DNA from: Cucumis sativus
Lineage: Eukaryota > Streptophyta > Magnoliopsida > Cucurbitales > Cucurbitaceae
Length of the DNA stretch: 64,000 nt
Reading direction: 5' to 3'
NCBI RefSeq assembly: GCF_000004075.3
Contig: NC_026657.2
Location: forward strand, 19,092,501-19,156,500
Shown here: positions 1 through 64,000 of the stretch, piece after piece
Numbering within the stretch: position 1 is the first letter of the stretch
How the letters are laid out: the number at the start of each line of letters is the position of its first letter
Made by a program: the position numbers and the translations under genes
Notes under the pieces: generated by a model
Databases searched by the model: none
The model's input: only the letters and a program-made list of their open reading frames with translations
Told to the model about the DNA's origin: nothing

Positions 1-1175
1 TACAAATATCCATGCATATGTTGATATATCCGTAAATCAAAGGGTTTGATATCAATATTAAACATCCAAGGATATATCCAACATCTTTTATAAATGCTAA
101 AAAAAAAAGAATTCATCATCTATTTAGTGTAATATGGATGGAAATATTTATAACTATATTCATTTACTTAATTATTAATCAAAATAAATTTTATAAATTT
201 TGTGACTTTGAAATGTAGGTTGATATCGATATATCTATAAAATAGAAATCTCGATATCAACATCATCCATATTTTAATCCATGAAAATATCTAATTCAAC
301 ATCTCACCACTTCAATCAATGTCAACATTTTCAACTATGGTCAAAGATCAATATCCATCAACATTGAATTTAACAACTACATAAGCCTTAGCCTCTCATA
401 CATACCTATTATGTTTAAAATCAAATCAGAGGTCAGAACGCACGGATCATAAGCTACACATGCCTAAACCTAAGAACCTATTTCGTTAGGAAAGCACATA
501 CTCGAAGTTACCAACTCCATGAATCCAACATTCTAAACAACAGTTGCATATTTGGTAGTAGACCAACCCACTTTCCTGCTTGCAAGAGTATTTAGGATCT
601 TTTCATCATTTTCTAACAGTTTTCAACATGATTTGATGAAGAAACCTATCGTCAAATCAAAGAAATGTCAAATATTTTTTTTATGTTTATGTGGCCCTGA
701 TTTCCAGATAGTTACAAGCATGGTTATATAACTCCAACCAACATTACGTGATAAGTAAAATATCCAACAATAGACGGACAATACTTAAATCAAGACCTAG
801 TTTCACTATCCGAAACTAGCAACCAAAATAATTAACCAGTAAACTCATAAATGTCTCATTGTGCGTACAACCATAAATCCTACACTACCTAGCCAAAATC
901 CTGGAAACGAAGCAAGGGGTACTTCTATACTTCTTATTCTTGAATGGGTGTTGAATTCCTTTGTAAAGACGGGTACTTCAACCATGGAAGACAGCAGCCT
1001 ATAATTTAAACACAATTAACCAGCAAAGGGAGTAAGTGTGAAATGTGTATTGAGAGAGTAGTATTACTTCCAGTCTGGCTCCATAACAATGTAGATCCAA
1101 TATGCCTTGGTGTGTAATATCACAGCAAGTCTCATCCCCACCCTTTTCCATCCAGACAATCTTTAAGGATTTCTC
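1..1175. other. Intergenic DNA and PYL 3' flank
   Basis: No coding exon is supported. The first ~370 bases are rich in short variants of a GATATATCC/GATATCAA motif and look like a degenerate repeat. The rest is AT-rich unique-looking DNA. The last part is the probable 3' UTR of the minus-strand receptor gene that follows; its polyadenylation site could not be fixed. Confidence 0.5.
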
Positions 1176-3245
1176 TTAGACTATAGGCTCGGTCCAATCC
1201 TGAATGGCAAGCCCTTCTGAGACATCAGCTAGAGATTTGAGATTGCATTTGATCAATGTCTCTACAACGAAGCAAGTCTCATCCTTTGTGTTTCCTTCAG
1301 GAGTGTCCACCACGAATGACTCAACAACGAGAGTCCCAGGCCTTCCTTCTATGATTTCTGAATGAAGGGAGATAATTGAAGAGTAGTTCTGGAGAAAAGG
1401 CAAAAAAGTTGGTTGGATTAGGCATGATATGGACCAAAAATCAGCAATTGCAGTGAAGGTGTTTGATCATGCACCATCTCACTTGGTGATTTTACTAGCC
1501 TTGTTCTACGCAATCTTATAGGAAATAAAGGGTGATGATTAGTTTCAGTAAGTGTTGTCTTCCCAAGACAGCTGCAAATTGTTCAAATTCCTAATTCGAA
1601 TGTGTAAAATTCAGCGGGCCTATTTGAGCCACAACTACCCCCCCAAAAAAAAAAAATCATAAAATGGGAGAGAATCAAATTACCACCTGGTCACTTGACT
1701 ATGTTATTTAGCCTACACCATTAAAGTAACAAATCAAGAATGTTCAGAGAATTGAATTGTTCAATTATGTGGAATTTCATCATCTGTTAAGAACATTTGC
1801 AATTCCCCAAGTTTGATAGAACCATTACTTTACCAACTAATTCTCAGTTAGGCAACCTGAAGTTCCTCACACAGATTTGGTAGAAGTGTTGTCAGGACTA
1901 AATTTGGTAGACAATGCACCTCATGAATACGAATAGCACATGAGAACAATTTAATTGAGAAAAAATATTTGTGTGTCAATACCCCATTCTTAGTAAATTG
2001 CAATCACACAGAGGAAAAAAAGAAGCATACCCTAAGCCTGTGATCACCACCAACTATCCTGATGCTAAGGATATGTTTATCATCATCAAGAAGTTCCAAC
2101 CTTTCGGTGCTTGTGGTGGCTGGGAGCCCAGACTTGACATCAACTTCTCTAAGACTTCCAATCTCAAGATTCCCCTGCACTACACACCTGCTTATAAATG
2201 GCTTGTATTTTTGGGGTTGATCAAATCTTCTCACCAAAGACCAAACCTGATGAAAATTAAATTAGAACGTGCTGTTCCCAGCAAATCCAGTTGCACTTGG
2301 TAGGAATATTGAAATAACCAAATTCCGAAAAAAGAAAAAAGAAGTTTAGGACAGTTCTAAATTAGTTTAAAATTGATTCTCTCCAAGTTTTGTTTCACTT
2401 TTTCAATTTTGAGTATAGTCTTTCAGTTTGACATATTTCCAGAGTCCCCATATGCGTAGTATTGCGTATTGTCCAATGTACTAGTGATAATAAACCACAA
2501 ACCTCGCAAGTTAGTAAAAATGAATTGAAAAGAAAAGGTTTGGCTCAATACTCCTAACTAGTTTAGCTGAGCTAAAACCTCTATTTCTTCACAACAATAA
2601 ATCCTTTTCAAATACTGAAACAGTTACATAATCAAAATTTTGGCAACATAGTTCACCTAACAGCACAACTATCAGACTACAAAAACAAGTAAACAAGCAA
2701 TAGATCTATGGTTATGCTCATTTCTGAGAACAGAAAAAGGCGACCGCTAACAAAGTGAAGGAAGGAAAGTTTTGCTGGAAATAGATTCACCTTAAGCGAC
2801 GAACTTAAATTTTTGTTTTACGACTTGTAGTGATTTAGCCAGACTATTTGAACACAAGAAATTAAAGGATTATAATCACTGTCGATTATTCGGTACAAAC
2901 AGAGGAAAAAAAAACACACACACACACAATGGATCATTAATGTAAGCACAAAAACACAAAACAATGGAAATACCCCGTAGATCTCCAGTAAACACAGAAA
3001 AAAAAAGGAAGAAAGAGTAGTGGTTCGATCCAACCAGGAATTGACATTAAACAATCAAGAAATAATAGAGAAAGAAGAAGAACACATAGAAAGAAGGGAA
3101 GGGAAGAGAGGAGTCTCACAAGAGGAACAGGAGCTTTGATGTGCTTGATTAGCACGGAGCTGCACTGATTGTCAGCAGGGTCATGCCTGTGATGCCTCCT
3201 AATACACTCCCTCTCCAAGCTGGTAAATCCAGCAGTACCACTCAT
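1176..3245 (-). CDS. PYL9-like: Abscisic acid receptor, PYL8/PYL9 type
   Basis: Cytosolic/nuclear START-fold receptor that binds abscisic acid and then inhibits clade A PP2C phosphatases. Three exons join in frame: 3120-3245 (42 codons), 2031-2246 (72 codons) and 1176-1388 (70 codons plus TAA), giving 184 aa, the usual length for this subfamily. Introns begin GTGAGA and GTATGC and end CAG. Visible signatures are the N-terminal [14 protein letters not shown] block, Lys57 in YKPF (equivalent to the ABA-contacting Lys59 of PYR1), the gate loop SGLPA at 81-85 and the latch HRL at 111-113, with NYSS starting exon 3. The ATG at 3245 was chosen because it precedes the conserved block and gives family length. 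The C-terminal helix is complete but reads CFVVET and ends TEPIV, slightly unlike the remembered consensus. The CDS looks intact; expression is unknown. Confidence 0.93.
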
Positions 3246-3560
3246 TATGGAAAAATAGGTGAGGTAGAAGAAAAGCCAGAAATAAAAAGAGGGTGAAACC
3301 TAAAAAGGGGAGGTGGTCATGGGTATTGGTAAAAGGATGGGAAAGTGTGGAGAATTGGAAGTAGGAAGCATTAGAATTAGGAAAGGTGAGGGGGTGAGAG
3401 GAGTTCCGGCGAAAGGTCAGATGACCGGAGAGGAGAGAAGGACGGCGGAGAAGGTCGTCATTGAGTTGCCTGATGAAGAGGGAAGAGGGAAGGAGACAAG
3501 AAATATAACCTCACGTTTCTCAATCATCCTCATCGCTTCAAAATATAAAAAAAGAAAGAA
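3246..3560 (-). promoter_or_regulatory. Probable 5' UTR and proximal promoter of the PYL gene
   Basis: Immediately upstream of the PYL start codon is a GC-richer stretch. On the minus strand it is pyrimidine-rich (CTTCTCC, CCTTCTCTCCTCTCC), typical of plant 5' UTRs. A 112-codon open frame on the plus strand here (3313-3651) shows no family resemblance and was treated as a shadow. No convincing TATA box was assigned. Confidence 0.4.
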
Positions 3561-6500
3561 AAACCCAACAGCTAAAAGTTTAAATATTTATTATTATAAA
3601 GATACTGAAGCAATAAAATCTTGGGATAAACTTATAACTTCTACCCAATAATCTTGGACTCTAAATATTAATATTATTTTTTTAATATATATATATATAT
3701 ATTCAATTGTTTGTTTATTTTACAACTTTTCATTTTTCTTTTTTAATTTCTTTTTTACTTTTATCTCTCTCTTTCACATGTTTTTTTTTTTTAAATCACC
3801 TATTTTCCATACAACCTTAATCTTACTTTTATCACTTTTATAAAAACAAAATAATATTATTAAAAGAAAACAATTATTTAATAGCATCTTAAATTCATTT
3901 ATATCTTATACATTTTATTATTCAATTGTTCAATCATAATTTATGAAACTTTTTTACATTTTCTTTTAGCTATTTCCAAGAACAAGTGCATTGTGTTTTT
4001 TAAAGAATGTAAAATATTTTGTTATATGAGAGGATTAGAAGGATAGTGGTAATAATAAGGCTTAAAAGATGGAGCCATCATGAGGTTGACAAAAAAACCT
4101 ACTAAATATGGTAAGCATGGCCGAGTGATTTTCCTCATTTTTTTAAAAAAATATGAACTTTTGTTTTTATTAAAACTTAAAATATTGTTACTTAAAATCT
4201 TGTTTTTCACGAAAAAAAAATATCAAATTTGCTATTGATTAGAGTTGTCATTTTTTTGAAAACAACCCTTGAAATATATAGTTCTAATAAAATAATTATT
4301 ACTAACTTTAGGGCAATTTGATTTTACTTTTACTTTTTCACCGAATAAAATTTAGGAAGGATTTCAAAATGAACTTTTCTAGTGTCTACCGCACTTTATA
4401 AGTTAGATTCCAACAAAACGTGAGAGCACAATCAGAACCTTGTTCTTCAAAGATGGATACATCGAGTAAAATTCTGATCTCTAATCTTTCGAAAAAGAAA
4501 TATTGTTTGCATTTTATTATTATACCGAATAAGTTTCATGGTAGTAGTGTAAAATTGAGATGTTCAATTGTCCAAACTATCGTCCAAATATGAAATAAAA
4601 CAATAATTCAATGATATATGGTGTTTTTTCTTACATATTTGACCATTTCTATTAAATAACAAAATCAAGAAACTTAATACGTTAAAGGGTGAAATTATTA
4701 ACATTTTGAAACAAAAATAATTAAGAGCCCAAATTGAAAATGACTTAAATCATAATGAAGTAAAAGGCTTAGGGAAATGGCATTTCACAATATTTACTTC
4801 TTCTGAAAAAAATGCATCCCTAAATATCAGCACCCCATCAATTTTCCTCCCTCCTCCCCCTTTTTCTTAATGATTTAAAAACTTTCCTAAACTCAATTTA
4901 GAGTGATTCAATGTCTAAGTGATCAGATTAAGATAATAGGAATTTTGGAGTGAAAATGGTAGGTTTAGTTGAAGAAAGTTGGCTTTTCTTGGAAGAAAAG
5001 AAGTACAAACTGCCAAAAGAAAGCATGGCTTTTCTCATCTATCATTGTCAGCCAATGACATTAGGGAAACAATTCCAAAAATAGTCCAAAAACTCATCCA
5101 ATTTGACCACTAAACCTATAATAATAGCCAATACAAACTTCAATTTTTGTAGTCTTTTCCCAATTCTCAAAGTTCATGTACACGCATCATTATGTTCAAC
5201 GCCAAACTCTTTCATTGGTCCTTCCAAAACCATGACTATCAATCCAACCAATAGCCTTCTGAAGGCTTTATTGGGACTGCTGAAATGATCAAACTTATCC
5301 AAAACAGTCGCAAACAAAATATCACTTCTCCAAAAAGCCAAACGTTTGCACTGCCAGTGCCAGTAATTAAAAGAAAGAAATAAAGAAAGAACACTACTTT
5401 ACCATTTTTTCTATTTTCCATGGATCTACAAGAAGGTTTGAAAACTTTCCTTCAATTCTTAAACTCAACTCCAAGTTTAGGGATTTTGTACAGAGATTCT
5501 CAATTCTTTTTCTTCATTTTTCTTCAATTTTCTTCTATAGAGGCAGGTGAACATCATTTTCATAAAAAGGCAATAGAAGCATTTCTCACCAAATTAAGCA
5601 ACTAAAAGCCATTAATCTAAAAAGGTAAACCCATGTTCTTCTGTTCAGAAATTACCTTATGAGATTCCCAAGTTTCATAGAGTTACAGAGTACCCATGTG
5701 GGTGGAGTGAAGAACCTACCTCCCTATGTATGACAAGTGTATAATTTAGCTCAATTTACAGCAATGATTTCAAACAAGAGTACCTTCCTACAAGCTAGAA
5801 AACAAGTCAATTCAGAATGTTTGTTCCTATTTTGCCAAAATAATAATAATAATAATAAAATCTGGCCAATATGTTCTGGTCTGAGTCCCAAATTAGATTC
5901 TTCAAAAAAGCATCCATTCCTTTTACTTGGCCCATGGTTTTTTAATACAAAAGCTACCAATATGTTAAGTTTCTCCAAAAATTCACAATTGCTTCAAATA
6001 TCAGCTGATGAGAATCTTCTACATAAGGAATGCTCATTAATTTTAATATATAACAGAAAGGTGCTTCCAAAGCTATTGGATGCATCTTTAAACCCAGTGC
6101 AATTTGTCTCTTAGTGTAGAATATCATATTTTCCAAACTATTATTGCCGCTGCCTTGTCCACTAAAATTGAAAAGATCACAATTCATTAACAAGTAGGTA
6201 CCTTAATGTTATTGTAGAATGCAATCACATATTCCACGAACATTTGCCTCATTTCAAAACGTGTTCAGGCAAACAAGAGTTAAATCACAAGCTAACGTAC
6301 TAGTGGAGTGTAATAAACTTCAAACTCCAAATGGTTCATTTCACGTGGGTTTCTCTTGCATCACTTAATTAACGATCAAAGGACTGCTGAACAAAAGTTT
6401 AGTGAAAACATGTTTTGACTAACTAGTCTTTAAATTTATGTTTTCCCTCATTTTCCATAGTTGCTTTTCATTATTTAGAAACATTTATTTTCCATAAAAT

Positions 6501-7850
6501 CAGAACATGGTTTCTTTTACCAACCACTCTAGTATAAATTTTATAACAATTTCAAAAGCAAGTATATAAAACTATTTTGAATATCTCCCAAAGAAGTCTT
6601 ATTCTCTTTTCTTTCTTTCATTGATTTTAGTGCAAAGGTGGCTCAAGGTAATCCGTGAACAAAAAGAATACCATATCAGTACTTTACTTTAAAATATGAT
6701 ATCATTGGTAAGGTATTTCTATATTTATATAATATAAAGAAAACTACCAGAATCACTTAGCTCCATCATTCTCCAAATCTTTGATATCAGTATCAATGAA
6801 AGTACCAAGCAGTAGAAGTCTCCTAAGGCCTTTATCTTTTAAAATCAAAACCTGAGTAGAAGCAGAGTAGTTTAATTAGTGATATGAATCATCCAATCTT
6901 AAAGTTTTAAGTCAAAAGACACCCATTTCTATTTGCTGAGACAGAATCGAACAACCAAGGAGTTCCTAAAATACAGCATCCAATAAACTTAAATACCATG
7001 AAAGAAACTGGCGTTTGTCAATTTGTTGGACAAGTCTTTTCACAGGAGAGACTCAATGCTAGGAGTTTAAGAAAAAAAATCTTAAATCTCACTTTTTTTT
7101 TTTTTGCCAAATGTCAAATAATTAGATAAAACACAAAAGGTTCTCCTCTGAGAAGAAGACACTTACTGACTACTCTGAGTTATCTACGAGAGCTTTTATG
7201 GATAAAAGGAATAACGTTTAATATGTAAAGAAAAGCCCACAGAAAGAATCAAAAACCTTCAATTAACCTTTATGCAGAACCAGGGATTCCACCAATATCC
7301 ATCATTGTTTAAACTTTCTTTTCAACCAGCAAAAATATCACCCTATTGGATAGATAATCAAGCAAAAGTAATAAAACAATCACTTTCTATGGCAAAGAAC
7401 AGAACAATTAATCTGTATTTTCCCACATAAAGCATCTCCTCATAAAAAAAAAAACTTAAGAAAAAAAAAAAGGTTTATCCTTTGGATTAAAAAAGTGATA
7501 GATACCCAATCAATAGCATAAAGGGGGACTTAAAGGGTATTGTTCTTTTCTTCCTTTTGGTTTTTGTCCTTTTTCTCTTTGATTTTCATCTTTACTTTGG
7601 AGGCTCACATCCTAATCAAAGAGTAGGGCAAATCATTCGAGAATTGGAATATTCAGTTCATAAAAAGAAATCGAGTACTCCAACTATTCATTCAGAAGAA
7701 AATATGTAAATATATAGAAAGGCAGCCGCTAAAACCCCACCCCTTCTTTATATACTCCAGGACCATTTTCTTCTCCACTTTATTCCCGAAATTCAAATTC
7801 CGAATACTTATCGACCTTTAGATCCATACAAATGGATTGATTGTATCAGA
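3561..7850. other. Gene-poor AT-rich intergenic region
   Basis: No exon of a known family was recognised. The stretch contains poly-T and poly-A runs, a TA microsatellite near 3688-3702 and an AAT/ATA trinucleotide run at about 5839-5860. The part from about 5,600 to 7,850 has more balanced composition and could be a non-coding transcript, but open frames there are short and lack recognisable domains. Confidence 0.45.
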
Positions 7851-7884
7851 AACAAAATCTTTCGTTCTCTTATAAAATTGAAGA

Positions 7885-8012
7885 CTACCTTGCGAATCGC
7901 GATATGTCGTTTCTCATCAGAGTGGTGCCTGTGGCGAGGCTTGTGAAAGATGAAGATCCGCAAATTCCTTTGCCCAGAAATCAGAAGTTGATGATTAACG
8001 ATAACAAGTGAA
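7885..8012. other. Candidate exon of unknown small gene or lncRNA
   Basis: A locally GC-richer island in AT-rich surroundings. On the plus strand it holds a 35-codon open frame from the ATG near 7903 (starts MSFLIRVVPVARLV, ends INDNK). On the minus strand it contains a long open stretch ending at a good splice donor (AAG then GTAGTC, at about 7895), as expected for a first exon. Neither strand gives a recognisable protein, so the strand and coding status are unresolved. Confidence 0.2.
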
Positions 8013-8109
8013 GAGGAATTGAATCGTCAGGGTTGCCGCGTTTGATTCTTACAAGTGAATATAAAGTACTGAATCTTATGAACATGGAGCTTCGCGCTAG
8101 ACCAGATTG

Positions 8110-9532
8110 AATTGGGCTGGCCCATTGAAAAACAGCCCATTTTGAAATTCAGTGGCTTTGATAAAGAAAAATATTAAATTCAGTTAAATAAATAAATAAT
8201 ACACTATGTCTATTTTCAATTCTTGCTCCATATATTTTAAATTTCTACCACCATATACCATTTTATTTTCTTTTCTCTCCTTATATCTTATTTAACTCTC
8301 TCCATAGTGAAAATAAGTGTTAGCTATCGAGAATGATAACAAAAGGGAGTATCGAGATGAGCGAGAATAAGTAATGATTATCGAGCTTCAAGCTAGACCA
8401 TACCACACGTATTTTACAATGTCTTGTAATTTCACCATGTGATAATAACTTTATAAAAAGTTGGTCTTTTATCATTTGGACTTTATAAAATAGTCGTTAT
8501 GCGAGTTTTCTCCTTTTTATTTATTTTATTTTTTTAAGCTTTTATAGAGCTATCTTCTTAGTATAAAAGGTACAACTTGTTGTGTGTAATAGCTTAATAA
8601 CTTGCACGTTGCTAGTAATATTTAAAATAGTAACATGTGAAAACGTATAAACAAACTTGTTAAGTTAACCTAATGAATTTATCGATGTTTTTATTCGTTT
8701 AATTACTTATAATTAGTCTAATTTTAAAATATTTTTTTAAATAAAATACAAATTACATCATTATCATTACCGAACATGGTAACTTGGTATAAGATGAATG
8801 TGCATATCAAAGTTAAAATATTTGTGTTTTTTTTAAAGTATAAAGTTACTTCTTCAATTATTTTTTTATATATAATTTGAATAAGAAAGTGTAAAAAATA
8901 GCAATTTTGATAAAATATTTAAAATATATTATAAAATTTTACACTAATATGCTTCTATGAGCAACAATGATAAGCAGTGAGAGAAGTCTATAAGTTTCTA
9001 TTATTGCTAAAATTCAAAAATTTGCTATAACTTGTAAATATTTTAATTTATTTTATTATTTTAAAAATACTCTAACTTGATATTTATTTCTTCAAATATA
9101 TAGATACTTTCATACCTACACAGATTTAAATATAATTGTGTTGTGTTTTAGGTTGACCATTGTAAACAATTTAAATAATAAATTAACAAAAAAAACTCAT
9201 GACATAAATGGTGTAACCTAAGTAATGCTCATTAAAAAACAAGTAATTGAATTTTGGCAGAAAATGATCCACATTTTGAGATTATTTAGCATTTTCATTT
9301 GTTTCATTTCATATCTTTCTCGTCACACGGTGCTTTTCTTTTTCAAATTTCGTGCAAAAGTAAGAAATGCGAATCAAACTAAATGAGTTAGGAAAAGTTA
9401 GTGCACATAAATTTAAATAAACCATATAAATATATCTCCCCTCATAATAGAAAAAGAAAAAGTAAAAAGCAATAAACAAATGACTCTTACATTGAACTTC
9501 TACTTCCAATAGAATCAAATATTCATTGACGC
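8110..9532. other. AT-rich intergenic region
   Basis: No coding sequence was recognised. It contains one degenerate AT-rich inverted-repeat element (8893-9072, listed separately). It ends at the target duplication of the hAT-like element that follows. Confidence 0.5.
8893..9072. mobile_element. Degenerate AT-rich MITE-like element
   Basis: The left end (AAAAAATAGCAATTTTGATA) and the inverted right end (GAGTATTTTTAAAATAATAA) are loosely complementary. The interior phrase on amounts of TTGCTATAACTTGTAAATAT recurs at 37110-37280 in a similar element. The shared interior suggests a dispersed family. No clean target duplication was found. Confidence 0.35.
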
Positions 9533-10155
9533 TAAGGGTGTAATCGAGTTGGATTGGATATTGGGTTGGAAGGTATTCTCAACCCAACCCAACCCATATT
9601 TTCGGATTATATGGGTTGACAATTCAAATAATTCGAATTTAGTTTTCAACCAAACCGGTAAAATATGAGTTGGATTGAATTGTTCAGGTTGTATTTTTTT
9701 TTTCGTTTCTACTTTCTAACGGGATAGATGAGATCTGACGGCGATGATGAAGATGACCGAAGAGGGAGAGAGGAGACGATGGAAAGAAGAGTAAAAAACG
9801 GAGGTAGATTTGCCGATGGTGAGAGAGAAGACCGAAGATTGAAGTGAGAGTGAGACTGAAGAGAAAAATAAAAAAGGGAGGTTGTGAGTGGCGTGTGGAA
9901 GGGGAGCTGAGGAAGACCTTGACCTAATATTTTGATTTTGTTTTATTAAATAATATATATATATATACACATAAATTCAAGTTGGGTTTAGTTGAATCGA
10001 ATTTTTAACCCTCCAACCCGAGACTCAACCCATCTTGAAAAGATCCAACTTTTTAAACTCAACTTAGCCCACGTTTTAATCTAACCAACCCAATCCTTAA
10101 AATATGGATTGGTAGTACACATTATTTGAGTTCAACCCATACTTTTACACCCCTA
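9533..10155. mobile_element. hAT-like non-autonomous inverted-repeat element
   Basis: The 623-bp element begins TAAGGGTGTAA and ends TTACACCCCTA, a near-perfect terminal inverted repeat of the type seen in plant hAT MITEs. It is flanked by 8-bp imperfect direct repeats, ATTGACGC (9525-9532) and GTTGACAC (10156-10163), 6 of 8 matching. Multiple AACCCAACCC/GGGTTGG blocks form subterminal inverted repeats. The GC-richer centre (about 9716-9900) has open frames on the minus strand but no transposase motif. Confidence 0.7.
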
Positions 10156-10330
10156 GTTGACACAAATCATCAAACACCTTCTTACACTCTCCATTTGGAA
10201 TTCAAATCTTAATTTTTTTTGGGTAACTCATATAGCCTAAATTGCTATATGATATTACATGAAGAATCCAAATTACTAATAAATTTCATAAAAGTCCTAA
10301 ATGAGCTAGTATATTACATAAATGTAGGCT

Positions 10331-10625
10331 CAAATTACTTTAATACCCATTTCTATTATTTAATTGATTTATATCAAATATCTAAATGGAAAAAATTGTG
10401 GGATATAGTTTTGGAAAGAAGTGAGACCCAAATTAATTTAATACCAATTTCTATTATTTAATTTAATTGATTTATAACAAATATCTAAGTGGAAAAATGG
10501 TGGGATACCGTTTTGGAAATAAGTGGGGCCCAAAATAACTTAATATAAATTCCTATTATTTAATTGATTTATAACAAATATTTAAATGGAAAAAATAATT
10601 AGATATGGTTTTGGAAATAATTAGA
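10331..10625. repeat. Three-copy ~100-bp tandem repeat
   Basis: Three diverged head-to-tail copies start at 10331, 10429 and 10531 (spacings 98 and 102 bases). Each contains CTATTATTTAATTGATTTAT-like and TTTTGGAAA motifs. No open frame is maintained across copies. Confidence 0.7.
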
Positions 10626-10718
10626 AAAATTTTCATGCTTTCCTTCCACGAAAACGGTTGTCTACTCCTTCCAACGTGGATTACGATTTTTTCTTCGAAA
10701 TTTTAGAGAGTTCAGAGG

Positions 10719-11040
10719 TGAAGAAGAAGACAGTCGACGGCCGACAAATACAAAACTTCTCAAACATAATCTAGTTAAAAACAAATGTGATACATTTTAG
10801 GGTTTATTGAGATTTTGGTGGTGAAGAAGAAAACTTTTGATGGCCGACAAATACAAAACTTATCCGACAGAATCTAGCTAGAAATTTTGTGCTTAATATT
10901 ATATATATTCAAAACAAATGAAACATTTGGTATATTAGGTATATTTTAAATATTCGATTAAATAGGAAAACAAACGAAAATTTAGTTTTGAATGTGATAC
11001 ATTCTAGAGTTTATTAATAATTCAACGTTGAAAAAGAATG
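10719..11040. repeat. Diverged direct repeats, spacing near 103 bases
   Basis: The block GGCCGACAAATACAAAACTT occurs at 10739 and again at 10842, preceded both times by GTGAAGAAGA. A second block, AATGTGATACATT, recurs 204 bases apart (10784 and 10988). The spacing near 100 resembles the adjacent tandem repeat, so the two may be parts of one decayed array. Confidence 0.45.
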
Positions 11041-14000
11041 ACCATCTTATCAAAAAAATAATAGAACTATATGTTAGTATATAATATCATTGTATATAAT
11101 ATGAGGTATATATATACTAAAACATAGAACATAACTATTATAGATTGCGGATATATTAAAGTATAATGTAATCAAATACATTTATAAAGGAAAAGTATGT
11201 ATGTATGATCATGTCGTTTACTACTGTTTTAGTAATATTTATTCTACAAACAAAAAATTTAAACACAAATTCTGTAGAAATTATGTAGAAGGTATTATTG
11301 TATATAATATGATGTATATATACTAAATAGCATATATAATTTCAGTGTATATTTTATTAGTGAAAGGTTCTTATATCAATTTGTTTATATTTTTTATTTA
11401 AATATTCATATCGTATGTGGTAAATAATACGTTATGTTTGAAATAATATTGATTATGTATTAAAGTTGTTTATGGCTACAGGAACATGAATGAGAAATAA
11501 TTATGATGAGTATATGTAATATATGTCATTAAAACATTAATTGTTTTATAGTATATGTAATGTTGAGAAAAACATTAGTTGAGATTTTATATGATATATA
11601 TCATATAAAACATCAATTAAAAGTAATATATAAAACTAATATAAATGTAATTAAGATGTGGTATATATATAATAAATCACAAATACAAACTATTATATAA
11701 TGCGACAATATTATAAAAGTAGTATAATCATAAATAATATGTGGTATATATTTATAAAATCATACCAGAATAACGTTAAAATGAGGGGTATATTGTTAAT
11801 ATATACGTTATATTTAGAATAGGTGGTTTTGTTGTTTAACTATTTAATTTTAAATGGGTAAAATAACAAATAACTTACTGTGGACTTTATCGTAGCTTTA
11901 GGTAATGGAGAATTGTATTTGCCGGCGACTTGTTAAGATTCTGCAGCTTACGGTTATGAGAAATCTGAATACAGATTGAGAAAACAATGTAATAAGAAGT
12001 TCGAATTTTATGATTGAATATCTAAAAGCTTCAAATGATGAAAAATAATAGTTAAAAATAGCCGCCGGTAATGAAGAAGAATATATATAATGTGACTGCT
12101 GAACAGGGAGAAGAATTAGGTAAAGATATAATTTTGGAAAGAATATATAAATAGTTTACTACAAATTAGAAAAAAATTATAAAAATTAATATATTTTAAT
12201 TTATAATTAATTTAAAAATACTTGAAATTTATTACCATATTAATTAATCAAATAAATTTAAGGAATATATGAAATTCATATTATATTCCAATCATATAAA
12301 TATAATATTTTATTTATATTTGTATTATGTAATTAATAGTTAATGAAATGTTATAATTGTTCCTAATATTATCTTTTCTATTTAAGAAAATAATTTTTAA
12401 ATTAGAATATTTGTGAAATTTCTTATTAAATTAACGACTTTTTTCTACATCTTTCTATTTTTTAAACAAACCCCTACATCAAATCCCATAAACTAAAATT
12501 AAAAAAAAAAAAGAAAACAATTCAATAAATGAAACATTAAAGGGAAATGGTAAAAGAATCTTACGATGTCTGGAACATCAGTTTTCTTTCAACCTTAGCT
12601 TGAGTTTTTTTTCTATATAAATAAAGTTTTAAATCAAACTTCCTCAAAATCGAAAAAACAACAAACAAATTTGAGATCCATTATCCACATCTATATTTCA
12701 TTGTTCCGAATTTGAGTTTTTCCATATAAACAAATTTCGAAATCAAATTCATTCCAAATCTAAAAACAAACCAACAAAATTCAATACAGTATTAGAAAAG
12801 ATAGAACAGTCAAACTAATAATTTGAAATCTGTCAACCCGCACGCAAAATGCTTCAGTAAAGAAGATTTCTTCTATTGAATCCATATATCCATATTTCTT
12901 CTATTGAAAAATTCCCAATTGAAATTCAGTATACTCATATATATTCCAATCACGTTGTTGGTGTAGTGAAGTGGGTTAGAAGAAAGAATTTTTGGATGCT
13001 TCTGCCTAAAAGATTTAGTTTATACTAAGATGAAACTTTTAGTTTGAACTGACGTTGTTTCATGAACAAGCTATCAATTTGTGTCTATTTATAGGATAAA
13101 ATATTTAGTTTGAATTCATAAACAATGTGTCTTAATTAAATGAAGAAAATAAAAGTATGAAAAGTAGGGAGAAGAGCATGGAAGCCGAACTTAAAAATTC
13201 TCCCCTCTTACCCTCTCATTACATTGTACGGATAGCGATAGAAATAGAGATAGTTTTATAGCCTGCCTACAAAAGATACTAATAGATATATTTTGAATTT
13301 GGGAGGTTTATACCAATTTAAACCTTAAACTTTTGTAAATGTATCAATTTACATTTTTCAAATGATTCTACAAGTTCGAACGTCCTTTGAGAATTTTCTT
13401 TGCATTCATTTGTAATTGTCCATTTTGTAAAATCAATATATGATGAAGTCTACATATATTTGATAATCAAATCAATGGATAATTTTTAAATTAGATAGTT
13501 AAAACGAAATGTCTTTATATTAATTGACTTATAATAATGTTATGTTTGAATTTTTTTTAATAGACTCAAATCATATTTCAGATGTTAGATGATCAAAATC
13601 TAAAAAAAAAAAGGATGAAAATTGATACATGAGCTTGGGAAAGTTCAACATCATTTAAATGGCTACAATTCCGAACTTATAATTTGATATTTGTCCTATA
13701 CATAACTCATCTCATTCATAATCATGGTACACAATGAAACATGTCCCAGTTAAATTAGCTACTTAGTGACACAAAACGTGTCTAAATGGATAATAAATTA
13801 CTATATAAAATGGTTCATTTGAAAAGGCTAAAAAGACTAAAACAATAGATTAAATGACATTTCAACATATAATAAATAATTCCATTGTCCATCGAAATCA
13901 AGCCAACTCATTTTCTAAGCATCAACATCTTTTAATTTAAATTTGGTCACATACACAAAAGTTACGAGAGTAAACAAATTATAATTTGCCCATATGTTAT

Positions 14001-14420
14001 ACACACACATTTACATTTTAACTATTTTTTTTTTCTTTTAAACTAGTAAGTCAAACAACCTCCATTTGAATATCTAATTTCTTATTTCAAGTAAAGTAAT
14101 GTAAAACTAGCAGTTGAATAACATCCAAATTTAATGTAATATTATTCATTAAAATTTTTCCTTATGATAAAAAGGATAACAATGTGTTGTAATAAAATTA
14201 TAACAATGTTGAGCCAATAGATGTAACAACCTTCTGAATGAGGCTCAATTTGCCAAAAAGGGGCACAATGTGTGTATACACATGTTATTATATGTTCATA
14301 TTAATCAACAAATAAAACGCATGTGTGTTTATAAATATTAATAGGATTTAGGTATCTCCATATCTTGTTTAATTTCCAAAGTCATATACATGCACTTTGG
14401 TGGATACCTATATGCCTAAA
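11041..14420. other. AT-rich intergenic region
   Basis: No exon was recognised. It contains many TATA/ATATAT tracts and a diverged two-copy repeat of about 112 bases at roughly 12601-12790 (TGAGTTTTT...ATATAAA...CAAATTTGA). Around 12927-12966 is a ~38-bp segment that recurs near 18779. Confidence 0.5.
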
Positions 14421-14486
14421 TATTTTTCTAAAAATCACCTCCTCTATTTATCTCTAAATCTAAGGAGGTGGGTTTGTTATTGAAGA

Positions 14487-17400
14487 TCAAGGTGAGGACT
14501 TCCTCCATCTTGCTAGCCTTAACAAAAAGGCCAGAACTTGTGGTGGATCCTTCAAAGAGTATGATGCTCTCGTGTTCTTTGGTATTGATGATACAAGTAT
14601 TGCAATCCCTTGCCCTCTCTTTTGTATTACCTACAAAATTCATGCTCATTTAATTTAATTATTCCCTATAAATAAATTTCATCTTCTATATATATATATA
14701 TATTACCCTACCTTGAAAGCATCTTCATCGGTTCGATCATCTCCAATATATAGAGGAACGACATCGTCTACATTAGTATGTCCAAGAGTGTGTAGATAAT
14801 ATTCCATTGCATGCCCTTTGTTCCAATTTATGGTAGGTCTTATCTCCATAACCTACAAAATATGTTACATTATTATATAAAGTCATAATACATATTAAAA
14901 CTACGTAACCTACAAATATGGATTGTTACCATCATACAGTCCTACAAACGTACATGATGAGACATAACTTTTCAAAAATCTAGGATCGATCCAACATTTA
15001 TTAAAAGAAAATAAAAATAAATGAATTTATGTAATTATTACGTTGTCATCAGGTAGGTATCTTTTTAGTCTACCAAACAAGTATTTTTTATGCATGTTTA
15101 ACATATTTATTTTATTAACAAATATCTAATGTTACGTATGCACCAGTATCTGATAGAAACGCATTAGTCAAACTAAAGCATTTGTGCTTCTTAGTGCATC
15201 ACTCTCTCTCACTACATACCTAAAATGTCACGTACAAACACATACAATCTTATTAACAAAGAATCTTCCCTTTTCTGAGCAAAAAAAATATAATTGAACC
15301 GACATATTCAATATAATACGTTACTAGCAATTATACAATTATTTACCTTTTTTCCTAAAGTTATATGAAAATCAGGATATCTTTCAAGAACAGTCTCTAC
15401 TTTCCTTTTCAAATTTTCCAAATCCTGCACACATGCATACAAGTCAATTATAATCAAAATAACTCAACACAGTAATTAATTTCTTTAAGCTTTATTCATA
15501 TGTAATGTAAGTAGGAGGCTCATATATTATAATATGACAAATAAATTGACAAAAGATTTGTATATTTACCCTCTCATGAACATGTCGAAAGTGCACTGAA
15601 ACACAAAATCTATTATCCTCCACCATTGCCCCTTCAATTTTTCTAGTAATTTCTTCCTCTAACACTTCCCTAATCTGTCACATTTAAATGATATATTTCC
15701 ATATTTCAAACCTCATATCATATGAAAAAATCAAATTCCAATTACTAATTATTATATAATCATCCTTATGAAAATAGAAAATTACTTGTTGAATTGCTGG
15801 TAGAAATTTCTTGGCTGGTTGAAAAGAAACCCCATCGACCTACAATAATTAAAATAGCATATGGTAGTATTATTTATAAGTTCTTACTTTTTTGTTGGTG
15901 AAGCTCGACATGTCGAAATGTTATATAAAACTACAAGAACCTCATTGTCGGAAGTTGGAGTCATGGTAATGTCCATTCCATGGCTCCCAGCATAATGAAC
16001 ATTACTTAATTTCACGAACTCTTTTACCTGAAATTATAAATGGTAATTAATTAATTAATTACCCATTCTTTTAAATTTTAAAAAATATAATACATATAGA
16101 TTATAAATAATAATAATGTTAATATTTAAACAATTTACTTTATCTCGGCTTCTTCCACTTATTATCGCCGTTGGAAAGCATTTTGCCACTTCTCTTACAG
16201 CCTCCCTCATCTACATTTTGGGGACAGAAAAGAAACATATTTATATATAATCATTCTATAATTACATAAATATTTTTTAATTGAAATTGTAAACGTTAAC
16301 CAAACTGATCACAAAATATAGAAAATAAAACAAAATCTTAATTTAAATATTTGAAGTCTGTGCGTTTTGGTAAAAACTCAAAAGTTGTTGGTAATTTGTC
16401 CTCTAATCACTTATTTCATTCTACCAATTAATAGATAGTTCTAAAATATTTTGTCTCTTTCTTAACCCTAATACAAATAAATTAACATGATTAACAATTA
16501 GCATTATATCACATTATTATCATTTAAAAAATTGGGTTAATATATGATAAAAAGTAAAGATTAAATTACAACATTTAAAGTTAAAAATAAAATAACCCAC
16601 AAACTTCTACAAACAGGGTTAAATTTCAAATTTAGTGATTTAGTCCTTGTTACCATTAAAGTAAAATCTCCTAGGTAATCTATAGCTCTACAGATGATGA
16701 AGTCCTCGTAAATATATAATTTGGAGACTATTTATTAAAACTTTATTAAACTATAAAAGCAAAATTTTAATTATAAACGATATTACGATAGAGACTAATT
16801 TCTTAAGTTTTCTTTTAATTTTAAGGATTAAAATTTAAATTCAATTAGGTCAACATTAGTAAGTATAATAGTTATTTGTATGAAAATTTAAATAGAGGAA
16901 CGATAGATACATATTCATAAATAATTTCATTGGTTTTGATCTTTAAAACATTTGTTTTAGTTTTTAAGTTTAGTATTTTAAACAAGAAAGAAAATCATTT
17001 GTAATTTCTTCATAAAGTCAAACAATGAAGAATAATAATAAAAGAAAAACAGAGATATTATACCAATTAGGCATTAATATCTCTTCAAGATTTGAATCTA
17101 ATATTATTAAAAATATATATATATATATATGTAAAGTTAATACTTAAAGAATAAATTACCTCAGAAGACATGAAAGCTCGATCAGGATCATCAACAATGG
17201 GAGAAAGAGTTCCATCATAATCCAAAAACACAACAATTTTCTTTCTTTTTAGCCCTTTCATCATCCCGTCAAATGATTCCAACCCAGAAGGATGTGTTTT
17301 CTAATACACATTAATTAATTAATCAATTAAAAATATATAATCTCTCATTTAACAACAACAACAATAATAAAATGAATGAATGAATATCGTACCAGCCATG

Positions 17401-17596
17401 AATTGTAATTGGTTCCATCCGTCGAAGTATTGTCAAAAGTGGGAGCAACTTGTAGGGACTTGCGGTCACCGGAAAGTGGGGTGGGCAGTCCCATTAAGGA
17501 TCTGAAGAAGAGTGTGGGGCGGGCGGTGGGAAAAGCGAGAGTGAAAGGAAAGAAAAATTTCAACAAAACATTGGTAAAAAAATGAGAAAATTCCAT
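14487..17596 (-). CDS. TPP: Trehalose-6-phosphate phosphatase
   Basis: Removes phosphate from trehalose 6-phosphate, a sugar-status signal, to give trehalose. Nine exons join in frame: 17393-17596, 17160-17300, 16139-16210, 15941-16027, 15786-15839, 15570-15674, 15347-15424, 14712-14852 and 14487-14630. They total 341 aa plus TGA, within the usual length for plant class III TPPs, and all introns are GT..AG. HAD-superfamily motifs are all present: DYDGT at 95-99 (nucleophile Asp95, acid/base Asp97), ISGRSRDK around Ser133, YAGSHG at 151-156, NKGHA with Lys259, and [10 protein letters not shown] from 284. The C-terminus has the family YSLKDP block. The first 68 residues are a variable hydrophobic and Ser/Thr-rich extension that could be a plastid transit region; that is inference. 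The start codon is the first ATG of exon 1 and follows a plausible TATA by about 75 bases. No lesion was seen. Confidence 0.95.
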
Positions 17597-17670
17597 TACT
17601 GTTATTATGGAGAAGAGAGTGGGGAAAAGAAGTGAGAGGAGGGGGAGGTTTTGAGTTGTTCGGTGGGGGA

Positions 17671-17724
17671 TTATTTAAAGGGAAAATTTGATAAAGTAGC
17701 TTTATATTTTATTCGGCCACGTGG
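17671..17724 (-). promoter_or_regulatory. TPP core promoter: TATA-like box and palindromic G-box
   Basis: Upstream of the TPP start lie TTTAAATAA (minus strand, 17671-17679) and the perfect palindrome CCACGTGG (17717-17724), about 120 bases from the ATG. G-boxes bind bZIP and bHLH factors and can act as ABA-responsive elements. Function here is inferred from position only. Confidence 0.5.
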
Positions 17725-17829
17725 AGAGCTGATGTGGCTATTTTAGTAATTTACTTTGATTTTGAGTCAAACCTAAGTCTTTAGGTTCAGAAAAAAGGTC
17801 CACCTCTAAATACACTCTTTCTGACTCCA

Positions 17830-18636
17830 TTTTTAAATTATAGAAAACAAAAACAAAAACAACAACAACAACTAATCAAAACCAAATTTCAGCTTCACAT
17901 CCAAAACTCATATCTTGTAATAAGGGGTAACAAAAATAATTCAAATTCAAATCATAAAAGTTCAACTTAAAACAATACTGCAAACTATATATATTTTTTC
18001 ACACTTATATATATATATATATGTATGCACCGTGATGTATAAGGCCGGCATCCAAATTTTAAAATAAATCAAACCCAACCAAATTGATCTAATATTTATA
18101 TATATTTTATTTTAAAAAATTCAAAAAAAAAAAAAGAAAAACAGAAACGTATATTTTATCGATCTAAAATAGAAATAAGCCCCATCTACAAGGAGAATCA
18201 ACTCGATGCATTACCTTTTGTCTTTTATTTAACATTTATATTGTTACCTTTTTTGATATAATCGATCGGTTAAATTCGTTTATTCTTGTTTATTCGTTAA
18301 CGTTCTCGTCAGTTTTAGATTTTCTTTTTCTTTTCAATCTTTTAAATTGGTCCTCAAAATTAGTACCCTGCCAACCCCCATTGCATGATATCTTTTTTTT
18401 GGTTAAAAAGATTTAAATTTTCCTTTTCATCATTTCCCATCAAAGTTTGAAACAAATTGTTTTAAAATTGTAATAAAATAACAATAAAATTAAATAATAC
18501 CTCATTTTTTAAAAGTAATTATTTAACCTCGACAAAATTTTATTTACAAATCATACTGTAATTTGGTTAGCATATAACGATTGTCCATTATATTAAAGAC
18601 TAAAATATCTTTATTTCAAACTCGATATTTTTATAT

Positions 18637-18668
<32 letters not shown>

Positions 18669-21600
18669 ACAACATTTTTAAAAAATTTAAAAAGTTTACC
18701 AATATATGAATGATAAATTGTATTGTTGAGAGATTAGCCTATATTGTAGTGTTACTTTGTGTTTAGTTCTATGAATCTAGTATACTCATATATATTATGA
18801 TCACGTTATTGGTGTAACGCACTCTAATAACTGAATCTAAATTTTGTTGAATATAAATTTTGTTATATTTGTGTTGATACTTCGTGTTTAGTTTGTGTTT
18901 AGTTGTTATGTTTGTAAGTGTTCCTATCTTAACATTAACAATGAAGATATTCATATTTTTCTTTCGTTTGAAAAGGACATTCATTAAAAGATTGGTGTGT
19001 ATATATATATATTGAATAAGTATAATAATATTTGATAAAATTCCAAAATTGGACGATGTTTAGTGAATGATTGGTTGCTATCTTTTGGAATAGAATATCA
19101 TTTCATATCTCATTTTGATTTCGAAACGTAAAAGGTTATAAAATTTTTCAGATTTTAAAAATTTTATAGGCTATACCCTAAACTAATACCAAATGGCCTA
19201 TGATATTTGTCAAGTATGATTCAAATATTATATTCTTAAATTTTATTTCCTTTTCCTTACTCCCAAAACATCCAAACAATAAATCATTATAATCAATTAT
19301 ACTTTTTTTTTTTTTTAAATTTTCTAAATAAAATAAAAAGAAAGAAAGTGAAAACATTTATTAAATTTTAAATGAAATCAATTTATACAATTGAATAATT
19401 ATCCATTTGAAATTTTAGATTACAAACTATTGACCCATTCATCTCCCGGTTACCCATTTATTCCTAATATTTTGATATTTTTTTCAAAAATAATAAATAT
19501 AAACTATTTACTTAATTTTTAAAATAAATTTTTAAAAAGAGCTGAACAAAACACCAAAAATGTTTATATAAAAAAATTTTGAAAAGAGAAAAGATTCAAA
19601 TAACAAAAACAGACACGATTAATCAGTTACACAAGTATAAAAATTGTTCTTATATCTTATCTAAACGATTTTGCATTTTACCTAAATAATCTTGGTATAT
19701 AATATTGTACCAAATATAAACGATCGTATAGTGAAGAAACAGAAAAAATACAGTCTCCAAACCGAAAATATTTGAAAATATTTAACGAAGTATAACAAAT
19801 AACAAATAAGAAAAAATGAAAAAATGAAATATGTTTATCTTATAAATAAAAAATGAAATTGAGTATGTTTATCATAAAAGAGAACACACGTATAGTATAA
19901 AACTTATAAAGTTGTAGATTGGTTCAAAAGAAAGAAAAAGGAAAAATAACGGTGGAAAAAAGTGGACCAAAAGGCGGTATCCGACGAAAGAAAAACGGTA
20001 ACCGTTTTTACGGGGATGAATCGGGTCAAGAAGTGACCTGCTACCGGACAAAATGGAGTTAAAAAGGTAGGGCCGACGCTCTCCCACGTGGTCACTCCAG
20101 GGAGGACTGTTTTGTGACGTGTCATTTAATAAGGGATTTATTCGGAATAGTTGGACTCCATTTGCCCAACTTCGGGCATCTATTTTTGATTCGGTCAGTG
20201 GGTGAGACTCTTAGTCAACCCCCTGCCCCCTGCCCCCTCCCCTCCACACATGTAACCTCCAAATTACTCAACTAAATAACCAACCAAAAAAAAAAGAAGA
20301 AAAAACCAATTTCCCCAAAGAAACATTAATTTAGAGGTTAGCTTCTAAGGATTTTTAAAATCTATTCTTAGTAAATTACTTTCACAACTTCTATTAATTT
20401 AAGTTTTTGAGTGTTTGAGATGAATTGGTGATTAAATAACCCATATACTAATAAAATAAGACTAAAAGTTTTGTCCCAACTTCGTTAATCAGTCATTCCC
20501 CTGCACTTTTATTTAAGGTATTATATATAATCCAATGAGTATAAGGAAAGAAGTTAAAGTAGCAAGAGATGATACTAAAGCATATATAACATACATACAT
20601 AATGTGTGCCAAGTGTTAATGCATGCCATGTATGTGGCAAGAAACATGGATTTGCATGCAAAACAGTTGAGATGAGAGAGAAAAAGTGTAAGTTAAGAGA
20701 GAGAGTTACCAAATAATGTATTTTTGAAAAATGGCTCCTGATGATATGAGGGAGAAATGGATCCAAATGAAAAAGATGATTGGGAAATTTATAAACACTA
20801 CAAAAGGGTACTTTCGGAAAATTTTAAAGTTTTATTCATTAAATAATATAACATTCCTCAAAACTTCCCCAACATTTCCTACTGAATATTAAAGTAACCA
20901 AAAATTAATTAATTAATTTCATAATCTAATATATATTAATTTGAATTTGATTAAGAAATTTGGTGTGTAATTTTGAATTAAGTATACTAAATTCAATTTG
21001 CATGGGGGGGTATGGTATATTCAATTGAAGGTTTATTTATTAAAATTAGAAACGAAGGTTTCCAGGAATTGCAAAATTAATTTCACATCTTGACTTTCTT
21101 TTTATTCATTATGTCTCTTTCTTTCTGACATTATTGTAACATAAATTCCTTCTCATGAGTATACCTTCCAAATCTTTGCACATTCAAGTCCTCTTCAAAA
21201 TAACAATATAATATCATTAAATAAATATGTGTGTGTGTGTGTTTTTTTTTAATTGATTTCGTTTTGAGCATGATAATGAATTCATTATCAAGCTTATCTA
21301 ACATTTCACTCAAAAGGACTATTGAATAATTTAGTTTAAAACAAATATAATATAAAAAATTTGCACTCTATCAGCAGTAATTAATTAATTACTATTTTTT
21401 TCGTACAAAATTTCCATATCTCTCACCCCATTTGTACTAAAAAAAACAAAAAAGAAAATTCCAAATTAAGTTTACTCAACAGTAATTTACAACGTTTTCT
21501 TCATTAACAATCTAAAATTTTAACTAGTTCCCTCACTCACTTGATGTATAGAAAAGAATAGTCTTTTATCTTAAAAATCAAAGTTTCAAACATATATTAT

Positions 21601-21670
21601 ACCCATATGCATATTTCTTTTAAAATAAATACCTCAATATTAATATTTCTATAAAGTTGGACAGGACTTA
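17830..21670. other. AT-rich intergenic region with microsatellites
   Basis: No gene was recognised. It contains TA tracts near 18007-18022, a long AT microsatellite at 18642-18668, a C-rich direct repeat (CCCTGCC units) near 20219-20245 and a GT tract at about 21229-21241. A GC-richer patch around 19960-20230 carries clustered cis motifs, listed separately. Confidence 0.5.
19991..20124. promoter_or_regulatory. Cluster of stress-type cis motifs, target gene unknown
   Basis: Within 134 bases are an inverted pair of MYB-like AACGG cores (AAAAACGGT, one base, ACCGTTTTT; 19991-20009), a DRE/CRT core GCCGAC (20072-20077), a palindromic G-box CCACGTGG (20084-20091) and TGACGTGTCA (20115-20124). 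The combination resembles ABRE-DRE promoters, but no flanking exon or start codon could be assigned on either strand. Confidence 0.35.
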
Positions 21671-21679
21671 AGTCATAAC

Positions 21680-22267
21680 TGTTGGGATGAACACCTTTCA
21701 CTTGGATCAATTATCCACTTTTGTGTGAACCTGATCAAATACTACTCAACAATAATATTAATCAAAGTATATGGACACAACAAATTAACCTAGGAAAACC
21801 CCCTCAACATGAGGAGTAAAAAAACCACGGACCGAAATCAAAATCTCCACTATAATCTTTAATAGGTACAACAAAATTCTCCCTAGTCACAACTAGAGAC
21901 AAGTATCTCGAGAATAATAATCCTGACAACAAACAACAATAACAATGAAAGAAAAATAGAAAGATCTCACAATATGTGGTAGTCAACTATCTACTAAAAT
22001 CTGACTGTAGATAGCTCCAAACAAAATCTCCACCATCCAGAATGAAGAACCTTGTGCCAAGAATGCACTGTCAAAATTTCAGCTTGACCAGACCACAAAT
22101 CGATCCCAAAATTGGCTGAATGCAAACCAGACGAAATTTACTTTTTCTTTCTTTCCACTATATTGTTGTCACCTTTTTTTTCTCCTTTTTGCACATTAGT
22201 TAATTTCATAACGAAAAACTAACCTAAAGTTCTAATGGGCTGGGTTTCAAGTGAAATAAGCCCAACA
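21680..22267 (-). repeat. 3' LTR of the copia element
   Basis: The 588-bp LTR has TGTTGGG...CCCAACA ends. It matches the outer part of the right-hand LTR from 22012 to 22267, for example the shared CTCCAAACAAAATCTCC and AAATAAGCCCAACA blocks. The sequence just inside it (22268-22282) is a polypurine tract on the minus strand (AGGGGGAGATT), as expected next to a 3' LTR. Confidence 0.88.
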
Positions 22268-22327
22268 AATCTCCCCCTATTTCACTTTGAGGATGAATTT
22301 GTCATTCCCACTGTGGAACGACAAAAC

Positions 22328-23265
22328 TCAAGCTTCGATCTTGGTAGATTTTTTTGTCAACATATCAGATCCATTTTGATCAGTGTGTATCTTCTCAAGC
22401 TCAAACAATTCATCATTTAAAGCATCTCTAAACCAGTGATATCTCACATCAATATGCTTTGTTTTGGAATGAAATGAAGCATTCTTACCAAGGTGAATAG
22501 CACTCTGATTGTCATAGTATATCACATATTATTGTTGTTACTTGAAGCCAAGCTCCTGTACAAAGCGCTTCATCCACAACATCTGTTTACATGCTTCTGC
22601 TGCTGCAATATACTCAGCTTCAGTTGTAGAAAGGGCAACACATTTCTGCAACTTTGATTGTCAAGACACTGCACCACCTGCAAATGTCATCAAGTAACCA
22701 GAAGTAGACTTTTTGTTGTCTAAGTCCCTTGCCATTATCTGAATCAGTATATTCAGCAAGTACTGACTTTCCATCCCCAAATGTGAGCTTCAAACTGGAA
22801 GTACCTCTCAAATATCTCATGATGCACTTGACTGCCTCCCAATGTTATTTTCCTGGATTAGACATAAAACGACTAACAACACCAACAACATAAGCAATAC
22901 CATGTCTAGTACATACCATTACATACATTAGGCTTCCAACTGCTTAAGCATACGAGGCCTTATTCATATCCTCCTTCCCTTTATCTGTAGAAGGGCTCTG
23001 TTTACTGATCAATTTGAAGTGACTGGGTAAAGGAGAAATAACTGATTTTGCTTGACTCATCTTGAATTGTTCAAGTACTTTTTCTATGTATTGCTCCTGT
23101 GACATATATAACTTCTTGGATGCTCTGTCTCGAACTATTCGAATTCCAAGAACTTTCTTTGTTGGCTCCAAATCCTTCGTGGCAAAGGATTTGCTCAACT
23201 GTTTCTTCAAGTTATCAATTCTCGAAACATTCCTGCCAACAATAATCAAAATATCATCAACATAG
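22328..23265 (-). pseudogene. Copia reverse transcriptase and RNase H remnant
   Basis: On the minus strand, RT shows the YVDD catalytic box (about 23250-23265), followed by the KLYMSQEQYIEKVL region. RNase H shows DNQSAIHLGKN and TKHIDVRYHW, both copia signatures. Stops and frame changes separate the segments. The 5' half of RT continues degenerately to about 23870. Confidence 0.85.
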
Positions 23266-23869
23266 AGTAATAATATAACAAAATCTCCATCATAAAATTT
23301 CTAGACAAAAGCACAGTGATCAGAAGTAGTTTTTCTGTAGCCTTGCTCCCCCATAACTGACTCAAACTTCTTGTACCACTGTCTCGGTGCCTATTTCAAC
23401 CCATAGAGACTTTTCTTCAATTTACACACTAGATGCTCTTTTCCTTTCTACTCAAAACCCTCTGGTTGTTCCATATAGATTTTTTGTTTAAATCCCCATG
23501 AAGAAATGCAATCTTAACATCCATCTGCTCAACCTCTAAGCCAAGATTGGCTGCCAAATCTAGAACAACACGTATGGAGGACATCTTGACAATTGGAGCA
23601 AAAATTTCATCAAAGTCGATACCTTTCTTATGACTGAATCATTTGACAACCAATCTTGCTTTGTAACGTGGCTTTGAGATAAACCCACTTATTTTTCAAT
23701 GCAGTTTTTCCCTTGATAACTTAACAAGCTCAAAAGTATGGTTTGTATGTAAAGACTCAATCTCATTTTTGTGCTCATCCTCTATAGCCTCTTCATAACT
23801 CTCAAATTCTCCCCCGTCAGTCAATAGCAAATATTCATTAGGTGAATATCTTGTTGACGGACGTCGATC

Positions 23870-25126
23870 TCAGACAGATCTCTTGAGTGAAACATCTGTA
23901 GGAACAACTGTTTTAGCTAACTGTTCTTGAACACTATCCTCTGTCCCAACCTGCTCAGAACTCTCATATGTATGAAAAAACAGTTCATTTTGAACCTCAT
24001 CTTCTATATGTGTAGAAGACTGTGTCAAAGAGGTTGAACTCAAATCAATCAGATTATCATTATGCTTATACTCTGGTTCATCTATTTTCTCAATGTCTGC
24101 TATTGTTTGATCTTCAACAAATACAACATCTCGACTTCTTATAAGCTTTTTCTTAACTGGATCATATAATCTATAACCAAACTCATCTTGGCCATAACCA
24201 AGAAACACACATGCTTTAGTTTTTGCATCAAGCTTTGATCTCTCATTTTTAGGTACATGAACAAAAGCTTTACAACCAAAGACACGTAGGTGGCTGTAAG
24301 ATATATCCGTACCTGACCATATTCTGTTTGGAACTTCTAATTCCAATGGAACACATGATGTGAGATTCAAAACATGTACAACTGTATTTAAAGCTTCGTC
24401 CCAAAATGACTGTGACAACTGTAATTCAGATAATAAGCATCTCACTCTCTCAACTAATGTTCTGTTCAATCTTTCAGCTATTCCATTTAACTGTGGGGTC
24501 TTAGGAGGTGTCTTTTGATGTCGAATGTCATGATTTCTACAATATTCATCAAAAGGTCCACAATACTCACCTCCATTATCAGTTCTAACACACTTGAGCT
24601 TTTCACTAGTTTCTCTCTCAACAAAGGCATGAAACTGTTTAAACGCTTGCAACACTTGATCTTTAGTCTTCAAGGTCTAAACCCATATTTTCCTTGAATG
24701 ATCATTAGTAAATGTCACAAAATATAAAGCACCCCCAAGTGACTTTGTTTTCATGGGACCACACACATCAGAATGTACCAACTCTAGTATATTTGGCTTC
24801 CTTGAATACTGAGATGATTTAAAGGTAACTCTCGTATGCTTTCCTACCAAACAATGAGGACACCGTTTTAGAGGTATACTCTTTAAATCAGGAAGATGAT
24901 TTTTCTTGGTTAAAATCTTTCAACCCTTCTCACTCATATAGCTAAGTCTCTTATGTGAAAGCTCAACATTTGCTGCATCATCCACTGTATTTATATTAGA
25001 ATTCATGATTTTTGCATCCATGTAGTACAGTGAAGAAATTTTTTGTCCCTTTGCTATAACCATTGAACCTTTAGTAAGCTTCCATATGCCATTGTCAAAG
25101 GTATTGCAGAAAACCTTCGTCATCAA
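23870..25126 (-). pseudogene. Copia integrase remnant with GAG-pre-integrase region
   Basis: The longest piece, 23870-24673 (267 codons), has the integrase core signatures RTDNGGEYCGPF, NGIAERLNRTL and, further on, the copia C-terminal block VFLGYGQDEFGYRLYDP. The zinc-binding pre-integrase part lies just upstream on the minus strand (24850-25126). It is interrupted by at least one in-frame stop near 24674. Confidence 0.85.
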
Positions 25127-26298
25127 GCTTACCTATAGAAATCAAGTTCATGCGAATATCAGGAATATGTTTCACATTTTTCAAAATCAACCTAGAACTA
25201 TTTCTGTTCTTCAAGTGTACATCTTCGATGCCAACTGCATTTGCTGATCCGTCATTACCCACCCTAACATTGCCAAAATCACTAGGAGTATAGGATGCAA
25301 AAAATTTCCTCTTTGAAGTAAGCATGAATTGATGCACCACTATCCATCACTCAATTGCTCTGTTGTGTGGCAAGATTTACAACATCACCTTCAGATAAAA
25401 TGTAAAAATCTTCAGTGGCTACAATGATTGTATCAACATCACTATCATCGTCAATCTTCTTTTCCCTGCCCTTATGATTTTTATTGTCTCTTTTCAATTT
25501 TCGACAATACTTTTTTATATGCCATTTTTCATGGCAATAGTAACACTCAACATTTGCAAACCAGTTACTCTTGCTTTTGCTTCTGCTATTACCTCTCAAA
25601 CCTTTACTTTTACTCTTCTCCCTCTTTTCAGTAACCAGAACATCTGACTGTAAAGAAGAACTTTGAGACTTTCTTCTCATCTCCTCGTTCAACACGCTAC
25701 TTTTTACTAGGTCCATACTTATAGCACCATTTGGGACTGAGTTCAATAAGGAAGTTCTAATTATTTTCCACGAGTCCAACAATGTACCAAGCACCAATAA
25801 CCCATGTATCTCATCCTCAAGCTCGATATTCATTTTAGATAACTGATTCAAAATACCTTGAAATGTATTCAAGAGATCTAACATAGGCGCTCCATCTTGA
25901 TACTTTAACTCCATCATCTGTTTAATCAGAAACATTTTATTATTATCAGTTTTAGGGGCACATAGCGATTCAAGCTTATTCCACATAGTTCGTGCATGAA
26001 TTTCTTCACAAATATGGTTTAGAAAGTTATCTTCTACCCATAGCCTCATAAACTCACACACTTTCCTATGACATAATTCCCATTCTCTATCAGTTTTGTC
26101 GTCAGGCTTCTCATCAGAAAAAGCAGGAAGGTGCAAGTCATTTACATGGATTGGTAGCTCCAAACAAAATCTCCACCAATGAAGAACCTCGTGCCAAAAA
26201 TACACTGTCAAAATTTCAACTTGATTGGACCACAAATCAATCCCCAAAATGGCTGAAATACGAACCACACGAAATTTACTTTTTTCCTTTCTTTCCAT
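25095..26298 (-). pseudogene. Copia gag and protease remnant
   Basis: The gag frame 25351-26298 has a UBN2-like body and a CCHC zinc knuckle (CYYCHEKWHIKKYC). Its first ~48 codons are translated LTR sequence, because a deletion fused the LTR (to 26155) to gag. Downstream the protease motif DSGASIHA is preserved, but a TGA stop sits where the conserved Trp codon normally precedes VMDSG (about 25348-25350). The protease frame continues to 25095 with the LKNVKHIPDIRMNLIS block. Confidence 0.85.
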
Positions 26299-26678
26299 GG
26301 TATTGCCGTCACCTTTTTTTTCTCCTTTTTACACATTAGTTAATTTAATAATGAAAAAAACTAACCTAAAGTGCTAATAGGTTGATGACCATTTTATGAA
26401 TAATAATTAAGGATATAGCAACATTTAAAAAATCGTAAATATAGCAAAACTATAGCTCGTTGATAAATTTGTATGATTTATCAAGGATAGATCAATATTT
26501 ATCCTATAAACCCTAAACTATCCATGATAATGAATAGAATTTAACCAACTTTATTATATTTGTAATTTTTTAAAAATATTGTTATATATTTAATTATTTA
26601 ACATGTAATAACTAAATTTAAAACTATTTAACTAACTTAGTGCTAATGGGATGGGCTTCAACTGAAATAAGCCCAACA
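26155..26678 (-). repeat. Truncated 5' LTR of the copia element, with insertion
   Basis: Homologous to 22012-22267 but interrupted by a 259-bp insertion at 26382-26640. The outer end CCCAACA (26672-26678) abuts the target duplication ATAAC. Confidence 0.82.
26382..26640. mobile_element. MITE-like insertion inside the copia 5' LTR
   Basis: The insertion is bracketed by 10-bp near-identical repeats TGCTAATAGG (26372-26381) and TGCTAATGGG (26641-26650), a duplication length typical of MULE-type elements. Inside, GGATATAGCAACATTTAAAA at 26411 is roughly inverted at 26556-26590. It contains no coding sequence and must be younger than the copia insertion. Confidence 0.6.
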
Positions 26679-27068
26679 ATAACAAACTCATTTTAAAATA
26701 AAAGAAATAATAGGATAAAAGGAAGAAAGTTTTTTTTTAGTATAGATGAAAATGAAAAAATTGGGGGACAAACCTCGATCCTAAATACAACTTGTATGAG
26801 TTACCAATTAGAAGCATTAGAATAAAACTAGATTAACTTGTTCTGTATCAGAGTTTACAGACAGAAAGAGCATACAGATATGTGGAATGAACAGTTAAAA
26901 TAAGATTGAGGAAAACCAAATTACAAAATACCAATGAATAAACAAATCAGCTCTTATGCACACCCATTTTGCTGAAGGTGCAGAATTAATTAACACCCAA
27001 TATCCAAGTTTTCTTTCTTCTCTCTCGCCTCTCTAGAAAAAGAATCTACACATTGCAATACAAAATTC

Positions 27069-30000
27069 TTAGTTCTCTGCCACAGGACCTGCATTCTCGT
27101 GATGAAACTTCACCACAATGCACGTTATGTTGTCAGCACTGCCACGCGTAAACGCTGCTTCAGTTAGCTTCCGAGCAGCTGCCTCAGGTTCATCTTCCTT
27201 CCCCGCCACTAATACTGCATCCTGCATACAGAATTTAAGTTGATGTATGGAGATCACCATGTAGAGCAACTTCAATACACGGGGTTATGTAGTTTCTAGT
27301 GAGCATAACGAATAAGCATACCTCATTGCGTACCACGTCCCAAAGTCCATCGCTTGCAACAACAAGCAACTCGATGTCCTTGTCTACTTCAAGATCCTGG
27401 GTAAGTATGGTGGGCAAAATTTGTAAGTCATGGCAAGTATGTACAACAATAAGCATAAAAAAATCTAAAGAATTCAAGAACACGGTTGTACAAGTTTATA
27501 GAACAGATCACGTTCCAGTGAGATTGCAACTAAAAAAGAATCTAGCCTTGCTCCATACATAACATGCTAAATTTATCGCAACAGGAAAACTGCAATGATG
27601 AACCTTTGACACAATAACGACAGGCTCTTATATTTGACGTATTAGTTTTAGTTCTGCTGACCTGTCATGTAACTTCTTTAATTGTTAGACATGTGGCTAC
27701 TTATCATTGATCATTCATTAATGACAAAATCATGCAAGTTTAATTTACACTAAGTTGTCAACGGAGATTAGATATATGTCTAAATCAGCTATCCTTTGGT
27801 TGTTACAATTCTAGAAAGTTATAAACCATTGCCAGATATTTCATTCATCAAAGAGCTTCTTCTTCCAAAAATATGTTATTTTCTTCGAAAAATCATCTTT
27901 CTAGTCTTCATAAGTTTTGATGAATATATAGGTCGGTACTTGAGTTCTACATATGTACATTTTTAGACTCCAAGTTCATAAAAATAAATCTCATTTGGTC
28001 AGTTTTCAAAGTAAATCTTTCTAATCTGAATTTTTAAAAATAGTTTAAGTATTTTTGTTTGATTTTTATGAAAATATTTATATGATATTTAAAATGAGAA
28101 AAAAATAGAGAGACTACGATTTTTATAAATTATTCATCTAATTTTAAATGTTATATAATTATTTATTTAAAATAAAAGTATAAAATTATTTTATTAATCT
28201 TTTAAACCTATTTTAAAAAACTCATAGCCTAAAAAAATGTGACTAAAATAGTACATTTTTAAAACTTAGAGACCAAACACACGTATTCTTCAAAACTTGA
28301 GGACTAAAAAGGTATTTTTCCCTCATTTTTTTAGTAAAGCCTTCCAAAAATACATTATTAGTTCGGTAGCTATCACGAATTGAACTATACAGTTATTCAG
28401 TCTCCCACAGATAGTAAACAAACTTAAATTTAGAAACTAAAATGGTCAGCTGTATGACGGGGTGTTAGAAATGATACCTGAATATCGGGATCCGCCACAA
28501 CAAACTGCTTCAACATCTTGTTACCGAAAGCACGGGACATTGCTAACACTCCTCCTACTCTCCAAGTGCCTGACAACAACAGACAATACAATGTGCTTAC
28601 AGTATGGATTGCTGCGATGACATAGTAGCAACTAGAAAGTGATCGAGAACTACAACTTGATAAACTTCAAAAACAAGAGCTAAAGGCAATAAATTCTACC
28701 TAGAAGATGGTCAGAAGAAACTAATCTCTAAGAAGTTTAATTTGCTGTATACGGTAATAGTGCTCAGGCAACCAATAGATAATTATCAAGGAAATGAATT
28801 CCAACTTCCCTGAAATCATTCTACTTCCAAAGTTGTTCATAAGAATCAGACCTTTCCATTAGTATGTGAATCATTCTTATTGGAGAGCGTAAATGTGACG
28901 ATGTAACTCTGCGTCCCTAATTTATCTATTTCAATTTATTACAGATTATTTGCCAATACACAAGAAAACCAACAGGTTTAGCAGTTCTTAACATCATTAA
29001 CAAAACCGTTGTTAAAATCTTACCAGCCCACATGACAACACCCCCAGCATTTTCAATTCTCCTCCGCTCGTCAGTTCTGTTTGGTTTATGGTCCTCAGAA
29101 AGAGGGATAGCTGCCCAGCAGAATGAAAATAAGTTTCAAGTTTCTGTATGAAACGTAAGCATGAAGGTACAAGACCAAACATAGGAAACAAAGCTCATTG
29201 TCATATAGTTAAATATAAGTCATAATAATCATTATGATTTGTTTAACTCTAATCATATTTATCGTTCACTTTTACAAGAGACTATCATGCTCACAGCCTT
29301 GAGTCTACCTTTACATTGTTATCATTAAAACTAAAAAAGCATAGAAAACAAGAAAAAGTAAACAACTAAGATTGTCACATAGCATTAATATACCTTCACC
29401 TCCCTTTGATATAATAGTACGTGAATCTCCAACATTGGCAACATAGAGATGATTGCCAACCAGCAAAGCAGTTGAAGCAGTAGAGCCATCATCCCTTAAA
29501 GTATCCTTTTCCGAATTTAAAAATTCAGCATCTGTCTGTTGATACGTTTCACCTGGGAATTCATAGAAAAAACTTTTGATGTACATACAGAATTAACGAC
29601 ACAAATAAAATTTTCACAAAAGAAAACAGTTATGTAAACAAAGAATGTGAAACTTCAAGATCCTTTACTTTTACACTTATTTATCTATTTATTTTTTATA
29701 GAAACAACTTTCATTGAGAAAAAATGAAAGAATACAAAGACATACAAAAAACGAGCCCACCAGAACACCCCAATTACAAGAAGAGGGCTAATTAAAATAT
29801 TACCAATAGAATAGTTACAAAAGGTCTTCGAAATTGAAACCCAAAGGCACATGTGAAATCTAACCAAGGACCAAACCATCCAGTCGTTCCTCTCCTCCCA
29901 AACATCCCAAACTGCACACACCCCAGCCAACCACAAAAGACGCTCTCTCTTTGAAAGGTGGATCGAGGAGGAACTCCTCGATCGTCACACGAACACCACA

Positions 30001-31812
30001 AAGTCCAACATAGCCAAGTGTACTGTTACACTTGTGGGCAGTGTTCTAAAAAAGCCCTCTTGGGCACACGCCTAGACTCAAGGCCCAAGTCTAGCATCTC
30101 GGCTGGAAAAGACGAGGCTTACAATACAAGACACCGCCTTTTGTGAAGTCCCAAGGCTCAAGCCTGAGCCTTGTGGCTTTTTCATTTTTTTTATAACAAT
30201 AATTTGGGGTTTTCCTTCTTTTTTAACTAAAAATCAAATTTACTAAGCCTAAACGCAAAATTTATTGTGAAGGTTTTTTTTTTCTTCATATTTCCACATT
30301 AACTATGCTCTCTCTTCTTAATGTAGTACTTTTATATATAGTGTGCCTCACAAAAAACAAGTGCTCGTTTCTTTTTCACCTTGCGCTTAAGCCCTAGAAG
30401 AGTATTGCCTTTGTTGCAACTTAAGCTTTAAAAAACACTACTTGTAGGCAGCTAAAATACAATCATCATATAAATGTAATGACTTTATCTTCATAAACAA
30501 ACGAATAAGGCAAAAGGGAAATGAAACACACTGATAGCTAATTTGGTATCCGTCAAAAATTTTGGGTGCTTCATTAGATTCTCAAAGAGATGGTCCTTCA
30601 AAAACTCTGCAGCTCGGGACCCACCGTGACCTGCACCCAAATGGAAAGAAGTAAATATCTCTACTAGTTATAATATCTGTAAGATATGCATGGTGGATTA
30701 ATTTGAAAGATTAGCATCAACTATGCTCTCTCTGATAATGATTGAATTCAAGCGTCAAAATTAATTAAGATGTATGGCTTGGGTGATAAAGTTGAAACTT
30801 AGAGTCGTTTGGCAGAGTGATGAATCTCAAAGTTTTTTTTTAAAATCTTCAATCATCTAAGGGGCTGTTTGACAACCATTTCATTTTTTATGTTTTGCTT
30901 TTAAAATTAAGCTTATAAACAATACTTATACATTGCATTTTTCTAGCTTTGCTACTTTTTAAAAACGTTTTCTTAAACTAAACCAAAATTTCAAAACAAA
31001 GAAAATGTAGTTTTCAAAAACTTGATGTGGTCTTTGAAATTTGGTTGAGAATTCAAATGTCTTTTAAAGGGAGCTGAAAAGCACACCACAAATTGGTGAG
31101 AAAACAACCATCATTTTAAAAAATAGAAAAAAGAATGTTAACAAATGGGACCTAAATGAAACTTAACAGTTAACAACATATCACCTAGAAATTGGATAGA
31201 TTAAAATTTACTAATAATTAACACCTACATATGTCACTGCTAGAATGGTGGGAGAATCTAACCATCAAAGATGCCAAAAAGGCAGACAGTTTGACCATCG
31301 ACCTTCGACATTTTAATATCAAAGAAATCTTCCATGGTTGCCCTCTTCCCTCTGAAACTTGAATACCCCCAACTAAGTCTCCCATCTTCACTGTATATCA
31401 AACCAAAGATAATAAGTTTAGTACATATCTCATTGGAATCCATAGTTTAGGTGAAACAACAAGGTCAAAGCATTATGATCTTGTCATCTTCATACGAACA
31501 AAATAACAATTCAGCAACACGACTCAAAATAAATAGAAGTAAGCTTTATTCAGACCTTTTCCATCCTCCACTTGTATAGCCACCATCTTCATCTTTCTCT
31601 GGATGCTTATCAACAATCGGCCCACGGTTTTCAGATGCACCTGTATCTACCATCATCATGAGACTTGTTCTATATTCACGCTTCCAGGTGTGAACAAATC
31701 CAAGATTGGAAGGCAAACTCCTCCAGATATTACTGATTTGGACCCTTCTATTGATTATTCCTATATGTCCAGCCTGAGCAATCACATTCCTTATATTGTA
31801 GCTGCATACCAT
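27069..31812 (-). CDS. Protein phosphatase 2C, clade F-like
   Basis: Metal-dependent Ser/Thr phosphatase of the PPM family. Eight coding exons join in frame: 31556-31812, 31263-31390, 30532-30630, 29394-29552, 29024-29110, 28478-28569, 27322-27396 and 27069-27221. They give 349 aa. Catalytic signatures are all present: RATMEDF (Glu106/Asp107), DGHGG at 128-132, GDSR at 203-206, DHKP at 221-224, SDGLWDV with Asp290, and [10 protein letters not shown] with Asp329. All introns are GT..AG. Sequence style matches the Arabidopsis At1g43900-type group rather than clade A, so a role as ABA co-receptor is not supported. The start at 31812 gives an N-terminal extension; three consecutive Met codons at 31651-31659 (residues 52-54) are alternative starts. 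Intron 3 (29553-30531) contains transposon-derived DNA. Confidence 0.93.
29690..30029 (-). mobile_element. LINE 3'-end fragment in PP2C intron 3
   Basis: Minus-strand reading frames give [18 protein letters not shown] followed by [20 protein letters not shown], typical of the extreme C-terminus of plant LINE polyproteins. It is truncated at its 5' side and inserted in the same orientation as the host gene. The T-rich stretch near 29680-29700 on the plus strand may be the old poly(A) tail. Confidence 0.6.
30041..30439. mobile_element. MULE-like inverted-repeat element in PP2C intron 3
   Basis: The ends GTGTTCTAAAAAAGCC and, inverted, GTGTTTTTTAAAGCTT form a terminal inverted repeat. Flanking 11-bp repeats ACTTGTGGGCA (30030-30040) and ACTTGTAGGCA (30440-30450) differ at one base and fit a MULE-type target duplication. 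The interior has pairs of GCCTTG/CAAGGC-rich stretches able to fold back. No coding capacity. Confidence 0.65.
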
Positions 31813-32660
31813 CTAAGCCAGCAACTGCACAATCACATCATTGCAGTAATAAAAAAAAAAGCAAACTCGATGAAATATTCAAAAGCAATAACAAAGAACA
31901 GATGCAGCAAAAATAAATCCTCGCATCATAAACAATGGAACATTCAAAACTTCTATCTCTCTTGTATGTTCTTGATATCAGAATGATACCAAGATCTGAA
32001 GAGATAGGCAACAACCAAAAATAGCAAACAAAATATAATACAAAAACAAAAACAAGATTTTTCGCTATGATGATCTCCAATCAAACGGTAAAGTACAAGT
32101 TTCAACCCCAACATGATCGACCCAAGTAACACCTCATTAAAAACTCCACCACCCTTTTTTACAGAAGCTACCTGGATGGCTAAACATAAAAAAGAGAACC
32201 CAGAAAAATGGGGGGAGGGGCGTTAGAATGCAGATAATCGTGAGAAAAAATCAGTCCCGAACAAAATCGATACAGATTGAGTGAAAAAGAATGGAAATCA
32301 AGGGCAAATCAGAAATATTAGAGGATGGGATCAAAAGGGATGATGGAGAACATAAAAAAGAATGATCCCATCTGGGAAATTGGGAATGAAAAAGGGGGAT
32401 CGGATGAATATACTTACTCAGGTAGAAAATGGAAGAATCGGGACAGAATAGAGTGGCACAGGGAAGAAAAGGGGATAAACAAGAGAGAAGGAGAGAGAAA
32501 TATGAGGAAAGAGAGAGAAAATGGTGGCTTTTCGAAGCACTGGCACCGAAGAGGAGAAGCCAGGTGGCAACATGGTGCCTCGCTTGCGTCCACTGAATTA
32601 ATGCTTTCTTTTTGCCTTTATTTTCTTTCCCTTTTAACTATTATTTTTCGGTTATATATT
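31813..32660 (-). promoter_or_regulatory. PP2C 5' UTR, leader intron and TATA region
   Basis: On the minus strand a good donor GTAAGTAT lies at about 32412-32419. The coding exon is preceded by pyrimidine-rich acceptor-like sequence ending CTGGCTTAG just before 31812. This indicates a leader exon at about 32420-32600, CT-rich on the sense strand, and a ~600-bp leader intron. TATATAA (minus strand) near 32653-32659 is a candidate TATA box. Confidence 0.45.
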
Positions 32661-32787
32661 ATAAGAAGAAACAATCATACGGACAACAAAACCAAAATAA
32701 ACTACGATATTGCATTTTCAAACAAAGATCGGATGAACCACTCGGGATTGGGGAGTTTGAAGAAGAATTGAAGTCTCCTGCTTCTTC

Positions 32788-33831
32788 TGTCACATGTAAA
32801 GTTTTGACTCCAAAAATTGCCTTCAAAATTGTGCCAATACGTGCCACGACTCCTTTAGCAAAGTCGAGGAGGAATCCCAACGTGGTCTCGAGACAGCCTA
32901 AGAGTGCCACGACAAGTGCCCATGACAGCCCATGAGTCAGCCCACAGACATAGCCCAATGGCAAGCCCAGATGTCCATTGACACGGCCATAGGCGTCAGG
33001 CACCGGCGCGCGCCCATGCCAACGTTGCATGTAGCACTGTGAGCCCACACCCGCGACAGGCGTGTGCGCCCTTGTCCGCCCAGTGTCCAGACCCCCCAAG
33101 AACCTCCCAAAAGCTTTCAGAAGGCCCTAGACACGCCCATGTGCGTGCTGCACCACCCATGCTCGGCCTAGATAGCCCTAGAAGCCTCTAGGACGCTCAA
33201 GACAGTGTTGGAATGTTCGGGAAGCTCCTAAAAAGGCCCCGAAATGTGCTGGATGATGCTGGAACGTGCTGGATGATGCTGGAACGTGCTGGAACACTCT
33301 AGAAGGCTATTATGACGTTCAAGAAGTGTCATGAAAGGTCCAAACCATTCTAGAATGTTCTAGGCTTCCTTGTAATGTACCAAATGATCTTGTAACCTCT
33401 AGAGACTCCCTTGGTCGACCTTCTAAGGCCCAAGGTCGGTGGAAAAGAGCTATAAATACTTGGGGAGAGCCTCATTTGTACGAAGCCTTGCAAACCTTGC
33501 AAATTGGCATGTCCTAGCAAGCAGGGTCACCTTGCCTCACCTAGTCTTCTTGCCCATGGCATCCCATGGCAAGAGACAACATATTTGTACCCAAATGTGT
33601 ATTTATATATTCTTGGAATGTAATGTATCATTCCCAAGACGTATCCATCCAAGCTCCCTTATTCTTCCAACCTCTCTCGTGCCTTGCAACCAACCTAATT
33701 ACTTCTGCTGCAAAACGTTATTGTAGTGCTCGACGCACTACCCCTTCCCGAAAGGCTTACTTGGCTATATGGATGTTATAATTAGCCAAGTGTCGCAAGT
33801 ATAGTTAGCTTCAGACTCTAACCACGTGACA
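32788..33831 (+). mobile_element. GC-rich LTR-like block (possible solo LTR)
   Basis: The block is strongly GC-rich compared with its surroundings, starts TGTCAC and ends GTGACA (6-bp perfect inverted ends), and has a TATA box TATAAATA at 33451 in plus orientation, all LTR-like. The flanking pentamers do not match, so the limits are uncertain. A 22-bp imperfect repeat (AATTGAAG...TGCTTCTTC) occurs just before it (32766-32787) and again at 33851-33872. No coding domain was found. Confidence 0.45.
33246..33295. repeat. 20-bp tandem repeat
   Basis: Two perfect copies of a GTGCTGGATGATGCTGGAAC unit (33246-33265, 33266-33285) are followed by a half copy, inside the GC-rich LTR-like block. Confidence 0.85.
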
Positions 33832-33904
33832 GTACACTACCAAGTGCATCAATTGAAGATTTCTGCTTCTTCAAGGTAGTGTACGCTACCAAGTGCATCA
33901 ATGC
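33832..33904. repeat. 49-bp tandem duplication
   Basis: GTACACTACCAAGTGCATCA at 33832 recurs as GTACGCTACCAAGTGCATCA at 33881. The duplication lies directly at the right edge of the GC-rich LTR-like block and blurs its boundary. Confidence 0.75.
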
Positions 33905-36900
33905 ATTTCGATTGTGACAACATAAAAAAATGAAACAATTTTTATTTTACTGTCCTAAATTTTGTCCCATCAATAGAAAAGATACTTTCAAAATGTTAAT
34001 TTGTCTCATCTTTCAATGAAATGTTTTCAAGTCCAAATTAATCATTGTTTCAAGAATCTTCAATTCATATCGATGAGGAGTGAACTTCAAACCAACAAGA
34101 CATCAAAATGATCCTTGAGTACTCCACTTTGTGGCCGAACACCAAGCAACATTGGTATTCAAATTCCACAAGAACATCGCTGGAGGGTGTCGTCCACCTA
34201 TAGGTTGAGAAGTAAAGTGAAGAGTTTTCATAGTTCCCTTGTCTTTTGTCCCTTTCTACACAAGTTGAATCTCAGAAATATGTTTGTTAATTGAGTCACT
34301 TAGTGGACTCTCCACTTGTCGATTGCATCTAAAAAACCATTTTATTCATTGTCATCCAAATTTACCACGTAATAATCACTACCATTTTCAGCTTCCTGAT
34401 AAACTCAATAAAAGAGTCAATACCAATGATGTTGATAACTCCAACAAAACCTGCCACCTTCACAAAAATGTATTTGGTAACTTAACGCTTCCACATTAGA
34501 TGTGTTGTTTCTTCGTGCTCCTTCCAAAAAACACACATAAGATCAAACTAGACTTCTTCTTTTTTTTTTTTTTTTATAGAATTTGATTTAATAGGAAAAA
34601 TGTCATTTATAACTTTTGAACAACAAATTTTAGCCTTCCACAAGGATTGCCACAAAAGTTTTGAAACATTTCCTCCATATGAACTAGCAACATTTAAATT
34701 CACAATATTTAAACTAAAAAATAAGCACTTTTAATTAACTATAAATACTCCTAATTTATCACAATCTCATATGATCTCTTCATCATTAGGTTGTTGAGGC
34801 AGTTGTATTTGAAGAATATTATAGCATCTAAATCATCATCTCGAAGAAAAAGTCAACTAAATCAACCCACCATTCCATCGTCTATGGCTAGAGAAGATGT
34901 GTCAAATTTTGTCCTCGGATAGAATGTGTTGGCTTTGTAGCCCTTAATTCTCAAATTAATGAATGTTTTGATGATACAAACCTGAATATTTATTGAAAAT
35001 TTTATTATTTTGAATAGTCCATATCATAGAAGTTGAAACAATGTTTCTAATGCCTCTTGAATCACCCAAATCGAAGGTCAAACGAACAAAATATTATTAA
35101 AAAACTTTTTTAAAAAAAATCTAAAATGATGATGTGATGGTCAAATAATCAAATTGAGCAAATTAGGAAAAGCTACTTGAACAAAGGAAAGAGTAACACA
35201 TATGTGGATTTTGATTTTTCAATTGGCTTTAAAAAGAAAATAAACTTAATATTATTCATCATTGTGTGTTAACAGCTAGTTTTTTAAAAAGATTGTGAAC
35301 TTATTTTTATTGGACATTTGAAAAATATATTATTATTTATTTTTGTGTGCAATCGCTAATTGAGTTTAAATTTTAATATTTCAATCTTCTTTACTTACAT
35401 CTAATAACCAAAAGTAATTTTGGATTTTGATATATTTTCTCTTTTTAAATACTTCATCTTTTTCAAAACTTTTAACAATTTTTGTTTAATTTTACAATCT
35501 TAAAAAATTGCAAAAGTCATCATCTTCTGTTGTTCTCTCTAAACTTCAAACTTTCATTATTTTCGTCATTTCCCTAAGATAATTATTATGAACAAACTTG
35601 TATACTTACTCTATTTAGAAGGTTTTTTTTTGTATGATTTAAAGTTTAACATGTTATTGGATCATCACCAATGGAAAGGATCAAGTTTGCTATTGAATTC
35701 AAAAAATGAGCAAGTAGAAATTCGATTCTAATTCGTGGAAAGAGTCAAAAGAAAGTTTTCAATCAAAATTCCAATAAGTGCTTAGAAAAGTGAATGTAAG
35801 TCGAGTTTGACTGAACTGTTTTTTTTCTAACTATTTTTTTATTATTTTTTAATTTAATTTGAGTGGTATGTTTTTGTTGGTTAAAATTTGATTGTATAAT
35901 CTATTAAATGCTTTTTATCAAACTTGTTATTTAGCATAAATTAGCTAATTTTTTTATTTAATTAAAATATTAATTAATTTAATTTAATTTTGACATATTT
36001 ATTAAAAAGTTTATTTAAATCCTAAGAATGGATTACCAAAAATGGTTTTTTACACCTCTCCAGTGGAAGCCAAGAGCCAAGGGTCAATAGCAATTTGCAT
36101 GAGTTGGTTATCTCCCACTTTCTAACAAAGTCCTTTCTCAAAGAACAATTTTCCTCCCACGATACTCCTCCAAGCATAAGAAGGATTATGATCACTTACA
36201 CTAGAAGGATTATGATCACCTACACTGCATTTAGAAATTTCTCCTTGGCTAACATTTCTTGGTTGAAGATGTGGAGATCTCGAAATCAAAGCCCATCGTC
36301 TTTTTAATGACACCTGTATCCGTCCACTATTACCAATGGATTCTTTTATTTATTTAATGATAAGTCCCACCGAAACCTTGTAAAGCTCTAACAGATCTTC
36401 TTGCATATAATCTTTTAAAAAAGAATGTAAGCAAGACACTATAAATAGGAATGGCTAGAGTCACCACCTTGTGTTTGGCCCTTGCCTTGACATCAATAGG
36501 GTTTTACATTTGATGCCAAGTTCATGATTGATCCATGGTGTAAAATTATGGACTTAACAAAAGTTTTTTTTTTAATATATATATAAAAGAATTAGTTCTC
36601 AAATTTAAACTACTCCTTTCACTTCCATTTTAAAATGTTGTTTAAAATTACTACCACAAGTCAAATAAGTTAAATATTGTAATAATTTGAATTGATATGA
36701 CTAAAAAAGACCAGGCTTGTAAACCAATGTTTATAATTTTATATATTAACTAAGATTTTTTTAGTCATGGTAGTTAGTGTAATTTTTTATTGTTTTGAGC
36801 TAATAAATATATAAACTCTTTATTTTTTATATATGTAAAAGAAAAGGATTTTTTTATTACTCAATTAAAAAATTAAAAATGGTACATTTTGGTTGAGAGA

Positions 36901-37840
36901 ATAAAAATAAATGAACACATTAAAACTTTCCTTTTCATTTTTATTTTATCATTTTTCGTATGAAAAAAAATATGAATCCCCTTCCCCTAGTAAAAGATTA
37001 AGAAAATAAATAACAAAAGCTTAAAATTTTGAATATATTTTTTTAACACATAATTAAATTTTAAAACACACGACTATACATAATTTAAAAAACTAAGAGC
37101 GTGTTATAGGGAAATTTTAAAAGTAACAAATTTTACAAAATATCTACAACCTATAACAAATTCTATCATTGATAGTCATTGATATGTTATAGTGATAGAA
37201 AACTATCATCGATAAAATCCAAAATTTTGTTATAGCTTATAAATATTTTAATTTATTTTACTATTTTTAAAAATGTCCCTATATGTTATACCTAGCCTAC
37301 AAAATTTAGAATTTAAATATACATTATTAATTTTTTTTCGTTGGTCACTTTAACTACAAAACTTAGGACTTATTTGGATTTACTTAAGAAAAAAGTGTTT
37401 TTTTTTCAAAAGAAGAAAAAAGCTCATTTTTAATTAAACTGTTATGATAAAAGCAGTTTAAATATTACATTGTATGTGCATCATAGGAAGGTAACCATAA
37501 CTATCACTAAATGTAATTCTACTTGACTTTTTCTTTTGCATGACCATTTTACTATGCTTATTTTGAAACCTAATTATTAGATGCTTTTTAATGTTTTGCT
37601 TAACTGAAACTTTTGTAAACTCTATCCGATTACGTGACTCATTATATTTTGTGAATAGTTTGTAATATTTCTAATTAGACCATTCATGTTAATGCAACTG
37701 TAATCAAAATTATTAATAAGACAATCCTAATCCTCAAACCAAAGATCCAAACTATTAACGTAGCAAGAACCTTTGAAACAAAAACTAACACTTCCTTAAC
37801 TAATTTAGATCAACCAAGAGAAAGTTAGGATTAGATTATC
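33905..37840. other. Gene-poor region, possible LINE or pseudogene debris
   Basis: No exon was recognised. The stretches 34000-34560 and 36060-36560 are less AT-rich and may be old retrotransposon fragments, but no domain motif could be read. A 24-bp tandem duplication (AGAAGGATTATGATCAC...) lies at 36178-36226. A MITE-like element is at 37110-37280. Confidence 0.4.
37110..37280. mobile_element. AT-rich MITE-like element
   Basis: The left end GGGAAATTTTAAAAGTAA is inverted at the right end as GGGACATTTTTAAAAATAGT. The interior contains palindromic TATCATTGATAGTCATTGAT and ATAGTGATAG repeats. A clean target duplication was not found. The interior resembles the element at 8893-9072. Confidence 0.5.
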
Positions 37841-37845
37841 TCTTA

Positions 37846-38456
37846 AATCGAAGATCTAGAAGTAAGATTTGGAAATTTTGTTCTAAATTGAGTCACTCCA
37901 CAATCAAACTTGATCAATGTTAGATTGAATGATTTGCATGCATTATATCATAAGATTGCAAATTAAGCAAAAACTCTCAAAATGAGATTTCAAATTGTAT
38001 TCATAAAATTTTTTGTCCTTACAAATGAAAGGATAAAGGCATTATAGGATTGTAGAGGTTCTATCCTAATTAATGAAAATACCAAAAGTCTTTAAAACAT
38101 TAACTAATCTTTTTATCTTCCAACAACTAATTTTCAACCACCATTTTTAATAATAAGCTATTAATGATAGTTACCCTAACTTGTTAAATTACAAATGAAA
38201 ATACAATAAAAATGTGATATTAAGTAAGTCATGAGGTCTTCAAATTGTTGGCTTCAAGGAAGCTTAATGTCTACCCCATAATCCACTTTAATCGAGAAAA
38301 CATTGACCTTCAAATTTTCAAAGGGTCCTTCATCTCTTGTATTATTAGTATGTGACACATAAAATTCACGGTGAATCGACCCTATCCATTCTTGTACATG
38401 AAGAATGAATGATTGTTGAATTTTTTATGCTTTAGATCTTGTAATTGGTTCCTCCA
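37846..38456 (-). repeat. Left copy of gypsy terminal segment
   Basis: About 610 bases closely matching 48063-48683, including ATCGAAGATCT and CACTCCACAATCAAACTTGA. Reading the better preserved right copy on the minus strand shows the end of pol (GPSTRSKASKIQQSF, then a stop). The repeat therefore spans the 3' end of pol plus non-coding or LTR sequence. Confidence 0.75.
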
Positions 38457-38916
38457 GAACGAGGGGAACATATGATTCACATCATTTTCCCCCTGTTTAA
38501 AAGGATTCGTTCTAGAATCAAGAAATTCATCACCTACATCAAAAGGACTCAAATCAGCAATATTGAAAGTATAACTTACCGAATATTCTCTTGGACGGTC
38601 AATTTTGTATGCATTGTTGTTAACTTTTTCAAGAACTTTGAAAGGCCCATCCCCTCTTGGATGTAACTTTGTTTTCCTTTGAGACAGAAATCGCTCTTTG
38701 CAAAATTGCACCCAAACCCAATCTCTTGGTTTAAAAATCAGTTGTATTCTTCCTTTGTTGACTCTTGAAGCTACTTTGGAGTTATTTTTTTCAATCTCTT
38801 TCACTTCCTTGTACAATGTCTTGATCAACTTTATCTTGTTTGTAGCTGCATCACTTATACAAACATTAGAAGTAATAGACAACAAATCAAGAGGTGCAAG
38901 TGGGTTAAACCCATAA
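38457..38916 (-). pseudogene. Gypsy integrase C-terminal fragment
   Basis: Reads HPRGDGPFKVLEKVNNNAYKI and ADLSPFD, the conserved end of plant gypsy integrases, in a 167-codon open frame (38382-38885). Upstream codons YGFNPLAPLDLL run into the CACTA insertion, and the frame resumes on its far side. Confidence 0.88.
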
Positions 38917-39614
38917 ACACACTAAAAGAAATCTGGCCTTTAATGTCAGGTGGAAAAAATGAAAAATGAGCTTTAATGTCGTTTTTCAAAAAATGGATGT
39001 TTAATGTCATTTTTAAACCGACATCAAAGAGAAAGGATTAATGTCGGTTTAAAACATATATTTTTTTTTGAAAAAGATACGTTGGATCAGTAGATGCACC
39101 CGAACATCTCCGCTAGGTTTAAAACCGGCATTAAATATCCGCTTTTTGAAAAACGACATTAAAGCTCCTTAATTTTTTATTTTATTTTGTAAAAAAGGTA
39201 ATGATTTTCTCTCTCTCGAAGCCACACAATTTACATCTCTTTCTTTCCTTCCCTTTTAAGTCTAATCTTACTGTCTTCCCCTAATCTTTTCTCCCAAACG
39301 GCCGTCGCAAGAAATCCTCGTGCCCAACCTTTCTGTCATCGAACCACCACGTGCCCAACCTTGCGTCGTCGAACACCACTGTCATTTTGCTTGCCGAGCA
39401 GCTTCGTGTAAAAAGCTTTGACCGCGTGAAAAGATTTGACCTCGTGTTGTCGATCGCTGAACAGCTTCGACCGCCGTTGTGTTTGCCACCACCGTCGGGT
39501 AAGTTCATTTTTCAACCACTGCTTGTCATCTGTGCTTGTTCAACAATGTTGTATTTTGTTTATGTATTTCTTTTCTCTGTTTTTTATTATAGGTTTGCCT
39601 TTGTGGAAAATATG

Positions 39615-40100
39615 TATAAAGCAAAATATTCTTCAACTTACGATAGTAGATTTTTCATAGACAACATTTTGATGAGTTTCATTTGCTTGCAAGTAGGGTT
39701 AACTGAGCACTCAAACTTCTTTTATTATTGCTGTTTTAGCCATAAACGGGTATGATATTAAAGTGAAAAAATTTGAACGGTAAAATAATTTTGATTGTTT
39801 CTAGAGATAAGATTTTAGTAGAGAATCCTTAAGATGTATTATGTTAGTAGTAAGGTATATAAAGCAAAATATTCTTAACTTACAGTGGTAGATTTTTCAT
39901 AGACAACATTTTGATGACTTTCATTTGCTTGCAAAAAGGGGTTAACTGAGCACTCAAACATCTTTTAATTAGTATTTTAGCCATAAATGGGTATGATATT
40001 AAAGTGAAAATTTTGGAACGATAAAATAATTTCGATTGTTTCTAGAGATAAAATTTTAGTAGAGAATCCTTAAGATTCTAAAGCATAAAATATTATGTTA
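39615..40100. repeat. 243-bp tandem duplication inside the CACTA
   Basis: The block beginning TATAAAGCAAAATATTCTT at 39615 is repeated from 39858 with a few differences, and a partial third start occurs near 40081. Shared landmarks include TAGATTTTTCATAGACAAC and TTGTTTCTAGAGATAA. Confidence 0.8.
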
Positions 40101-41280
40101 GTAGTAAGGTGTTTAAGACTTTGAAAGGGATGGAGAATTGTACCATTGAGTTCTTTGCAGCCTGAGTTATTGAACAATAGGTTGAACTATTTTACGTATT
40201 ACCATTAGTTGGAGAACTTAGTTCAACATTTTGTTTGTCCATTTTCATTCATCAGTCTCAAGTGACTATAGTTATTAATTTTAATGTTTTGTGTCTTTGT
40301 AGATACGTTCGTGCATATATTCATTTTGATTATCTACTCTTTTGATTTGATTATATACTCTTTTGTTTTGATCATCAAGCTCAGATCTGGTTAGTTCGTG
40401 GCCAGATTTGCATTTGAAGTGCCACCCACTGAACGCCTTAACTAATAAACGACACGTAATAAATGTGTAAGTTTAAAATTATATTTCCCGTTTCTCTTCT
40501 CTAATTCTCTTTGTTCTTGTTTGACAAAATTTCTTTGTGAAGAAGATGCAGAAGCTCTTTTCTGCCACAACTGCTTGTGCTTCGATTTTTTGGAGACAGA
40601 GATAATATCTACAAAAATGATCGAGTACATTGGTTACTGCCTCTGTTGTGGCAGCCACTTTGCTGGTCTTGTATATGAAATGAAGGATTTTCTTGAGTGA
40701 ACTAATGGAAAAGGGGTCTTCCTATTCTTCTTCTTTGATTATTTTTGCACCAAACGTCTTAGTTCTTTGAGGCTGTCATTCACCTTAGTGCAAGAGCATA
40801 TAGTTTAGTTTTTTTCCCTAATTAATTATTAATTTTTCTTTCTATTTTATTATAAGTTTAACTTCTTTTTTAATAATTTTTGCAGAGGCTAGACCTAAGA
40901 GCTTGATGAGAGTTACGGAATCATGGACCTTAGTCTTTACCATCTCAACAACCATTTATATAGGCTTTTTCTTTCAATAACTTCTATTGTTTATCATATA
41001 ATATACAATCCTCATTTTGAGAAAACAAATTGTTATTACTTATTTTGTACTAGAAATACAAGTTGTGAAAAATCTAGAATTCTGAAACCTATGCTCAACA
41101 CAAGCTGAAAGGTTATAATTATTCCCAATAATAAATTTTTAACTTTTTAGTTGCATCAGTAAGAAGAAATATTTCAATTTTTTGAGTTTACATTGTGTAT
41201 GTGGATTCTTTTATAGGGTGTTGAAGTGGTGTTGATTTTCATTTTTTGTGAATAGTTTCATTTTGTTTTTCTAACTTAGA

Positions 41281-41376
41281 TAATGGAAATTTAGATACTC
41301 ATCCTCTATCTTTCCTTGAAGTTACAGGAGTATTTAAAGAAAGGGAGGAGAAGAAATCAGGTATAATGGGATGGGA
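41281..41376 (+). pseudogene. Exon-like fragment of unknown gene inside the CACTA
   Basis: An open segment with an acceptor-like TTAG at its start and a donor-like CAG then GTATAA at its end. It reads NGNLDTHPLSFLEVTG and then a charged stretch. I do not recognise the family. Its layout fits captured host gene sequence. Confidence 0.3.
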
Positions 41377-41851
41377 TACATTCAGTTGGTACATTTGTTT
41401 CTCATCTTTATTATTAGCGTTATTTTTTCATTTGGGTTTAAATTTGATTGGTTCGTGCCTTTCCATCTTCTTTTAAGCTTTTTTCCTTAATTGGTATCAT
41501 TTCTAATTATGCAACTAAAGAAAGAAAATGACACTACTAGATTGATGGCCTCGAAGCTTTGAACTGATAAGGGTAAGTTTCATTTTGAGTGTTTTTTCCC
41601 TTTAATGCTCGATGTTTTTGTTTCTTTACAGTAGCTATTTGCATTTTGTATGTGTTTTAATTGCATATTCTATATGCTATTCTAATGAAGCATTCACCTT
41701 CCTTCATAGGCTTTTTCATTTCATTATGTTGTATACCACAGGTTTTTACAGAGTATCATAAGTTGCTTTGCTATCTTTAATAACCATATATTTTTTTTTA
41801 TGTTTGTGATTGTGTTAGAGCTGTGGATTGTACTTTTTCTCTTATATGTAG

Positions 41852-42025
41852 GCTCGTTCTTCGACTCCAGTTGATACTCTGATATCTTCCTTGTGAAAAA
41901 GTACATCCATTATGAAGATGGAAACAAGAGGTTATTACAATTGTTTGAATTTCTTAGCATGATTCAGTCAAATGATCGTTCTGATGATATTACATATCTT
42001 GCTCAACATCCATTATTTGACAAAG
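41852..42025 (+). pseudogene. Captured JmjC-domain gene exon (JMJ30/KDM8-like)
   Basis: The exon is bounded by TATGTAG and AAAG|GTATGT. The plus-strand frame ends in FEFLSMIQSNDRSDDITY followed by LAQHPLFDK, a signature found near the start of the JmjC region of plant JMJ30/KDM8-type proteins (hydroxylases/demethylases). An in-frame TGA lies in its first third, so the fragment cannot be translated through. It is most simply a transduplicated host exon carried by the CACTA. Family assignment rests on one short motif. Confidence 0.5.
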
Positions 42026-43911
42026 GTATGTACTGATATTTTCTGTTTAGCATTTTATAGTATTCAAAGAACTGGTATATTAATGTGGAGATTTTTAGGG
42101 AATAATTGTGGATTTTACACTGTTTACTTTTTTTTTTTTAAACTTCTATGATTAGCATGATAAGTAGATTAAATTGAAGACGTAAGGGAATGCTTAGATG
42201 TTTAGTTCAAGTAAGTTGTGTATTTCTACCTCTTACTCTCGTTTCAAGATTTAGAGACAGACATGCGAAATAATGTTTTAATCTGAGTCTCACTCTTTTT
42301 TCAGTCAAGCCTCAAATCAAATAACATTTATTGATCAATAGCCAAAAAAAATTAAGCAAAAGCATATAGAACATACCATTTTAGATGAAAGATAATTAGC
42401 ACCATGAAAAGTCTTTGATGAAATGAATTAGCATAAGAAAAACGATAATCCTGGTGAAATTTTTTGATGAACATGAGGGATAAAAACCTTTCATGATCTT
42501 AGAGAGACTAGACCTCGAATTTTATATGTTTTTGGAAAAAATTTCAATGCAAACGCTCTATTGTTTTGACTTGTCCAATTAGCAAATAACAGGGATCTGG
42601 TAACTGTTTGGATGAGATCTGAAGAAAAAAGGTAATTCTAAAAGCATCATGTGAATATTGGTATGAACATATCAATTTCAATGTGATTATTTGATAACCA
42701 AAGATAAGCCCCATTATTGTTTGTCATGATCAATCAGTAGTAGGGAATAAATTTGGAACTGTCTTCAGTATAAGAAAGTGTCTAGTTTCCCTAGCCTTTA
42801 GTAAAAAATAAATTTGAAACTGTCTTCTTCAAGTATCTGTCTCGTAGTTTTATACTTTGTTTAATCTCTATTTGGTATGATTAATTTTTTTTTTGTTTGG
42901 TGTATATCATTGAACTAAGAAATAAGAGCAAGTTTTGATAGAAATATCTGGATTGTTTGGTACAGATAGACATTGAGTTTATAATATTTGACTGTTTTTG
43001 AAATGTTTGAGTTGATTTGACTCATGTTCTATTGTTTATTTTTCTAAAAGATATTGCTCGAGTCAGTGAACTCCATGAAAAGATCTTTTGTTGTGGATCT
43101 TCCATGTATTTATTCTATTTAATTTTACCAATACTAGCAGTCTTTTGTTACATATATTTGGCTAATCGATTTAGTTTCAAACGTTTTTATCTTTTACTTG
43201 AATTATATGATAGTGTTCAGAAACGTTTTTACTCCACTTTTTTTTTTTCAAATCTGCCTTGTTAAAATTGTAAAGATTAAATGTTTGATTAGGTATTGTT
43301 TGTAGAATGATTGAAGTCATATCGGGTTGAAACCTAAGCGATTGTGTTGATAGCCAAGCGATTGTTGAAGGTTGAAGACTGAGAAGGCGTTTAGGATTTT
43401 CTTATTTAAGTCTTGTATTAAGATTTTGTTTCATGTAATTGTTGTAGAATGTATATATAACCCAATATTAAGATTTCATTATGTATATACATATGTAAAA
43501 AGATAAATATTATAGTTTACAAAATAATATTAATTTTATTTATTTGTTGGCTTAAGAACAAATATTTATCAATTCAAGACGTCGGTTTTTGACTATTTGG
43601 TGAAATAAAAAGATAGATAATAATGCAACAATTTAATAAAATTAAATTTGTAAAAATGGACCTTGAAAGAAAACTTAAATGACATTGTTGGGTTCTTTGA
43701 TGTCAGTTAGTCAACCGACATTAAAGACTTTCAATAACACCATAAAAAATGTCGGTTTAAAAACGACATTAAAGGTCTCACTAATGTCGGTTTAAGAACG
43801 ACATTAAAGACTTTTAATAATGTTAGCATAGATGTCAGTTGTCAACTGACACTAAAGGCCATTAATTTCGGTTTTAAATCGACACTAAATGTCAAATTTC
43901 TTCTAGTGACA

Positions 43912-45102
43912 ACTTCAAAAGGAGAACAATGAGTTGTACTATGAATCATTCTATTATATGCAAATTCAACAAATTGTAAAGAATCCTTTCAAAACTTAAC
44001 GTTCTTTGAAATAATTGCCTGAAGTAAAGAACCCAAGGTTCTATTAATCACTTTGATTTGTCCATTAGTTTGAGGATGACACGTAGTTGAAAACAACAAC
44101 TTTGTTCCCAATTTACTCCACAACATTTTCCAAAAATGGCTTAAAATTTTACATCCCTATCACTAACAATAGTTTTAGGAATTCCATGCAACCTTACAAC
44201 CTCTAAAGAACAAGTAAGCCACATACTTAGCATGATCATTAGTTTTGTTACATGGTATAAAATGTGCTATTTTACTAAATCTGTCCACAACAACAAAAAT
44301 ATTATCCTTACCCTTTTTAGTCCGTGGCAAACCAAGAACAAAATCCATAGATATGTCAGTCCAAGGTTCATTAGGCACATTCAAGAATCAAGGGAGTATG
44401 TAATCCATTGGGTTGTGATCTAGATTTAGCCTCTTTACATTTAAAACATTGACTACAAATATTATGAACATCATGTTTCATTTTAGACCAAAAGAAATAT
44501 TCATGTAACATGTCATAGGTTTTATGAATTCCAAAATGCCCCATTAACCCACCCCCATGAGCTTCTTTAACAAGTAATTCTCTTACAGAACACTTAGGAA
44601 CACAAAACTTACTTTTCTTGAACAAAAAATCACGAAACACATAATAATCGTCAACAACTTTTCCATCAAGACAAGATGAATAAATCATTCCAAAATCAGT
44701 TTCATCTCTATATAACTCCTTAACATGTTCAAATCCAAGAATTTTTGCACTAAGAGAAGTAAAGAGATTGTACCTTCCTGACAAAGCATCGGCTACTACA
44801 TTGTCTTTACCTTGCTTATATTTGATTACATAGGAAAATGTTTCAATGAACTCAATCCACTTTGCGTGCCTACGATTCAGTTTGCTTTGTTCCTTAAGGT
44901 GATTCAAGCTTTCATGATCAGTGTGAATTACAAATTCTCTTGGCTATAGGTAATGTTGCCATACCTACAAGGCATGATATAGAGCAAACAATTCTTTAGC
45001 ATAAGTAGGGTAGTTCAAACTTGCCCCACTCAGTTTTTCACTAAAATATATTAAAGGCTTTCCGTCTTGCATCAAAATAGCACTTATGCCCAACCCACTT
45101 GC
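43912..45102 (-). pseudogene. Gypsy integrase core, zinc finger and RNase H fragment
   Basis: From right to left the minus strand reads [20 protein letters not shown] and HTDHESLNHLKEQSKLNRRH (RNase H), the H2C2 zinc finger (HGGGLMGHFG and CSQCFKC), and the integrase core ([34 protein letters not shown]). The longest intact frame is 44371-44907 (178 codons). Stops occur near 44940 and 44370. The left end EFAYNRMIHS continues in frame across the CACTA insertion. Confidence 0.88.
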
Positions 45103-47138
45103 TATTGGATTTTTATGTCCTAAAACTCATAGTTTGCAATCATATCCTATTCAATAAAATAGTTATTGAGAAATTAAAAATTATAATCTTAAATCCAATA
45201 AACTAAATCCTGATGCTATTTTTTAGTAAACTTGAACTTTATGTAGAGAAATAGACGTGGATTAAGTTCGAGTATATAGCCTAAATAGTCTATAGTATAT
45301 GAATAAAGGTTGGGCGCCTTAATCAGAGAAACTATGAATGCGGCCCGCTTTGTAGTTAGTACAAACGAGGTGATCCTGAATCGTTCATGTAGAGACATGA
45401 AAGTGGGAGCATCTTATGTCTTATGTAAGTACTTTAGACTGAACTATGAAATAGCCACTTTTCTGTTATAACACCATTTACTGTTTAAAATTGACTATCT
45501 CGTTTATTGATGACCTAAGTAACTTAATCTTAATCCTGAGCTAACTATGAACTCCTGTTCACACGAGATTATCCTTAGATTTGCATAGGTGAGGACAACT
45601 CATCAGCGTTGGCCCAATAAGTCTCTCATTTCAGGGGTAAGATTGGATGGATAGCTGGGGACATAGGATGCAAGAGGAAATTCACTCCTACCCGCTTTAG
45701 GGTTAGTAGATAGGTTGTTCTCTTAAGCATTGAATCCAAGTCTTGAACAAAGGGTCCCACCCTCTCATTGGCTCGAGATGGATTAAATTTATAGGTTGGA
45801 CCTTAAATCAATTGTTCAATAGTGGATTAGTGGGACTTAAGGAGCAAGATGTAGTCTCGGGGGTAAAATGGTATTTTGAGTCAGCCGAGGTTACGAACAA
45901 CCTATGAATGGTTAACTTACTAATAATGGTTTTATCAAATGGACACAAATATATCTACAGTGAGGGGAGTGCCACTGCGAGACTCTAGTAGAATGACCTA
46001 TTAGTTTACGAATGTTGATTAACTCAGTCTAAAAGAGTTTAGCCAGTTAATCTTGAATCGTTAGAGCCCATGATCTCTAGGTTCATTAGGTTACCTTGCT
46101 AGCTCATATGGAATAAATTTAGAACAGTGTGATGGAATAACTCGAATTGTTCGAATTGAGAGAAGAGAGAAAAATTGACAAGTATATGTGATATAGCCGT
46201 CAGATTTCAGATTAGAAATATAGCTTTATGTTTAAATAAGATTTAAATATTATAAATATGAATATGGATTCATACTTGGAAGCTTGAAAATGATGGAAAT
46301 AATCAAAGTTGTAAAAAATCAAAATGTCGACTTTTGACTTTGAAAAGTTAAACTTTGGTTGGCTATAGATTCAAATGTTATTTGAATTTTGAGAAAATAA
46401 ATGCGAATTCATGCACGGGAGGTCGAATTTAGTCAAGACGGTCAAAATTGTAAAAAGTCAAAATGTTGACTTTTTACTTGGGAAAAGTCAAAGTTTGACT
46501 TTGACTTGAATGGTCAAGTGACCATTTTACCCCTTGACTAAAGTTAGTGAAAAAATTTAAAATTTTGTTGGATAATCCCACTAACTCTTAGTGGGCTATG
46601 TGGAGGCTCATGGTGATGACACCAAGTCCATTAATAGAAATTGAAATAGTGAATAATTTCATTAAAGGTTAGTGTATTGTGAGGTGTTGAGTTATGATGA
46701 ATTAAATTGCATGCATTTTGCATGTAATTTCTTTATAAGTTAGTTTTGAATCTTTGGTTTCAAAAACTTTTGGAATTTTGTTAAAAATTTTAAAAAACTA
46801 TCTTTTACTAAATTATTATTCTTCACCTCTCTCGCAGCAAAAAGGAAAAAAAAAAAAAAAAAAATCTCCCTTCCAAATTTAATCTCTCTAAAATTCTCTA
46901 TCTTGGTTCCTTCTTCAATCGGGTCCCACAACCCGGTTCTTCATCCAAAGGATAGTAGGTGACTACTAGTGGTGGTCCATTTGATTTCGTGAGAGGTATA
47001 GACGTTCATATTTGAATAGCTACAAAGGTATAACATTTCCTAAACCCTAATTCTTTTAGTTTAGGGTTGCATGTTAAATAGGTGCAATTAGGATAATTTT
47101 CGATTCTTTTTTTCCGCTGCGCATGTCTCTTTCTAACA
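45103..47138 (+). mobile_element. Solo LTR (copia-like) inserted in gypsy RNase H
   Basis: 2,036 bases flanked by the perfect 5-bp duplication CTTGC (45098-45102, 47139-47143) inside codons for the RNase H ECDAS motif. In plus orientation it starts TATTGG (probably a mutated TGTTGG) and ends CTAACA. Its right end contains TTCCGCTGCGCATG, a phrase I associate with the 3' ends of long copia LTRs. There is no internal coding sequence or primer-binding site, hence solo LTR. Part of it (about 45590-46140) resembles 48735-49110. Confidence 0.72.
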
Positions 47139-47143
47139 CTTGC

Positions 47144-48062
47144 ATCACACTCAATTTTAAATGTTTTATCAAAATTAGGCAAAACAAGTAATGGTGCATT
47201 AGTCAATTTTTCTTTAAGTTCTTCAAAGGCATTCTCTTGCTTTTCTCCCCATTCAAAGACAACATGCTTTTTCACTAAATCATTCAATGGTGCAGCTATA
47301 GTACTAAAGTCCTTTATGAATCTTCTATAGAAACTAGCAAGATCATGACAACTCCTAACCCCACTTGGATTTTTGAGTGTTGGTCATTCTCTAATTGCCT
47401 TAACTTTCTCTTCATCTACTTCGACTCAATTCTTATCCACTATGAAGCCAAGAAAGTTGACCTTTTCCATTAAAAAATTACACTTGCTTAAGTTAGCATA
47501 AAGCTTCTCTTGTCTAAATGTAATTAAAGTTGCCCTAACATGCTTCTCATGATCAATAAAAGTCTTTGAATAAATCAAAATATCATCAAAGTAAACAACA
47601 AATTTTCCCAAAAATTCTCTTAAAACATGATTCATCAAACGCATAGATGTACTAGGAGCATTAGTTAAACCAAAAGGCATAACAAGCCATTCATACAAAC
47701 CAAATTTAGTTTTGAAGGCAGTTTTCCATTCATCCCCTTGACTTCAAATCAATATTTGTAAAGAAACATGAACCATGCAATTCATCAACCATATTATCTA
47801 GCCTAGGAATAGGATAACAATACTTTACAGTGATTTTGTTGATGGCCCTACAGTCCACATACATGCACCAAGTTCCCATCCTTCTTTGGCACTAATAAAA
47901 CCGGAACAGAACATTGGCTCAAGCTTTCTCATACATACCCTTTCTCCATGAGCTCCTCCATTTGCCTTTGAATTATTTTTTGTCTCAGCTGGATTTGCTC
48001 TATAGACTGGTCTAATTGGAATGGTAGCCCCAGGAGTGAACTCTATAGGCTGGTCTATTTGG
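47144..48062 (-). pseudogene. Gypsy reverse transcriptase fragment
   Basis: Minus-strand segments read [20 protein letters not shown] and [14 protein letters not shown] (RT catalytic YFDD box) in 47426-47698, [18 protein letters not shown] in 47006-47287, and the PGATIPIRPVYRANPAET start of RT in 47825-48082. At least two frameshifts separate these. The 5' side stops abruptly at the duplicated terminal segment. Confidence 0.88.
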
Positions 48063-48683
48063 AATCGAAGATCTAAAAGCAATATTTGGAAATCTTGTTC
48101 TAAATTGAATCACTCCACAATCAAACTTGATCGGGGTTAGATTGAATGACTCATACGCATTCTATCACAAGAATTGCAAATTAAGGAAAAACTCTCAAAA
48201 TAAGATTTCAAATTGCATTTATCAAAAGTCTTGTCCTAACTTACAAATGAAAGGATAAAAGCATTATATAGGCTTGTAGAGGTTCTATCATAATTAATGA
48301 AAATACCAAAAGTCTTTAAAACATTAACCAATCTTTTTATCTTCAAACAACTAATTTCCAATCACCATCTTTAATATTAAACTATTAATGGTAGTTACCC
48401 TAACTTGTTAAATTAAAACAAATGAAAATACAATAAAAATGTGATATTAAATAAGTCAAGAAGTCTTCAAATTGTTGGTTTAAAGGAATCTTAATGTCTA
48501 CCCCATAGTCAACTTCAATATAGAAAACATTGACCTTCAAATCTTCAAATAATCATTCGTCTCTTGTATTAGTATGTGGTTCATGAAATTCACGGTGAAC
48601 CAACCCTAACCATTCTTGTACATGAAGAATGAAGGATTGTTGAATCTTTGATGCTTTAGATCTTGTGCTTGGTCCTTCCGGAA
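48063..48683 (-). repeat. Right copy of gypsy terminal segment
   Basis: Matches 37846-38456. On the minus strand it contains the end of a gypsy pol frame (GPSTRSKASKIQQSFILHVQ and a stop after RDE), followed by non-coding sequence and then, abruptly, RT codons of the main relic. Confidence 0.75.
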
Positions 48684-48699
48684 AGTGTGGAACACAGCT

Positions 48700-49900
48700 A
48701 CATAAGAAGGAATTCACTCATTCTCTATAGCTAGTAAGTAGGAAAAATTATTGCTTTCTTAAAGGTTTGAACAATGTCGCACCACACTCTCTCTTGGTCC
48801 GATAGGAGTTTAGTTAGGCAAAACGTAGTTTTTGGCCTAGCTGTACTTACGAGAAATTTGTGAATGAAGATTGCACTATTGATTGGTTATATCTAATGGA
48901 CACAAAAATATATCTACAGTAAGAAAAGTGCAACTATTAGTCTTTAGTGGAACAACTGATAATTAATGAATGACGATTAATTTAATTAAAGAGTTTAATT
49001 AATTAATCTCATATCATTAGAGCTTCAATTTATAGGTTTATAAGGTCCCTTATTAGCTCAATAAGGATAAATGAGAATCGAATTTCTTTTGATTTAAATT
49101 TGAATTGTTGAAATTGATTAAAGAGAATAAATTATATATGATACAATTATTATAATGTATTTGATATATTATAATATAAAGTTTTTATGAGAGGAGTAAA
49201 TATTTGAATATGATTCAAATAATAATAATATGAATAAGATTCATAAATAAATCATATATTTAAATATTTACTTTTCATGAGGTTTGAAAGTTTGAGAAAT
49301 TTTAGGAGTTTTTCTTCTCGGTTTTTTCCATTGAAATATAAAATAAGGAAATCTAAGAAACTGAATTTGGAGACCAAAAAAATGGATGAAAATGAATGAA
49401 ATTTAGATTTATTTGTCTCGCCAAATTATTTATATACAATACATTACATAAATGTTTTATAATTTTAATTATTTTGGGTTGGAATTCTAATTTTGGACCA
49501 AATTAACATTTTAGTTTGAATTTTATGAAATTTGATTTACTTCTTTATATAAGTGAGTTTGATTTTTGACTTCATAAAATCAAATTCATGATTTTCGTTC
49601 CATTATTCATTTAATCTAAATGCAAAACAAACCTTAAAAGTGGATAGTTATCTGTCAAATTAAACACAAAAGTGAACGATCAAATATATATTAGATATTG
49701 TGAACAACTTAGAGATGAACAAGTACAAACTTCAATGGATGGAGTTCTTTTTCTTAATAATATATTTCAATAATGGGTTAGAGTGTTAGAGACTTAGAGT
49801 ATATGGTGAAGAATGGTTAATAAGTGAGATATGAATTCTCATTGTTCAAGTTTTTTTTTTTGGTATTTATTATGATGGTAGTAATTATATCATTTTGTTT
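48700..49900. repeat. LTR-like remnant and AT-rich DNA
   Basis: 48735-49110 is a diverged relative of part of the solo LTR at 45103-47138; both contain AATGGACACAAA followed by ATATCTACAGT and later TTAGAGC. The rest is AT-rich without a recognisable gene. Confidence 0.5.
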
Positions 49901-50531
49901 TTTTTTTAAAAGGTAATCTTATAATACAACAACAAGGAGGACCTCATAGCCTGAAGCCAAGACACAGGAGTAGACAATGCTCACAAAAACAGAAAGAATT
50001 CAAAGTACCAAAAGAAAGAACAACAAAATTAAGAGCAATAAGAACATAAAAAGTCAAAACAACCCCACAACACAAAGAAGGGAAACAAATACAAAGAATA
50101 ACAACCCCACAGCCCGGGGACAAGCAGACAAAACAAAAATAGAAAGAAAACAAGCTAAATAATATCATGAACATCCTCACGCCAATGAAATGCACTCCCC
50201 TAAGGTTAACTATAATTAGGGTTAACTATAATTTCAGTGGAATATGTGAGTTCACATTTAATTCAACACATACTCTCGCATATAAAAATCTTCGTCTTTC
50301 CTTAGTAGCTAGATCTAAAGACAAAGATTTTCCTACAACACTAGTAACAACAGCCAATCCTGATTTTGTCCACAACACCATAGGAATTCTACCAAGTTTG
50401 ATCCAAACAAGAACAAAAACGAAAAGAAAGAATTCAGGGAATACTTGGAGTCCATTTACGGAGGAGCATAGGTTTTCCACCAAGATGCCAAGATCCACCC
50501 AACAGATTTTGGACGTTTGAATTGGAAACAA
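49900..50531 (-). mobile_element. Internally deleted LINE remnant
   Basis: Minus-strand frame 50226-50531 reads VWIKLGRIPMVLWTKSGL and RRFLYARVCVEL, typical of the DUF4283 region of plant LINE-associated ORF1 proteins. It is followed by a hydrophobic frame (49944-50195) resembling a LINE tail. A T-rich run on the plus strand near 49899-49911 could be the poly(A) tail. The reverse transcriptase body is missing. Confidence 0.5.
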
Positions 50532-50605
50532 ATGAGATCATTCTAAAAAATCAAAATAGTGAACATTTCAATTTCCCCCTAGATTTTTTCAATAAGCTGA
50601 TGAAT

Positions 50606-51240
50606 CACTACTAAAAAATCTACTTTACTTGACACTAACAACTTTTACATACTTGACGTTTTCATTAGAAAAAAAATGTCAAGTATTGATCAGTTTAAAG
50701 AAAAAACGTCAAGTATACTTGGAAAAAGCAAAGTTTTCGCGAATTTTTCGAACTATCTCATGTTAGCTTTTACTCGACGTTTCTTTCGCGTCAAGTATAG
50801 TTAAATTTACTTGACACGGAAAAAACATCAAGTATAGTTAACATTTTTATTTGACTCGTTTGAAACTCAAGTATAAAAATATATACACCTTTTTTATTTT
50901 TAGCATGAGAGAAAACTTTAAAAAAAATATTAAAAAGCATCCCGACACCTTTCCCTTATTAGCTCTCTTCACCACGGCTCCACCTCTTCACGCATTCTTC
51001 GCGTTCGCGGTATGACTGCTTCGTTTGCTTCACCTTCACGCCAACCTTCGCATTCTCTTCACCTTCACATTTGCGTCGTCTCTTCACGTTCTCTTCACGC
51101 CTTTCGTCGTCAACTGCGTTTGCGTCGTCCTCTGTTGCCATTTCCATCGTCCTCCGTCGCCAGCATCTCCTTCGTCGCCCACTTATTCGACGCCTGCGAA
51201 GATCTCCAACACCGGCCACTCCATTTGTAAATAGATAATT
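50606..51240. mobile_element. CACTA-type terminus, copy 1
   Basis: Starts CACTACTAAAAAATCTAC, a common plant CACTA terminal sequence, followed by many direct and inverted copies of an ACTTGACG-type subterminal motif to about 50875. It then has a GC-richer region with GTCGTC/CTTCAC repeats. Only one terminus is visible; no matching inverted end ending TAGTG was found in the unit. Similar copies start at 54900, 59194 and 63486. Confidence 0.7.
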
Positions 51241-51455
51241 AAATGTAAATAGATAGGTAGATATTATGTTTACATCAAACGCAAAGATGACATCAAGATG
51301 TTTATTTAACAACCTCTTTTAAATGGTGGATTTTAATCATCTTGGTTACACTTAGTTAGCATTAAAACTAATTATTAATTAAAATTCATGTTGAAATTAC
51401 ATATGCTAATTGTTTAGTGAAAATATTATTTCACAATTTAAAATACTTCTTTAAT

Positions 51456-51806
51456 TTATACTTCACGGTGTGTGCTGTGTGATGGTTGAAACAGTGAAGA
51501 TAAATAAATCCAAGTCAACCTAGAGGGAATGGAAAAAGAGATAATCAACAGAATAATAGGAAGTAACATTTGATTTCTTTCTAGCCAAATTGTCCACAAT
51601 AAAACAGCAATAAAGTTGAAAGCAATGACCCCTTTTTTTGTTCTTCTGGTTGATATAGAACAAATCTCCTTGCATAAGGATTTGATGCTCTCATGGGAGT
51701 TCTGCCAAAGAAGCAGATTATCAGTCCTATTCCAAAGGTCTTGAGCATTCTCGCAGGCGATGAACATGTGGTTTAAGGTTTCTGATTTGTTTTCGCAAAG
51801 ATTGCA
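51456..51806 (-). pseudogene. LINE zinc-binding (zf-RVT) fragment, copy 1
   Basis: Minus-strand frame reads CNLCENKSETLNHMFIACEN, the CX2C...HX4C pattern of the zf-RVT domain at the end of LINE reverse transcriptases, then a WTIWLERNQ stretch. It is open only for this domain, so it is a fragment carried in the repeat unit. Copies at 55743-56092 and 60045-60395. Confidence 0.65.
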
Positions 51807-52106
51807 TCAGTTTGGATTGGAGAATGGAGATCATGACCATGTTGATACTATATGTTAATTAAAGGGTTGTTGAGAATAAGATTACGGATCACATATATTA
51901 TATCATATTATATTAATTACTATGATAACATCAAGCAAAACTCATGATTCAAAAAGATTGATTGTGGTCTATTGACGGTGTTTTTATAGTTTCTTATACG
52001 TTTGTGAATAAGAAATCATATACTGTGAAAAACAAAGAAATAAAGATACATAGTTCGTTAAAAAAAAAATTTAATATTTATTCATGTATGTATATTACAC
52101 CATTAA

Positions 52107-54574
52107 TCAATTTTGTGCACATAGTGCTTGAACTGCCAATCTTGCAGATAAATTTGTAGCATCGCCTAATCCAAATGACTTTGCAGATACATCGATTGAA
52201 CAACTTTCCATGCCAATGCAAGCTTTTTCAAGAATAAGAGCAATGTTTGTCACATCCCATGAACCTTTCTTAAACGAACCACATTTTCCCCCTGGATTTC
52301 CGTAGCTAGCAAATTGGATTTCAGAGATGACATGTCCTCCCTGACAAGACAACTCTAAGGTGCTTCCTTCATTAGCATTTCCACATATAGTTCCTATTGT
52401 GATTGTTTGAACTGACACTTGTTGTGGATTTCCACCAATTTCTTCAAATAAAATCAATGTGTTTGTGTCGCTTGAAAGAAATGATCTTGGAACATGATAC
52501 CATCTTTGAGAAGGATTTCCACAATTTTCCACACATTTGCTAGGGTTGTATGCACCTCTGTAGTCACATGTTGCGCTGCAACTATCATTGCCAGCAATGA
52601 AAGATGGCCAAAATCGGCCTATGCTTTGCCCATTTACCCATGCTTGGCCTTTTCCCATTCCTTGCATGTCCAAGACTACTGGGTCAATTCCAGCAGGTGT
52701 CTTAAAGCTAGTCTTGTACCATGTCATTCGCCTTCCAATAGATTTTTGATTTAGCGGAATCCAATTTGTTCTTTGTGAGAACATCGGGTTGTAAATTTGC
52801 TTCATTTCTCCATTTAATCCAACCTTATAAGACCATAAATTTGATGACAAATCAGTTGTCACATTTCCATCTCCAATTAGATAGATCGGGCCTCCATCGA
52901 TTCCTGTTGGCACCATATCATAAAACGCGTCATAATTCTTCAACCCAACTGTGGCACTCAAAAGAGTTATTGTGTTGATTCCCGATTTTAGTAGAATGGG
53001 TTTCTCAAACACAAAACTCTGGCCATTACTCCCCCATTTCGACCCAATGTATCTTTTATTGACGAAAGCATGAAGCACATGACCCTTTGTATTTACTTGG
53101 AGAGTCACATTTTGAAGTGAAGATGTTCCGTTAGTGTCAACCTTCGTCATGTACCAGAAGTAATCGCTAAAATCAACTGTGACCCTTTTTTGTTCCAAAA
53201 GAAGGTTTGCCGCAAATTTACCATTTCCTTGCAGTGTGTCTTTCATAGGTTCTGGAGCCCAAGCCCATGACAGTTGTGCATTTTCCTTCTCATTTTGCTC
53301 CTTCACACAAACATAGATGTCTGAGAATTTACTTTTGCAGTGTTGTAAACCTCCTTGTTGCAACCATCAAGAATGCTCACAGACCAAGCTGGTACAAAAT
53401 ATTTTCCATCTTCTTGTAGATCTATGGTGGCATCATTTTTTCCATCTGTGTTGCTTAAAAAGCAAAACCTCTCCCCAGTTGTTGGGTTAGAAAATTTCGT
53501 TAAAGTTACAGAGCTACCAAAGTTTTGGTTTGAGCGTGTGCTGTTAGTGAGAATCTTCTCTCCTAACTTGATTGATGCATGGAGTTGTTTGAGATGCCCC
53601 CATTTAGGTTGATTCAAGTTCCCATATTCATCAAGTGGGGCGTTGTAGTCGTAAGATGTAGTGATGAATGGACCTCCCGATGTCCTTCCAAAGTTGGTGC
53701 CTCCATGATACATGTAATAATTGTTGAACACACCACCAGATTGAAAAAATCTTGCCACAGAAAATGCTACATCTTCTGCAGTTCTATAAGGGTCTTTGTC
53801 GCCCCATTTCTTGAACCATCCCACCCAATTTTCAGTGAACATTTTTGGGCTCTTAGGATTGTTTGGAGTAAAGTTATCACAATAGAATCCATTGCATGTA
53901 TTAATCATAGGTTGTGGGGCATCACTTTGTTGGCACATGATCCATGGAACGCCAATATTGAGAGATTCGGCCATTTGAGCACACCAATTGATGTATGCTT
54001 TTCCTGCATCTCCATAAGCTGGTGTCATCACATTTCCATACTCATTCTCGATTTGAGCTAATATTATTGGCCCTCCTTGTGAAGCAAAGAGATTGGCTTG
54101 TTTACACATATTTACTATCTTTGTCGTGAAAGTTTGCATTTCATTCTTGTAAACTTGATTGTTAGTTCGTAGTTGGATTCCTGGCATATTGTGCAACCAC
54201 ACTGGAAAGCCTCCGTAGTTCCACTCGGCACACACGTAAGGACCAATCCTCATGACAACATAAAGTCCAGCGTCTTGGATAAGTTGGAAGAATTTAATAA
54301 AATCTAAACGTCCAGAGAAATCATATTTTCGTCGTTGTGGCTCGTGACGATCCCAGAAAATGTATGTCTCAATTGCATCAAGTCCACCATCTTTAGCTTT
54401 TTGAATGAGATCAGGCCACATTGCTTCAGTGCTGCGTGGATAATGAATTGAGCCTGAGAAGATAATGCGCCGTTCTCCATTGATAATTAACGCATTTGAA
54501 TCATATGAAACATTATCTCCTATGCAAAAAGTCAAGCAAGCTAGAGTTGCAACAAGCCATTGAAGCTTAAACAT
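52107..54574 (-). pseudogene. BGAL: Beta-galactosidase (GH35), copy 1, frameshifted
   Basis: Same gene as the intact copy at 60695-63160 but with two extra bases (CA) in TCACACAAACAT near 53308. The first frame (53303-54574) stops after residue 423, keeping the signal peptide and the whole catalytic barrel with Glu178 and Glu248. The rest (galactose-binding-like domains and the C-terminal lectin domain) continues in another frame from about 53300 to the TGA at 52107. No introns are seen. If transcribed it would give a truncated enzyme. A sequencing or assembly error is an alternative, because the lesion is a dinucleotide gain in a CA repeat. Confidence 0.9.
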
Positions 54575-54632
54575 CCTTTATCCGGCCACAACTTGTGTCC
54601 TTGGTTTATTTGTTTTTCTCAATCGATGTGTT

Positions 54633-54642
54633 TATTTATATA
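54633..54642 (-). promoter_or_regulatory. TATA box of beta-galactosidase copy 1
   Basis: TATATAAATA on the minus strand, about 60 bases before the ATG at 54574. The same box precedes copies 2 and 3 at 58916-58925 and 63219-63228. Confidence 0.6.
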
Positions 54643-54899
54643 GAATACATTGTGATAAGGTGAGAGTTCTTTCCTACGTATATTTGTGTTCAAGTTGTTG
54701 AATCAATTCTTAACATAGAAAAGCGCTGACAAATTTTTTTTTGATATGAGTTGCATCCTTTGAAATTGGAGAATCCTAGTTTGCCTTATCCTTAAATAAC
54801 ATTTTGCCGAATTACAGCTGTTATACGCAACTAACAAAGTTGTGTGTTTTTCCCCTAAAAAAACATAAGATTCTATTTTTCATTTTTCACATTTGGTTT

Positions 54900-55530
54900 C
54901 ACTACTACAAAATCTACTTTACTTGACACTAACAACTTTTACATACTTGACGTTTTCATTAGAAAAAAAATGCCAAGTATTGATCAGTTTAAAGAAAAAA
55001 CGTCAAGTATACTTGGAAAAAGCAAAGTTTTCGCGAATTTTTCGAACTATCTCATGTTAGCTTTTACTCGACGTTTCTTTCGCGTCAAGTATAGTTAAAT
55101 TTACTTGACACGGAAAAAACATCAAGTATAGTTAACATTTTTATTTGACTCGTTTGAAACTCAAGTATAAAAATATATACACCTTTTTTATTTTTAGCAT
55201 GAGAGAAAACTTTAAAAAAAATATTAAAAAGCATCCCGACACCTTTCCCTTATTAGCTCTCTTCACCACGGCTCCACCTCTTCACGCATTCTTCGCGTTC
55301 GCGGTATGACTGCTTCGTTTGCTTCACCTTCACGCCAACCTTCACATTCTCTTCACCTTCACATTTGCGTCGTCTCTTCACGTTCTCTTTTCGTCGTCAA
55401 CTGCGTTTGCGTCGTCCTCTGTTGCCATTTCCATCGTCCTCCGTCGCCAGCATCTCCTTCGTCGCCCACTTATTCGACGCCTGCGAAGATCTCCAACACC
55501 GGCCACTCCATTTGTAAATAGATAATTAAA
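54900..55530. mobile_element. CACTA-type terminus, copy 2
   Basis: Starts CACTACTACAAAATCTAC. It shares with copies 3 and 4, but not copy 1, the C in CTACAAAATC and the C in AATGCCAAG. Confidence 0.7.
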
Positions 55531-55742
55531 TGTAAATAGATAGGTAGATATTATGTTTACATCAAACGCAAAGATGACATCAAGATGTTTATTTAACAAC
55601 CTCTTTTAAATGGTGGATTTTAATCATCTTGGTTACACTTAGTTAGCATTAAAACTAATTATTAATTAAAATTCATGTTGAAATTACATATGCTAATTGT
55701 TTAGTGAAAATATTATTTCACAATTTAAAATACTTCTTTAAT

Positions 55743-56092
55743 TTATACTTCACGGTGTGTGCTGTGTGATGGTTGAAACAGTGAAGATAAATAAATCCAA
55801 GTCAACCTAGAGGGAATGGAAAAAGAGATAATCAACAGAATAATAGGAAGTAACATTTGATTTCTTTCTAGCCAAATTGTCCACAATAAAACAGCAATAA
55901 AGTTGAAAGCAATGACCCCTTTTTTTTTCTTCTGGTTGATATAGAACAAATCTCCTTGCATAAGGATTTGATGCTCTCATGGGAGTTCTGCCAAAGAAGC
56001 AGATTATCAGTCCTATTCCAAAGGTCTTGAGCATTCTCGCAGGCGATGAACATGTGGTTTAAGGTTTCTGATTTGTTTTCGCAAAGATTGCA
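55743..56092 (-). pseudogene. LINE zf-RVT fragment, copy 2
   Basis: Same fragment as at 51456-51806. The T-run change near 55920 breaks the reading frame after ISTRRKKKG, so this copy is split into overlapping frames. Confidence 0.65.
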
Positions 56093-56392
56093 TCAGTTTG
56101 GATTGGAGAATGGAGATCATGACCATGTTGATACTATATGTTAATTAAAGGGTTGTTGAGAATAAGATTACGGATCACATATATTATATCATATATATAT
56201 TAATTACTATGATAACATCAAGCAAAACTCATGATTCAAAAAGATTGATTGTGGTCTATTGACGGTGTTTTTATAGTTTCTTATACGTTTGTGAATAAGA
56301 AATCATATACTGTGAAAAACAAAGAAATAAAGATACATAGTTCGTTAAAAAAAAATTTAATATTTATTCATGTATGTATATTACACCATTAA

Positions 56393-58857
56393 TCAATTTT
56401 GTGCACATAGTGCTTGAACTGCCAATCTTGCAGATAAATTTGTAGCATCGCCTAATCCAAATGACTTTGCAGATACATCGATTGAACAACTTTCCATGCC
56501 AATGCAAGCTTTTTCAAGAATAAGAGCAATGTTTGTCACATCCCATGAACCTTTCTTAAACGAACCACATTTTCCCCCTGGATTTCCGTAGCTAGCAAAT
56601 TGGATTTCAGAGATGACATGTCCTCCCTGACAAGACAACTCTAAGGTGCTTCCTTCATTAGCATTTCCACATATAGTTCCTATTGTGATTGTTTGAACTG
56701 ACACTTGTTGTGGATTTCCACCAATTTCTTCAAATAAAATCAATGTGTTTGTGTCGCTTGAAAGAAATGATCTTGGAACATGATACCATCTTTGAGAAGG
56801 ATTTCCACAATTTTCCACACATTTGCTAGGGTTGTATGCACCTCTGTAGTCACATGTTGCGCTGCAACTATCATTGCCAGCAATGAAAGATGGCCAAAAT
56901 CGGCCTATGCTTTGCCCATTTACCCATGCTTGGCCTTTTCCCATTCCTTGCATGTCCAAGACTACTGGGTCAATTCCAGCAGGTGTCTTAAAGCTAGTCT
57001 TGTACCATGTCATTCGCCTTCCAATAGATTTTTGATTTAGCGGAATCCAATTTGTTCTTTGTGAGAACATCGGGTTGTAAATTTGCTTCATTTCTCCATT
57101 TAATCCAACCTTATAAGACCATAAATTTGATGACAAATCAGTTGTCACATTTCCATCTCCAATTAGATAGATCGGGCCTCCATCGATTCCTGTTGGCACC
57201 ATATCATAAAACGCGTCATAATTCTTCAACCCAACTGTGGCACTCAAAAGAGTTATTGTGTTGATTCCCGATTTTAGTAGAATGGGTTTCTCAAACACAA
57301 AACTCTGGCCATTACTCCCCCATTTCGACCCAATGTATCTTTTATTGACGAAAGCATGAAGCACATGACCCTTTGTATTTACTTGGAGAGTCACATTTTG
57401 AAGTGAAGATGTTCCGTTAGTGTCAACCTTCGTCATGTACCAGAAGTAATCGCTAAAATCAACTGTGACCCTTTTTTGTTCCAAAAGAAGGTTTGCCGCA
57501 AATTTACCATTTCCTTGCAGTGTGTCTTTCATAGGTTCTGGAGCCCAAGCCCATGACAGTTGTGCATTTTCCTTCTCATTTTGCTCCTTCACAAACATAG
57601 ATGTCTGAGAATTTACTTTTGCAGTGTTGTAAACCTCCTTGTTGCAACCATCAAGAATGCTCACAGACCAAGCTGGTACAAAATATTTTCCATCTTCTTG
57701 TAGATCTATGGTGGCATCATTTTTTCCATCTGTGTTGCTTAAAAAGCAAAACCTCTCCCCAGTTGTTGGGTTAGAAAATTTCGTTAAAGTTACAGAGCTA
57801 CCAAAGTTTTGGTTTGAGCGTGTGCTGTTAGTGAGAATCTTCTCTCCTAACTTGATTGATGCATGGAGTTGTTTGAGATGCCCCCATTTAGGTTGATTCA
57901 AGTTCCCATATTCATCAAGTGGGGCGTTGTAGTCGTAAGATGTAGTGATGAATGGACCTCCCGATGTCCTTCCAAAGTTGGTGCCTCCATGATACATGTA
58001 ATAATTGTTGAACACACCACCAGATTGAAAAAATCTTGCCACAGAAAATGCTACATCTTCTGCAGTTCTATAAGGGTCTTTGTCGCCCCATTTCTTGAAC
58101 CATCCCACCCAATTTTCAGTGAACATTTTTGGGCTCTTAGGATTGTTTGGAGTAAAGTTATCACAATAGAATCCATTGCATGTATTAATCATAGGTTGTG
58201 GGCATCACTTTGTTGGCACATGATCCATGGAACGCCAATATTGAGAGATTCGGCCATTTGAGCACACCAATTGATGTATGCTTTTCCTGCATCTCCATAA
58301 GCTGGTGTCATCACATTTCCATACTCATTCTCGATTTGAGCTAATATTATTGGCCCTCCTTGTGAAGCAAAGAGATTGGCTTGTTTACACATATTTACTA
58401 TCTTTGTCGTGAAAGTTTGCATTTCATTCTTGTAAACTTGATTGTTAGTTCGTAGTTGGATTCCTGGCATATTGTGCAACCACACTGGAAAGCCTCCGTA
58501 GTTCCACTCGGCACACACGTAAGGACCAATCCTCATGACAACATAAAGTCCAGCGTCTTGGATAAGTTGGAAGAATTTAATAAAATCTAAACGTCCAGAG
58601 AAATCATATTTTCGTCGTTGTGGCTCGTGACGATCCCAGAAAATGTATGTCTCAATTGCATCAAGTCCACCATCTTTAGCTTTTTGAATGAGATCAGGCC
58701 ACATTGCTTCAGTGCTGCGTGGATAATGAATTGAGCCTGAGAAGATAATGCGCCGTTCTCCATTGATAATTAACGCATTTGAATCATATGAAACATTATC
58801 TCCTATGCAAAAAGTCAAGCAAGCTAGAGTTGCAACAAGCCATTGAAGCTTAAACAT
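56393..58857 (-). pseudogene. BGAL: Beta-galactosidase (GH35), copy 2, frameshifted
   Basis: Identical in layout to the intact copy but lacks one G of a GGGG run near 58198. The upstream frame (58189-58857) stops after 222 residues. It contains the signal peptide and the acid/base Glu178 but not the nucleophile Glu248. The downstream frame (56393-58192, 599 codons) begins at an internal Met and carries the rest, including the nucleophile region FTENW and the lectin domain. The single-base homopolymer change could be a real mutation or a consensus error. Without introns, a splicing explanation is unlikely. Confidence 0.9.
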
Positions 58858-58915
58858 CCTTTATCCGGCCACAACTTGTGTCCTTGGTTTATTTGTTTTT
58901 CTCAATCGATGTGTT

Positions 58916-58925
58916 TATTTATATA
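58916..58925 (-). promoter_or_regulatory. TATA box of beta-galactosidase copy 2
   Basis: TATATAAATA, about 60 bases upstream of the ATG at 58857, as in the other copies. Confidence 0.6.
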
Positions 58926-59193
58926 GAATACATTGTGATAAGGTGAGAGTTCTTTCCTACGTATATTTGTGTTCAAGTTGTTGAATCAATTCTTAAATGA
59001 ATCAAGAACATAGAAAACGCTGACAAATTTTTTTTTGATATGAGTTGCATCCTTTGAAATTGGAGAATCCTAGTTTGCCTTATCCTTAAATAACATTTTG
59101 CCGAATTACAGCTGTTATACGCAACTAACAAAGTTGTGTGTTTTTCCCCTAAAAAAACATAAGATTCTATTTTTCATTTTTCACATTTGGTTT

Positions 59194-59825
59194 CACTACT
59201 ACAAAATCTACTTTACTTGACACTAACAACTTTTACATACTTGACGTTTTCATTAGAAAAAAAAATGCCAAGTATTGATCAGTTTAAAGAAAAAACGTCA
59301 AGTATACTTGGAAAAAGCAAAGTTTTCGCGAATTTTTCGAACTATCTCATGTTAGCTTTTACTCGACGTTTCTTTCGCGTCAAGTATAGTTAAATTTACT
59401 TGACACGGAAAAAACATCAAGTATAGTTAACATTTTTATTTGACTCGTTTGAAACTCAAGTATAAAAATATATACACCTTTTTTATTTTTAGCATGAGAG
59501 AAAACTTTAAAAAAAATATTAAAAAGCATCCCGACACCTTTCCCTTATTAGCTCTCTTCACCACGGCTCCACCTCTTCACGCATTCTTCGCGTTCGCGGT
59601 ATGACTGCTTCGTTTGCTTCACCTTCACGCCAACCTTCGCATTCTCTTCACCTTCACATTTGCGTCGTCTCTTCACGTTCTCTTCACGCCTTTCGTCGTC
59701 AACTGCGTTTGCGTCGTCCTCTGTTGCCATTTCCATCGTCCTCCGTCGCCAGCATCTCCTTCGTCGCCCACTTATTCGACGCCTGCGAAGATCTCCAACA
59801 CCGGCCACTCCATTTGTAAATAGAT
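59194..59825. mobile_element. CACTA-type terminus, copy 3
   Basis: Starts CACTACTACAAAATCTAC. It has one more A than copies 2 and 4 in the run before ATGCCAAG (about 59257-59266), otherwise nearly identical. Confidence 0.7.
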
Positions 59826-60044
59826 AATTAAATGTAAATAGATAGGTAGATATTATGTTTACATCAAACGCAAAGATGACATCAAGATGTTTATTTAACA
59901 ACCTCTTTTAAATGGTGGATTTTAATCATCTTGGTTACACTTAGTTAGCATTAAAACTAATTATTAATTAAAATTCATGTTGAAATTACATATGCTAATT
60001 GTTTAGTGAAAATATTATTTCACAATTTAAAATACTTCTTTAAT

Positions 60045-60395
60045 TTATACTTCACGGTGTGTGCTGTGTGATGGTTGAAACAGTGAAGATAAATAAATCC
60101 AAGTCAACCTAGAGGGAATGGAAAAAGAGATAATCAACAGAATAATAGGAAGTAACATTTGATTTCTTTCTAGCCAAATTGTCCACAATAAAACAGCAAT
60201 AAAGTTGAAAGCAATGACCCCTTTTTTTGTTCTTCTGGTTGATATAGAACAAATCTCCTTGCATAAGGATTTGATGCTCTCATGGGAGTTCTGCCAAAGA
60301 AGCAGATTATCAGTCCTATTCCAAAGGTCTTGAGCATTCTCGCAGGCGATGAACATGTGGTTTAAGGTTTCTGATTTGTTTTCGCAAAGATTGCA
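60045..60395 (-). pseudogene. LINE zf-RVT fragment, copy 3
   Basis: Matches copy 1 in frame and length, with the CNLC...H...C zinc-binding pattern on the minus strand. Confidence 0.65.
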
Positions 60396-60694
60396 TCAGT
60401 TTGGATTGGAGAATGGAGATCATGACCATGTTGATACTATATGTTAATTAAAGGGTTGTTGAGAATAAGATTACGGATCACATATATTATATCATATTAT
60501 ATTAATTACTATGATAACATCAAGCAAAACTCATGATTCAAAAAGATTGATTGTGGTCTATTGACGGTGTTTTTATAGTTTCTTATACGTTTGTGAATAA
60601 GAAATCATATACTGTGAAAAACAAAGAAATAAAGATACATAGTTCGTTAAAAAAAAATTTAATATTTATTCATGTATGTATATTACACCATTAA

Positions 60695-63160
60695 TCAATT
60701 TTGTGCACATAGTGCTTGAACTGCCAATCTTGCAGATAAATTTGTAGCATCGCCTAATCCAAATGACTTTGCAGATACATCGATTGAACAACTTTCCATG
60801 CCAATGCAAGCTTTTTCAAGAATAAGAGCAATGTTTGTCACATCCCATGAACCTTTCTTAAACGAACCACATTTTCCCCCTGGATTTCCGTAGCTAGCAA
60901 ATTGGATTTCAGAGATGACATGTCCTCCCTGACAAGACAACTCTAAGGTGCTTCCTTCATTAGCATTTCCACATATAGTTCCTATTGTGATTGTTTGAAC
61001 TGACACTTGTTGTGGATTTCCACCAATTTCTTCAAATAAAATCAATGTGTTTGTGTCGCTTGAAAGAAATGATCTTGGAACATGATACCATCTTTGAGAA
61101 GGATTTCCACAATTTTCCACACATTTGCTAGGGTTGTATGCACCTCTGTAGTCACATGTTGCGCTGCAACTATCATTGCCAGCAATGAAAGATGGCCAAA
61201 ATCGGCCTATGCTTTGCCCATTTACCCATGCTTGGCCTTTTCCCATTCCTTGCATGTCCAAGACTACTGGGTCAATTCCAGCAGGTGTCTTAAAGCTAGT
61301 CTTGTACCATGTCATTCGCCTTCCAATAGATTTTTGATTTAGCGGAATCCAATTTGTTCTTTGTGAGAACATCGGGTTGTAAATTTGCTTCATTTCTCCA
61401 TTTAATCCAACCTTATAAGACCATAAATTTGATGACAAATCAGTTGTCACATTTCCATCTCCAATTAGATAGATCGGGCCTCCATCGATTCCTGTTGGCA
61501 CCATATCATAAAACGCGTCATAATTCTTCAACCCAACTGTGGCACTCAAAAGAGTTATTGTGTTGATTCCCGATTTTAGTAGAATGGGTTTCTCAAACAC
61601 AAAACTCTGGCCATTACTCCCCCATTTCGACCCAATGTATCTTTTATTGACGAAAGCATGAAGCACATGACCCTTTGTATTTACTTGGAGAGTCACATTT
61701 TGAAGTGAAGATGTTCCGTTAGTGTCAACCTTCGTCATGTACCAGAAGTAATCGCTAAAATCAACTGTGACCCTTTTTTGTTCCAAAAGAAGGTTTGCCG
61801 CAAATTTACCATTTCCTTGCAGTGTGTCTTTCATAGGTTCTGGAGCCCAAGCCCATGACAGTTGTGCATTTTCCTTCTCATTTTGCTCCTTCACAAACAT
61901 AGATGTCTGAGAATTTACTTTTGCAGTGTTGTAAACCTCCTTGTTGCAACCATCAAGAATGCTCACAGACCAAGCTGGTACAAAATATTTTCCATCTTCT
62001 TGTAGATCTATGGTGGCATCATTTTTTCCATCTGTGTTGCTTAAAAAGCAAAACCTCTCCCCAGTTGTTGGGTTAGAAAATTTCGTTAAAGTTACAGAGC
62101 TACCAAAGTTTTGGTTTGAGCGTGTGCTGTTAGTGAGAATCTTCTCTCCTAACTTGATTGATGCATGGAGTTGTTTGAGATGCCCCCATTTAGGTTGATT
62201 CAAGTTCCCATATTCATCAAGTGGGGCGTTGTAGTCGTAAGATGTAGTGATGAATGGACCTCCCGATGTCCTTCCAAAGTTGGTGCCTCCATGATACATG
62301 TAATAATTGTTGAACACACCACCAGATTGAAAAAATCTTGCCACAGAAAATGCTACATCTTCTGCAGTTCTATAAGGGTCTTTGTCGCCCCATTTCTTGA
62401 ACCATCCCACCCAATTTTCAGTGAACATTTTTGGGCTCTTAGGATTGTTTGGAGTAAAGTTATCACAATAGAATCCATTGCATGTATTAATCATAGGTTG
62501 TGGGGCATCACTTTGTTGGCACATGATCCATGGAACGCCAATATTGAGAGATTCGGCCATTTGAGCACACCAATTGATGTATGCTTTTCCTGCATCTCCA
62601 TAAGCTGGTGTCATCACATTTCCATACTCATTCTCGATTTGAGCTAATATTATTGGCCCTCCTTGTGAAGCAAAGAGATTGGCTTGTTTACACATATTTA
62701 CTATCTTTGTCGTGAAAGTTTGCATTTCATTCTTGTAAACTTGATTGTTAGTTCGTAGTTGGATTCCTGGCATATTGTGCAACCACACTGGAAAGCCTCC
62801 GTAGTTCCACTCGGCACACACGTAAGGACCAATCCTCATGACAACATAAAGTCCAGCGTCTTGGATAAGTTGGAAGAATTTAATAAAATCTAAACGTCCA
62901 GAGAAATCATATTTTCGTCGTTGTGGCTCGTGACGATCCCAGAAAATGTATGTCTCAATTGCATCAAGTCCACCATCTTTAGCTTTTTGAATGAGATCAG
63001 GCCACATTGCTTCAGTGCTGCGTGGATAATGAATTGAGCCTGAGAAGATAATGCGCCGTTCTCCATTGATAATTAACGCATTTGAATCATATGAAACATT
63101 ATCTCCTATGCAAAAAGTCAAGCAAGCTAGAGTTGCAACAAGCCATTGAAGCTTAAACAT
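60695..63160 (-). CDS. BGAL: Beta-galactosidase, GH35, intact copy
   Basis: Glycoside hydrolase family 35 enzyme that removes terminal beta-galactosyl residues, probably from cell-wall polysaccharides or glycoproteins in the apoplast. The 821-residue frame is uninterrupted. It starts with a hydrophobic signal peptide (about 1-20, [19 protein letters not shown]). The catalytic barrel has the GH35 signature [14 protein letters not shown] with acid/base Glu178 and nucleophile Glu248 in FTENWVGWF. Beta-sandwich domains follow (GQAWVNGQSIGRFW is the family block), and the last ~87 residues form a Cys-rich SUEL-type lectin domain. The style (FTENWVGWFKKWGDKDPYR, NNYYMYHGGTNFGRT) is that of BGAL7/BGAL15-like proteins. 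Plant BGAL genes usually have many introns; here there are none. That points to a retrocopy or captured cDNA. The TATA box is at 63219-63228. Expression is unknown. Confidence 0.96.
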   Translation of the reverse strand: MFKLQWLVATLACLTFCIGDNVSYDSNALIINGERRIIFSGSIHYPRSTEAMWPDLIQKAKDGGLDAIETYIFWDRHEPQRRKYDFSGRLDFIKFFQLIQDAGLYVVMRIGPYVCAEWNYGGFPVWLHNMPGIQLRTNNQVYKNEMQTFTTKIVNMCKQANLFASQGGPIILAQIENEYGNVMTPAYGDAGKAYINWCAQMAESLNIGVPWIMCQQSDAPQPMINTCNGFYCDNFTPNNPKSPKMFTENWVGWFKKWGDKDPYRTAEDVAFSVARFFQSGGVFNNYYMYHGGTNFGRTSGGPFITTSYDYNAPLDEYGNLNQPKWGHLKQLHASIKLGEKILTNSTRSNQNFGSSVTLTKFSNPTTGERFCFLSNTDGKNDATIDLQEDGKYFVPAWSVSILDGCNKEVYNTAKVNSQTSMFVKEQNEKENAQLSWAWAPEPMKDTLQGNGKFAANLLLEQKRVTVDFSDYFWYMTKVDTNGTSSLQNVTLQVNTKGHVLHAFVNKRYIGSKWGSNGQSFVFEKPILLKSGINTITLLSATVGLKNYDAFYDMVPTGIDGGPIYLIGDGNVTTDLSSNLWSYKVGLNGEMKQIYNPMFSQRTNWIPLNQKSIGRRMTWYKTSFKTPAGIDPVVLDMQGMGKGQAWVNGQSIGRFWPSFIAGNDSCSATCDYRGAYNPSKCVENCGNPSQRWYHVPRSFLSSDTNTLILFEEIGGNPQQVSVQTITIGTICGNANEGSTLELSCQGGHVISEIQFASYGNPGGKCGSFKKGSWDVTNIALILEKACIGMESCSIDVSAKSFGLGDATNLSARLAVQALCAQN

Positions 63161-63218
63161 CCTTTATCCGGCCACAACTTGTGTCCTTGGTTTATTTGTT
63201 TTTCTCAATCGATGTGTT

Positions 63219-63228
63219 TATTTATATA
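63219..63228 (-). promoter_or_regulatory. TATA box of intact beta-galactosidase
   Basis: TATATAAATA on the minus strand, about 60 bases before the ATG at 63160. The surrounding ~320 bases up to the next CACTA end are shared by all units. Confidence 0.6.
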
Positions 63229-63485
63229 GAATACATTGTGATAAGGTGAGAGTTCTTTCCTACGTATATTTGTGTTCAAGTTGTTGAATCAATTCTTAAC
63301 ATAGAAAAGCGCTGACAAATTTTTTTTTGATATGAGTTGCATCCTTTGAAATTGGAGAATCCTAGTTTGCCTTATCCTTAAATAACATTTTGCCGAATTA
63401 CAGCTGTTATACGCAACTAACAAAGTTGTGTGTTTTTCCCCTAAAAAAACATAAGATTCTATTTTTCATTTTTCACATTTGGTTT

Positions 63486-64000
63486 CACTACTACAAAATC
63501 TACTTTACTTGACACTAACAACTTTTACATACTTGACGTTTTCATTAGAAAAAAAATGCCAAGTATTGATCAGTTTAAAGAAAAAACGTCAAGTATACTT
63601 GGAAAAAGCAAAGTTTTCGCGAATTTTTCGAACTATCTCATGTTAGCTTTTACTCGACGTTTCTTTCGCGTCAAGTATAGTTAAATTTACTTGACACGGA
63701 AAAAACATCAAGTATAGTTAACATTTTTATTTGACTCGTTTGAAACTCAAGTATAAAAATATATACACCTTTTTTATTTTTAGCATGAGAGAAAACTTTA
63801 AAAAAAATATTAAAAAGCATCCCGACACCTTTCCCTTATTAGCTCTCTTCACCACGGCTCCACCTCTTCACGCATTCTTCGCGTTCGCGGTATGACTGCT
63901 TCGTTTGCTTCACCTTCACGCCAACCTTCGCATTCTCTTCACCTTCACATTTGCTCGTCACGTTCTCTTCACGCCTTTCGTCGTCAACTGCGTTTGCGTC
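63486..64000. repeat. Tandem array unit 4, cut by window end
   Basis: Starts CACTACTACAAAATCTAC like units 2 and 3 and follows them to the window end. It has a private small deletion near 63953 (TTTGCTCGTCACG instead of the longer GTCGTC version). Whether another beta-galactosidase follows lies outside the window. Confidence 0.9.

What the first reader, a model, noticed from the sequence alone, without database searches (positions are those of the whole stretch)
50606..64000. Head-to-tail array of ~4.29-kb units, each with a beta-galactosidase gene
The CACTACTA... block starts at 50606, 54900, 59194 and 63486, giving spacings of 4294, 4294 and 4292. Between these points coding, promoter and transposon-derived parts are nearly identical. 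This is a very recent local amplification of a cell-wall enzyme gene together with transposon fragments, and it runs off the window, so the copy number is unknown.
Basis: seen in the sequence. Interest (0 to 1): 0.9.

Follow-up and report, generated by a model that had tools for sequence, protein, structure and literature searches.

The report
Tandem beta-galactosidase array with transposon fragments
A cucumber-like plant genome assembly carries eight and a half near-identical head-to-tail copies of a cell-wall enzyme gene, whose left edge sits exactly at a transposon end and whose coding sequence seems to have been copied into a relative on another chromosome.

Summary
CACTA blocks start at 50606, 54900, 59194 and 63486. 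Beyond the window the assembly holds 8 full units (4274-4296 bp) plus a ninth cut off inside the gene: C3:19143105-19179648. Each full unit has an intronless GH35 beta-galactosidase gene with its own upstream DNA, a truncated CACTA-family end and a LINE-like fragment. Three of 8 ORFs are intact; frameshifts may be long-read errors.

The CACTA block is not the repeat boundary but an insertion upstream of the gene, absent from four C5 relatives. The head-to-tail join lies near unit position 1362; a 1.14-unit relative on C1 ends there and may be the birthplace. The left edge is an exact CACTA terminus in unrelated DNA, implying CACTA-linked recombination or aberrant transposition. A biallelic site scattered over the units shows exchange between them.

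One C5 copy has array-type coding sequence (4/2466 differences) in C5-type flanks (56/440), switching near start and stop codons: probably ectopic gene conversion, but an assembly artefact is not excluded. Copy number is unverified by reads.

The parts
50605..64000 (+). In-window part of the tandem array (whole array: C3:19143105-19179648)
50605..54898 (+). Unit 1 (U1), 4294 bp; left edge of the array
54899..59192 (+). Unit 2 (U2), 4294 bp
59193..63484 (+). Unit 3 (U3), 4292 bp
63485..64000 (+). First 516 bp of unit 4, which continues beyond the window
50606..51236 (+). Truncated CACTA-family end in U1 (terminus, subterminal direct and inverted TACTTGAC/GTCAAGTA repeats, no second terminus found); equivalents begin at 54900, 59194 and 63486. 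The inner limit (about 630 bp) is inferred from where homology to BGAL-upstream DNA of other loci resumes
51965..51966 (.). Head-to-tail join of the repeat unit, unit position 1362|1363 as placed by eye (BLAST homology to C5 relatives starts at 1372-1377); in U3 at 60554|60555
51459..51806 (-). LINE-like fragment in U1, end of a zf-RVT domain (U3 equivalent 60048-60395)
   Evidence: PF13966, E 2.9e-4, 21.9 bits, below the curated cut-off of 27.5; the U3 copy was scanned
52107..54574 (-). BGAL gene of U1; frame broken by a 2-bp insertion at 53304-53305 (possible consensus error)
56393..58857 (-). BGAL gene of U2; frame broken by a missing G in a G run near 58199 (possible consensus error)
60695..63160 (-). 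BGAL gene of U3; intact intronless ORF, 821 aa, GH35 + GHD + galactose-binding + SUEL lectin domains
63161..63484 (-). Upstream region of the U3 BGAL gene (324 bp) with a TATA-like CTATATAAAT at 63220-63229 (read by eye)
   Evidence: sequence; compared between loci
50226..50531 (-). Left flank of the array: repeat with a DUF4283 match (E 3.8e-9; LINE-type by recall); its homology to a C4 copy runs up to the CACTA terminus

Best explanation
This is a tandem gene array of 8 complete and one partial 4.29-kb unit on contig C3 of a cucumber-like genome. SHOWN in the assembly: each unit is a segment that starts about 140 bp downstream of an intronless BGAL7/15-like gene, runs through the gene and its upstream DNA, then a one-ended CACTA-family piece about 325 bp upstream of the start codon, then more upstream DNA with a LINE-like fragment; its two ends are joined near unit position 1362. 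SHOWN: the array's left edge is exactly the CACTA terminus, sitting in repeat DNA unrelated to the unit, and the right edge is inside a BGAL gene. INFERRED: the first duplication arose elsewhere, possibly at C1:29.31 Mb, whose 1.14-unit relative ends at the join. Array DNA then entered the present site through the CACTA end, either by homologous recombination or break-induced copying with a resident sister CACTA element, or by aberrant transposition of that end, with non-homologous joining on the right. Copy number and uniformity were then shaped by unequal exchange between units. Ectopic gene conversion from array-type DNA has rewritten the coding sequence of at least one relative on C5. Every full unit keeps its own upstream region, so intact units should add dosage of a secreted cell-wall galactosidase (function inferred from family).
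For: Array and unit count. CACTA piece is internal: four C5 places (L012, L013, L014, L022) lack it and their upstream DNA runs straight on. CACTA identity: 13-bp terminus; 5 subterminal motifs in 300 bp against 0.014 expected, 0 of 2000 shuffles reaching 5 (motif chosen after inspection); a complete 788-bp family member with both termini and a TGC target duplication, L039. Left edge: exact terminus at 50606, homology of the flanking repeat up to it. U1's only two private substitutions among the 8 units lie in its first 75 bp (50614, 50679); T at 50679 is the state in 18 of 19 family loci (one gapped), while U2-U9, L017 and L018 have C. The L017 edge and the join coincide. Exchange between units: biallelic site at unit position 447. 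Conversion.
Against: No reads were available. Indels make up most differences among units, as expected of unpolished long-read consensus, so unit count, frameshifts and part of the homogeneity could be assembly effects. Over all 8 units one search shows 15 substitution columns, several in short clusters, and they are not confined to the CACTA end (6 of 15 in the first 480 bp), unlike the 3 of 3 among U1-U3. The resident sister CACTA is inferred from two sites only, one of which (A at 50614) is in none of the 19 family loci; the array could instead be old, its outermost bases merely escaping homogenisation. No good CACTA 3' terminus was found up to C3:19190500: none with <=2 mismatches up to C3:19186500, two weak ones with 3 up to C3:19190500. 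The birthplace rests on one coincident edge placed partly by eye.
Confidence: 0.6

Rival explanations
1. Assembly artefact: a shorter array, or one copy, was expanded by long-read meta-assembly, and near-identity between loci comes from read over-correction.
For: Indels dominate over substitutions, many in homopolymers or clustered. The likely source assembly used about 46x long reads with N50 10.8 kb and Pilon with -minmq 10, which would leave repeats unpolished (PMC6582320 passages; the consequence is my inference). L017 and L018 genes combine few substitutions with 4 insertions each relative to U3.
Against: Units carry distinct private indels (7 and 12 bp in U2, 18 bp in U5) and a shared biallelic site. 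Eight unit-unit junctions of the same form exist in the array, and the same BGAL-CACTA junction occurs at two other loci. There are no Ns, and the C5 sister L013 kept its own coding sequence beside the converted L012.
Confidence: 0.2
2. Simple non-allelic homologous recombination between two CACTA elements flanking the gene in cis created the repeat.
For: Every unit starts with a CACTA end, and U1's end differs from the others at two sites.
Against: In the unit the CACTA piece is followed by DNA that is BGAL-upstream DNA in C5 relatives, i.e. it keeps its own two native flanks; NAHR between two elements would bring in the other element's right flank. The right array edge has no CACTA copy.
Confidence: 0.07
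3. Rolling-circle or break-induced copying from a 4.29-kb extrachromosomal circle, primed from a broken resident CACTA element, laid down 8.5 copies at once; L017 and L018 are other insertions of the same circular DNA.
For: CACTA left edge and arbitrary right edge, non-integral unit number, circularly permuted 1.14- and 1.15-unit insertions without a target duplication visible by eye.
Against: The biallelic site at unit position 447, whose A allele is shared with L017 and L018, needs more than one template or later exchange. L017's right edge looks like an original duplication edge, not a random one. No circle was observed.
Confidence: 0.13

Closest known systems
Melon CmBGAL7-11 (clade F) beta-galactosidase genes, PMC9716742
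   Same: Same enzyme family and similar length; in Table 1 the genomic spans of CmBGAL7, 9 and 10 equal their CDS lengths, so intronless as annotated.
   Different: In melon listed as single genes on chr02, 03, 04 and 09; no such array is described in the passages and two sections I read. Mass and pI do not identify P0001 with any of CmBGAL7-10, so its place inside clade F is inferred.
[quoted passage not shown]
   Same: Direct repeats that begin with a class II transposon end, including one natural case with fractured ends (section 10).
   Different: Those natural cases are two-copy hAT duplications; here CACTA, 8.5 copies, no second terminus found, and the element is internal to the unit.
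Plant CACTA (En/Spm) transposons such as the soybean Tgm elements, PMC2613891 (passages)
   Same: CACTA terminus, subterminal direct and inverted repeats; a complete family member has a 3-bp target duplication.
   Different: The array copy has only one recognisable end; the unit's listed ORFs that were scanned gave no transposase match (not every listed ORF was scanned).
Concerted evolution of tandem and dispersed gene families (recalled)
   Same: Homogeneous units, exchange between units, conversion between relatives.
   Different: Here one tract on another chromosome covers almost exactly start codon to stop codon.

Membership tests
GH35 plant beta-galactosidase (BGAL7/15-like) | Glyco_hydro_35, GHD, galactose-binding and SUEL lectin domains | tested here: met
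   PF01301 7.4e-121, PF17834, PF21467, PF02140; aligns to 3w5f over residues 21-721
GH35 plant beta-galactosidase (BGAL7/15-like) | Close relatives named BGAL7/15-like in cucurbits; two catalytic glutamates | tested here: met
   names (best 120 listed); E178 and E248 are invariant in 11 aligned proteins; their catalytic role is recalled
GH35 plant beta-galactosidase (BGAL7/15-like) | Enzyme activity | not testable with these tools
   no assay
CACTA transposon | CACTA terminus and subterminal repeats | tested here: met
CACTA transposon | Matching inverted second terminus and 3-bp target duplication in the array copy | tested here: not met
   no 13-mer with <=2 mismatches in the unit; the relative L039 has both
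Reversed-ends transposition duplication | Target duplication at the duplication breakpoint and an element missing at one breakpoint | tested here: inconclusive
   the right edge lacks a CACTA copy, but no matching 3-bp duplication could be assigned
NAHR duplication between two CACTA elements | An element copy at both outer edges and at each junction | tested here: not met
   right edge inside BGAL
Recent local tandem amplification | Several head-to-tail copies with minimal divergence between flanks that are not part of the unit | tested here: met
   the flanks themselves contain repeats; read depth not testable

The most novel reading that the evidence does not exclude
The array acts as a copy-number-weighted master template whose open reading frame alone, start to stop codon, is written into dispersed relatives on other chromosomes (clearest at C5:19281517), either because indels outside the frame block strand exchange or because the template is a transcript or cDNA.
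Probability: 0.2. Interest if true: 0.7.

Novelty: new member of a known kind. Interest (0 to 1): 0.5.

Why it matters
It gives a case in which one gene with its upstream DNA was multiplied to about eight copies in a crop-like genome, with both edges, the join and a possible birthplace visible, so the transposon's part in gene amplification can be tested. The coding-sequence-only match on another chromosome, if real, is a clean natural example of interchromosomal gene conversion, in an enzyme family of which one clade is linked by expression to fruit softening in melon (PMC9716742).

Tried and rejected
Dating by substitutions was not pressed: indels of doubtful reality dominate and homogenisation resets the clock. 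The idea that the intronless gene marks a recent retrocopy was dropped: three melon relatives are intronless as annotated (Table 1 of PMC9716742); relatives of 823-852 aa from metagenome contigs of 13-33 kb (P0018, P0048, P0051, P0054) point the same way, though how those were predicted is not shown. A Pack-CACTA or macrotransposon (array inside one element) was looked for and not found: no inverted terminus with <=2 mismatches right of the array up to C3:19186500, and with <=3 mismatches only two weak matches between the array and C3:19190500. A concentration of substitutions in the CACTA end, seen among U1-U3 (chance figures), does not hold over all 8 units and is not used. Matching P0001 to a named CmBGAL by mass and pI failed. 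Two scans of viral contigs found nothing, as expected for a plant gene. Melon protein P0015 shows a 14-residue gap over the U1 frameshift site; I could not tell whether it is a shared lesion or an annotation effect.
Full report
OBSERVATION. The window holds three complete head-to-tail units and the start of a fourth: CACTACTA starts at 50606, 54900, 59194 and 63486, spacings 4294, 4294 and 4292. Self-BLAST gives 99.35% identity over 9133 bp. Units 1-3 differ at 3 substitution columns; their other differences are indels of 1-12 bp.

BEYOND THE WINDOW. After nine busy answers the own-genome search worked. The genome has 226.6 Mb in 88 contigs and the window is C3:19092501-19156500. The array goes on to give 8 complete units of 4294, 4294, 4292, 4281, 4274, 4296, 4291 and 4286 bp and a ninth that stops inside the gene at unit position about 2340 (94.05% to U3 over 2354 columns, the loss being mostly short deletions); total C3:19143105-19179648, 36,544 bp, no Ns. 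Over U1-U8 there are 15 substitution columns, some in short clusters, and many more indel columns. BGAL reading frames from the start codon are 423, 222, 821, 118, 821, 319, 821 and 224 aa, so 3 of 8 complete units are intact, and these three are identical in protein.

ORGANISM. The closest protein relatives are mostly cucurbits (best 120 of 7987 listed), and UniRef Cucumis sativus P0012 matches locus L021 at 95.8%, with alignment gaps. That this is that very assembly is inference. If so, near-identical repeats would stay unpolished, which fits the excess of indels; the frameshifts in units 1, 2, 4, 6 and 8 should not be taken as proven.

THE GENE. The 821-aa protein has GH35, GHD, galactose-binding and SUEL lectin domains and aligns to the solved beta-galactosidase 3w5f over residues 21-721. 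In a tree of 12 proteins it groups with melon P0015 (100/99 support; 3 of 9 inner branches are well supported). It is intronless, and so, as annotated, are melon CmBGAL7, 9 and 10 by the spans in Table 1 of PMC9716742 (sections 5 and 16 and passages read), so this is probably an old feature and not a recent retrocopy.

ANATOMY OF THE UNIT. The first ~630 bp are a CACTA-family end: 13-bp terminus and subterminal direct and inverted repeats (5 in 300 bp; shuffle mean 0.014, 0 of 2000 reach 5; motif picked after inspection). At least 29 further family places exist outside the BGAL-linked copies (where 40 of 137 candidates were scored). Of the 19 fetched with 1.5 kb on each side (L034-L052), one, L039, shows both termini and a matching target duplication (TGC), 788 bp. 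The unit has no second terminus with <=2 mismatches. Relatives on C5 (L012, L013, L014, L022) lack the CACTA piece: their BGAL-upstream DNA runs straight on, so the CACTA end is an insertion about 325 bp upstream of the start codon, with its other end lost. A LINE-like fragment (zf-RVT, E 2.9e-4, below the curated cut-off; 'LINE' is recalled) lies further on. Homology to the DNA downstream of BGAL in C5 relatives starts at unit position 1372-1377 by BLAST (L012, L013, L014) and at about 1363 by eye, so the head-to-tail join is near 1362|1363.

DISPERSED RELATIVES. C1:29.31 Mb (L017) runs unit 754 to 4292, then 1 to 1362; C3:24.59 Mb (L018) runs 542 to 4292, then 1 to 1175. No target duplication is visible by eye at either. 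L017 ends at the join, so C1 may be where the duplication arose.

EDGES. The left edge is the exact CACTA terminus, in a repeat (DUF4283 match) that matches C4:16674836 at 81% right up to it. A random edge would land there about once in 4,292 cases (reasoned after the fact). U1 has A at 50614 and T at 50679; U2-U9 have C and C. T is the state in 18 of 19 family loci (one gapped), and L017 and L018 have C. The A at 50614 occurs in none of the 19. So the outermost DNA of U1 either came from a sister CACTA copy or kept an old state that homogenisation never reached. The right edge lies inside BGAL next to another repeat. Right of the array no inverted CACTA terminus with <=2 mismatches was found up to C3:19186500, and only two weak ones with 3 mismatches up to C3:19190500.

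EXCHANGE BETWEEN UNITS. At unit position 447 the units read G A G G G A A G A (U1-U9), and L017 and L018 read A. One allele scattered over non-adjacent units is what unequal crossing over or conversion gives, and speaks against one pass of copying from one circle.

CONVERSION BETWEEN CHROMOSOMES. L012 (C5:19281517) and its tandem sister L013 have nearly the same flanks (0/125 and 3/315 differences) but differ at 77/2466 coding positions. L012 differs from array unit U3 at 4/2466 coding positions but at 18/125 and 38/315 flank positions. Of the columns that tell U3 from L013, 64 of 64 upstream are L013-like, 77 of 81 in the coding sequence are array-like (4 are L013-like), and 32 of 32 downstream are L013-like; the switches lie between -2 and +31 and between 2457 and 2477 of a coding sequence ending at alignment column 2472. 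L017 and L018 show the same in milder form: 6/2466 and 5/2466 in the coding sequence against 59/2371 and 33/2245 outside (Fisher p 1e-12 and 6e-7; expected third-position changes 20 and 12, found 3 and 2). L013 and the array differ mostly at third positions (60 of 81), so selection alone does not make these coding sequences identical. L014 and L015 are not converted as a whole: 42/2466 and 80/2466, with L014 a mosaic of array-like and L013-like columns. The first indels outside the frame sit close to the switch points, so ordinary heterology-limited conversion suffices. Over-correction of reads is the rival; L013 keeping its own sequence speaks against it.

VERDICT. A tandem gene amplification linked to a CACTA end, well supported in the assembly, in a family and by routes that are known in kind. 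The maize work on tandem duplications beginning with transposon ends (PMC3744419, passages and section 10) is the nearest precedent. My paper searches (listings) showed no report of this array; that is a weak negative. The ORF-limited conversion is the most unusual part and needs one amplicon to settle.

Noticed in passing
L012:6386-9302 and L013:1811-4725 (C5:19.28 Mb): A separate tandem pair of the same gene, 5.4 kb apart, 97.9% alike over 4.35 kb; one member has array-type coding sequence in C5-type flanks.
   Followed up: yes
L014, L015, L022 (C5): Further relatives; L014 and L015 have patches of near-identity to the array coding sequence, suggesting repeated short conversion tracts.
   Followed up: partly
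window 37846-38470 and 48063-48694: Direct repeat 87% alike flanking Gypsy-type RT, RNase H, integrase zinc-binding and Tf2-type fragments on the minus strand; looks like an old LTR retrotransposon.
   Followed up: partly
window 27069-31443: Exon-like pieces of a protein phosphatase 2C gene on the minus strand (PP2C, E 2e-11 for the piece at 29311-29586; the other pieces by eye).
   Followed up: no
window 23870-26298: Copia-type retrotransposon pieces (SH3_retrovirus and Retrotran_gag_2 domains) on the minus strand.
   Followed up: no
L011:3150-3900: The DNA right of the array belongs to a repeat family with many copies of about 65-80% identity, many matches starting 10-15 bp from the array edge; a transposon end may lie there.
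   Followed up: partly
melon protein P0015, around the gap after EVYNTAK: The annotated melon protein lacks 14 residues over the site of the U1 two-base insertion.
   Followed up: no
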